Assembly (NCBI RefSeq): GCF_041146795.1
Contig: NC_135180.1
Coordinates: forward strand, 39,438,294-39,502,293
DNA: 64,000 nt
DNA from: Maylandia zebra
Taxonomy: Eukaryota > Chordata > Actinopteri > Cichliformes > Cichlidae
Direction: 5' to 3'
Both the position numbers and the translations under genes were made by a program. Position 1 is the stretch's first letter. Every line of letters begins with the position of its first letter. Below the pieces are notes generated by a model, which had not been told where the DNA came from, searched no databases, and was given only the letters and a program-made list of their open reading frames with translations. This document shows positions 1 through 64,000 of this stretch, one piece after another.

Positions 1-1080
1 TAATTCCCCCTTCTAGTGTCCAAGTGAGTGAGTGATGTGTGGAGGAGATGAGAGATGGCATCGTCTGTGGAACGATTTGGACGGTAAGCGAACTGTAGTG
101 GGTCCAGTGTGTCTGGTAGTGAAGAAATGATGAAGTCTCTGACCAGGCGTTCAAAGCACTTCATCACTACTGAGGTGAGGGCTACAGGGCGATAGTCATT
201 GAGAGAAGCAGGGTGGGGTTTCTTCGGGACAGGAACAATGATGGACTCTTTGAAGCATGTGGGGATCACCGACTGAGATAAAGAGATGTTGAATATCTCA
301 GTGAACACAGGAGCTAGCTGGTATGCGCAGTCTCTTAGGATACGACCTGGGATGCCGTCTGGTCCTGCTGCTTTCCTGGTGTTCACTCTCTTGAAGGCTC
401 TCCTTACTTCATGCTCGGAGATGACGAGCACGTTTCCGGTGCTGGCAGTATCTTCCTGTCTGCAGCCGTTAGCGCCGCTAACACTAGCATTGTTGGAGTC
501 CTTAGCTGCAGCCTCGAAGCGAGCATAGAAAGTGTTCAGCTCGTCTGCCAGAGTCACGGCCACGTTCGTCATACCGGTTGTTGGTGCTTTATAGTCCGTT
601 ATTGTCCTTAGTCCCCGCCACAGGCTCCTAGAGTCACTCTGTTGGAGTTGTGACTCTAGTTTCCTCCCGTAGCGCTGCTTCGCCTCTTTCACCGCCCTCC
701 GCACGTTATATGACGCGGCTTTGTACGGGTCCATGTCCCCCGTCATGAGTCCCGTGTTGTAGGCAGCGGTGCGGGATCTCAGAGCGTCGCGGATGGTTTT
801 ATCCACCCACGGCTTCTGGTTGGGAAACGTTGTGATAGTCTTTGTCTCCACGGTATCATCCGCTAGTTTCCCGATGAATCCCACAACCGCTTCCGTAAAC
901 ACGTTGACGTCATCGTCGGAGCTGTTTCTGAACATGCCCCAGTCTGCGTCATCGAGTGCGTCCTGTAACGCGGCCACCGATTGGTCCGTCCAGCGCGCGA
1001 CCTTCCTCTGAACCGGAACTTCCTGTTTCAGTCTTTGTTTGCATTTTGGCATGAGGAAGATGGCGGCGTGATCAGATTTG
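1..1080 (-). mobile_element. Rex1-like LINE fragment (endonuclease end to early RT)
   Basis: Matches 45,768-46,847 base for base without gaps (constant offset 45,767) apart from a few substitutions. By position in the intact copy it covers roughly residues 163-522: the end of the endonuclease, the linker, and the first part of the reverse transcriptase. It runs off the left edge of the window and breaks at 1,080, where an L2 fragment begins. It encodes no complete protein. Confidence 0.9.
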
Positions 1081-2424
1081 ATCAGATGCAGCATAACTAA
1101 GGGAGGATTCAGGGTCACCTGGTCCAGCCCTAACTATATGCTTTAGCAAAAAGGAAAGTTTGAAGCCTAATCTTGAAAGTAGAGATAGTGTCTGTCTCCC
1201 GAATCCAAACTGGAAGCTGGTTCCACAGAAGAGGGGCCTGAAAACTGAAGGCTCTGCCTCCCATTCTACTTTTAAATACTCTAGGAACAACAAGTAGGCC
1301 TGCAGAGCGAGAGCGAAGTGCTCTAATAGGGTGATATGGTACTACAAGGTCATTAAGATAAGATGGGGCCTGATTATTTAAGACCTTGTATGTGAGGAGC
1401 AGGATTTTGAATTGTGGATTTAACAGGAAGCCAAAACAGGAGAAATCTGCTCTCTCTTTCTAGTCCCTGTCAGGACTCTTGCTGCAGCATTTTGGATCAG
1501 CTGAAGGCTTTTCAGGGAATTTTTAGGACATCCTGATAATAATGAATTACAGTCGTCCAGCCTGGAAGTAATAAATGCATGAACTAGTTTTTCAGCGTCA
1601 CACTGAGACAGGATATTTCTAACTTTAGAGATGTTGCACAAATGGAAGAACGCAGTCTTACATATTTGTTTAATATGTGCATTGAAGGACATGTCCTGGT
1701 CAAACATGACTCCAAGGTTCCTCACAGCGTTACTGGAGGCCAAGGTAATGCCATCCAGAGTAAGAATCTGCTTAGATACCATATTTCTAAGCTTTTCAGG
1801 GCCGAGTACAATAACCTCAGTTTGATCTGAATTAAGAAGCAGAAAGTTAGCGGCCATCCAGGTCTTTATGTCTTTAAGACATTCCTGCAGTTTAACTCAT
1901 TGGTGTGTGTTATCTGGCTTCATGGACAGATAGAGCTGGGTGTCATCTGCATAGCAGTGTAAATGTATGCTATGTCTTCTAATGATGCTGCCTAAGGGAA
2001 GCATGTATAATGTAAACAGAATTGGTCCTAGCACTGAACCCTGTGGAACTCCATAACTAACCTCAGTGTGTGAAGAGGACTCTCCATTTACATGCACAAA
2101 CTGGAGTCTATTAGATAGATATGATACAAACCACTGCAGTGCAGTACCTGTAATACCTACAGCATGTTCTAATCGCTCTAATAGGATATTATGGTCGACA
2201 GTATCGAACGCTGCACTGAGGTCTAGCAGGACAAGCACAGAGATGAGTCCACTGTCAGAGGCCATAAGAAGATCATTTGTACCCTTCACTAAAGCTGTTT
2301 CTGTGCTGTGATGAGCTCTGAAACCTGACTGAAACTCTTCAAATAAACCTCTGCAGATGATCTGTTAGCTGTTTGACAACTACTCTTTCAAGGATAGGGT
2401 TAGGGGTTAGGGTTAGTTACTGTC
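1081..2424 (-). mobile_element. L2-type LINE, copy A, 3' part of RT ORF and tail
   Basis: On the minus strand two conceptual segments are visible. One (2,289-1,897) carries the RT core with [22 protein letters not shown] and YADDTQLYL. The other (1,857-1,420) carries the thumb and C-terminal part with NLGVMFDQDMSF and LQLIQNAAARVLTG. They are separated by a frame break, so the copy is dead. The order and motifs are those of fish L2/Maui LINEs. Sequence from 1,081 to 1,420 fits the C-terminal end and 3' tail. The fragment ends in a short telomere-like stretch (about 2,392-2,416). Confidence 0.85.
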
Positions 2425-3294
2425 TTTTTTTTTCTTTTTCTTTTTTTTTTTTTTAAAGAAAATAGACATTTTTATTGTAGGTGGTGAAAAAATGGGAAAT
2501 GTTGTGTCATATAATTGTTTATTTATCACTTAAGCACTTTGCTAGTATTACTAGCATTGGGAGAGCTCTTCATCAATAGGAAAAGCTGCCAAACAAAAAT
2601 TTTATTCCCAGTGTAGAGACCTTGATCAGTCGATTCTGGAGCCGGGCCTTGTGTTTGACACACCTGCCTTTAAAGAAACACTGTTAAAATTTTATTTTGG
2701 CAATGATTAAAAATTGCAACTTAGCTTAAAGACCAGAAACTGTGGAAACTACGTGGTGAGTTTAACAGGTGCAGCCAGCACCCGTGGCTGCACCTGTTAA
2801 ACTCACCAAGTAAAGCACAACGTGTCTCTGTCAGACTTACTGACTGACTGAATAAGCAAGGGAGTTTCAAAATGTTAAATTCATTTTAGCTGGGTTGCTT
2901 GGTGCCCTTTAATTACTTTTACAGTGCAGCTTTTCTTTTTTCTTTTTTTTTTTTTTTTTTTTTGCCTGTCCCGTTTGGCTCTTTTGCATCAGAATTGTTG
3001 TCTAAAGGCAAAGAAAGATGCCCAACGGATTTACTTTACCAAACTGACCATCCCAGCCTTGCCGTAATGGTCCATTTGATTCACCTTTTATTGTTTATTT
3101 TATTTTCACTTACTGAATACGGGACAGACTTGACTGGGGGAAAGAAAGAGGGAAAGAGAAACAGCTGAGAAGAGGGACGGGGGAGAGGGGCAAAAGACAA
3201 AAACCAACAGAACGGGCAGAGAAAAAAAAAATGCATATATCAATCACCTGGATCACCTGCTGAGAAAGAAAAAAGAAAGCAAGCAGAAGAGAAC
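2425..3294. other. non-coding spacer with low-complexity tracts
   Basis: Poly-T/C tracts near 2,427-2,452 and 2,933-2,962 and purine-rich sequence near 3,140-3,290. No conserved coding pattern is visible on either strand. The only structured item is the hairpin at 2,754-2,808, listed separately. Confidence 0.6.
2754..2808. repeat. perfect hairpin, 24 bp arms, 7 nt loop
   Basis: The arm 2,754-2,777 is the exact reverse complement of 2,785-2,808, around the loop GCACCCG. It would form a long unbroken stem in single-stranded DNA or RNA. It is not part of a recognised element. It could be a fold-back scar of a transposon or a replication-slippage palindrome. A microRNA precursor is less likely, because the stem is perfect and short. 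Confidence 0.9.
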
Positions 3295-3546
3295 AAGAGT
3301 AATAGAATAAACAACATCACAATGATATATGGGAATATGACAGTAAATACTAAATGTTAAACATTATTGTGCAGCACATAAGATCAACAGAACACAGTGT
3401 GCTTTGAGGTAGGAGCCAAAAAGGGTGTAGTTTGTGGGTGTGATCACCCGTGTGTACACCTGTGAGCATGGACGCGTTTGTTTTTTGTTTTTTAAAAGGT
3501 TCCTTCATGTAATAATCTGCTAGAGGGTGTGGGGGGGCCAGAGGGT
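3295..3546 (-). repeat. truncated copy of an unclassified interspersed repeat
   Basis: Reverse complement of the end of the repeat at 34,090-34,990: the shared part reads through the C-rich run, CACCCTCTAGCAGAT and on to TATTTACTGTCATATTCCC. The copies differ at few positions. The break at 3,546 abuts L2 copy B directly. Confidence 0.8.
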
Positions 3547-4394
3547 GCATGAACTAGTTTTTCAGCGTCACTCTGAGACAGGATATTTCTAACTTTAGAG
3601 ATGTTGCACAAATGGAAGAACGCAGTCTTACATATTTGTTTAATATGTGCGTTGAAGGACATGTCCTGGTCAAAAATGACTCCAAGGTTCCTCACAGCGT
3701 TACTGGAGGCCAAGGTAATGCCATCCAGAGTAAGAATCTGCTTAGATACCATATTTCTAAGCTTTTCAGGGCCGAGTACAATAACCTCAGTTTGATCTGA
3801 ATTAAGAAGCAGAAAGTTAGCGGCCATCCAGGTCTTTATGTCTTTAAGACATTCCTGCAGTTTAACTCATTGGTGTGTGTTATCTGGCTTCATGGACAGA
3901 TAGAGCTGGGTGTCATCTGCATAGCAGTGTAAATGTATGCTATGTCTTCTAATGATGCTGCCTAAGGGAAGCATGTATAATGTAAACAGAATTGGTCCTA
4001 GCACTGAACCCTGTGGAACTCCATAATTAACCTCAGTGTGTGAAGAGGACTCTCCATTTACATGCACAAACTGGAGTCTATTAGATAGATATGATACAAA
4101 CCACTGCAGTGCAGTACCTGTAATACCTACAGCATGTTCTAATCGCTCTAATAGGATATTATGGTCAACAGTATCGAACGCTGCACTGAGGTCTAGCAGG
4201 ACAAGCACAGAGATGAGTCCACTGTCAGAGGCCATAAGAAGATCATTTGTAACCTTCACTAAAGCTGTTTCTGTGCTGTGATGAGCTCTGAAACCTGACT
4301 GAAACTCTTCAAATAAACCTCTGCAGATGATCTGTTAGCTGTTTGACAACTACTCTTTCAAGGATAGGGTTAGGGGTTAGGGTTAGTTACTGTC
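3547..4394 (-). mobile_element. L2-type LINE, copy B (near-identical to copy A)
   Basis: Offset 1,970 from copy A: 3,547-4,394 aligns to about 1,577-2,424 with only a handful of substitutions (for example AACATGAC against AAAATGAC). It has the same RT core and the same telomere-like end. It lacks the 3' part present in copy A. The shared right breakpoint (TTAGTTACTGTC) and high identity suggest a local duplication or two insertions from the same source. Confidence 0.85.
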
Positions 4395-4496
4395 ACAGTC
4401 CTTAGTCTTAGATCCAAGTGTAACACAAAAGACTTCAGGAGCGGCAGGAGCAGCGAGCATGGGCGGGCACAGTGCAGACACATCTGTGTTACAACC

Positions 4497-5960
4497 AGTG
4501 TTGGTCAAGTTACTTGAAAAAAGTAATCAGTAACTAATTACTGATTACTTCCCCAAAAAGTAATCCCGTTACTTTACTGATTACTTATTTTCATAAGTAA
4601 TTAATTACTTAGTTACTTAGTTACTTTTTAAAAACACGATTTACAACCTGAGTAGGTGATAAAGTGTCAGGGGTTAAGACATTTGTTCACAAGTAAGAGA
4701 AATAAGACACTGCAGACCGACTCAGAGAGTATTAAGACATGCGCATGGGTGTGTGCCTCTCAGCAAAATCACACACACTCAGCGCAGGCTGGTTGCTTTA
4801 TTTATAAGGCAAAATGGGTTACATAGTACTTCCTCTTTTAACCGAAAGGGAAAAGGCCAGACATTACCTAAGCTTATCTGACCTCTGCACACAAACTAAG
4901 AATAAAAACATAGAAGTATATCACACTTATCTGACATCACACACACTGGGTTAAAGAATACATACTTGTCAAACATCTCAGACACTAAAGTAAGGAATGC
5001 ATTATGTTCTCTTTAACAATCAACTTGGTTATGTGAAAATATATGAACACTCGATTATAAGGCACACTTGATTATACTTGATTTCATAAAAATCCTCTCA
5101 CATAAAGCGATAGATCTTTCAGCCCAATTCTACTTTTTCTGCATAATCATCATACAAAATGTAATCAAATGGAAAAGTCTCTTTTTAAAACTTGTTTTAT
5201 TAGTTTTAATCTTTTAACTTTATGCATCAAGCAAACATTTAATTATCTGCAACATTCACTGACTGGAAGACATTTTTTTACATTTAAACTTATTTTCTGC
5301 ACATTCCAGCACATAAAATAAAATATTTTTTGTGTTTACACTCAGTCTTTCAAATAGATGCAAGTAAAACACAGCAGAAAATAAATAAAGTCAAAGACTC
5401 AGCGGTCCTGTTGCTCTATTTTCACCTGTAAAGGAGGAGTGGGGCAGGCGGAGGTTTACCCTGGACACGCAGCTATCAAAGAGGAGCTGCTCGGCAAAAA
5501 GAAAACATCTGGAGATTACTATTTTAGTGCTGTCAGCGTTACTGTCACTAAAATGACGTTAACGCCATAACTGTATGGATCGTCCCGTGTGTGGGGCTGC
5601 ACGGCATCAACGTGTTAGCGGTTAGCTTTTTAATGTGTTGACGCCGTGCAGCTAGCACAACTAGTATTTTCACTATTTACAACAGCGCCATAAAGTGCAA
5701 AATGAAGAGTGTGTGAAACTGCGTGCTCTATCCCAGACCGCGAAGTCTCCCAGCCTCCTGCCCCGAAACAAATCACTTTACAAAACCCGTATGCCGTATT
5801 TTTCGGACTATAACCTCACTAGGGATGGGTACCGGTATCGGTTCTGACATAAACGGTAGTAACCAGACTGAAAAGCAGCGCTCATTTCGCTGCTTTTTTT
5901 TTCCTGAGCTGTGACACACTTTGAATTCTAGGAAGCTGACTGGGCACAGAACTAAACCTC
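4497..5960. mobile_element. hAT-like element fragments, nested and degraded
   Basis: Begins with the motif CAGTGTTGGTCAAGTTACTT followed by repeated AGTAATCAGTTACT-like sequence, a common terminus in fish hAT elements. Around 5,530-5,650 it shares CCGTGTGTGGGGCTGCACGGC-like and GTTAACG-rich sequence with the hAT remnant near 31,450-31,570. At 5,795-5,850 there are two further terminus-like motifs (CGTATTTTTCGGACTATAA and AGGGATGGGTACCGGTATCG). I could not pair ends or find a target duplication, so boundaries are approximate. Confidence 0.5.
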
Positions 5961-6339
5961 AGAACTAGAATACAAAATCGGAAATCAGAACAACGAAGGA
6001 ATCATAGAATAACAATAACAATAATAATACAGAAAACACTGGGTCACTGACCGGCGGAATATTTGATTGTATAGCTCAAGATGACCGAATTACCTGATTA
6101 GCAAGTGAATATCATCTTCCTAATGGTGGGTGAAACCAGTGTCCCCAGTCTCAAGCTGAGCTATAATTTCCCTCAAACAGGGGTCAGCTCGTTGTTCTGG
6201 TCTTAGCTGCTTACTGGCATGTGAGGAATAACTGGTAAACAATTTTATTCACAAACTCGTCTGATACAGCAGCTACAGACATGGCTAAAGGCCGCACCAA
6301 GGTGAAAGCACACTCCACCTGTTTTACACTCGGACTAAA

Positions 6340-7030
6340 GTTAAAACAATAGAATAACAGAAAACAGCAAAATAAATAAATAAAACACATAAAACATAAA
6401 ATTAAAACAGCCCTATATTAAAACAAAAACAAGATAAAACAGCATCGAATCACCTAAAAACAACTGAAATAAAAATAAAAACCAACATCTCACGTGGTGT
6501 CAAAGGTCAGGGTAAAGAGGCGGGTTTTCAAGAGTGACTTAAAAACAGGTAAAGAACTGGCCTGTCTGATCTCTAAAGGAAGCTGGTTCCACAGTTTGGA
6601 GCTGCTACAGCAAAAGCACGATCACAAAGTTTACGCCCAGTCCTGGGTACATGCAGGAGCACTGATCAGCTGACCTGAGAGAGCAGGTGGGTGTATGAGG
6701 CTGTAGCAGCTCAGAGAGATACGATGGGGCGAGGCCACGGAGAGCTTTAAAAGTAAATAAAAGAATTTTAAAATGAATCCTAAAAGAAATGGGCAGCCAG
6801 TGACGTGAAGCTAAAACAGGGGAAATGTGCTCAAACTTTTGAGTGCCTGTTAAAAGATGAGCTGCTGCATTTTGCTCCCTCTGTAGATGAGTAATATATA
6901 ATGCACTGACCCCAATATAAAGTGCATTACAGTAATCCAGCCGGGTGCTAACAAAGGCGTTAACAAACCAAGTCCCACACGAGTGGGCAGTGTGCTTCAT
7001 GTCCTCCGGCCTAGTCAGAGATGGCACGTT
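6340..7030 (-). mobile_element. L2-type LINE 3' fragment
   Basis: The minus strand at 7,027-6,605 reads as the C-terminal part of an L2 RT, with STRLDYCNALYIG, REQNAAAHLLTG, HWLPISFRIHFKILLFTFKAL and LAPSYLSELL. This is a different subfamily from copies A and B. The A-rich left part fits the 3' tail. It sits just upstream of the first visible receptor exon and may lie in that gene's intron. Confidence 0.8.
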
Positions 7031-7131
7031 GACCAGCAGATCAAACTCAGTCAGAGATCTTCATTTTTCTGTGGATGAATGGTGTAAGGGTACCAAACTC
7101 TCGTCCTGAGCCTGGTCTCTCTCCTCCTCAG

Positions 7132-8179
7132 GTGGGTTTACTTCTCAACAGCTTCACCATGAAGTTTTACTTCTGCCGAGCTCATCGTCGGGTATCCAGC
7201 AGCCTGACGGTCTACCTGAGGAACCTGACGGCCGCTGACTTCCTGCTCTGTCTCAGCCTACCCATCCGCATCACCAACTACGCCAGCGCGTCCGTCACCA
7301 TCCATGTGCTCTACTGCAGCATCGGGGCTTCTGCACTCTTCCTCAACATGTACGCCAGCATCCTCTTCATGGGGTACATCGCTGCCAACAGGTAGTAAAC
7401 CTTTAGTGACATCAGACTGTGGTCTCGGCGGTTCTGTCACCAGATTAATGGCCGTAAACACCAATGCACGTCTTCTGCATCTTACAACAAGCATCACTGT
7501 GACCGCTTATTGAAATTCTTTATTGCATATCTTCAGGTATCTGAGAATTGTTCATCCTTCAGGAACTCACGTCCTACAGACGGTACGAGCCGCCCACATC
7601 ATCTCCGGGGTCACCTGGGTATTCCTCCTGATCCCTGCGATCGTTTACATCATCCTCTTTGTCATCGCCCAGAATCTGACCTCTAACTCCACCCACTGTG
7701 ATTTCCAGGTCAGCCTGCTGGATACAATAGTCCACGTCAGTGCAATCATCATCTTTATGTTGGTCCTCGTATCCCTGGTCTTCTTCTACCACAGCACCTC
7801 CCGCAGGGTGTTGCAGGCACAGCAGAGGCAGCTGGCCTCCTCGGGCTCCAGAAAGTTAGTGAAGTCTCGCAGGAACATTTTAGTGCTGGTCAGCATCTTC
7901 TGTGTTTGCTTCGTCCCGTATCACCTGGTTCGGCTCCTCTATACTTTTCAGTGGAACTGCTCTGTGGAGCAGGTGCTATACAACCTGAAGGAAGCGACGA
8001 CAATAGTGTCAGTTCTCAACATCTGTCTGGATCCGCTCGTTTACTTTTTCCTTTCTAAGGCTTTTCGGGCCCAGGTGAGGCGGAGCACGCTGTCCAGAAG
8101 GAAACGGCCTGACATCCGACAAATGAACAAGGAAAGCGAGAGCAGCGAGGAGGCAGCTGAGCAGCAGCAACGAGCCTAA
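7132..8179 (+). CDS. P2Y12-like class A GPCR, 3' exons (partial)
   Basis: Two exons, 7,132-7,391 and 7,537-8,179, encode the last 300 residues of a rhodopsin-type receptor. The splice runs inside the Arg codon of the TM3 motif (AACAG|gtagta ... cttcag|GTATCTG). The visible part starts in TM1 (VGLLLNS) and contains TM2 (NLTAADFLLCLSLP), the TM3 cysteine (YCSIGA), N-R-Y in place of D-R-Y, an ECL2 Cys (THCDF), a TM6 FVPYH and a TM7 NICLDPLVYFF. DPxxY, the KSRR before TM6 and the KEATTIVSVLNICLDP stretch fit the P2Y12/13/14, GPR87, GPR171 group; GPR34-like receptors are an alternative. The tail ends in an acidic/Gln-rich segment. An acceptor (ctcctcctcag) precedes 7,132 in phase 0, so an upstream exon with the start codon and N-terminus is required. 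I did not find one in the 7 kb to the left. Ligand unknown. Confidence 0.85.
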
Positions 8180-9610
<1,431 letters not shown>

Positions 9611-9616
9611 ACTTTA

Positions 9617-9720
9617 AATGGTAAATGGCCTGCATTTGTATAGCGCTTTTCTAGTCCATAGGACCCCAAAGCGCTTTACACTACATTCAGTCATTCACCC
9701 ATTCACACTTTACCGGTCTG
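9617..9720. repeat. fragment of a common teleost interspersed repeat
   Basis: AAATGGCCTGCATTTGTATAG followed by CCAAAGCGCTTTACACTAC and TCATTCACCCATTCACAC is a very common fish repeat tail. Orientation and superfamily were not determined. Confidence 0.6.
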
Positions 9721-10312
9721 GGATCCAGTGAGCACGCTCAGGAAGCTCTCTGAAGAATGGCCTCAGGACTATGTACAACTATAAGACTCGACATACCTTT
9801 TAATGTAATTTCCTACAATGAGACCAAACCCTTTAGCAGGAAATGAGTAATGTACATCAACATAAAAGGCAGCACAGTAAAGGGGAGCAGGTACCGCCCA
9901 CTCTTACCAGAAAGAAAACACTTGCTTTGTCAAAGCAAAAATACAGAATGTCACAGCAGACCAACAGCTCTCAGGTTTTCCAGTTTTTCTCCCAAAAACC
10001 TCATTAACCAAAAGTCACTCCGGGACCGTGTGTAAAGCTCCATGAATTGAGGTCGCCCTAAATGGTGACTCGCACACAGCATGCAGCAGTGGCTGCAGGA
10101 GCCACACATGCACTCCCACAAATGTTGCTCAGGAGTGGGAGAAACAGAGGGGAGAGAGACAGCAGCTTCAATAGAGCCCAGACGGTGAGTGGATGTGGAT
10201 GGGTAGCCGCAACATGGGGAACATTATTCTTATTATTAATGAACTTATTTATTTATTGAACTAGATTCTAATTATTGGTTGCTGGGAAAGTTTTGATGTT
10301 TTACAGGTCAAA
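9721..10312. other. non-coding spacer
   Basis: No coding, RNA or repeat signal that I can name. Confidence 0.35.
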
Positions 10313-10565
10313 ACGATCGTGGCTCAAGAGTTGGCAGCTCATCTTGTGATCGGAAGGTTGCCGGTTCGAGCCCCGGTTGGGACAGTCTCGGTCGTTGTGT
10401 CCTTGGGCAAGATGCTTCACCTACTGCCGATGGTGCGATATGGCAGCCTGGCTTCTGTCAGTCTGCCCCAGGGCAGCTGTGGCTACACCTGTGGCTGCCT
10501 CCACCAGTGTGGGAGTGAATGAATAGTGGAATTGTAAAGTGCTTTCAGGGTCTCAAAAAGCCATT
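10313..10565 (+). mobile_element. tRNA-derived SINE
   Basis: The head has a pol III A-box-like GTGGCTCAAGAGTTGG and, about 35 bp later, a B box GGTTCGAGCCC. The tRNA-like head is followed by an unrelated body (GTGTCCTTGGGCAAGATGCT ... GAGTGAATGAATAG ... AAAGTGCTTT). That layout and body are typical of fish tRNA SINEs. It is not a functional tRNA gene. Confidence 0.8.
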
Positions 10566-10704
10566 ATTAAAATGTTCATCCATTTATTTTACATTTTCAA
10601 TACAGAAGAAAATATTTCTGCATGAAATGCTGTCAACACACTGTACAAGTCAAAGTTTAGTGAAGAAAGCGCCACCTCTTGGTGACACGCTGTAATTGCA
10701 TTAT

Positions 10705-11040
10705 TAGACACTCAGTGCCACTTTATTAGGTACAATTTGCCAGCACCCAGTTTGACCTTCTTTTCCTCCTGTTCATGGCACCAATTTAAGAAGTTCCTGC
10801 AAACACTTTAGTCGTGATGCCGTCACAGTTGCTGCACACATGTCGGCTGTATTCATGACTCTCCCATTCCAGCACATCCCAGAGGGGCTCTGCTGGATTG
10901 AAATCTGGTGACTATGGAGGTCACTGTAGTACAGAGAAGTCATGATCAGCCCTGCGACAAACTGGCGACCTGTCCAGGTTCAGCCTGCCTCTCACAGCTG
11001 GAATAGGCTTATAACCAGTAGGTGGGAAAATCCCAGCAGG
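10705..11040. mobile_element. degraded DNA-transposon-like repeat (ACTTTATTAGGTAC family)
   Basis: Starts GCCACTTTATTAGGTACA and runs through CACATCCCAGAGG, GGATTGAAATCTGGTGACT and GGAGGTCACTGTAGTACAG, a familiar decayed fish repeat that begins in this way. It is far from intact. A related right-end piece appears near 63,500-63,900. Confidence 0.55.
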
Positions 11041-11750
11041 TCAGCAGTTTCTGAAAGACTCCTTCAAGTTATTTAAATCACCGTTCTTCTCCATCCTGCT
11101 CAGTTTAAACTTCAGCAGGTCGTCATCATGTCTGCTGCCACGATGCAGCCGAACAGGCACACCGCACGGATGGATGAGTTTTCCTTTCTGCTGGAAGGTG
11201 GAAATAAATCAATGTTGCGATCCTGCACACGCTCAGATCAGAAACAGAGGAAGACACCGGCTGTTGAGGCCTGGAGCTCCTGATCTACATGACTGTTGAA
11301 GTCGAACACTACAAAGATGGTGTCTGGTCTGAAACAGGCAGAATTCAGATACAACTCTGAGGGGCAGACGGATGATGGACACCAGGATCAGATACTCTGC
11401 TTTAAGTACGTGAACATGAATGAAGAGATGGTAAAAAAGCAGTGTTGCTGTTAAAGGAAAAAATAAGTGACAGGTGCAGGAAGCAGACACTGATTCAGGC
11501 CCCGCCTCCAACACTTCTGTGTTATTAACAGGTGTGATCACATCTGGAACTCATACAAACTGGTTTTAATCTGGTTCTGGTTCCTGCTGGTCCACATCAC
11601 TGTGCTGTTTGTCAAAGCTGGGACTTGGAGCTGCATTTCCTGATGTTTCTGTGGCTTTAAAGGCTTCAGTCAGCTGCTCCCTGATATCAGCAGGTGCTTC
11701 TCTACTGGAACTGAATCTATAAACACAACTTTACTCCTCACAGTACCCCT
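11041..11750. other. non-coding spacer
   Basis: No open frame with coding character and no recognised element. Confidence 0.35.
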
Positions 11751-12560
11751 ATATGGAACAACAGGTATATGCGTTTGTGTAGGAAATCTGTGTACGTGGA
11801 TGAATGGAGATCTAAAGGGATTTGGGCTGTAGCTCATTTTATGAGTGAGAATGAGGTCTTATTAAAACATGAGACGTTTTGTGAGAAATTTGATGTACTG
11901 CTAAGAGATATAAATCCCTGATGAAAGCCATCCCAGTCTCTTTGAGATCAATGATAAAATTTCTCCTGGACTGAGGCAGCTCTGCATAGCTGTCGTTGAA
12001 TTTGGTGACAAACAAACAAAGTGATCAGGAATATTTTGATAAATGAAATTTGCCCTAATCCGGTTAAAAGAAATTATATAAAGAATTTGAGACCGTGGAG
12101 GTTAAGGCGATAAGAAAAAAGTATATCTCACTTCCTCTTTCCCCTAAAGTAAAAGAGGTTCACTTTAAAGTCATTACTGAGGTTTATCCAACCAATGAAT
12201 TCTTAAGACGGAAACTTCACTTAGATGTGAACGCCTGCACATTTTGTGAAGATGATATTGAAGGTCTGGATCACTTCTCTACTGTGAATCAGTGCACTCC
12301 TGGACTGACATGTGGAGCTGGCTACAGCTCAGGAGAATCCAGTTATCACATTTGACGGTGACTTGCTGAGAATGCAGATTTTGACCTGTTGATTAGGACG
12401 TTTTGTTCATGGGAAAATTTTTATTCACAACTGCAGATACTTTGAAGCTAAACCATGTATAAACATGTTTAAACTCTGGGCTAAATCGCTGAATAACAAG
12501 ACAGCTCATAAACGTGTTGTTTTATTTAACGAGTTTAATCTATGTTAAAAAAGAAACCTC
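11751..12560 (+). mobile_element. L1/Tx1-type LINE C-terminal remnant
   Basis: A plus-strand segment at 12,095-12,290 reads KVKEVHFKVITEVYPTNEFL and a Cys-containing LDVNACTFCEDDIEGLDHF. This is the C-terminal hallmark of fish L1/Tx1-like LINE ORF2 proteins. Flanking sequence (about 11,760-12,090 and 12,400-12,560) looks like decayed parts of the same ORF with frame breaks. There is no intact protein. Confidence 0.65.
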
Positions 12561-13532
12561 CCTATTTTATAATCATGACTGCCCTTTTTCGTTCATGCTA
12601 TTTTTTGCCTTTGGTTCAAATCCTTCAATGACTGGTCTTTGGCTTTGTGTTCATTGTGTTATTTTTTATTTTTTGGGTGTTTTTGTTTGTTTGTTTGTTT
12701 GTTTTCCTTTCTTGCTGTAACGCTCAACCGAGGATATTACATATTCACAAAGCCATCTTCCTCCCAAGAACAAACTGGGATTGTTAGTCAGAGTGTGAGG
12801 TCATCGTTGTGTGATTTAAAAATCACAGCTGAGAGGACTGTGGCTGTTTCCATGCTGAGCAGGACGGCGTGAGCGTTATCACGTTCACGCTGTCAGCTTC
12901 TTCTCATCAGCTGTGCTGCGTGTGGAAAGTGAGGATATCACTGTTCACGTGTTGACATTAAAGCTGACTTTCTCTCAAGCAAAAAAAGAAGGAAAAGTAA
13001 AATGTAATTAATGAGTTAAGGTTTTATTTAATAAAAACCGAGCTGAGGATGGACCCAGCCTCGCTGGCAGGAGTCACGTCTGAGTGTGGACGTGAAAACT
13101 GAGCTCAGCTTTCAAAACATGAGTTCACATTGGAGTCATTCAGTGAAATTATTACTTAAAAAACACATGTTGTATTTTATTTGATGATGTGAATGATATA
13201 TTTGTGACAACATGTAAATAGAAAGAAAGAAAGAGGTAAATATCCAAATCAGTGTGAGCTCGCTGTGATCAGCCTTTAAGAGACGGGAAGTTTAGAGCTT
13301 CTGGTCTCAGAGTCAAACAGCTGCAGATTCTTCCTCCTGTTTAATCAGCAGCACTCAGGCTGCTTCCTGACTCCCAGTGACACCGTCTGTTTGTGGGAGG
13401 CGCAAACACAGCAGGTGGAGACTGACCTGAGTGCAGTGCAGCGGTGTCACCAGCAGAGGGCAGTGAGCGCAGAGTCCCCTCAGTATCTGTCCCAAATAAA
13501 TCTGACACAGGGGGATGAATCAAATCACCCCT

Positions 13533-13533
<1 letters not shown>
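12561..13533. other. non-coding spacer
   Basis: A short TTTG tract lies near 12,680-12,705. Otherwise no supported feature. Confidence 0.35.

Positions 13534-13613
<80 letters not shown>
13534..13613. repeat. (CA)n microsatellite, about 80 bp
   Basis: Uninterrupted CA dinucleotides. The Cys-Val open frames on the opposite strand are repeat artefacts. Confidence 0.97.
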
Positions 13614-13616
<3 letters not shown>

Positions 13617-13620
13617 GACA

Positions 13621-13990
13621 CCAGGGCTGGACTGGGACAAAAAACAGCCCGGGCATTTTGACTAGAGACCGACCCACCAGGCATTAGAGGAGAAAAGCCA
13701 CAAAGCCTTTGAATGAAAATGCTGCTGTGACAGTGATGTACAGTCTTGTTGGTATATTTATCATTTCTATACATTTTACATCAGATAAAAACTTTGGTTG
13801 TAAGATTCAGATAATTATTTAATAAAAAATAATTAATTAATTAATTAAACATTAACATTAATTAATAAAAGCGAGACATTTTAAATGAGAATAAGAAAGA
13901 AAAGTATTTCTTTGTGCCCCCCTCTCCCTGTTAATGCCCTACCTGGCAACACTTTGCTAGACCCGCCCCTGCACAGTTACCAGCTGTCAG
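13621..13990. repeat. unclassified teleost interspersed repeat
   Basis: GGGCTGGACTGGGACAAAAA with AACAGCCCGGGCATTTTGAC is a recurrent fish repeat start. The segment ends near TTGCTAGACCCGCCCCTGC. It includes an AATTAATTAATTAAT tract (about 13,828-13,862). No coding content. Confidence 0.5.
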
Positions 13991-14279
13991 CTGCTTAGAA
14001 AAGGATCCTGGTGTTATTTGTCTCTCAGAAACAGATCATAACTTCAACTCATCCATGTCACCTAAAAGGTAAACCTGTTTCTCCATCACAGCTCTGATGG
14101 TTCAGTAAGGACATCTCCTGGTTTCATCTTCATGTTTCCCTCTCACCACATATCCAAACCATATCATGACCAGCAGCTTTACAGCTGTGGCTCCAGCAAA
14201 CATCAGCTGATACTAGAAATTAATATTAAATAAATTCTAACAACAGCTGATCAAGCTTAAACGTGCTGCTGTTGTTTAG

Positions 14280-14700
14280 CGCGACATCCGCTGGTTTCCT
14301 CTTTCTGGCGCAAAGTGGGCGATAAACAAACAAGAGAGCCGATCAGCTGATCATTGATCAGTTTCATGACTGAAGTAGCAACAGGGGAGGGAGGGGGGAG
14401 AATGAGAGAAGAAGCAGCACAGTGTCAGACCAGTGAGAGATCACAACGGGAGCTGTGCACGTGTTAATGTGCGCGCGGATGCAGAATATGGTGTGGCTTC
14501 TGTTGTTTCATGGCTGTTTTACGCTGCCAAGTTTGTTTTTGATGAAGAGGCGGAGGAGGGGCGTGGTTAACGGGATGGGCGGGGCCTCTCCTGAAGTCAG
14601 CTCGCCTCTACAAACAAGTTGATCAGCTGCTGAAGCTCCAGAGAGCCGCGAGCTCGCCTGAGGCCGTCACTGTCTGCGCGCACAGGTGAGTCGGACTGCA
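14280..14700 (+). promoter_or_regulatory. probable ano7 promoter and non-coding first exon
   Basis: A local rise in CpG and G+C content (CGCGAGCTCGCC, GTCTGCGCGCACAG) ends at a consensus donor, CACAG|gtgagt, at 14,685/14,686. It lies 760 bp before the exon carrying the ano7 start codon, which itself has an acceptor. Together these suggest a 5' untranslated exon ending at 14,685. The transcription start cannot be placed from sequence alone. Confidence 0.5.
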
Positions 14701-15352
14701 CGAGACACCACACGTCATCCACCCAGATCCAATCGGTCTGATTGATCCCAGGTAAAATCAGGTCACAGAGAGAGGGAAGTCTGAATGCGTCAATACATAA
14801 TCGATACTGTGATCAGTGACCTGTGATCGATACTCGGTGAGGGAGCTGTAACAGCTGTGAGCTCTGACAGCGTCACCCTGACGGACGGAAACGAGTTTTA
14901 ATCAATGAACCGCGGAGCTGCACGCGCAGTTACACACACGGCTGGTAACCCGCCGTCAGCGCCGGTGAGGCCAGTGTTTCCATTGACATCGTCCAGTGGG
15001 ATTAAAGTTATTCACGGTGACGCTGTGCAGAGTGCTGTGCTGTAAAAGTCACAAGTCCTTCACCTGCACAAACTTTCCATCATAACAGTGTTAAATGTAT
15101 TTATTGTGTTATTCATGAGAGGAGCTGGGAGCAGACTGTCAGAACATTAGAAAACAATAGAAAACAAAGCTGCTTCATAGCTGCTCCGTGTTTAAGACCC
15201 TCACGATGTGATCGACCTGATAAACAGACGAGCTCATAAAAGAACGTCAGTCCTCTGCAGGATGTAGAGACTGAAGACCTGAACCACAACTGTCACTACG
15301 GTGTCATTGCAGTCGGTGACATCATGGCACAATGAAAATAACATTAAACGAC

Positions 15353-15354
<2 letters not shown>

Positions 15355-15419
<65 letters not shown>
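15355..15419 (+). repeat. (GT)n microsatellite forming the 3' splice site of the ano7 start exon
   Basis: About 65 bp of GT repeat runs directly into CAG|GAGGAGG at 15,422/15,423. There is no conventional polypyrimidine tract, so the acceptor is preceded only by UG repeats. Confidence 0.9.
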
Positions 15420-15422
<3 letters not shown>

Positions 15423-15443
15423 GAGGAGGAAGGTTTTGGGAGG

Positions 15444-18400
15444 ATGAGGCGGAGAGGGGATCAGAGAGAGGATGGCACAACACTAATCACCATGGAAACC
15501 AGCCCAGAGAACAACTATGGCACCATGGTAACAGGATGTGGTCAATCCGGTTGTTAAGTGATGACGTGACGAATCCTACTTCCGGGTCTAAAGTAGTCTG
15601 CGTTTAATATGGCTTTTGTGTTGTTAACATGTTTAATGTTTTGTATTTTCTTCTATTTAATCTCAAAAAGCTCCTAAAACAGTCAGTGATCACTGTTGAC
15701 CTCCCTCGGCTTTTATTACCACTAATCATTTATTTAAGCTCAGTTTTTAAAACCTTAGGATGTAACTACAGCCCAGCCCATGCAGCAGTATATGAATGAC
15801 TAACCTCGTATTGTGGATGGATTATCTCAGTTGTTCTCCTGGCTGAAGTTTGGTCCTTTTACAGCATCCTGCCATGCGATTACATTTGTTCCTGACCACC
15901 GAGAACACTCACGTTAACTTTTATCGAGTGGAAAAAAAGTTAGCTTGTTTATATTATGCTAACATAGCTGTGTCGCTAGCGGTCACGTAGCACATCATTA
16001 TATACCAGCTAGCCCAACTTCAGTAACCCTACAAACGTCACTGCTGTTTAGTTTTCTGTCTTCATTTATGCTGGAAGTGATAACAGAGCTGTACGTTTGA
16101 ATTTGTTTCCAAAACCCCGCAGTCAGGACATGCTATATTGTATTTAGATAGAAGCTAGCGAGCTAACTCCCTGCTAACTTCTAACTCCGTTAAATGTCAT
16201 AAATTCCGTTTTCATGGATGCCTGGATGTTAAACTCAGTTGTTACACCTGGTAGAGCAGAACGCTGATCATTTTATTAAAGATGAAAGACTTTAGACAGT
16301 TTTTCAACTCTCAGTAATGCCATAGTGATCGTTTGATATATGGACCTGCAGCGGAGTTTAGGCCCAGACACGGCTAGTGACGTCAGACTGAACGATCGGA
16401 TTACTCTCTGATTGGATTGAAAAGTAAAATCCCTGTAGCTAAAAGATGCAAGTTGAAGTTTCACCCAAACGTGCAGGAAGTCGTCTGATTTCACTGTCGA
16501 CTCTCAGAGCTGATGGCGGTAAAATGCGATTGTCCTCTCGTATGGTCAGCCTGGCTGCAGCATCACTGGTTACACCAGCAGGAGGCGACACACTTCGTTA
16601 GGGTTGTACTGGTCTCTGGTTTGGGCTCGTATTCTTGTAAAACATGGAGGCCATCAACGATCATCCAGGATGGTCTCATCAGTTTATCACAAACCGTTAG
16701 CCACGCCTCACTCCTCACAGCTGGTTTCAAAACTTGCAGATGGCAACACTGAGCATGCTCAGTTCACCTAAATCAGTGACATTACAGTATCTATGGCCAC
16801 CTTTTATACTGTCCAGGGCTCATGCTGGACTGTATTCACAGTTCTCACTGCAAAAAAGGTGTTTAAAGCACAAACTTCAATACAACTGGATGGTAACTTT
16901 AGACTCCGCCCCCTTGTGATAGCTACTGCACGCAGCTCTAAACTGTGCTGGGCCTCAAACTAACAGAAGCTCACAGTTAGTGTGAAGACGGTTCCGCATG
17001 TCTGAGTGAAAGCAGGTGAAACCCGGAAGCTTCACCACAGCTTCGCTCTCTCTGCTGCTTTTTAATTAAACTGGGCTGCGGCAGGAAACAGGAAGTGCAT
17101 GATGAGGAGAGACTGAGCGGCTCCACTCGGTTCAGCACTGAGTGATCAAACGGTTGATGTTTGTTCCGCTCTTGCTCTTGTGTGTCTGTCGTCGTCCTCA
17201 TTAGCGACAATGGGGACGTGAAACAGCAGGAAGAGTGGCCCAAAGTGTTTAGGAGCCAATAAAAAACACGAAGCTTCCCGCTTCTGGACCAGTAGCAGCC
17301 CAGAGCCACGCAAACACGCCAGCGTAGCCTTTGGGAAGTGGCTACAGGTTTCACGAACTTCTCGAGAATCCTCGGAGCTGTTCATAGAAAGAAATTAGCT
17401 CAGTGACCATGAAACGTTTACCTCCATATCTCATTGTTACACGTATCATTAAACAAGATGAATACCGCAGTTACATAGAAATCATAGACACACATTAGCC
17501 TCCCCGCTACGTTTGACAGCCATGTGCTGACAGCTGAGGTGTTTGTCTTCACATCTGGGCTGCTGCTGTGAGTGTCGAGCTGTGATCAGCATTTTTGTTT
17601 TGGCTCTTGGGACTTTATAATACAGCCCACGGCTAAGAGTGCTGCTATTTTAGGATTAAGTGGGTTTTCCAGATGCGTTACCTGATATCATGATTGAATT
17701 AGCATTACTTGCTGGTGGGTACATTAGAATAAGGAGGTAATAGTTCATGATTTTACCAGGAGGAAGGAATAATTCTGTAATTAACTTTAAGTACTGAGTA
17801 CTTTCTGGGTATTTTAGCAGAAAAGCAAACAAAATGTTGTCATCTTACATTGTAAATACACTGTACTTTCAGGGGTGTGGGCCATGTTATGTAGTATTTT
17901 ATTACACATATAACATAAAAATATGTGAAAAGAGCTGTTGTCCTTTTCCTCGTGAGGAGATAAAACAAAGAGCAACAAACGCAGGATCATGTGATCTTTA
18001 CAAACACTTCAACCAGAATTTTCAGAAGTACAGAAAACATCAATCAATATATGTATCAATATATGTATATATTCATGTATGTGCAAATCAACAGGCTATT
18101 AGCCATGGGTGTTTTTTTTTTATACGAGATGAAGAACATTGATTCTGTCAGTTTTTTCTCCTTCATGATGATTCAGTTTTCTGTTGGTTTGAAAGTTCTG
18201 TTTTGGATTCATCAGGAAAAGATTTCAGTCCACGCTGCTGCTCGTGCCATCCATCATACATCCATCCTATATATCCATCCATCATCCATCCATCCATCAT
18301 CCATCCATCCTATATATCCATCCATCATCCATCCATCCATCATCCATCCATCCTATATATCCATCCATCATCCATCCATCCATCATCCATCCATCCTATA

Positions 18401-21400
18401 TATCCATCCATCATCCATCCATCCTATATATCCATCCATCATCCATCCATCCATCATCCATCCATCCTATATATCCATCCATCCATCCATCCATCATACA
18501 TCCATCCTATATATCCATCCATCCATCATCCATCCATCCATCATCCATCCATCCATCCATCATCCATCCATCCTATATATCCATCCATCCATCCATCCAT
18601 CCATCCATCCATCCTATATATCCATCCATCCATCATCCATCCATCCATCATCCATCCATCCTATATATCCATCCATCCATCCATCCATCCATCATACATC
18701 CATCCTATATATCCATCCATCCATCATCCATCCATCCATCATCCATCCATCCTATATATCCATCCATCCATCTATCCATCCTATATATCCATCCATCCAT
18801 CCATCCATCCATCATCCATCCATCCTATATATCCATCCATCCATCCATCCATCCATCCATCATCCATCCATCCTATATATCCATCCATCCATCCATCATC
18901 CATCCATCCATCCATCCATCCATCCATCCATCCATCCATCCATCCATCTTATATATCCATCCATCCATCCATCCATCATACATCCATCCTATATATCCAT
19001 CCATCCATCCATCATACATCCATCCTATATATCCATCCATCCATCATACATCCATCCTATATATCCATCCATCCATCCATCCATCCATCATACATCCATC
19101 CTATATATCCATCCATCATCCATCCATCCATCCTATATATCCATCCATCCATCATCCATCCATCCTATATATCATCCATCATCCATCCATCCTATATATC
19201 CATCCATCCATCCATCCTATATATCCATCTATCCATCCATCCATCCATCCATCCTATATATCCATCCATCCATCCACCCATCCTATATATCCATCCATCC
19301 ATCCATCCTATATATCCATCCATCCTATATATCCATCCATCCATCCATCCTATATATCCATCCATCATACATCCATCCTATATATGCATCCATCCATCAT
19401 CTATCCAATATATGCATCCATCCATCCATCCATCCATCCAATATATGCATCCATCCTATATATCCATCCATCCATCCTATATATGCATCCATCCATCCAT
19501 CCATCCATCCATCCATCCATCCATCCATCCATCCATCCATCCTATATATGCATCCATCCATCATCTATCCAATATATGCATCCATCCATCCATCCATCCA
19601 TCCATCCATCCATCCTATATATCCATCCACCCATCCATCCATCATCCATCCAATATATGCATCCATCCATCATCTATCCAATATATGCATCCATCCATCC
19701 ATCATCCATCCACTCATCCATCCATCCATCCTATATATCCATCCATCCATCCTATATATGCATCCATCCATCCATCCATCCTATATATCCATCCATCATC
19801 CATCCATCCATCCATCCATCCATCCATCCATCCATCCATCCATCCATCCTATATATCCATCCATCCATCCATCATACATCCATCCTATATATCCATCCAT
19901 CCATCATACATCCATCCTATATATCCATCCATCCATCATCCATCCATCCATCCATCCATCCATCCATCCATCCATCATACATCCATCCTATATATCCATC
20001 CATCCATCATCCATCCATCCATCCATCCTATATATCCATCCATCCATCCATCCATCCATCCATCCATCCATCCATCCTATATATCCATCCATCCATCCTA
20101 TATATCCATCCATCCATCATCCATCCATCCTATATATCCATCCATCATCCATCCATCCTGTATATCCATCCATCCTATATATCCATCCATCCATCCATCC
20201 ATCCATCCTATATATCCATCCATCATACATCCATCCTATATATGCATCCATCCATCATCTATCCAATATATGCATCCATCCATCCATCCAATATATGCAT
20301 CCATCCTATATATCCATCCATCCATCCTATATATGCATCCATCCATCCATCCATCCATCCATCCATCCTATATATGCATCCATCCATCATCTATCCAATA
20401 TATGCATCCATCCATCCATCCATCCTATATATGCATCCATCCATCCATCCATCCATCCTATATATCCATCCACCCATCCATCCATCATCCATCCAATATA
20501 TGCATCCATCCATCCATCATCCATCCACTCATCCATCCATCCATCCTATATATCCATCCATCCATCCTATATATGCATCCATCCATCCATCCATCCAATA
20601 TATGCATCCATCCATCCATCCATCCATCCATCCATCCATCCATCCATCCATCCATCCATCCATCCATCAATCAATAACACATTAGCCGTGTTAGCCCTGC
20701 TGCTTGTGCCCTGCTCTTTATTTACTCTTGTGAGCAGGAGAGTGAGAACAGTCCTTATCACATTTTATTATTTAACTTGGACAGCAGAGCAGCCGTGGTG
20801 CATAATAAAAATGTAAAAAGGCTAGATTAAACCACTACAGTAGTAAATTAATTTAGAGTATAATTATTTTCTTGTATTTTCACCTCCTTATTCTGAGGTG
20901 TTTCTACTGGTACATGTTTGTAGGTAAATGCCATTTGATTTGATTTGACTGTAAAGCAGGTAAAACGTGATTCCAGTGGAATTCCACGTGTGGTCGTGGG
21001 CCATCTGAGTGCTGTGGCATTTTTCCACAGTTATGCAAACAGTGGGTTTGTGGTGACAAGTTTACACACGTGAGTCGGCTAATGTAATGAGCACACAAGT
21101 AAACTCCGTATGAATAATTCATAAAGTCGGCACGTCGTCTCTGTCCCACAGAAATGAATGGATCGGATGCCTCATAGATAAAATGGTCTTTGATTGATTG
21201 GATTGTACAAACAGTGTATCCTCTCCTTCCTTGCCTGCAGAGACAAACATGGCAGAGCATTGTTCCAAAACAGCGTTCTCTCTTTCAGAACCCTTCTAAA
21301 GGTGCTTGTCTCCACTCCAGGGCCTGCCAGGCTCCATGAATAACTCTGATCATCAGCAGGATTCAGTCCTTTAAGCCTTCACTGGAAGTCTCACAGTTTC

Positions 21401-24400
21401 CTTAGAATTACAAACTCTTAGTTTCAGGAAGCTTTTTGAAAACAGACCCTGCTCTTTGATTGTTTTCCTCTAAATTCAGTCTGACAGGTTTTATTATTTC
21501 CCAGAATGCAGTTCAGCCTGAGGATGGGAATGTTTTCAGTGATGGATCGACTCGAGTCGGTGAGTAGAAAACAAAATCATACCGTTCCAAACGCAGCGTG
21601 TTTAGCAGACGAATTAAACCTGTGATCCTCTCGGACAGACTTTGTGCTGGTGTGGGAGGAGCCAAGGAGCATGCAGGAGGAGAGCATGGGTGTTAGCCCC
21701 GCCCACCGCCGGTGGAGGGAGGAGTTTCTGAAAAGACTGAGACACTCTGGACTTCTGCAGGAACAGGTAAGCTAAACAAACACAGGTGAGTCTGCAGGTA
21801 AGGCAAACATGGAGGAAGTGAAACTAAACTGTCACATGACCCACATGCCACCTTCACTTTGGATATCAGGAAATAAACAACAGACATTATATAGACAATA
21901 ACAGACATAATTGTATCATTGGCTTACTGATGATGTGCTTCTATGTGTTTCTGTTTGATGGATGGAAGCTAACCAGCAGCTAAATGCACCTTTCAATCAA
22001 TCAATCAATACTTTATTTATATTATAGCTCATTGAAAAGACCAGAGGTGCTCCAAAGTGTTTCTCAATAGTAAAATATGAAATCAAATTTATTACATATG
22101 GGTACAGATGCATAGAGTACAAATACATTTCCAGAAAATAAACAAAGCACTAATTAACCCGTGAGTACTAGTTATGATGTTGAAAGGAGGTGAAGGACGC
22201 TGAGCTCTTTTCTTCTTCTCTGCAGAAGGAGGTCCTCCAGACAAAGAAGAGGATCTGTTTTGTCCTCCTCAGCGCTCCGTGGAGCGTGCTCTGTTACTAC
22301 GCTGAGGAGATCAGCCTCAGAGTCCCACTGCAGGTAAAGCCCACGTCCTCTGCCGCCGTCCTCACGCTCAGCAGCCATCTCACGGCATGTCCTCTGTCCT
22401 CCTGCAGGTGGTCACCGCCCCCATCGTTAACTGGTCCGAACAGATCCTGTCCAAGCTGTCTCTTCCCAACCTTATGTCCCAGGACGTCCCCAACCCCCCG
22501 CCCGACTACTACACCTGCCAGTTCAGGACCAACAAGCTGGAGAGGTACAAACACTCAGGACCTGAGTCCCGTGTCACCCTCATCCTCCTCCTTCACTCTC
22601 CCTGTTTCCTGCCTGCAGGTTTTTGGGCAGCGACAACAAAGACACGTTCTTCAAGACGACCCAGAGACACCAGGTGGTGAGTGAAGAAAACAAAACGGTC
22701 TCGAGGAACTCGTGGCCGTGCCGTGCACTTCACTGTGGTGCATGTAGAAATGAAAACTGAATGTTTATGGTGTATTTTAGGATAGTTTGACTATTTCAGA
22801 GGACAAATCCAGAACAGAGAAACAGACAAATAAATGTTAATATTTCAAAAAATCTTTAAACAAAAATACACAAACCAACATCTAAGAGTTTTTAACCCAA
22901 AGAACCTGAAAGTGTGAATTTAAGATTTCTTGTGCTGCTTCATTAATGACACAAAACCCGAGCAGACGGGAACTGTGTGTTTGGTCGTGTTGGGAAAGTT
23001 TCCAGTGCAGCTTCAACAAACTGAGCTGAGAGCGAGCTGCTCTGATTGGCTCAAAGGCAGAAATACCAGCGAAGCAGATCCAGGATGTATCGGTCAACAG
23101 ACGGATGCTGGCAGCGGCAACGCCTCCTCCTCAAACAAACTCGACAAACACACACACACAAATGTCCGTGTGTGTAGCACTTTATTTTATGAGTCTGTAC
23201 TTCCTTAACAATCCACTGAAGTTTCCTGAAAACAACACAAACATGTTTCTGTGGTTCTGAGTGGAGATGGCTGTGGTGTTCTGCAGTGTCCTGGAGGCTC
23301 TGTTTCTATTAATGCTAAAAGTTTCACGGAAACAAAGTTTCAGCCCTAGACATGGTTATGCTAGCTTAGCTGAGTCCCTTGAAACCCTCGTGTCCCTCTA
23401 GCTGTACGAGATCTTAGCCAGGACTCCATACGGTTCGGTGAAGAACGGGGAGGTGGGCGTCGACCGTCTGCTGAACGAGCAGGTCTTCACCGCCGCCTAC
23501 CCGCTGCACGAGGTGAGATGTGCACCACGAGCCTGGTCTGAAGCTGCTGTGATTCCCAGACTGAAGCCCAGGCTGATGTTTGATACCATGTTTGCAGGGA
23601 GATTATCAGCTGCCGACCCCCCCGGTCAGTCCCCAGAGTTTAAGCCTGAGGCAGATCCTGTATGCTTACTGGGCCCAGTGGTCCTGCTGGAGACGCTACC
23701 AACCTCTGGACCACATCAGGGAGTACTTTGGGGAGAAGATCGCACTTTATTTTGCCTGGTTAGGTAAATATGAGGAAAATACCTCCGATGTTATGCCGTT
23801 ATTTGGTGACAAGCGTCTCACCGTGTCTGCATGCAGGCTTCTACACCGGCTGGCTGCTGCCGGCGTCTGTCGTCGGGACGGTGATCTTCCTGATCGGGTT
23901 TTGGCTCGTGGCCACCGACGTTCCAGCGTGAGTACAAACTCATCGTCAGCGTTCATTTTAAAGCAGTTTGTGAGGACATGCTCACTCGTCATGGTTGATG
24001 CACCTGTGGTGATCTGTGTTTGAATTTGTAGGAACGAGTTGTGTGGTAGCGGAAACAGCTTCATCATGTGTCCGCTCTGTAATATCTGCTCCTACTGGAA
24101 CTACTCCAGCATCTGCGTCACCTACAAGGTACCTGCCACCACCACACCTCTCACATTTATTTAAATGTTTCCGTTCTCTGGGAAAACACAGGGCGAGGCA
24201 AAGCAGCCATGTTCCTTATTCCAGCATATATTCATGCATCACTCATCTCGCTGATCTCTGTGAGATGGATCGTGGACGTTTCTTCAGAGGTTTCTGTTTC
24301 CTGATACGTCGCCTGGCAGATTAATAGTTGGGCAGTTTAAAAGTGGACAGCAGTAGACAACTCTGTCCTCTGACCTCATCAGGTCCTCTGAGCTAAATGT

Positions 24401-26071
24401 TTGGAAACCAGCACAGGCTGATGTTACTGAGCCATCTGTGTATCCACCACTCTGAAAGGCTGCTTGTGTCTCTGCAGGCAGGTCTGCTGTTTGATAACGG
24501 AGGAACCGTTTTCCTCAGTGTCTTCATGTCTCTGTGGGCCATCACCTTCCTCGAGTACTGGAAGAGAACATGTTCATCTTTGTCTCACCGCTGGGACTGC
24601 TCCGAATTCCAGGACATCGAGGTGCGAAGCCGTCGCTAAGTTAACCAGGGGATTGTTTCGGGAGGTTTGTGAATTTGTGAATTTCACATCTTTGGCAGGA
24701 GCGACCTCGTCCAGAGTTCACCGCCATGGCACCGATGACCATGAGGAACCCGGTGACCGGAGCGGAGGAGCCGTATTTTCCTGAAAATAAGCGGTTCAAC
24801 AGAACTCTGACTGGCTGCATGGTCATCATCATCATGGTGAGTCTCCTGAAGTCCTCATTGCCAACACAGTCTAACACGCACGTCCACCCGATCTACGGTC
24901 ACGGCTTCCACAGGTGTAAGATGATTATTGCGTGATGCCAGCAGAGGGTAGCGTCGTTTCCCACAGTGGCCCCTCCCCCATCCTGCTCTGGAGCTGGCAT
25001 TCACTCCCGCCTCCAACATGTGAAGCAGTTCTTGTTTGGGGGTCAGCGCTGACATCACTGTGATGGAAAGGAGCTGCAGGTTGGAACCATCAGGGACTGT
25101 GGGTGATGCTAATTCAGATTCTGTCCAGCCTGTTATAATGTGGTCTCCATCTATGACCACAACTCCAAAGAAGTTGGGACACTGAGTCAAACACAAATAA
25201 AAATATCATGCAGTGATTCGCAAATCTCACAAAGTCTCGTTTTATTGCCAGTAGCACATGTAGTGCTTAAACTGAAACACATCCTGTTGGATGTGATGGA
25301 GAACAGAGCACCTTGAAGCCACATGTGACCCATGGAACTGACAGCTGGCACATCTGGAAAGGCTCCATCAGTGCTGAAAGGTGTAAAGTGGTGTTAGAGC
25401 AACATCTGCTCCATGCAGATGTTTCTCAGGAAGGTCTTTGTGTTTGAGCCGGACGACGCTGAACAGCAGACTGCTTCTATAACAGCCTTACGGCTTCAAA
25501 AAATCACTTCCCGATGTTTTTATTCACATTTACAGCCTCAGTGGTGACAAAGATGTTAACACCCACCATCAGCTGTACGTTAGACGAGCAGCAGGTCTCC
25601 TACGAGCTTTCTGGCCTCACGTTTCTTCTGTTAGCACATTTATGTTTGGGTTTGCTGCAGAGGAGAAAATTAGCCAACCTGAAGCAGCTGCTGTTGCCTG
25701 TGTGCATGTTAGCAGGTTCATTAAGTTCATGATGTCATGCTTGACAGATCCATATCTGGCCAATGAGATTTCTCTCCCATATGCTAACCAGTCAGTGTGC
25801 ATCTACATTTATGAATCTGTCTGTGTCTCTACCTTAAATGAAATCAGGTGTCAGTGGATAAAAGGTCTGAAATGACTTCTTCCGCGCAGGTCGCTGTGGT
25901 GTTGATTTTTCTCACGGCCATCATTTTGTATCGCACCATCCTCAGCATCATCATCTACAAGTCAGAGTACAGCTTCTTCAGCTTTTCTGTGAGTAAGAGG
26001 CAGCTCGCCTGCCTTCACCTGGGTCCACAAAGCTTAACCGAGGACTGCAATATCACTGACGCCATCACACC

Positions 26072-26122
<51 letters not shown>

Positions 26123-29100
26123 GCTGGGAGAATAGCCAGTTTCTCAGGGTCAGTGTTGAATCTGCTGGTCATCCTTCTGCTGTCCAGGATTTACACCGCC
26201 CTGGCCCACATCCTCACCCGCTGGGGTGAGTCTCCCTCCACGTCTCAGCCTCGTTTAAAGAAACTTTACACATTTTCATAAACTGTAGAATTCTGTGAAG
26301 ATGTCTGATTTTTCTGAGACCAGTTTATGAATATTTTAGGAAGTCTACTTTTAGTTGATAACAAATAACAGCTGCTAACGAGCTTTTACTAAGTAATCTT
26401 GGTTTTTCATTTTCACCACTGTTCAGGTAAAAATAGACAAATTTAATTTGGCGCCATGATCTTCATTTCATCTGAAGGTGTGTGTGTGTGTACTTGTTTA
26501 GACATCTTTGTGGGGACCAACAGTCACTTATGGGGTTTGAAGCATTTTTGACTCAAAATGTGGTTTTAGTGTCAGGGTCAGGTTATGGTTAGGATTAGGC
26601 ATGGTTAGGGTAAGCAGCTGGGATAAGCATTATGTCAATGAGATGTCCTCACTAAGATATGAAAACGAGAATACGTGTGTGTCTGTGTGTTGCTGTCAGA
26701 GATGCATCGCACTCAGACGAAATACGAAGACATGTTCATCCTGAAAGTTTTCGTCTTCCAGTTTGTTAACTTCTACTCGTCTCCGGTCTACATCGCCTTC
26801 TTCAAAGGCAGGTGAGAGCCAGCGCAGAGCAGGCTGATCATTGAACTGATGGACTCGCCTCGGCTGGTTTGTAAAACCTGCTGATTGGTTGTTTGTTTCA
26901 GGTTCATTGGCTACCCTGGAAATTACAACACTTTGTTTGGAGTCCGCAACGAAGACGTGAGTTGATGATTGTGGTCATGTGATGATGATGTGACGATTAC
27001 AGAGAAGTTGTCATGCGCCGCGACGCGCGTGCACAAAAGGGTCCAGACGCAGACTCAAGCACAAGCAGAAAATGACACTTTATTATAGCAACAAAAACCA
27101 GAACCAGAGGAGCAAAACGAGGAACTAAAAAACCCGGGGAAACAGTGACGCGAGGAACCGTGGGAGGCTGCAACAGAAAGGGGAGAAGATTACCAGGGAG
27201 CCGGGAAGCGGGGCAAACGCATCAAGACTGAGTTAGACTAGTTGGCTTACAATTAGAGCGGGACCGTGGGAGCTCGGGAGGGACGTCCGTGAGAAGGGAA
27301 TCCGTGGAGGTAGTGGATGGGCCAGATGACGCACCAGGTGATCCAACTGGGCAGGAGGACGGGCAGGAGGACAGGCAGGTGGCAGACGTTGAACGCCGGA
27401 TCGAAACCTAGACACAAGTAGGCAGATTTAACGCAGCTCCAACGAGATATTAATGCAACGCTTTCGCGGGAGTCTAGTTGCCACAGAGAGGTGATTAACG
27501 GGCTGGCGTGGAGCCTCCGTCAGTGCCGGCTAAGTAGCTCTTCGGGTAATCACCCCGATGGAGAGCAGGTGTGCCGGTGATGGCCCAGCCCGGGGGTGTG
27601 GCTACCCGAGCATCATACATTCCACACGCAGGACCACGGACCGTGACAGTAGCATCAGATCTCTGCATGGAGACCTTAGGTCAGACACAGTTTTTCAATG
27701 ATGCTGTGAGTGCTCACAGACCATTTCAAACAACTGCTTTCCAAAGTGGGACATAAAGCACCCAGAGCAGCATGTGTGAAGTTATAGTAGGGTACCTGCT
27801 GATCCATCAGCTGAGCTGCTCGCAGCTGCATGAATAGATGAACCACTAAACTCCGCCTCTCTGGCTGTGTGTTACAGTGTGGAGCAGGTGGATGTCTCAT
27901 TGATCTGGCTCAGGAGCTGCTGGTCATCATGGTGGGAAAACAGCTGATCAACAACATCCAGGAGTTCATTTCCCCGTAAACAGACACACACAGATACACA
28001 ACAAAGTGCACGAGAACAGACTGCATCCTGGTGCCAGTGTCTCTCACAACAGTGATGCATAACGCACAGTTATGTGGATTTGTGTCACCGAGCGCAGTCT
28101 CGCTTTGCAATGATGTGGGCTCGTTACTTGCAGGAAGGTGAAGTCATGGTGGCAGAAGAGGAAGCTGAATCCTCAGCTGAAGGAGGCGGGACAGGAGGCC
28201 CAGAGGCAGGAGGAGGCTTCTCCCTGGGAGGCAGACTACCAGCTGCTGGTCTGTGAGGGACTCTTCAGCGAATACCTGGAGATGGGTGAGTCCCAGGTTT
28301 ATCCTCACATCCTGGGAGACGTAGAGTTTCATACGAGTCTGGTCTTCACTGTAAATCCTCCTCATCCTTCACAGTGATTCAGTTTGGGTTCATCACCATC
28401 TTCGTGGCGGCGTGCCCCCTCGCTCCTCTCTTCGCCCTCATTAATAACTGGGTGGAGGTCCGTCTGGATGCTCAGAAGTTTGTGACTGAATACCGTCGCC
28501 CGGTGGTAGAGCGAGCTCAGGACATCGGCATCTGGTTTCCCATCCTGCAGTTCATCGCACACATGGCCGTCCTGAGCAACGTAAGACTGTTTTGGTGTTT
28601 TACGTATGGACGAACAGGTAACGCTTGTGGTGTCCTCGGATCAAAAATGGTCCCTAGGTGAATGGCAAACAAGCATATGCGAATTCCAACCCCGCCGATG
28701 TCACTCTCACCTGTTTGGCTGTAAAAGCCCAATTTGTATTTCCAAATTTAGCTCAAAACATACGTTTTGTTCGCACCACAACCATAAATCATGAGCCTAT
28801 AAATGAGCCGCCAACGAATCTGGACTTGTATTTTCAGGCGTTCCTCATAGCGTTTACGTCATCCTTTGTGCCTCGACTGTACTACCGCTACACCAGAGAC
28901 AGCACACTCAGTGGCTTCATCAACTTCACTCTGGCTACATCACCGCTCAGCTACCAGCAACAGCACAACACATCCTGCAGGTAAGCATCTGCACCACAAC
29001 ACCATCACCGAGAACCGCATGGGCTGGCTGAGCCCGGTCGGGCAGTTATGGACTTCATTTGAGCACCAAAACAGTCTCAGTCATATGATCATACAAGACC

Positions 29101-30754
29101 AGGCATCTCAGCAGCTTTGAGGTTGGGCTCAAAAGTGAAATGTCAAGTTTTCAAAGAAAGAACTTTGATTAGAAACTAAATCTAAAGCACGATAGCAAAG
29201 TGTCCCGACTGTTTTAACTCCACGTCAGTAGCCACATCTTTGTGTGCCTCACACTTGTGAGCTCATCACTGCCAGGTCAACACTTCATCTTAATACATCC
29301 TCTGTGGTCATTAGCCACGTTATAGACTCTTCATATGGCACATAATGGAACAGGAATATCATTTATATGTAGATGCACATCTCCCCTGACCAAGTAATGT
29401 TTGGGCTCAAACTGGGCTCTGTCTAACATTACGTTCAGCTAATGTGGGACTGGAAGTAGATTACATTAGACTTACTGGTCCCACATGATCACAACACAGT
29501 GGTTGTCATGATCAGAGTTCGTGGAGGTCACGATGGACCTGCCCAAGCTTAAAATGGGTGGACGCCTTTTTTCTAGATGTGTTTTCAATGAGATCCAAAG
29601 ACAATTCAGTTTTATTTACACAGCGCCAAATCACAACAACAGTCGCCTCAAGGTGCTTTATACTGTAAGGCAGACCCTACAATGATACATACAGAGAAAA
29701 ACTCCACAATATGACCCCCTATGAGCAGCACTTTGGCAACAGTGGGAAGGAAAAACTCCCTTTTAACAGGAAGAAACCTCCAGCAGAACCAGGCTCAGGG
29801 AGGGCGGTGAGATGAGGAAGACAGGACAAAGACATGCTGAGGAAGAGAGACGGCAGACAACTTTTTACGTTTTTATTTGACAACCTAATCTTGACGTCAC
29901 CTTTCATTTGGTCGGTAGGAACAAAATCCTGAGGACAAATTTACTGCTGCCGTTAATGTTTCGAGTGCTGTAGAGGAACCAGAGAGCGTCTGAATGTTTA
30001 CTGCAGCTCATTTTAGTTATTCTGCAAATTTAAAATGCTGGTGGCGTCATAATATAGTGGTTTACAGCTCTGCGGTTAAGTCCCAGCAGGAGACACAGAG
30101 CCTTTGTGTCTGAAATGTATCGGGAGTGAAACTGTGCCACGTGAAATCGTCGAAGCTACCTGCTGTGAACGAGTAGCACAGTACCTACTGCAGGCGATCG
30201 ACGCGTCGTTATCGTCCACAGGTATTGGGCTTTCAGGGATGAAAATGGTGAATACCTGCCAGAGTACTTCCACCTCCTCGCTATACGGCTCGGTTTCGTC
30301 ATCATCTTTGAGGTCAGTGTCTCTCAGACTTCACTGAACCCCGAGCGGTCTGTGAACTGCTGATCGGCAGTCCGCACATTGAAGACTTGTCCCATTTTTC
30401 TTCCTCAGCATGTAGTCTTCTTCATCGGCCGCTTAATAGATTTGATGGTTCCTGATGTGTCCGAAGAGGTGGAGATGAAGATAAAGAGGGAGCACTACAT
30501 GGCTAAAGAGGCTCTGGCTGAGAACCAGGTATCAAAGTTAACAGAGTGTCACATGACGGTTTGTCTCGCAGTTTGTTTACTATCGTGTTCTATGCCTGCA
30601 GTCTCTGGGGAAGACCGTGATTCCTGGGAATGGGGAAGCCCCGCCCAGTGAACTGCGACAGCGTAGATCCAGAATCTCTCCACAGGAGAGCGACCCACCG
30701 TCACCGAACCTGGAGGAGATCGCAGAGGAGACTGAAGCAATATTCAGCTCCTAG
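15444..30754 (+). CDS. ano7: anoctamin-7 (TMEM16G), complete, 23 coding exons
   Basis: Exons: 15444-15527, 21505-21559, 21639-21766, 22226-22333, 22408-22544, 22619-22676, 23402-23512, 23598-23763, 23837-23927, 24032-24128, 24478-24621, 24699-24836, 25890-25988, 26123-26225, 26700-26811, 26902-26956, 27878-27975, 28134-28285, 28375-28580, 28838-28980, 30222-30312, 30409-30528, 30602-30754. All junctions are GT-AG and phases agree, giving 882 residues (human ANO7 about 930). TMEM16 proteins are dimeric ten-helix membrane proteins acting as calcium-gated chloride channels or lipid scramblases; scrambling has been reported for mammalian ANO7. Family landmarks: [76 protein letters not shown]. The calcium-site set is conserved: N587, E591, E641, E644, E673, D677. 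ANO7 rather than ANO5/6 is favoured by the [15 protein letters not shown] start, DFVLVWE and the whole core. The short C-terminal tail is divergent. Confidence 0.95.
15546..16400 (+). mobile_element. 855 bp non-autonomous DNA transposon (MITE), copy 1
   Basis: Reverse complement of 58,628-59,479 at roughly 97% identity by eye. Left end TCCGGTTGTTAAGTGATGACG; right end AGACTGAACGATCGGA. The other copy has cleaner inverted ends TCCGGTCGTTAAG and TA on both sides, pointing to a Tc1/mariner-like family with TA target. No transposase is encoded. It lies 18 bp inside the first coding intron of ano7, immediately after the donor site. Confidence 0.85.
16401..18240 (+). other. ano7 first coding intron, left part
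   Basis: No exon, repeat family or RNA that I can support. Confidence 0.5.
18244..20676. repeat. 2.4 kb CCAT-based complex satellite in ano7 intron
   Basis: Built of CCAT tetranucleotides broken by a few recurring variants: CATCCTATATATCCATCC, CATCATCCATCC, CATACATCC, CCAATATATGCATCC and CTATCCAAT. The array has no stop in any plus-strand frame over most of its length, giving spurious open frames of 941, 824 and 813 codons rich in His-Pro-Ser-Ile. TATATGCATCC variants are concentrated in the right half. A block near 19,340-19,560 recurs about 858 bp later (catcatac at 19,363 and 20,221). Confidence 0.97.
20677..21504 (+). other. ano7 first coding intron, right part
   Basis: Ends at a good acceptor (tttattatttcccag). 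Nothing else supported. Confidence 0.5.
24837..25889 (+). other. ano7 intron, about 1 kb
   Basis: Contains no recognisable exon. The stretch near 25,130-25,250 (ACCACAACTCCAAAGAAGTTGGGAC, then GATTCGCAAATCTCACAAA) looks like a decayed fish repeat. Confidence 0.4.
26076..26121 (+). repeat. (GT)n microsatellite forming an ano7 3' splice site
   Basis: About 45 bp of TG/GT repeat ends directly in TAG|GCTGGGAGAATAG, the acceptor of the ano7 exon 26,123-26,225. Again UG repeats stand where the polypyrimidine tract should be. Confidence 0.9.
26480..26690. repeat. short teleost repeat (TTTGTGGGGACCAA type)
   Basis: ATCTTTGTGGGGACCAACAG, then GGTTATGGTTAGGATTAGGC, then TGTCCTCACTAAGATATGA. The outer parts form an imperfect inverted pair, as in a common fish MITE-like repeat. 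It lies in the ano7 intron just before the exon at 26,700. Confidence 0.55.
27009..27648 (-). mobile_element. probable solo LTR, 640 bp, in ano7 intron
   Basis: Bounded by TGTCATGCG and CCGTGACA, so TG...CA ends with a 5 bp inverted repeat. CACTTTATTATAGC near 27,077 is a poly(A) signal on the minus strand. The segment is G+C-rich and A-rich unlike its flanks and interrupts an otherwise plain ano7 intron. I see no clear target duplication (GAAGT left, GTAGC right), so the solo-LTR label is inference. Confidence 0.5.
29585..29860. repeat. common teleost LINE/SINE tail repeat
   Basis: AATTCAGTTTTATTTACACAG, CCAAATCACAACAACAGTCG, CTCAAGGTGCTTTATACTG and GGCAACAGTGGGAAGGAAAA form a familiar fish repeat. 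A more decayed copy lies at 61,070-61,230. It sits in the ano7 intron 28,981-30,221. Confidence 0.7.
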
Positions 30755-31023
30755 GACGAAGCTCAGGTGGACTTGGGCTACAACACCCAACGCTCGTTTT
30801 TAACCACTGGCTGCTTATCACTGTGCCTGTCATCAAATAACTCTTTAACTGTAACTTACTATTTTCAAAACTTGCCATGTTTGTTGTAATTGAAGTTTCT
30901 GAGTTAAATGCTAAATGTTGCTCAGCAGCACCTGATGGGAGGCAGTTAGCGACAGCGCTGTAACATGAGCTGGGCTTTTTCATGTAATGAACATTTGGAT
31001 ATCTGTTACACATAAACTTATAC
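30755..31023 (+). other. ano7 3' untranslated region, proximal part
   Basis: Follows the ano7 stop. No AATAAA is seen before the hAT insertion at 31,032. The next AATAAA is at 32,198-32,203, so the hAT may lie inside the 3' UTR. Confidence 0.5.
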
Positions 31024-31031
31024 ATATCCAA

Positions 31032-32020
31032 TAGGGGTGCAGCGATACTCGTATGGATATTGAACCGTTCGATACAGTGCTTTCGGTTCGGTACGCATAT
31101 GTATCGAACAATACAACATTTTTAATTTATTTTATCAACTTTCCTTCTGACGATGCTGTCTGTGTTGAGCGCTCAGTGGATCTGCGCTCGACAGTGCAGC
31201 CTAGGCGGAGTAGTCGAACGCAGATTCACTGAGCACAGGGCAAGCTAGCAAGACAGAAGTTAAGCTCTCGTTGCAACACGGCAAATTGAACCTCCCCCAC
31301 CCTCATTCAGATCTGGCGTTTGGAACTATTTTGGTCTTCATGTGACGTATGACCCTGAAGGTAAGCGAGTCATGGACTAAAGTAAAACAGTATGTTGGAT
31401 GTGCCATGCAATGCTCAATTACATGGTGGGAGCTAGTGCGTTAGCGCAGTTAGCTCGTTAACGTGTTGACACCGTCCAGCCCCACGCACGGGGCGAACCG
31501 CGGTAGCTCGTTAACGGAGATTTGCCGTGTTGTGGTGTTAACGTCATTTCAGATTAACGCTGACAGCACTAGTGGGAACACAACGAATATGACTGCACAT
31601 TTACACCGACATCATCCTAGTGCAAAGACAAGTGGAAGCAGACAAAACAACAAGCAGCATGCTACAAACTTTACCCGAGTCATTTAGACAGCCGTTAGCA
31701 CAGGATTCTCCTTATGGGGACCTGATATGTTTAATATGCTGCTGAGAATATAGCCCAGAAGAAGCGTATAGTAGAGCTTTTATTTTGAAAGAGCCATTTC
31801 TCTGTAATAAACTCTCTTTTCCAAAGATGAGTGATTCCTCAATCAGATAGATTTATTTTTTTTATTACTTTGTTGTTTCAGCAACATTAAATTTAAAAAC
31901 TGTACTTTTGAGTTAAAATATATATTTAAAATTTTAATAAATGACAAATTAAAAAGGCATGAACATTTTTTGTATCGAAAAAATATCGAACCGTGAATTT
32001 TGTGTATCGCTGCACCCCTA
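31032..32020. mobile_element. hAT element remnant, 989 bp, with TIRs and 8 bp TSD
   Basis: Ends are TAGGGGTGCAGCGATAC and its exact complement GTATCGCTGCACCCCTA. Flanks ATATCCAA (31,024-31,031) and CTATCCAA (32,021-32,028) are an 8 bp target duplication with one mismatch, as expected for hAT. The interior has a short frame (31,463-31,687, +) with TTNMTAHLHRHHPSA, resembling the end of a BED zinc finger of a ZBED/hAT transposase. The rest of the transposase is gone, so it is an internal-deletion derivative. Confidence 0.88.
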
Positions 32021-32197
32021 CTATCCAAACACTTTACGGATGATTACAGAATCATCAATGCTGGCATGAATTTCACTGTGGATGAGGTAGCTTCTCTCAC
32101 ACTGTAGCTGAATGTGCTGTTTATGTGTATTTGAATGCTTAGTCAGATATCTTTTGTAGTTTAGCTTCTACTGATGAAAAGTTTTAGTTTATTTTCT

Positions 32198-32203
32198 AAT
32201 AAA
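32198..32203 (+). terminator. candidate poly(A) signal for ano7
   Basis: AATAAA in a T-rich context, the first on the plus strand downstream of the ano7 stop that I noticed outside the hAT element. The distance (1.4 kb, of which about 1 kb is hAT) makes the assignment tentative. Confidence 0.3.
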
Positions 32204-32660
32204 AATTCATGGCCAAGAAGATTTACATTATTTTTGGTATTTTCCATTTTTTTCACAGTTTGTTGTTTGTTGTTCTGTCTGTGTAAGCTCAGCATGAGGA
32301 CCACTGATGAAAGTGGTGATTAGATGTTCAACCATATCCTCCTGCAGAAGAACAGGCCCAACAGCAGCTACCTCCATCAGCAGGACATCGCCCCACAAAA
32401 AATATTTGAGGAACATTTTTCAGATACTCGTGTGATCAAACCTTTTGCACGATTGGATCTGCTTCCAATATTCCAGATCTGACTGAGCACGAAGAGGCCC
32501 GAACGACCCATCATTTACGACGTGTTTCCCAGACATGGTTTAAGCCCGTTCCTAAAGTAACAGATAAGTTCAATCTCCACTGAAAACAATCTTAGTCTGA
32601 AAAAAGGCTCAACCGAAGCCCAGAGAACTGAGCCATAATTTTCAGCATTATACTGCAATA

Positions 32661-32755
32661 AACGTGTCACGGCTGGGGCAGCAGTCGCGTGGCGGAATGA
32701 GTGAGACCCAGGATGCAGCACTTACTGAGATGCAAGGGTGGTTTATTATACATCA
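32661..32755. mobile_element. LTR-like fragment
   Basis: GTGTCACGGCTGGGGCAGCAG to GCAAGGGTGGTTTATTATAC resembles the end of a fish LTR. It is cut by the LINE tail that starts at about 32,756. Too short to classify. Confidence 0.35.
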
Positions 32756-34015
32756 AATTCAAATTCAAATTTTATTTGTCACGTACACAGTCATACACAG
32801 TACGATATGTAGTGAAATGCTTGGACAACTGCTCGTGACCTAAAGAAAACAAAAAAGGAAAAGGCTATGAATAAGATAGGAAATAAATATGAAAAATTAA
32901 AAAGGGTAAATTTAACTAGGAAGGAATAAAATATAAATTAAGGTTAAAAATGAAATAACTGTACAACACAAATTAGAATGAAGGGTAAATTTAACTGGGA
33001 AGAATAAGATAAAATATATAAATTAAAGTTGAAAATAAAATAACTGTACAACAAAATACACAATATAGAACTATATAAGAATGTATGAAGAAATCGAAAT
33101 ATAAATAAATATATACACAATAACAGCAGCTGTACAAGTATTAACTGGAAATGAAGAATATAGTGACCAGTGTTGTGCAAAAACAATGTCCAGAAAGTCC
33201 AGTGTGTGTGTAAGAACCATATGTGTGGGTCAGTACTGTGTGGTGGTGTGATTGAGAGACCGTATCGCCTGCGGGAAGAAGCTCCTCCTCAGTCTCTCTG
33301 TGTTGGTCTTCAGGGAGTGGAATCGCTTTCCTGACCTCAGCAGAGAGAACAGTCTGTTGTTGGGATGGCTGAGGTCCTTCACCATCTTCCTGGCCTTGGT
33401 CCAGCACCGCCTGCTGTACATTGAGTGCAGGTCAGGGAGCTCGGAGCGGATGGTGCGCTCAGCTGACCGCACAACCCTCTGTAGAGCTCGTCTGTCCTGC
33501 ATGGTGCTGTTCCCGAACCAGGTTAAGATGTTTCCCGCCAGGATGCTCTCTATGGTGCACGAGTAAAAGTTCCTGAGCACCTTGGAGGGCAGTTGGAAGT
33601 CTCTCAAGCGTCTGAGGTGGTAGAGACGCTGTCGGGCCTTTTTCACCACGGTGTTGATGTGACAGGACCATGACAGGTCCTGCGTGATGTGAACTCCGAG
33701 GTATTTGAAGCTGTCCACTCTCTCCACTGGGCACTCGTTGATGACGGGGGTCTGGTAGTTCCTCTCCTGCTTAGTGCTGAAGTCCACTATCAGCTCCTTT
33801 GTCTTACTGACGTTTAGAAGGAGGTTGTTCCTCTGGCACCAGTTTTCCAGATTCCTAATCTCCTTCAGGTAGGCCGTCTCGTTGTTATCAGAGATCAGGC
33901 CCACCACGACGGTGTCGTCAGCAAACTTGATGATGGTGGTGGAGCTGGTAGTGGCCACACAGTCATATGTGTACAAAGAGTACAGCAGGGGGCTCAGAAC
34001 ACACCCCTGGGGGGG
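32756..34015 (-). mobile_element. Rex1-like LINE, 5'-truncated copy
   Basis: The 3' UTR (32,756-33,229) begins on the plus strand with CAAATTTTATTTGTCACGTA. It is followed by the RT C-terminal part, about 262 residues to 34,015 (KFADDTVVVGLI, KYLGVHITQDLSWSCHI, RLYHLRRLRDFQLP). It is collinear with and nearly identical to the corresponding parts of the larger copy at 37,014-47,610, without the LTR-element insertion, so it shows the uninterrupted LINE sequence. At 34,015 the homology stops at a G run. Confidence 0.9.
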
Positions 34016-34089
34016 TGTGACACAACACAAAGTGGGGAGGGGAGGGACAAAGGGAGGACAGCAGGGAGAGCTCACAGTGGATTCACAGA

Positions 34090-34990
34090 CACAATCGCAG
34101 AGTGTGATTGTGTGTACAGCGTCTCTTTATGTCTGTCTCCACGTTGGTTGAGTGTGGAGTAAGTGCATATGAGAGCATGAGGGTGGGAATGGATGTTTGT
34201 ATCTGTGTGTGCCTGTATGTCTGTGTCTATATGTCAGGCTGGGTATCAGACGCCACCTCTCTGGGGACATCTCAGGCCCTCCAAGGTTTGGAGGCCTATC
34301 TCCACCCACCACCACTTCCCCTGCCAGTGGCGGACTCCCTCAGGTGTCGGTGCGTTGGTGGTTCTTTGTGTCCGGGGATGGGTGTCCAGGTACACACCGG
34401 CTCACTCCTTTGCGGCCGCTTATCGGGGCCTGGAGCCTGGGGCTCGCTCGGGCCACTTCGGAGGTGGGGTGCCCCCGGCCTCTCGGCCTGGGGCTCGGTC
34501 ACTCAGGCACGGCTGGCTGCCGGCGGAGCTCACGGGCACGTCACTGCAACTCCCCCTGGCTTCTGCTCCGCGGCTGCTGAGTGAGCCCTCATCTGGGACT
34601 CTCCTCAGCTCTTTCTGGGACAGTGGCGCAGCTGCCCCTCTGTTGGTCTTCCTTGGTCTCTTGTGTTCTGGGGGCCTCTGGATGTCTGGAGTTTTGATCT
34701 CCTCCATACCTGCTTCATGCCCTGGAGGACGGGGCTGTGGCCCCCCCACACCCTCTAGCAGATCATTACATGAAGGAACCTTTTAAAAAACAAAAAACAA
34801 GCGCGTCCATGCTCACAGGTGTACACACGGGTGATCACACCCACAAACTACACCCTTTTTGGCTCCTACCTCAAAGCACACTGTGTTCTGTTGATCTTAT
34901 GTGCTGCACAATAATGTTTAATATTTAGTATTTACTGTCATATTCCCATATATCATCGTGATGTTGTTTATTGTATTGCTCTTTTTCTTC
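34090..34990 (+). repeat. unclassified interspersed repeat, long copy
   Basis: Its right part matches 3,295-3,546 in inverted orientation. The body (GGGTATCAGACGCCACCTC, CCAAGGTTTGGAGGCCTATC, CGGCCGCTTATCGGGGCC) is G+C-rich and has no frame that looks coding. I do not recognise the superfamily. Confidence 0.6.
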
Positions 34991-35052
34991 CGCCCCTCCC
35001 TGAGAACCAGGCTCAGGGAGCGCGGCTCCCCGGGGCTAAAGAAGCCATAAAG

Positions 35053-36525
35053 CCATCTCAGAAGCTAAATGTTGGCCTAAAGAAGCTAAATACAGAATAT
35101 ATAATATGGATAAATAGGATTGCACATTTGAGTGAGTCTATTGCACAGTGATTATTGCAGTCGAATATAAGAAAATAAATACTGCGAATATTGCACAGTG
35201 AAGAGGCACTACAGCTTAGTTGTTCCCCCCTCCTTTGTCCTCCTGTCTCCCCTCCCTCTCCCCTCCAGAGAGGAGTTAAACAGTCTGATGGCGTGTGGGA
35301 CAAAGGAGTTTTTAAGTCTGTTAGTTCTTGTCTTTGGGAGAAGCAACCTGTCACTGAACAGACTCTTCTGATTGTTAATGGCCGTGTGCAGAGGATGCCC
35401 AGCATTGTTCATAATGTCCAGCAGCTTCTTTAATGTCCTTTTCTCTGCCACTGTCACCAGAGTGTCCAGCTTCATGCCGACCACAGAGCTAGCCCTCCTG
35501 ATCAGTTTCTCCAGCCTGGATGAGTCCCTCTTTGCTGTGCTGCTCCCCCAGCACACCACAGCATAGAAAAGTACTCCAGCAACCACCGACTGGTAAAACA
35601 TCCTCAGGAGCTTCCTGCAGATGTTAAAAGACCTCAGCCTCCTGAGGAAGTACAGTCGGCTTTGGGCTTTTTTATACAGGTGCTCTGTGTTGCATGACCA
35701 GTCCAGTTTATTGTCCACCCACAGCCCGAGGTACTTGTACTTGTTGACCACCTCCACCTCCTCCCCCTCTATCTGAACCGGCAGTGGACCTGCTCTAGAC
35801 CTCCCGAAGTCCACAACCAGTTCCTTAGTCTTTGAGGTGTTGAGTTGCAGGTGGTTTGTGTGACTCCATGCGACAAAGTTCCTCACCAGACTTCTGTACT
35901 CCTCTTCCTGATCATCCCAGATACACCCCATGATGGCTGTGTCATCTGCAAACTTCTGAATGTGGCATAATTCAGAGTTGTAGCAGAAGTCAGAGGTGTA
36001 CAGGGTGAAGAGAAGAGGGGACAGCACAGTTCCCTGTGGTGCTCCTGTGCTGCTGACCACTGTGTCAGACGTGATGTCCTTCAGCCTGACGTACTGTGGT
36101 CTGTCGGTGAGGTAGTCGGAGATCCAAGCCACCAGGCAGGGGTCCACCTCCATCCTGTTCAGTTTTTCCTGAAGCATACAGGGCCGGATGGTATTAAAGG
36201 CACTGGAAAAGTCAAGAAACAGGATCCTGACCGTGCCTTTTCCCTCATCCAGGTGTGAGTGGGCTCTGTGTAGGAGGTACAGGATGGCATCCTCCACTCC
36301 GACACCCGCCTTGTAGGCGAACTGTAGTGGGTCCTGGGCATGTTGTACCTGTGGTCGGAGGAGGTTGAGGAAGAGCCGCTCTAGAGTCTTCATAAGATGT
36401 GACGTCAGTGCCACCGGTCGGAAGTCATTCAGCTCATTGGGCTCATACTTAAATATTAAAGTATTTGACTTTGCACGTGTGTGGAACAGAGAAAATACAT
36501 TTAAAGATGTATAGTGTACAATCAT
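35053..36525 (-). mobile_element. Rex1-type LINE, second subfamily, 5'-truncated with long RT ORF
   Basis: An open minus-strand frame of about 430 codons (36,450-35,209) carries the RT: LNDFRPVALTSHLMK, DPLQFAYKAG, ILFLDFSSAFNTI, GAPQGTVLSPLLFTLY, KFADDTAIMGC and KYKYLGLWVDNKLDWS. FADD is the catalytic box. The endonuclease half is missing, so the copy is 5'-truncated, but the RT has no stops, indicating a recent insertion. The sequence is clearly different from the 847-residue LINE nearby. The first residues before LNDFRP are foreign. Confidence 0.88.
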
Positions 36526-37010
36526 TGCAGCCAGGGAAAAGAACAGGCCAAATACATCATTAAAAGTCCAAAATTACTCTGACATTACTCCACTATTCTT
36601 AAAATCAAAAATTCTAAAATTCACAGATCTGGTTCATTTTCTCACAGCACAAATTATATATAAAGCAATAAATAACCTGCTTCCTGACAATATTCTAAAA
36701 ATGTTTTCTAAAAGGGAACGGGGATACAATTTGAGGGGGGAATTAAATTTAAAACATCCTCGTATCAGTACAACATTAAAAAGTTTTTGCATCTCTGTGT
36801 GTGGAGTGAAGCTGTGGAACAGACTAAGTAAAGATATGAAGCAATGTCCAAGCATGGCACAGTTTAAAAAGCGGTTTAAGGATATGGTTTTTACAGGGTA
36901 CAGGGAAAAGGTAGAGATTTGATAGGGTGTTCTTGTCTAATATTTTCATGTGTGTGCGCATGCACGGGTTTGTTGGTATGGGTATATATATATATATATA
37001 TATATATCAA
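36526..37010 (+). mobile_element. LINE C-terminal fragment with (TA)n tail
   Basis: The plus strand at 36,701-36,922 reads GVKLWNRLSKDMK and MAQFKKRFKDMVF, a pattern common at the C-terminus of fish LINE ORF2 proteins. An AT dinucleotide tract at about 36,983-37,007 follows. The clade is uncertain. Confidence 0.6.
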
Positions 37011-37013
37011 ATA

Positions 37014-37467
37014 AAATCAAAATCAAATTCAAATTTTATTTGTCACGTACACAGTCATACACAGTACGATATGTAGTGAAATGCTTGGACAACTGCTCGT
37101 GACCTAAAGAGAACAAAAAAGGAAAAGGCTATGAATAAGATAGGAAATAAATATGAAAAATTAAAAAGGGTAAATTTAACTAGGAAGGAATAAAATATAA
37201 ATTAAGGTTAAAAATGAAATAACTGTACAACACAAATTAGAATGAAGGGTAAATTTAACTGGGAAGAATAAGATAAAATATATAAATTAAAGTTGAAAAT
37301 AAAATAACTGTACAACAAAATACACAATATAGAACTATATAAGAATGTATGAAGAAATATAAATAAATATATACACAATAACAGCAGCTGTACAAGTATT
37401 AACTGGAAATGAAGAATATAGTGACCAGTGTTGTGCAAAAACAAAGTCCAGAAAGTCCAGTGTGTGT
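37014..37467 (-). mobile_element. Rex1-like LINE 3' UTR, split from its body by the LTR element
   Basis: Nearly identical to 32,756-33,200, ending in GTCCAGTGTGTGT where the LTR element begins. The continuation of the LINE resumes at 44,768 with GTGTGTAAGAAC, exactly as in the uninterrupted copy at 33,195-33,215. Confidence 0.93.
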
Positions 37468-38139
37468 TGTTACGTTCTGGTCCCGGCAAGAAAATAAACG
37501 TAACAAATAGTTTGCCCCACTCACTTCCCACCCACGCACAAACCCCAACAACGACACCTTTTTTAAGTATTTAAGCAGCCATTTATTTTCATCAGCAGTG
37601 AGCAATGCCAAAACAATAAACAAAACTCCCTATAAAACAATCCCTAGTCTTCCCTACACCAAAATAAAAAGAAGCCAAAACAAAAGACAAGTCACTTACC
37701 TAACTATCTAACGAAAAACAGGAGAAAACTTGTTCAACAAAAGAAAACGGCTTCTCACGCCTACTAGGCTGCGACAGTGAAAGTTATACAGCAAAGGAAC
37801 AAAAAAGTGACCGCCACTGGTTAACTTATTTACAATTATTTACATGGCAAGGCTAGAGGTACACGTGAATACTCCAGCCTGCACTACAATGACACAACAC
37901 ACAACCCCGTGACCGAGTCAACGGGGTTCCAAACAGCACTCCCAGGTGACTGTCATCCGGACGTTAAGTACTGGAGGTGGTCCATCAATTATCCAGTCGG
38001 AAGGTGTGTAGAGACTCCACCCAGATACCTAGCAGCCACGCCCAGGTGTCCACCTCCTAGGAGAGAAAAAAGGGAAAATACCGCCACCATCCTCCGGTGG
38101 GAGGCACAACACCAACAAACACATCACTGGGTCATAACA
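37468..38139 (-). repeat. LTR 1 (3' LTR of the array), 672 bp
   Basis: TGTTACGTTCTGGTCCCGG to GGGTCATAACA on the plus strand. Read on the minus strand it begins TGTTATGACCC directly after a polypurine tract, which marks it as the 3' LTR. Confidence 0.95.
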
Positions 38140-38162
38140 GTTTCCCCCACCCAAAAAAAATC
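38140..38162 (-). promoter_or_regulatory. polypurine tract of the left unit
   Basis: On the minus strand a T8 run is followed by GGGTGGGGGAAAC directly against the LTR start TGTTATG. This is the usual plus-strand primer site of LTR retroelements. The same sequence recurs at 41,454-41,476. Confidence 0.75.
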
Positions 38163-38400
38163 AAACATCCAACCCCACACAAAGATGTTTGATTTACGAC
38201 CTAGAGAGGGCATCAGCCATAACATTCTCTAAGCTCTTATATATCGGATCTCAATGTTGAAATCCTGTAGGAGTAAGGACCAACGCATGAGGCGCTGGTT
38301 GCTGTTTTAGAAATGTTCTAGAAAAGAAACAGACTGGGTGGTCAATGCCATTTTCATCCTCCTGCACGAGCACTGCACCCGCCCCCAAAACACTGGCGTC
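38163..38400 (-). pseudogene. pol RNase H remnant, left unit
   Basis: The minus strand between the protease-LSM14 ORF and the polypurine tract reads, in broken frames, VDASVLGAGAVLVQED, DHPVCFFSRTF, NQRLMRWSLLLQDFNIEI and ENVMADALSR. These are the landmarks of a Gypsy RNase H domain, with a deletion between the SRTF and NQRLMRW parts and a stop. RT, integrase and most of RNase H are absent. It is repeated at 41,477-41,714. Confidence 0.85.
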
Positions 38401-39586
38401 CACCTCTGAATCCTTGGCCCCTCAGGAACCGCCCAGGGACACCAAAAGTCTCCAGATTGCGCTTTCGCTCCTCTGCCCACGTCAGTCTGAGCCCATTATC
38501 AGATGAGATGTTGTCAAAGAAAAACTTTGCTTTGTCATAGTAGCACTTTGGACCAAAATGATCCTCCCCTGAACTCAGCTGCAACCCCTCCTTTTCCCTT
38601 CCCTCAGAATTCCCATCTTTTAGATTCAGCCCCTCCTGTAACTTCTTCTCAAGCGCCTCCTTAATGAATTGCGCGTTGGAGGAATCAAAATCAAAGTCTG
38701 TGTCAAATTTAAGGGTGGGAGATGGAGCATTAGCCACCATCAGCTGGCCTCTTCTGCGGTCCCTATGCCGTCGAGGTCCTTGTCTTTTTCTAGCAGGTGG
38801 CCTGGTTTCAGCAGTTTGCTGCTGACTGGCCCGAAAAGTGAATCTACTTGGGTCTGATTGCATGGTGGCTTCAGCGACCCTTGTGGTTTGAATATTTGTT
38901 CTTCTCGTCCCCTTGGGCTGCCTCCTATTCTGCTGCTGCTGTTGCTGGGATCCACTCGCACCTCTCCTCTGCCTAAATGTCTTTACACTGACGGTTTGAA
39001 CAGCCTTTGATGTGGCACGATCGAAACCACTGTTATCTGTAAGTGGTATATTGACTACTTCTGGCGACGGAAAAACTGTGCCGCCAGCTAGATCGTTTCC
39101 CAAGATGATGTCAATACCTGCAACCGGTAACTGGGGTCGCACCCCAAGCTTAACCTCACCAGACAAAAACTGAGACGAAAGCTGCACCAAGTGTAAAGGA
39201 ACCCGTATTACACACATCCTAACTCCCCAGGCTAACACATCCGCCCCACAACAGGATTGAGCTGAAAACGGTAAGACCCCCTCACGAATGAGCGACTGTT
39301 TCGCACCAGTGTCTCGCAAAATACTGACAGGAGTCCGCCGATCTTCTCCTATCAAGGAAACAAAGCCGTTTGACACAAACGGCTTAAACTCCTTATCTAC
39401 TTTATCATTTTCGGGTGCCATCACCTCCCCCCAAGTAGGAGAGTTTGTCTGTAGAAGGTTTATTGGGGAAGGAGATGTACCCTCCCTGGTCATTTCTTTT
39501 CTCTTCAGAGCAGGGCAAACCGCAATAAGGTGTCCCTGCTCATGGCAAAAAAAACACGCGGTTCTCAATGGATGAGGGGATGGCAC
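38354..39586 (-). CDS. gag zinc knuckle/protease fused in frame to LSM14 C-terminal half, left unit
   Basis: 410 codons. Residues 11-24 form a CX2CX4HX4C knuckle (C11, C14, H19, C24). Residues 87-170 look like a retropepsin with D92-T-G-A at the active site and ILGNDLAGG at 161-169. From about residue 194 the sequence changes to LSM14: AVQT at 195-198, a basic Gln/Arg-rich stretch, a DFDF box (TDFDFDSSNAQF, 296-307), an FFD box (CYYDKAKFFFDNISSD, 348-363), a TFG box (NLETFGVPGRFLRG, 377-390) and the start of an RGG segment. LSM14 proteins are translational repressors in P-bodies; the FFD/TFG region binds DDX6 and partners, and the N-terminal Sm domain, absent here, binds 4E-T. The LSM14A C-terminus is the closest that I can recall. 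After residue 397 the frame enters the RNase H scrap out of frame and stops. Whether the fusion is translated is unknown. Confidence 0.9.
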   Translation of the reverse strand: MPSPHPLRTACFFCHEQGHLIAVCPALKRKEMTREGTSPSPINLLQTNSPTWGEVMAPENDKVDKEFKPFVSNGFVSLIGEDRRTPVSILRDTGAKQSLIREGVLPFSAQSCCGADVLAWGVRMCVIRVPLHLVQLSSQFLSGEVKLGVRPQLPVAGIDIILGNDLAGGTVFPSPEVVNIPLTDNSGFDRATSKAVQTVSVKTFRQRRGASGSQQQQQQNRRQPKGTRRTNIQTTRVAEATMQSDPSRFTFRASQQQTAETRPPARKRQGPRRHRDRRRGQLMVANAPSPTLKFDTDFDFDSSNAQFIKEALEKKLQEGLNLKDGNSEGREKEGLQLSSGEDHFGPKCYYDKAKFFFDNISSDNGLRLTWAEERKRNLETFGVPGRFLRGQGFRGGRQCFGGGCSARAGG

Positions 39587-40682
39587 GGCGGGTGCCCCTT
39601 GGAGACCATCTGGGCGGGCTACTGGAAGACGGAAAACCGTGAGCAGGAGCCGAAAACACCACTTTATGTGTCAACACAAACTCATCAGCCCGTATAGCAG
39701 CAGCGGCGAGAGTCGTAACCTTCTGTTCGTTTAAGTAGGTTACCACAGTGTCTGGTAGTTGATTCTTAAACTCTTCTAACGTCACCAACTCACGCAGGTC
39801 TTCCAAGGTTTTTATTTCTGTAGCATGACACCACTTATCAAACAGAGTTTTCTTTTCTCTGGCAAACTCCACATAGGTCTGGTTGGCGGATTTTTTCCCA
39901 TCCCTAAATCTCTGCCTGTAAGCCTCTGGCACAAGCTCGTAAGCGCGCAGGACAGCAGCCTTCACCGTATCATAGTCAAAACTGTCCTCCAGAGAAAGAG
40001 CGGTGCATACCTCTTGAGCTTTCCCCACCAATCTACATTGGAGTAAAAGAGACCACACATCCTTTGGCCAGTGCAGCGCACCTGCGATACGTTCAAACAC
40101 CGTGAAATACGAATCCACCTCAGTTTCCCGAAACGCCGGCACCATTTTGATTTGTTTACTCACATCAAAGCCACCACCTGGCATCGGGGCCGGTGGCTGC
40201 GGAGATGGCGACTGCGGGGATGATGACTCCGGGGAGGGTACCTGCGGGGATGGTGACTGCGGGGCTAACCGAGGTACAGGAGGACTGGCAGACACAGAGG
40301 CTCCCCTCTCTACCTCCAGAGCCCTGATCCTCAAGTGCATAGCGTCCACCTCCAACTGCTGTTTCTTTAGCTCCACCTCCTTAATGCGCAGCGTTACCCG
40401 CAGCTCCTCCACAGAAGGGCTAGGTGGAAAAGGGAGATTTTTCAGTGGGGCAGAAACACCAGCAACAGCCCCCAGCTCAACCCCCCCTGCAGGACCCGGC
40501 TCACCAAACAACCCCCTGTCCGTCAACTGGACACACAGGAGCTCCCTAAGCTCTTTCTTCTTCGCAGTCAACGGCACAGTCACATCAAAGAATTCAGCAA
40601 CAAGCAAGAGGTCAGCCTTTTTACACCTGTCCAACTTCTCCGCAGACGGGCTCAGAGTGAAGTCCTCCAACTTAAACTCCAT
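39540..40682 (-). CDS. Gypsy-type gag, left unit
   Basis: 380 codons from ATG at 40,682, about 100 bp inside the PBS. The frame is open further upstream into the LTR but that part is hydrophobic and unlike gag. The N-terminus (EDFTLSPSAEKLDRCKKADL) resembles the SAP-like start of fish Gypsy gags. Then come a charged coiled-coil-like helix (VEELRVTLRIKEVELKKQQL), a Pro/Ser-Pro-Gln linker, and a SCAN-like capsid region (YVEFAREKKTLFDKWC, about residues 270-340). The ORF ends just before the zinc knuckle, which lies in the neighbouring frame of the next ORF; the two overlap by 47 bp. I describe this as a frame break common to both units. Confidence 0.88.
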   Translation of the reverse strand: MEFKLEDFTLSPSAEKLDRCKKADLLLVAEFFDVTVPLTAKKKELRELLCVQLTDRGLFGEPGPAGGVELGAVAGVSAPLKNLPFPPSPSVEELRVTLRIKEVELKKQQLEVDAMHLRIRALEVERGASVSASPPVPRLAPQSPSPQVPSPESSSPQSPSPQPPAPMPGGGFDVSKQIKMVPAFRETEVDSYFTVFERIAGALHWPKDVWSLLLQCRLVGKAQEVCTALSLEDSFDYDTVKAAVLRAYELVPEAYRQRFRDGKKSANQTYVEFAREKKTLFDKWCHATEIKTLEDLRELVTLEEFKNQLPDTVVTYLNEQKVTTLAAAAIRADEFVLTHKVVFSAPAHGFPSSSSPPRWSPRGTRRAIPSSIENRVFFLP

Positions 40683-40765
40683 CCTAACACACACACACAC
40701 ACACACCCCCCACACAAGAAAAAACCGCCAACCAAGAAAACAAGCCACAAAAAGAACCACCAAAG

Positions 40766-40778
40766 GGACGAGCCCCCA
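40766..40778 (-). promoter_or_regulatory. primer-binding site, left unit (tRNA-Pro type)
   Basis: On the minus strand TGGGGGCTCGTCC begins 3 nt after the LTR end (CGTAACA, then TAT). This is the start of the tRNA-Pro-complementary PBS known from gammaretroviruses; only the first 13 positions match. Confidence 0.75.
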
Positions 40779-40781
40779 ATA

Positions 40782-41453
40782 TGTTACGTTCTGGTCCCGG
40801 CAAGAAAATAAACGTAACAAATAGTTTGCCCCACTCACTTCCCACCCACGCACAAACCCCAACAACGACACCTTTTTTAAGTATTTAAGCAGCCATTTAT
40901 TTTCATCAGCAGTGAGCAATGCCAAAACAATAAACAAAACTCCCTATAAAACAATCCCTAGTCTTCCCTACACCAAAATAAAAAGAAGCCAAAACAAAAG
41001 ACAAGTCACTTACCTAACTATCTAACGAAAAACAGGAGAAAACTTGTTCAACAAAAGAAAACGGCTTCTCACGCCTACTAGGCTGCGACAGTGAAAGTTA
41101 TACAGCAAAGGAACAAAAAAGTGACCGCCACTGGTTAACTTATTTACAATTATTTACATGGCAAGGCTAGAGGTACACGTGAATACTCCAGCCTGCACTA
41201 CAATGACACAACACACAACCCCGTGACCGAGTCAACGGGGTTCCAAACAGCACTCCCAGGTGACTGTCATCCGGACGTTAAGTACTGGAGGTGGTCCATC
41301 AATTATCCAGTCGGAAGGTGTGTAGAGACTCCACCCAGATACCTAGCAGCCACGCCCAGGTGTCCACCTCCTAGGAGAGAAAAAAGGGAAAATACCGCCA
41401 CCATCCTCCGGTGGGAGGCACAACACCAACAAACACATCACTGGGTCATAACA
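40782..41453 (-). repeat. LTR 2 (shared middle LTR), 672 bp
   Basis: Same sequence as LTR 1 and LTR 3. It serves both as 5' LTR of the left unit and as 3' LTR of the right unit. Confidence 0.95.
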
Positions 41454-41667
41454 GTTTCCCCCACCCAAAAAAAATCAAACATCCAACCCCACACAAAGAT
41501 GTTTGATTTACGACCTAGAGAGGGCATCAGCCATAACATTCTCTAAGCTCTTATATATCGGATCTCAATGTTGAAATCCTGTAGGAGTAAGGACCAACGC
41601 ATGAGGCGCTGGTTGCTGTTTTAGAAATGTTCTAGAAAAGAAACAGACTGGGTGGTCAATGCCATTT

Positions 41668-42900
41668 TCATCCTCCTGCACGAGCACTGCACCCGCCCCC
41701 AAAACACTGGCGTCCACCTCTGAATCCTTGGCCCCTCAGGAACCGCCCAGGGACACCAAAAGTCTCCAGATTGCGCTTTCGCTCCTCTGCCCACGTCAGT
41801 CTGAGCCCATTATCAGATGAGATGTTGTCAAAGAAAAACTTTGCTTTGTCATAGTAGCACTTTGGACCAAAATGATCCTCCCCTGAACTCAGCTGCAACC
41901 CCTCCTTTTCCCTTCCCTCAGAATTCCCATCTTTTAGATTCAGCCCCTCCTGTAACTTCTTCTCAAGCGCCTCCTTAATGAATTGCGCGTTGGAGGAATC
42001 AAAATCAAAGTCTGTGTCAAATTTAAGGGTGGGAGATGGAGCATTAGCCACCATCAGCTGGCCTCTTCTGCGGTCCCTATGCCGTCGAGGTCCTTGTCTT
42101 TTTCTAGCAGGTGGCCTGGTTTCAGCAGTTTGCTGCTGACTGGCCCGAAAAGTGAATCTACTTGGGTCTGATTGCATGGTGGCTTCAGCGACCCTTGTGG
42201 TTTGAATATTTGTTCTTCTCGTCCCCTTGGGCTGCCTCCTATTCTGCTGCTGCTGTTGCTGGGATCCACTCGCACCTCTCCTCTGCCTAAATGTCTTTAC
42301 ACTGACGGTTTGAACAGCCTTTGATGTGGCACGATCGAAACCACTGTTATCTGTAAGTGGTATATTGACTACTTCTGGCGACGGAAAAACTGTGCCGCCA
42401 GCTAGATCGTTTCCCAAGATGATGTCAATACCTGCAACCGGTAACTGGGGTCGCACCCCAAGCTTAACCTCACCAGACAAAAACTGAGACGAAAGCTGCA
42501 CCAAGTGTAAAGGAACCCGTATTACACACATCCTAACTCCCCAGGCTAACACATCCGCCCCACAACAGGATTGAGCTGAAAACGGTAAGACCCCCTCACG
42601 AATGAGCGACTGTTTCGCACCAGTGTCTCGCAAAATACTGACAGGAGTCCGCCGATCTTCTCCTATCAAGGAAACAAAGCCGTTTGACACAAACGGCTTA
42701 AACTCCTTATCTACTTTATCATTTTCGGGTGCCATCACCTCCCCCCAAGTAGGAGAGTTTGTCTGTAGAAGGTTTATTGGGGAAGGAGATGTACCCTCCC
42801 TGGTCATTTCTTTTCTCTTCAGAGCAGGGCAAACCGCAATAAGGTGTCCCTGCTCATGGCAAAAAAAACACGCGGTTCTCAATGGATGAGGGGATGGCAC
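41668..42900 (-). CDS. protease-LSM14 fusion ORF, right unit
   Basis: Encodes the same 410 residues as the left unit with no amino-acid change: zinc knuckle, DTGA protease, LSM14 DFDF/FFD/TFG boxes. It lies 3,314 bp from its twin. Confidence 0.9.
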   Translation of the reverse strand: MPSPHPLRTACFFCHEQGHLIAVCPALKRKEMTREGTSPSPINLLQTNSPTWGEVMAPENDKVDKEFKPFVSNGFVSLIGEDRRTPVSILRDTGAKQSLIREGVLPFSAQSCCGADVLAWGVRMCVIRVPLHLVQLSSQFLSGEVKLGVRPQLPVAGIDIILGNDLAGGTVFPSPEVVNIPLTDNSGFDRATSKAVQTVSVKTFRQRRGASGSQQQQQQNRRQPKGTRRTNIQTTRVAEATMQSDPSRFTFRASQQQTAETRPPARKRQGPRRHRDRRRGQLMVANAPSPTLKFDTDFDFDSSNAQFIKEALEKKLQEGLNLKDGNSEGREKEGLQLSSGEDHFGPKCYYDKAKFFFDNISSDNGLRLTWAEERKRNLETFGVPGRFLRGQGFRGGRQCFGGGCSARAGG

Positions 42901-43996
42901 GGCGGGTGCCCCTTGGAGACCATCTGGGCGGGCTACTGGAAGACGGAAAACCGTGAGCAGGAGCCGAAAACACCACTTTATGTGTCAACACAAACTCATC
43001 AGCCCGTATAGCAGCAGCGGCGAGAGTCGTAACCTTCTGTTCGTTTAAGTAGGTTACCACAGTGTCTGGTAGTTGATTCTTAAACTCTTCTAACGTCACC
43101 AACTCACGCAGGTCTTCCAAGGTTTTTATTTCTGTAGCATGACACCACTTATCAAACAGAGTTTTCTTTTCTCTGGCAAACTCCACATAGGTCTGGTTGG
43201 CGGATTTTTTCCCATCCCTAAATCTCTGCCTGTAAGCCTCTGGCACAAGCTCGTAAGCGCGCAGGACAGCAGCCTTCACCGTATCATAGTCAAAACTGTC
43301 CTCCAGAGAAAGAGCGGTGCATACCTCTTGAGCTTTCCCCACCAATCTACATTGGAGTAAAAGAGACCACACATCCTTTGGCCAGTGCAGCGCACCTGCG
43401 ATACGTTCAAACACCGTGAAATACGAATCCACCTCAGTTTCCCGAAACGCCGGCACCATTTTGATTTGTTTACTCACATCAAAGCCACCACCTGGCATCG
43501 GGGCCGGTGGCTGCGGAGATGGCGACTGCGGGGATGATGACTCCGGGGAGGGTACCTGCGGGGATGGTGACTGCGGGGCTAACCGAGGTACAGGAGGACT
43601 GGCAGACACAGAGGCTCCCCTCTCTACCTCCAGAGCCCTGATCCTCAAGTGCATAGCGTCCACCTCCAACTGCTGTTTCTTTAGCTCCACCTCCTTAATG
43701 CGCAGCGTTACCCGCAGCTCCTCCACAGAAGGGCTAGGTGGAAAAGGGAGATTTTTCAGTGGGGCAGAAACACCAGCAACAGCCCCCAGCTCAACCCCCC
43801 CTGCAGGACCCGGCTCACCAAACAACCCCCTGTCCGTCAACTGGACACACAGGAGCTCCCTAAGCTCTTTCTTCTTCGCAGTCAACGGCACAGTCACATC
43901 AAAGAATTCAGCAACAAGCAAGAGGTCAGCCTTTTTACACCTGTCCAACTTCTCCGCAGACGGGCTCAGAGTGAAGTCCTCCAACTTAAACTCCAT
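42854..43996 (-). CDS. Gypsy-type gag, right unit
   Basis: Identical in translation to the left-unit gag (380 codons from the ATG at 43,996). The same frame break occurs before the zinc knuckle. Confidence 0.88.
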   Translation of the reverse strand: MEFKLEDFTLSPSAEKLDRCKKADLLLVAEFFDVTVPLTAKKKELRELLCVQLTDRGLFGEPGPAGGVELGAVAGVSAPLKNLPFPPSPSVEELRVTLRIKEVELKKQQLEVDAMHLRIRALEVERGASVSASPPVPRLAPQSPSPQVPSPESSSPQSPSPQPPAPMPGGGFDVSKQIKMVPAFRETEVDSYFTVFERIAGALHWPKDVWSLLLQCRLVGKAQEVCTALSLEDSFDYDTVKAAVLRAYELVPEAYRQRFRDGKKSANQTYVEFAREKKTLFDKWCHATEIKTLEDLRELVTLEEFKNQLPDTVVTYLNEQKVTTLAAAAIRADEFVLTHKVVFSAPAHGFPSSSSPPRWSPRGTRRAIPSSIENRVFFLP

Positions 43997-44079
43997 CCTA
44001 ACACACACACACACACACACCCCCCACACAAGAAAAAACCGCCAACCAAGAAAACAAGCCACAAAAAGAACCACCAAAG

Positions 44080-44092
44080 GGACGAGCCCCCA
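44080..44092 (-). promoter_or_regulatory. primer-binding site, right unit (tRNA-Pro type)
   Basis: TGGGGGCTCGTCC on the minus strand, 3 nt inside the outer 5' LTR. Same as in the left unit. Confidence 0.75.
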
Positions 44093-44095
44093 ATA

Positions 44096-44767
44096 TGTTA
44101 CGTTCTGGTCCCGGCAAGAAAATAAACGTAACAAATAGTTTGCCCCACTCACTTCCCACCCACGCACAAACCCCAACAACGACACCTTTTTTAAGTATTT
44201 AAGCAGCCATTTATTTTCATCAGCAGTGAGCAATGCCAAAACAATAAACAAAACTCCCTATAAAACAATCCCTAGTCTTCCCTACACCAAAATAAAAAGA
44301 AGCCAAAACAAAAGACAAGTCACTTACCTAACTATCTAACGAAAAACAGGAGAAAACTTGTTCAACAAAAGAAAACGGCTTCTCACGCCTACTAGGCTGC
44401 GACAGTGAAAGTTATACAGCAAAGGAACAAAAAAGTGACCGCCACTGGTTAACTTATTTACAATTATTTACATGGCAAGGCTAGAGGTACACGTGAATAC
44501 TCCAGCCTGCACTACAATGACACAACACACAACCCCGTGACCGAGTCAACGGGGTTCCAAACAGCACTCCCAGGTGACTGTCATCCGGACGTTAAGTACT
44601 GGAGGTGGTCCATCAATTATCCAGTCGGAAGGTGTGTAGAGACTCCACCCAGATACCTAGCAGCCACGCCCAGGTGTCCACCTCCTAGGAGAGAAAAAAG
44701 GGAAAATACCGCCACCATCCTCCGGTGGGAGGCACAACACCAACAAACACATCACTGGGTCATAACA
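44096..44767 (-). repeat. LTR 3 (5' LTR of the array), 672 bp
   Basis: Ends CATAACA at 44,767, then LINE sequence resumes. On the minus strand this is the outer 5' LTR and would hold the promoter. Confidence 0.95.
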
Positions 44768-47610
44768 GTGTGTAAGAACTGTATGTGTGGGTCAGTACTG
44801 TGTGGTGGTGTGATTGAGAGACCGTATCGCCTGCAGGAAGAAGCTCCTCCTCAGTCTCTCTGTGTTGGTCTTCAGGGAGCGAAATCGCTTTCCTGACCTC
44901 AGCAGAGAGAACAGTCTGTTGTTGGGATGGCTGAGGTCCTTCACGATCTTCCTGGCCTTGGTCCAGCACCGCCTGCTGTAGATTGAGTGCAGGTCAGGGA
45001 GCTCGGAGCGGATGGTGCGCTCAGCTGACCGCACAACCCTCTGTAGAGCTCGTCTGTCCTGCATGGTGCTGTTCCCGAACCAGGTTAAGATGTTTCCCGT
45101 CAGGATGCTCTCTATGGTGCACGAGTAAAAGTTCCTGAGCACCTTGGAGGGCAGTTGGAAGTCTCTCAAGCGTCTGAGGTGGTAGAGACGCTGTCGGGCC
45201 TTTTTCACCACGGTGTTGATGTGACAGGACCATGACAGGTCCTGCGTGATGTGAACTCCGAGGTATTTGAAGCTGTCCACTCTCTCCACTGGGCACTCGT
45301 TGATGACGGGGGTCTGGTAGTTCCTCTCCTGCTTAGTGCTGAAGTCCACTATCAGCTCCTTTGTCTTACTGACGTTTAGAAGGAGGTTGTTCCTCTGGCA
45401 CCAGTTCTCCAGATTCCTAATCTCCTTCAGGTAGGCCGTCTCGTTGTTATCAGAGATCAGGCCCACCACGACGGTGTCGTCAGCAAACTTGATGATGGTG
45501 GTGGAGCTGGTAGTGGCCACACAGTCATATGTGTACAAAGAGTACAGCAGGGGGCTCAGAACACACCCCTGGGGGGCTCCAGTGCTGAGAGTGGTGGAGG
45601 CTGAGACATGTCCGCCCATCCTTACTGCCTGTGGTCTGCCAGTTAGGAAGTTGGAGATCCACTGACACATAGATGAGCTGAGTCCCAGATGCTCCAGCTT
45701 GGTGGTGAGTGTGGAGGGAATTATGGTGTTAAATGCAGAGCTGTAGTCTATGAAGAGCATTTTAACATAATTCCCCCTTCTAGTGTCCAAGTGAGTGAGT
45801 GATGTGTGGAGGAGATGAGAGATGGCATCGTCTGTGGAACGATTTGGACGGTAAGCGAACTGTAGTGGGTCCAGTGTGTCTGGTAGTGAAGAAATGATGA
45901 AGTCTCTGACCAGGCGTTCAAAGCACTTCATCACTACTGAGGTGAGGGCTACAGGGCGATAGTCATTGAGAGAAGCAGGGTGGGGTTTCTTCGGGACAGG
46001 AACAATGATGGACTCTTTGAAGCATGTGGGGATCACCGACTGAGATAAAGAGATGTTGAATATCTCAGTGAACACAGGAGCTAGCTGGTATGCGCAGTCT
46101 CTTAGGATACGACCTGGGATGCCGTCTGGTCCTGCTGCTTTCCTGGTGTTCACTCTCTTGAAGGCTCTCCTTACTTCATGCTCGGAGATGACGAGCACGT
46201 TTCCGGTGCTGGCAGTATCTTCCTGTCTGCAGCCGTTAGCGCCGCTAACACTAGCATTGTTGGAGACCTTAGCTGGAGCCTCGAAGCGAGCATAGAAAGT
46301 GTTCAGCTCGTCTGCCAGAGTCACGGCCGCGTTCGTCATACCGGTTGTTGGTGCTTTATAGTCCGTTATTGTCCTTAGTCCCCGCCACAGGCTCCTAGAG
46401 TCCCTCTGTTGGAGTTGTGACTCTAGTTTCCTCCCGTAGCGCTGCTTCGCCTCTTTCACCGCCCTCCGCACGTTATATGACGCGGCTTTGTACGGGTCCA
46501 TGTCCCCCGTCATGAGTCCCGTGTTGTAGGCAGCGGTGCGGGATCTCAGAGCGTCGCGGATGGTTTTATCCACCCACGGCTTCTGGTTGGGAAACGTTGT
46601 GATAGTCTTTGTCTCCACGGTATCATCCGCTAGTTTCCCGATGAATCCCACAACCGCTTCCGTAAACACGTTGACGTCATCGTCGGAGCTGTTTCTGAAC
46701 ATGCCCCAGTCTGCGTCATCGAGTGCGTCCTGTAACGCGGCCACCGATTGATCCGTCCAGCGCGCGACCTTCCTCTGAACCGGAACTTCCTGTTTCAGCC
46801 TTTGTTTGTATTTTGGCATGAGGAAGATGGCGGCGTGATCAGATTTGCCAAACGGGGGGCGGGATTGTGCCTTGTAGCCGTCCTTGACCGTAGTGTAGCA
46901 GTGGTCCAGTGTCCTTTCACCTCTGCTGGGGCAGGTGATGTGTTGATAAAAGTTCGGCGCTGCGCGTTTGAGGTTGGCGCTATTAAAGTCCCCCGTCACA
47001 ATAAGCGCAGCGTCCCGGTGTTGTGTCTGGTGCTGTGTGAGTGCCTCATGCAGCTCGCATAAGGCGGTGACCGTGTCCGCTTGTGGTGGAATATAAACGG
47101 CACTTACAATGACCGATGTAAATTCCCGAGGTAGATAAAAAGGACGACACATGATGGACAGTAGTTCCAGATTTGGTGTGCAGGAGCGTGTGAGAGGAAC
47201 AACGTTCGCACTGTTGCACCAGTTGTTGTTCACCATTAAACACACGCCGCCTCCCCTTGACTTCCCCGAGTCCCGTGTCCTGTCCATGCGGTGAACCGAG
47301 AAGAACTCGGCCGGCTGGATGGCGTGGTCCGGCACCGCTGGGTTCAGCCATGTCTCGGTGAAGCAGAGGAGATTGCAGTCCCGAATGTCTCTCTGGAACT
47401 TTATCCTGGCCCTGAGGTCGTCAAGCTTGTTCTCCAGTGACTGGACGTTGGCGAGCAGGATGCTAGGCAGAGGTGTGCGGTGTGCACGAGCTCTCAGCCT
47501 GTTCCTGACGCCGGCTCGCTTCCCTCTAGGCCGCCGCCGCTTCCCTTTGTTCTCCCTCGAGATCTCACTCGGCCAGCTCGGATCCGGAGTTAAAAACTTC
47601 GAATTGTGAG
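44768..47610 (-). mobile_element. Rex1-like LINE with intact endonuclease-RT ORF
   Basis: An uninterrupted frame of at least 847 codons (47,335-44,792) continues upstream without stop to about 47,605, with no ATG there; the extension contains NVQSLENKLDDLRARI and CNLLCFTETWL, the start of an APE-type endonuclease. In the 847-residue numbering, GDFN is at 115-118, LDHCY at 143-147, SDHAAI at 165-170, and the RT box FADD at 617-620, with RPVALTS and GAPQGCVLSP before it. The protein would nick DNA and reverse-transcribe the LINE. The absence of stops suggests a young copy. The 5' end is probably truncated. Its 3' UTR is displaced to 37,014-37,467 by the LTR element. Confidence 0.92.
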
Positions 47611-47810
47611 TACATTGTATACCAATAGAAACAAGAGTGTCACTGTCATACCTAATGTACCCAGTGGTGATGATTTTGCCGATTTAGAAACGCTGAAAAC
47701 TAACTTAAAAAACAAAGACAAAGAAAAAGTGGTCGGAGCAGTCGTGACGGCAGCCGACCTCACCGGCGCCATCTATATAATTGTAGGCTGTGTATCCTTG
47801 AGGTGTTAAT
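47611..47810. other. possible further 5' LINE sequence
   Basis: Has short open frames on both strands but no motif that I recognise. It may be the 5' region of the LINE to the left. Confidence 0.3.
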
Positions 47811-48165
47811 GGGGTTATTGAAAATGTGTATATGTGCGTATGTGTGTATATACGTATGTATGGATAGATAGAAACATATATGTGTATATATTTAAAAAAA
47901 AAAAAAAAAAAATTACACATAGCATATAATGTAATTGAGAGGAGGTATTTCTGTAGTCTACTGATACTAGATAGTGGAAAAGGGGTGGGATTAAATAAGC
48001 TTATGCTTCTTCCTGCTCCTTTTTGAACATGGACGTTATTTGGAGTTGTGGTTGCTCGTTTTCCTTTTGTTTGCTTTGTTCATTTGTCTCTTTTAATTCT
48101 ATTTTTTTTATACTTTTTCAACATGTTAAAAATAAAGATTCAATCAATCAATCAATCAATCAGAC
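47811..48165 (+). mobile_element. LINE 3' UTR with (CAAT)n tail
   Basis: AAATAAGCTTATGCTTCTTCC, CCTTTTTGAACATGGACG and a terminal AAATAAAGATTCAATCAATC repeat are the familiar 3' end of a fish LINE (Tx1/L1-like or similar). An A19 run lies at about 47,893-47,911. No coding part remains. Confidence 0.65.
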
Positions 48166-48924
48166 ATTACAATGAGTGGAAAAAGACGTCTGACAACAAC
48201 TGTAGATGCTTTATTCATATGTTTACTCCAAAAATACAGTATTGCTTATGAACAGAAAGACTTTTGAAAAAAGGTCTCAAAGACCTTGTGTGTTTTATCA
48301 GTTTCTGAGACAGAAAAGCATCTGGGCTAACATTTAACATGTGAGGGACAGACATATAGTGGAGCTCTGGTGAGGTGTGGCCACATGATTTAAACGGAGT
48401 CAGTGGTGTGATCTAGTGATGTGTCGGTTGTGAACGAAACAGCTCTTAGAGCCGACTCTTTGAAGTGAACAACGCGAGCTGACTCCTTATTGGGAACTGT
48501 GGGGTTTTTCCTTCTCTCGCCCTCTCTCGCCCTTTTTTCCGCTTCACTCCGCACACGAGCCTTGTGCTTGCACTGAGCAGAGGGGGGAAGGGGCGGTAGT
48601 TACACTGGCAGTAGCACAGGAACAGAGCGGGAGGGAGAGAGAGAAAAAGAGAGGCAGGGACAACAACATTACAAAGGTATAGTAATCATACACAACTATT
48701 TTCAGTTGCAGATGATAAAGGATTCAGAAAGTTTATTCATGCAGCTCCATATGACAGAGAATGTGCATCTTCTTTTTGTTTTCATATTTTCATTTATATT
48801 TAATTGTGTTGTGGTTTGCAGTGTTTTGTGTTGTTTCACTTTAAATTTGTTTAAAAGGAAAAGGCTGAAATATTAAATAGTTAAAAGTTGAAAAGTAAAT
48901 AGTTGTTTTTTGTATTATATAATT

Positions 48925-49290
48925 AATTTATGGTACGGTGGTTAGCACTGTTGCTGCACAGCAAGAAGGTCCTGAGGTCAATTCCACCATCAGGCCGGGG
49001 TCTTTCTGTGTGGAGTTTGCATGTTCTCCCCCCGTGTTTGCGTGGGTTCCCTCCGGGTACTCCGGCTTCCTCCCACCGTCCAAAGACATGCAGCTTGTGG
49101 GGATAGGTTAATTGGATAATCCAAATTGCCACTAGGTGTGAATGTGAGTGTGAATGGTTGTCTGTCCCTGTGTGTTGGCCCTGCGACAGACTGGCGACCT
49201 GTCCAGGGTGTACCCCGCCTCTCGCCCTATAACAGCTGGGATAGGCTCCAGCGCCCCCCGCGACCCTGAAAAGGATAAGCGGAAGCGAAT
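48925..49290. repeat. common teleost SINE-like repeat nested in the hAT element
   Basis: GTTAGCACTGTTGCTGCACAG, GTGGAGTTTGCATGTTCTCC, CTCCGGCTTCCTCCCACCG, CCAAAGACATGCAGCTTGTG, GCGACCTGTCCAGGGTGTAC and GGGATAGGCTCCAGCGCC form a repeat seen throughout fish genomes. Family name not assigned. Confidence 0.75.
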
Positions 49291-49510
49291 CAGAATCAGA
49301 ATCAGAATCAGAATGGGTTTATTGCCAGATGTTGAGGTTTACAACATTAGGAATTTGCTGCGGTGCTTCAGTGCAAACAATAAGAATTAAAGTGCTATGT
49401 AGAAAGAAAGATATGTGCATGAGATATACATTAGATATATACATGAGAATAAGAATTAAGAGTGCTACGTAGAAGGATATATACATGAGTGCAGGTGGTG
49501 ATCAGTGCCA
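49285..49510. repeat. (GAATCA)n and LINE-tail fragment nested in the hAT element
   Basis: AATCAGAATCAGAATCAG followed by GGGTTTATTGCCAGATGTTG resembles a LINE 3' end of fish. Two near-repeats of AGTGCTA(T/C)GTAGAA follow (about 49,390-49,475). Confidence 0.5.
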
Positions 49511-50269
49511 GACATGAAATGATGCAGTGACACAGCGTAGGGTCATGTGTGAGTGGCGGGGACAGTCATGTGGAATGGATGGATGGATAATTAATTTATT
49601 ACATTTTATGTGGAGTGAATGAATAAAAGTATATTTACGGTGGCACCTAGAGACAAAGCACGTACCTAGAGACAAAGCACGTACAAACTCCAAAACATGT
49701 ACAAGACACAACAGAAGTGCTTCAGGGTGCTTTTGTTACCTAGTGGCTACACAAGCCAGGAAGTACCAACGACTGGATTTGGTGTGTGGTAGTAACGGGT
49801 AAATTTAGGTGATCTAGGTAGCTCTGTTTTGGAAGTTCAGTTAACTCTAGAAATGTGTTTAGGACTTTGCTTGTGCTTTTATATTTATAAATAAACATAT
49901 ATTAAAAAACATGTTTGTTTTTTTTCCATTAGTAATTCCTTTTGGGCATAATTTTATATTGTTGTTGATAATAAATTAATTAAAGCAACAAAACAACCTG
50001 AAGAGCTGGTTGGGAGCCGAAAGAGCCGGTTCCCTAAAAAAAGCCGGAATTCCCATCACTAGTGCGATCCAAAGGCAACAACGGGCCAAACATTTATTGG
50101 CTTCAGGATTATGACATTTTAACAACTGTTACTATTGTTTACTTTGTATTTATTTTAACAATTCCATATAGTTTCGTGTGTTTTTCACGTTCGTGCTGTG
50201 TTTTCATTGCTTATATTATAAATATTTCTTTTCAAACTGAATTAAAAAAAAACATAATTAATAAAAAAG

Positions 50270-50370
50270 AAGTTAGTGTGTGATATTACCGGTCAGGCGC
50301 TCTGCGGGCAGCTAAACCCGCTGTGTGTGTGACGTGTAGGACCTCCTCCTCCAACACACAAGCAGCAGTA
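50270..50370 (+). promoter_or_regulatory. eif4h proximal promoter / 5' UTR
   Basis: CpG-containing sequence (GGTCAGGCGCTCTGCGGGCA, GTGTGTGTGACGTGTAGG) directly before the start codon, after the end of the hAT element and an AT-rich spacer. No TATA box. The TGACGT is a possible CRE-like site. The transcription start is not determined. Confidence 0.5.
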
Positions 50371-57175
<6,805 letters not shown>

Positions 57176-60100
57176 GAGACTGAAGGCCGCACGGCCGTAG
57201 GGAGGGAGGGAGGGGGCGGGGGAGAGGGAGGTTAGGGGGGCGAGAGCGAACTTTAACCAAGAAACGCCAAACGGGGTGATTTAGACGCCACAGTTAGTCC
57301 TTCCTGACAGACGGCCAGCTAGCGAGCGAGCGAGCGGACGCTGCCCTCCTCCTCTTCTTCTTCTTCTTCCTGTTTGAGTTCAGTTTGAGCAGAATATTTA
57401 TTCTTAGTGGGAATAAAGACGAATCGCACTCTGACACTCTGATCAGTAATAAACCTGTAAACACAACACGGCGAGCAGCTCGTCAATGCATGTTCCGTCT
57501 TTGGGTTTCTCTGCCCCGCCCCCTCACCGCCACCTCCGCTTTCTGTGATGTCATACCTGCTTTGTCCTGTAGCCCCGCCCCATCCTCTTCTGGGTCAACG
57601 GTTGCCCACATTTACTCCAACAGAAAGAAGCTCGGAGGTTAAACCTGTAAAGTCTTTTAGTGTTTCTTTTTTGTATTTTATAGTTGTTGAACTACAGCCC
57701 TGCCCCCTCACTCTGATTGGTTGAAAATGTCCCCCACTTTAGTTGTTTTGTTGTTTTAATCTTTGGTGTCTTTTGTTGATTTGGTTAGCGTTACAGCAGC
57801 TTGTCGTCCTGGGTGGGTGGGGTTTAATGCCTGGCTCTCAGCAAGCTCCGCCCACTCAGGTGTCCACAGCAGACCCAGTTGATGAAATAAGTAAACTGCT
57901 AAAAAGCTTTAGACTTCTGTTCCCATGATGCTCTGCTAGCACAGACAGGTGCTGCATTCACTGTCTGCAGAATTTTACATGAAAAATCAAAAAACGGTGC
58001 ATTCAGGTGCAGGAGACAGCTCCTCGGGAATCATTAAATCCTACTAGTTTTCCTGATTTATGACTGTGGAAGAACAGACCCTGAATGCAGCACAGTTTGA
58101 AAAGGCTCTGATTGGCTGTGTTCTGTCGGGTTTGCAGCGATGTGGCAGTGTCCTGTCCAATCAGCTTTAACAATGCCTCCCACACTGAACACACAGAAGG
58201 GAATCTTTTCTGATTGGTCTGTTGATCCACACTGAAAACTTTTATATATATTTTTTAATTTAATTGTATCTATTTTTTTTCTTCTTTTTTTCTTTTAGCT
58301 CTTCCCATTTGATTTTTAACTTTTCCTGAAACATTAGCTCTGAGTCACCGTTCGCCTTATTATGAGTTGAATGATTATGAACTGTTCTCTCAGGAACTGC
58401 GTCATATTTTTGTAGGAAACAAAATCTACCAGCTTTTATTTAATGTTGGTGAAAATGTTAAGGAAATGTTGTAAGAGAAGTTTGACCACCAACAGCAATG
58501 ACAGCAGAAATAAGTGAAGACATTGAGCCCGGTCTCTATTGATTCTGTCTCCGTTTGTTTGGTTTACAGGTTTTTACAGGCTCACTGAGACTAAATGTGT
58601 AGGCGTATTCTCAAACTTCATAAACTATCCGGTCGTTAAGTCTGACGTCACTAGCCGTGTCTGGGCCTAAACTCCGCTGCAGGTCCATATATCAAACGAT
58701 CACTATGGCATTACTGAGAGTTAAAAACTGTCTAAAGTCTTTCATCTTTAATAAAATGATCAGCGTTCTGCTCTACCAGGTGTAACAATTGAGTTTAACA
58801 TCCAGGCATCCATGAAAACGGAATTTATGACATTTAACGGAGTTAGAAGTTAGCAGGGAGTTAGCTCGCTAGCTTCTATCTAAATACAATATAGCATGTC
58901 CTGCCTGCGGGGTTTTGGAAACAAATTCAAACGTACAGCTCTGTTATCACTTCCAGCATAAATGAAGACAGAAAACTAAACAGCAGTGACGTTTGTAGGG
59001 TTACTGAAGTTGGGCTAGCTGGTATATAATGTTGTGCTACGTGACCGCTAGCGACACAGCTATGTTAGCATAATATAAACAAGCTAACTTTTTCCACTCG
59101 ATAAAAGTTAACGTGAGTGTTCTCGGTGGTCAGGAACAAATGTAATCGCATGGCAGGATGCTGTAAAAGGACCAAACTTCAGCCAGGAGAACAACTGAGA
59201 TAATCCATCCACAATACGAGGTTAGTCATTCATATACTGCTGCATGGGCTGGGCTGTAGCTACATCCTAAGGTTTTAAAAACTGAGCTTAAATAAATGAT
59301 TAGTGGTAATAAAAGCCGAGGGAGGTCAACAGGGATCACTGACTGTTTTAGGAGCTTTTTGAGATCAAATAGAAGAAAATACATAACATTAAACATGTTA
59401 ACAACACAAAAGCCATATTAAACGCAGACTACTTTAGACCCGGAAGTAGGATTCGTCACGTCATCACTTAACGACCGGATATGTGCAGAACTGTTACTGC
59501 TTTAATGTCGTCAGGTGGTCCCATGTGCTCTGAAGTTTCCTGTTCAGGCCCACCACCCTCCAAAATCTGTGAGAAGCTCAGTTAGTCTCTGTACTTTGTA
59601 AAAGATGATGGCAGCGCTGTCGTACTCGCACTGAGCGAGGTTAAATCACTTGACGGCAGCTAAAGCAGTGAAAATGTTCTGGACTCTGAACGGTCCCTCG
59701 AATCCAGGCAGACGATTTTCATTCATAAAAATCAGGGAGGACAAAATAAGTTCAAAGTGTTTTTCTTAACTTTTATTTTTCCCTTCCTTTGCTCCCCTTT
59801 TTCATCTCTTCCTTCTTTTTTTCTCCTTCCATCTGTCTTTGATTACAGCACTGAGTCATTTAAAGCCGCCACCACAGATCCCAACCAGACGGTGGCGCTA
59901 GCACGCCGCATTGCCGACAGAACAGAAGAAACCGAAAGCTTTTTTTTTTTTTTTTTTTTTTTCTTTTCTTTTTTTTGTGCTGTTTGGTGGTTTCAGTGTG
60001 GGTCAGACGCCAGCGTCCACCGATAAATTGTTGTAAAGTTGATTGTGTACAATAAAGATGGGGCTTTGGTCTGGAACCTGTAACTTCTGTGTGTTTCTCT

Positions 60101-60290
60101 GTGGCCCGACAGGAAACTGGCTGTAAACCCGGCCCAGGTGAAAGCTTTCAGGTGTGGGTCTGCGTCGCTTTGACATCATGTGGTTTTTTTTTTTTTTTGT
60201 TTTTCTTGGAGGTAAAATGCAGAAACGTTTCTGAATAAACAACTGTTAGAACTTTCCTTTCCTTGAGTTTATGGCAATAAAACTGTCTTC
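57176..60290 (+). other. eif4h 3' untranslated region (extent inferred)
   Basis: No other gene is visible up to the AATAAA signals at 60,051-60,056 and 60,276-60,281. Earlier AATAAA-like sequences at about 57,412 and 57,449 could give a short form. A long form would carry the MITE at 58,628-59,479. Poly-T runs lie at 59,940-59,962 and about 60,185-60,199. Confidence 0.45.
58628..59479 (-). mobile_element. 852 bp MITE, copy 2 (inverted relative to copy 1)
   Basis: Ends TCCGGTCGTTAAG and CTTAACGACCGGA are exact complements; the imperfect inverted repeat continues through a TGACGT motif. TA flanks both ends (58,626-58,627 and 59,480-59,481), the target duplication of Tc1/mariner-like elements. 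No open frame of note. Reverse complement of 15,546-16,400. Confidence 0.9.
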
Positions 60291-60419
60291 ATCTTTGTCC
60301 TCATACCAACCCGAATGTGTTTAATTTCAGGGTGGGGGAGGCGGGGCATTGATTCCTCATTACATTTTTATTTTTCTTCCAAATGAAAGAAGAATAAAGA
60401 ATAAAGCTCGTTCTGTTCT

Positions 60420-61060
60420 GCCTCTGTATGTCTGTGTCGCTCCGACGAGCAGCTCCTGCTGCGGTGACCGGCGTTAATGTTAAACATGACCACAGTCTAC
60501 AACTTCATCAGGTACACCTCTCCAGCAGCTGGTTGGAGCTCCTTCAGTCGTTGCTCAGAGGTGACATCATCACACACCTGCTGGAGGTGGTTCCGGAGAT
60601 GCTGCAGGACCTTGCTGAGGGTCTTGGTGGATGTGGGAGGGCTCTTAGAAAGTTTGTTCAACATCTAAAGCAGTTTCACTCATTTCTAAAGGTATCCTGA
60701 CTTCAGCTGTTTCATTTACAGTCTGGTCACCTGGGACAAACTGAACTCGCTGGACAGGCTTAGAAAGCCGGAAGGTCTCGGTACTATAACTGGACGTCAG
60801 CATGAAGTGGCAGGTTGGCTCTGAGAGTAAAGGGTTTGTTCTGGGAGCTCAGGGGCCTCGCTGAGCCAGCAGCGCTCCTATTTCTGTTCATGTCCGCCAG
60901 ATTGAAGACCGGGACCAATATTGGAACCGCTGACATCAGTGAGGGGCTACTGCAAGGAACTCACCGATGTTGGTCCACAGGTTCTGATCAGTCGGGCTTC
61001 AGCTTCCACTACATTAATAACCGGTTCTCTCCCAAACCCAGCAGCAGGCTGCTGAGAAAC
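60420..61060. other. repeat-like region of unknown origin
   Basis: Several short open frames (for example 60,428-60,700, +) look like decayed mobile-element coding sequence rather than a fish gene, but I cannot name the family. Confidence 0.3.
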
Positions 61061-61069
61061 AGCCTTCAG

Positions 61070-61230
61070 CTCAATTTAATTTATGCATGCATGTAGCACC
61101 AAACCACAGCTACAGTTGCCTCTGGGCCCTTCATATTATAAAGTAAAGACTACAACAGTACAGAGAATCCCCAACGATCTCACGACTTGAGTAAGCACTT
61201 GGCAACAGCGGTAAGGAAAAACCCGTTTGA
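61070..61230. repeat. decayed copy of the 29,585 repeat
   Basis: TAGCACCAAACCACAGCTACAG, ACAGAGAATCCCCAAC and GGCAACAGCGGTAAGGAAAA correspond in order to the clearer copy at 29,585-29,860. Confidence 0.6.
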
Positions 61231-61739
61231 ATCAGAAGTTAAACGTGCAGGTAAAAAGAAGGGGAGCAGGCTTTCTCATACATGATGTATGTATCTGTAA
61301 CCAGGCAGAATAAACTCAATCACTCATTAAACCGGTGGTTCAGTTCTGACCTGTAACATGTATTTTGCTGTTGTGGGGTAAAGGGGCGGGGCTGAGAAAA
61401 TACAGGTGTGCTTTAAATGAGTTTCTCCAGGTTTCATTCACCTGTGTGTCTACTGTTCATTCAGTTTGAGTTTGACATCTACTCCTTATTGTGGTAGATG
61501 TGTGTATTTTATGACACTCACACCATCCTAAACGCATTTGGAATTATTTCCTTTAAACTCAGTAATCCAGTCAAACTGAGCGCCACCTGTGGGCGGGGCC
61601 TGTTAGCACAGGTAATCATCCAAGTCTGAGGGTAATCGATCAGGTTACACTTAAATAAAGTTCTCGAAAAAATAAAAGTTCAAAAACGGTTTCTGCTATT
61701 ATAAATAAGTCAAAGTTGTAATTCACTTAAGTACAAATG

Positions 61740-61980
61740 CTGGCGTCCTCCGGTGTGTGCGTGCGTGTGCGCGCGTGCGTCCGAAGTCTTCCTGGTTGGC
61801 TGTGTTGTTGTCTCAGCCCTCGCAGTGTCTCTGTGCTCCTGTTATTCCTTCACTTCCTCCTTCAGGTCGTCGACATGTTGTTTAACTAACTAGCAGCTGC
61901 TGGTTAGTGTTTCTTAACTACCATCAACTTGTCCGGGAGTTAGCTATCTGCTAGCTCTAGCAACCCTGTCATCAACAGGT
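61740..61980 (+). promoter_or_regulatory. probable promoter and 5' untranslated exon of a downstream gene
   Basis: CpG-rich start (GTGTGTGCGTGCGTGTGCGCGCGTGCG) followed by plain sequence ending CATCAACAG|gtaaga at 61,980/61,981, a consensus donor. This fits a non-coding first exon. Confidence 0.45.
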
Positions 61981-62169
61981 AAGACGCCTCATTACGTCGG
62001 TAACCGACCCGGCTATTTGTCAGTTAACCCGTAAAGTGAGACAGTTAACCCGGTCTAAGTGTCCGAGCTACTGTCGTCTGTCCTGCTCTGAGTTTCTTTG
62101 AGTCTTTGCTCTTTTCAAACTTCTCTAACCAGCCTAGCGTTAGCATAGTTTTTAGCCTCCTAGCCGCAG

Positions 62170-62241
62170 ATGGTACTTCCCGGACTTAACATGCCGGATT
62201 CCGTTAACAAACCGTCGGATTTAAAGTCCCGTGAGTTACCG
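62170..62241 (+). CDS. candidate first coding exon, gene unidentified
   Basis: ATG at 62,170 is preceded by CCGCAG and opens 24 codons (MVLPGLNMPDSVNKPSDLKS and four more) to a good donor, CCG|gtaagt. A second in-frame ATG is at codon 8. Together with the upstream donor at 61,980 it looks like the second exon of a plus-strand gene continuing beyond the window or at a distance. I do not recognise the peptide and see no continuing exon in the last 1.7 kb. Confidence 0.4.
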
Positions 62242-63479
62242 GTAAGTGTATAATCATCTCTGAACAAAGTAATTCGGACTTCACGCCACTTATATGGAGA
62301 CGTTTTCTCATTCGGCTCTCAGTTATAATTAAACAATGCTCATTTAAATGACACGCCAGCTTGAATACCGATGAAGTTTAGTCGGAGTCAAGTTGTGTGC
62401 CGTGTTGATGATTTATTAAATACGAATCTCGAAACTTTATGAAACATAAAGCCGAATTCATCAGAACATTAGCGGGAATATTTCAACAGTTTTTCCACAG
62501 TGTTTTTTTTAACGTCGGCGACAAACGCGACACAAACGTCCATTTTTCTCACGGAATTCGGCTAACTGTCACCTGTGTGCAAAACGAAGTTGTTTTTGGC
62601 CATTTACAGTGTTTATTTCACGACAACAACAAACCTGTAGCGTAAAATACTGAACTCAGACTTTAATATCAGAAGTTCCAGTAAAATGTGGTCACGTGTC
62701 TTTGGATAAAGCGAGATTAAAGCTGTTTGTTATGGAGACAAATATGAGTCATGTTTGTAAAGTAAGAATCCAGTTCTGTGAAACGTGAAGCAGAGTTGAT
62801 GAGAATAAGAACAGCGAGCAGTTTTTAGTATACAACCTTATTATCGAGCGCTACGCGAAAGAAACATCAGTTTTTCTTATGGAGTCTGGCAAATGGGGAA
62901 ATTGTTGAAATGACCAGAAACAATCAGTGATTAAAGATAAGGTGGCGAAAGCTGTGGAGGGTTGGTGAGGGCAGCACTGACAGGTTCAGCTGCTTTATAA
63001 AAGCGACTGTTTACAATTTAGGTGAATTTTTAATTTTTCTTTTTGTTTCCAGACGTGACTTTGTGGTTTCACTTCAGTTTTTACTGTTTAAAGTGTTTAC
63101 TTTCATTTTAGTTCTTCTTTGTCACGTGAAACTTTAAAAATCAAAGTTTTCAAATATTTCACATGATATAGTAGAAATGCCTGAGCAGCAAGCATCTAAT
63201 CTGAAGTTAGCGTTCAATAACATGCTGAGAATGCAGAGAGAGATCATTGAGTTGGTGCGCTGTGTTGAACTTAGTCACAGCGACTGTCTTAATACCTATT
63301 GGATCACCATGGTAACTGATGCTGAGCACAAACTGGACTGGAGCCGGTGAGGTTCAGTGTAACATGCTCAGGTGGGCTGTGGCATTCAAAGCTCGCGCTC
63401 GCCGTCACGCCGCCATCAGCCTGATATAGGCAGGATCCACACTTTCATGCTGTTAGACTGGGGCAGCAGAAACTGAGCT
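62242..63479. other. presumed intron, no feature seen
   Basis: AT-rich sequence without coding or repeat patterns that I can support. Confidence 0.35.
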
Positions 63480-63900
63480 TCAGACCAGGCAGCATTTTTC
63501 CATCTTCTATTGTCGTTTAGTGGCTTCAGTTTGTTGTTCACAGCTGGCAGGTGTGGCACCTGCGGGTCAGCGTACTGGGGTTGGTCATTCGAGTTCCTGT
63601 TGCCTCGCTCTCAGCTTGAAGCAGACTGTCTATTGTCTCCCAGAGAGCTGCCTCTCACGGGACCTTTTCTCACATTCTCGGTAAACTCAGAGATGGCTGT
63701 GTGGGAAACTCCCAGCACATCAGCAGTTTCTGAAACACTCTGATCCATGTGTCTAAATGCACGGAGCTCCTGTCGTGTGATTGGCTGATCAGATACTTGT
63801 GTTGAGGAGCGGTTGAAGAGGTGTACGAGCGGCCATGTATGTTTCGGTACGAGCTCAGTCTGGTCAATCATTTTTGTCTTCCACGCGTCACACTTCATCA
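63480..63900 (-). mobile_element. Tc1-like DNA transposon remnant
   Basis: The minus strand 63,901-63,611 contains SVSETADVLGVSHTAISEFTEN, the shape of the first helix-turn-helix of a Tc1-type transposase, though no catalytic domain follows. The plus strand shows CTGATCCATGTGTCTAAATGC and GTGTGATTGGCTGATCAGA, which match the right-end part of the fish repeat whose left end (ACTTTATTAGGTAC) is seen near 10,705. Confidence 0.6.
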
Positions 63901-64000
63901 TTTATCATCTTTATTCATCTCCGTCCCGCTAACACTGTATGTGATTTGAGTAGTGGCGCTTCATCACTGCTCTCGTGTGAGCATGCTCAGAGCCAGAGTG

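Follow-up and report, generated by a model that had tools for sequence, protein, structure and literature searches.

In a 64,000-nucleotide stretch of Maylandia zebra DNA (contig NC_135180.1; hereafter the window), we found what is very probably a young, non-autonomous, Gmr1-like Ty3/Gypsy LTR retrotransposon that carries a captured C-terminal part of an LSM14 mRNA, most likely that of LSM14B. The element occupies window positions 37468-44767 as a tandem with the order LTR-int-LTR-int-LTR, and a scripted comparison found its units to be identical, including the two interiors of 2642 bp each. The borders and terminal signals of the array are as follows.

37464..37467, no strand: target-site duplication GTGT, left copy, seen when the joined flanks are compared with LINE copy A
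37468..38139, minus strand: outer 3' LTR, with AATAAA at LTR position 553
38140..38152, minus strand: polypurine tract GGGTGGGGGAAAC, adjoining the 3' LTR; second copy at +3314
40766..40778, minus strand: PBS-like site TGGGGGCTCGTCC, 3 nt downstream of the LTR; second copy at +3314
40782..41453, minus strand: shared middle LTR, 672 bp, identical to the other two LTRs
44096..44767, minus strand: outer 5' LTR (TG...CA), 672 bp, identical to the other two LTRs
44768..44771, no strand: target-site duplication GTGT, right copy, seen in the same comparison

As for the class of element, the array has the features that define an LTR retrotransposon, namely TG...CA LTRs, a target-site duplication and a polypurine tract before the 3' LTR. 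The PBS-like site TGGGGGCTCGTCC is putatively of the tRNA-Pro type; scans of the whole window found no tRNA genes and no matches to Rfam families. GTGT is a 4-bp target-site duplication surrounding the whole array. Within the window, LINE copy A aligns with the joined flanks over 653 columns, of which 634 are identical; GTGT stands out as four extra nucleotides at the insertion point, and there is an unrelated 6-nt gap elsewhere. This LINE copy, which lies 4 kb from the array in the same window, provides the empty site. The window holds LINE copies at 32752-34075, 35209-36525 and 44792-47335, one of which is the target of the element and another the empty site; the two longer LINE frames, when scanned, showed RVT_1 followed by a domain named ALKBH8_N. 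The outer LTRs show zero differences in 672 bp, so that their 95% upper age limit is 0.9 My at an assumed rate of 2.5e-9 per site and year and 0.2 My at an assumed rate of 1e-8.

Tandems with a shared LTR are described as arising by recombination or abnormal template switching (PMC1950507), and the present one probably arose by unequal exchange between LTRs or from an abnormal reverse transcript, while a false duplication during assembly may also be its origin. The two units are identical, and assemblers can falsely duplicate such sequences, so that the tandem, the fusion described below, or both, might be artefacts. We regard this as highly improbable. The fusion is found in both units and its frame is unbroken across the join between protease and LSM14, while a single 4-bp duplication surrounds the whole array and has a matching empty site. 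Together, these observations argue for a real fusion, although a false second unit would be compatible with them.

The interior of each unit contains the following features, listed in the direction of transcription and with the coordinates of the unit next to the outer 3' LTR.

39540..40682, minus strand: gag ORF, 380 amino acids from the ATG at 40682; identical copy at 42854-43996
39666..39929, minus strand: SCAN domain in gag, Pfam PF02023 with an E value of 7e-13, residues 337-424 of a 465-aa frame
38354..39586, minus strand: ORF2, the CCHC-protease-LSM14 fusion, 410 codons from a GTG; identical copy at 41668-42900
39515..39556, minus strand: CCHC zinc knuckle CFFCHEQGHLIAVC, located by motif, the zf-CCHC_2 profile reaching only an E value of 0.085
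39089..39331, minus strand: retropepsin-like protease with DTGA and ILGND motifs, RVP E value of 0.078, below cut-off
38726..39007, minus strand: possible LSM14 linker starting at AVQT, basic and Q/R-rich, of putative origin
38441..38725, minus strand: captured LSM14, firmly matched (6f9s_B, FDF, shuffles), residues 288-382 with the DFDF, FFD and TFG boxes
38396..38440, minus strand: continuation VPGRFLRGQGFRGGR, LSM14B-like in a comparison made with human LSM14B only, with the first RGG
38299..38406, minus strand: RNase H remnant of pol, beginning EVDASVLGAGAVLVQED, RT_RNaseH PF17917 with an E value of 7.7e-8, in a frame different from that of LSM14
38197..38306, minus strand: probable RNase H end, NQRLMRW... 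and ENVMADALSRS followed by a stop, in two frames before the polypurine tract, its pattern recognised by reading

The SCAN domain has been described as originating in a Gag protein, that of a Gmr1-like Gypsy element (PMC3424704), and among frog Gmr elements it was found in over half only (PMC4131045). By its SCAN-type Gag, the element probably belongs to the Gmr1-like Ty3/Gypsy lineage. A preliminary description of this DNA had proposed a Gypsy-like LTR element, and the LTRs, the target-site duplication, the empty site and the SCAN-bearing gag all bear this out. NCBIfam returned one match to gag, far below cut-off, and no families for ORF2; a search of viral contigs gave 34 pattern matches for ORF2 and 10 for gag, none of which was confirmed for either.

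ORF2 lies in the +1 frame relative to gag, which it overlaps by 128 nt. The 410-codon continuous frame that had been reported is present at exactly 38354-39586, but on the minus strand; frame 1 of the plus strand is full of stops over the same interval. The frame is open from 39670, and its first ATG comes only at residue 32. A script placed the zinc knuckle, with the spacing C-x2-C-x4-H-x4-C, at residues 11-24, and the protease motifs DTGA and ILGND at residues 92-95 and 161-165, respectively; the profile matches of both have the E values given above. The retropepsin profile extends to residue 166. The best match of the protease in the PDB had an E value of 1, and AlphaFold2 single-sequence models reached a mean pLDDT of 36.8 for ORF2 residues 1-399 and 34.3 for the protease.

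Downstream of the protease, ORF2 carries LSM14-type motifs, located by script: AVQT at residues 195-198, DFDF at 297-300, YYDKAKFFFDNIS at 349-361, WAEERKRNLETFG at 370-382 and RGG at 394-396. Compared with the PDB, whole ORF2 matched 6f9s_B (“Cytokinesis, Apoptosis, RNA-associated”) with an E value of 1.8e-4, and residues 285-397 matched the same chain at 1.6e-5, the matched segment (residues 288-382) running from DFDF through the TFG box. This chain is CAR-1, which in worms corresponds to LSm14A and Scd6 (PMC8514580). A local alignment of residues 285-397 with it scored 125, while 2000 shuffles gave a mean of 29.6 (sd 5.4) and a maximum of 71; a chance run of motifs was rejected on this basis. 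The Pfam FDF profile matched whole ORF2 with an E value of 0.0019 and residues 194-397 with 0.0015; trimming to residues 285-397 brought this to 9e-5 at 23.7 bits, under the curated cut-off of 26.1. For whole ORF2, the unrelated families 40S_S4_C (0.0011) and Nucleocapsid-N (0.0014) gave slightly better E values than FDF and were likewise below their cut-offs. We also considered an FDF domain of the EDC3 type, which is set apart by box order only: the FFD and TFG boxes follow here as they do in CAR-1.

The three LSM14 boxes are therefore present and in the order that had been proposed, while the extent of the LSM14 part has to be graded. Capture from about residue 288 to 382 is firm and its continuation to 397 probable. 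A start near residue 194, as had been suggested, is another matter: residues 167-288 score no better than shuffles against an LSM14A linker (their score is reached by 219 of 1000 shuffles), and the assignment of residues 194-288 is thus made by a single motif, AVQT. When residues 291-397 are aligned with parts of the human proteins, 68 of 106 aligned residues are identical with LSM14B and 61 of 106 with LSM14A, and the stretch TFGVPGRFLRG resembles LSM14B. This is a lead by which LSM14B, rather than LSM14A, is the most likely source. In order, the boxes of ORF2 resemble those of LSM14/RAP55/Scd6/CAR-1 proteins, with the possible start of an RGG region. Unlike these proteins, ORF2 has no N-terminal LSm domain (no Pfam match in ORF2 or gag at E values up to 1), and a zinc knuckle and a protease stand in its place. 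The LSM14 part of ORF2 is a fragment, not a member of the LSM14 family.

Next to the end of the LSM14 part lies what remains of pol. The RNase H match begins at EVDAS, at position 38406, at the end of the LSM14 assignment. Since the RNase H sequence is in a different frame, ORF2 runs 13 codons past LSM14 and then stops. Its residues 398-410 are out-of-frame RNase H sequence, which corrects the earlier reading of the ORF2 end. Eleven nucleotides (38396-38406) fit both assignments, giving RGGR in the LSM14 frame and EVDA in that of RNase H; such an overlap may have been left by a template switch at a few nucleotides common to both templates. Further downstream, NQRLMRW and ENVMADALSRS form a pattern that we take to be that of the RNase H end; Pfam returned no families for a 25-aa piece of this region.

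Together, the RNase H remnants, gag and the frame of ORF2 occupy 2486 nt of the 2642-nt interior. This leaves 156 nt, and the interior contains no other sense ORF of at least 80 amino acids. With the interior thus occupied, there is no room for a reverse transcriptase or an integrase, and the element is non-autonomous. In the Gmr1 lineage, the integrase is described as standing in Copia-like order, i.e., upstream of the reverse transcriptase (PMC2774666). The probable RNase H end stands before the polypurine tract, in an element devoid of integrase and reverse transcriptase, which is compatible with the Gmr1 gene order; both enzymes would then have been lost around the capture. The proposal that LSM14 sequence had replaced most of pol is thus upheld by the 6f9s_B and FDF matches, the shuffle test, the RNase H remnant and the occupancy of the interior.

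How might LSM14 sequence have entered pol? LINE-made processed retrocopies are common in vertebrates, and LINEs are at hand in the window, with RVT_1 matches at 35209-36525 and 44792-47335. A LINE might therefore have made a processed LSM14 pseudogene within the pol of the element, an explanation that we nevertheless consider very unlikely. The coding strand has no A-run of at least 6 between 38200 and 39120, and the junction zones searched, 38980-39090 and 38340-38470, of which the 5' zone is a guess, share no exact direct repeat of at least 8; the lack of a poly-A stretch and of a flanking repeat in these zones speaks against a LINE-made pseudogene. Moreover, the LSM14 copy ends within the coding region, and the integrase and reverse transcriptase are missing. 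The LSM14-assigned segment is open over 612 nt, whereas none of 2000 dinucleotide shuffles of it stays open.

We favor capture by template switching, with an mRNA as the likely source. Host LSM14 mRNA would probably have been packaged together with element RNA in a germ cell, where the reverse transcriptase would have left pol RNA for the LSM14 mRNA and later returned, so that the integrase/reverse transcriptase part was lost. The product would have retained the LTRs, the PBS-like site, gag, the protease, the polypurine tract and the RNase H end. Since these are all that is kept, copying would need the enzymes of an intact relative, i.e., mobilization in trans. The element inserted into a LINE copy, making the 4-bp duplication, and the present array formed probably by one of the two routes considered above.

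Capture of this kind is already known. How LTR elements acquire mRNAs has been reviewed, together with cases from insects, zebrafish and chicken (PMC5408686), and crocodilian endogenous retroviruses (ERVs) have captured KIT-ligand and nectin3 mRNAs (PMC4299795). Such host-gene capture by LTR elements is thus documented, and the word “rare” in the preliminary description should be softened. Its other statement, that it knew of no described case with LSM14, agrees with our literature search, which was judged partly by titles and found none. As far as that search shows, an LSM14-carrying member of this known kind is new.

Comparison with these cases brings out what is particular to the cichlid element. 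Metazoan LTR-mediated retroposition was reported by Tan et al. 2016, as described in PMC5408686, for Drosophila, mosquito, zebrafish and chicken. Those cases are, as ours probably is, chimeras of an LTR element and an mRNA, formed there by template switching at microsimilarities (PMC5408686). In our element, the host part is fused in frame to the protease, and the LTRs enclose a complete unit that includes gag. Maize Bs1 has lost its own pol functions. It is likewise an LTR element, one whose hybrid ORF includes host gene pieces (PMC5408686, PMC7264820), yet it belongs to a plant and carries other genes, whereas here a Gmr1-like Gypsy element carries an RNA-granule protein. The crocodilian ERVs share with our element a vertebrate host and a captured host mRNA, but they are retroviruses, in which one capture occurred without domain loss and the other replaced env, the latter being represented by six insertions in one species (PMC4299795). 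Ours, by contrast, is a Gypsy element without integrase or reverse transcriptase. The literature compared here shows no second Gypsy element in which intact LTRs enclose a host part fused in frame to the protease.

An important question is whether the captured part could serve the element. In such a scenario, the fusion would have been kept by selection, acting as a Gag-protease-LSM14 adaptor whose DFDF and TFG boxes bind DDX6 and would thereby bring Gag particles together with element RNA in germ-line P-bodies, much as yeast Ty3 requires DDX6 for its assembly. By analogy, several findings point this way. All three boxes occur in the LSM14 order, and they share the frame of the protease. In LSM14A, FDF and TFG are reported to bind DDX6, and FFD has been linked to EDC4 (PMC9987799), while CAR-1 residues 184-268 (FDF-TFG) bind CGH-1, the worm DDX6, with a KD of 3.03 uM (PMC8514580). 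Transposition of Ty3, a yeast relative among Gypsy elements, is described as decreasing more than 541-fold without Dhh1/DDX6 (PMC4589538), and LSM14B is among the mouse oocyte granule proteins (PMC10761593, Table 1). We nonetheless consider selection for such an adaptor unlikely. A single locus with identical units permits no test of selection, any young capture is expected to have intact boxes, and ORF2 does not share the frame of gag. As for Ty3, Scd6 (the yeast LSM14) has no occurrences in PMC4589538, deletions of edc3 and pat1 had no significant effect, and the paper refers to work in which virus assembly showed no link to P-bodies or DDX6. Since it is the DDX6-binding part of LSM14 that was captured and Ty3 needs DDX6 (Dhh1), whether retroelements gain by carrying their own RNA-granule tether becomes a testable question. 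If true, a parasite would have domesticated part of the machinery with which its host stores RNA, and this part would have been kept by selection and spread in trans.

The window also holds several features outside the array. A rhodopsin-type GPCR fragment is found at 7523-8179 (7tm_1, E value of 1.6e-22), and an anoctamin exon or exons at 23580-24023 (Anoctamin, 9.2e-7; Anoct_dimer, 2.7e-6). Between them, at 18247-20672, lies a 2.4-kb array of about 602 CCAT units with 78% matches, which has long open frames in three plus-strand frames.
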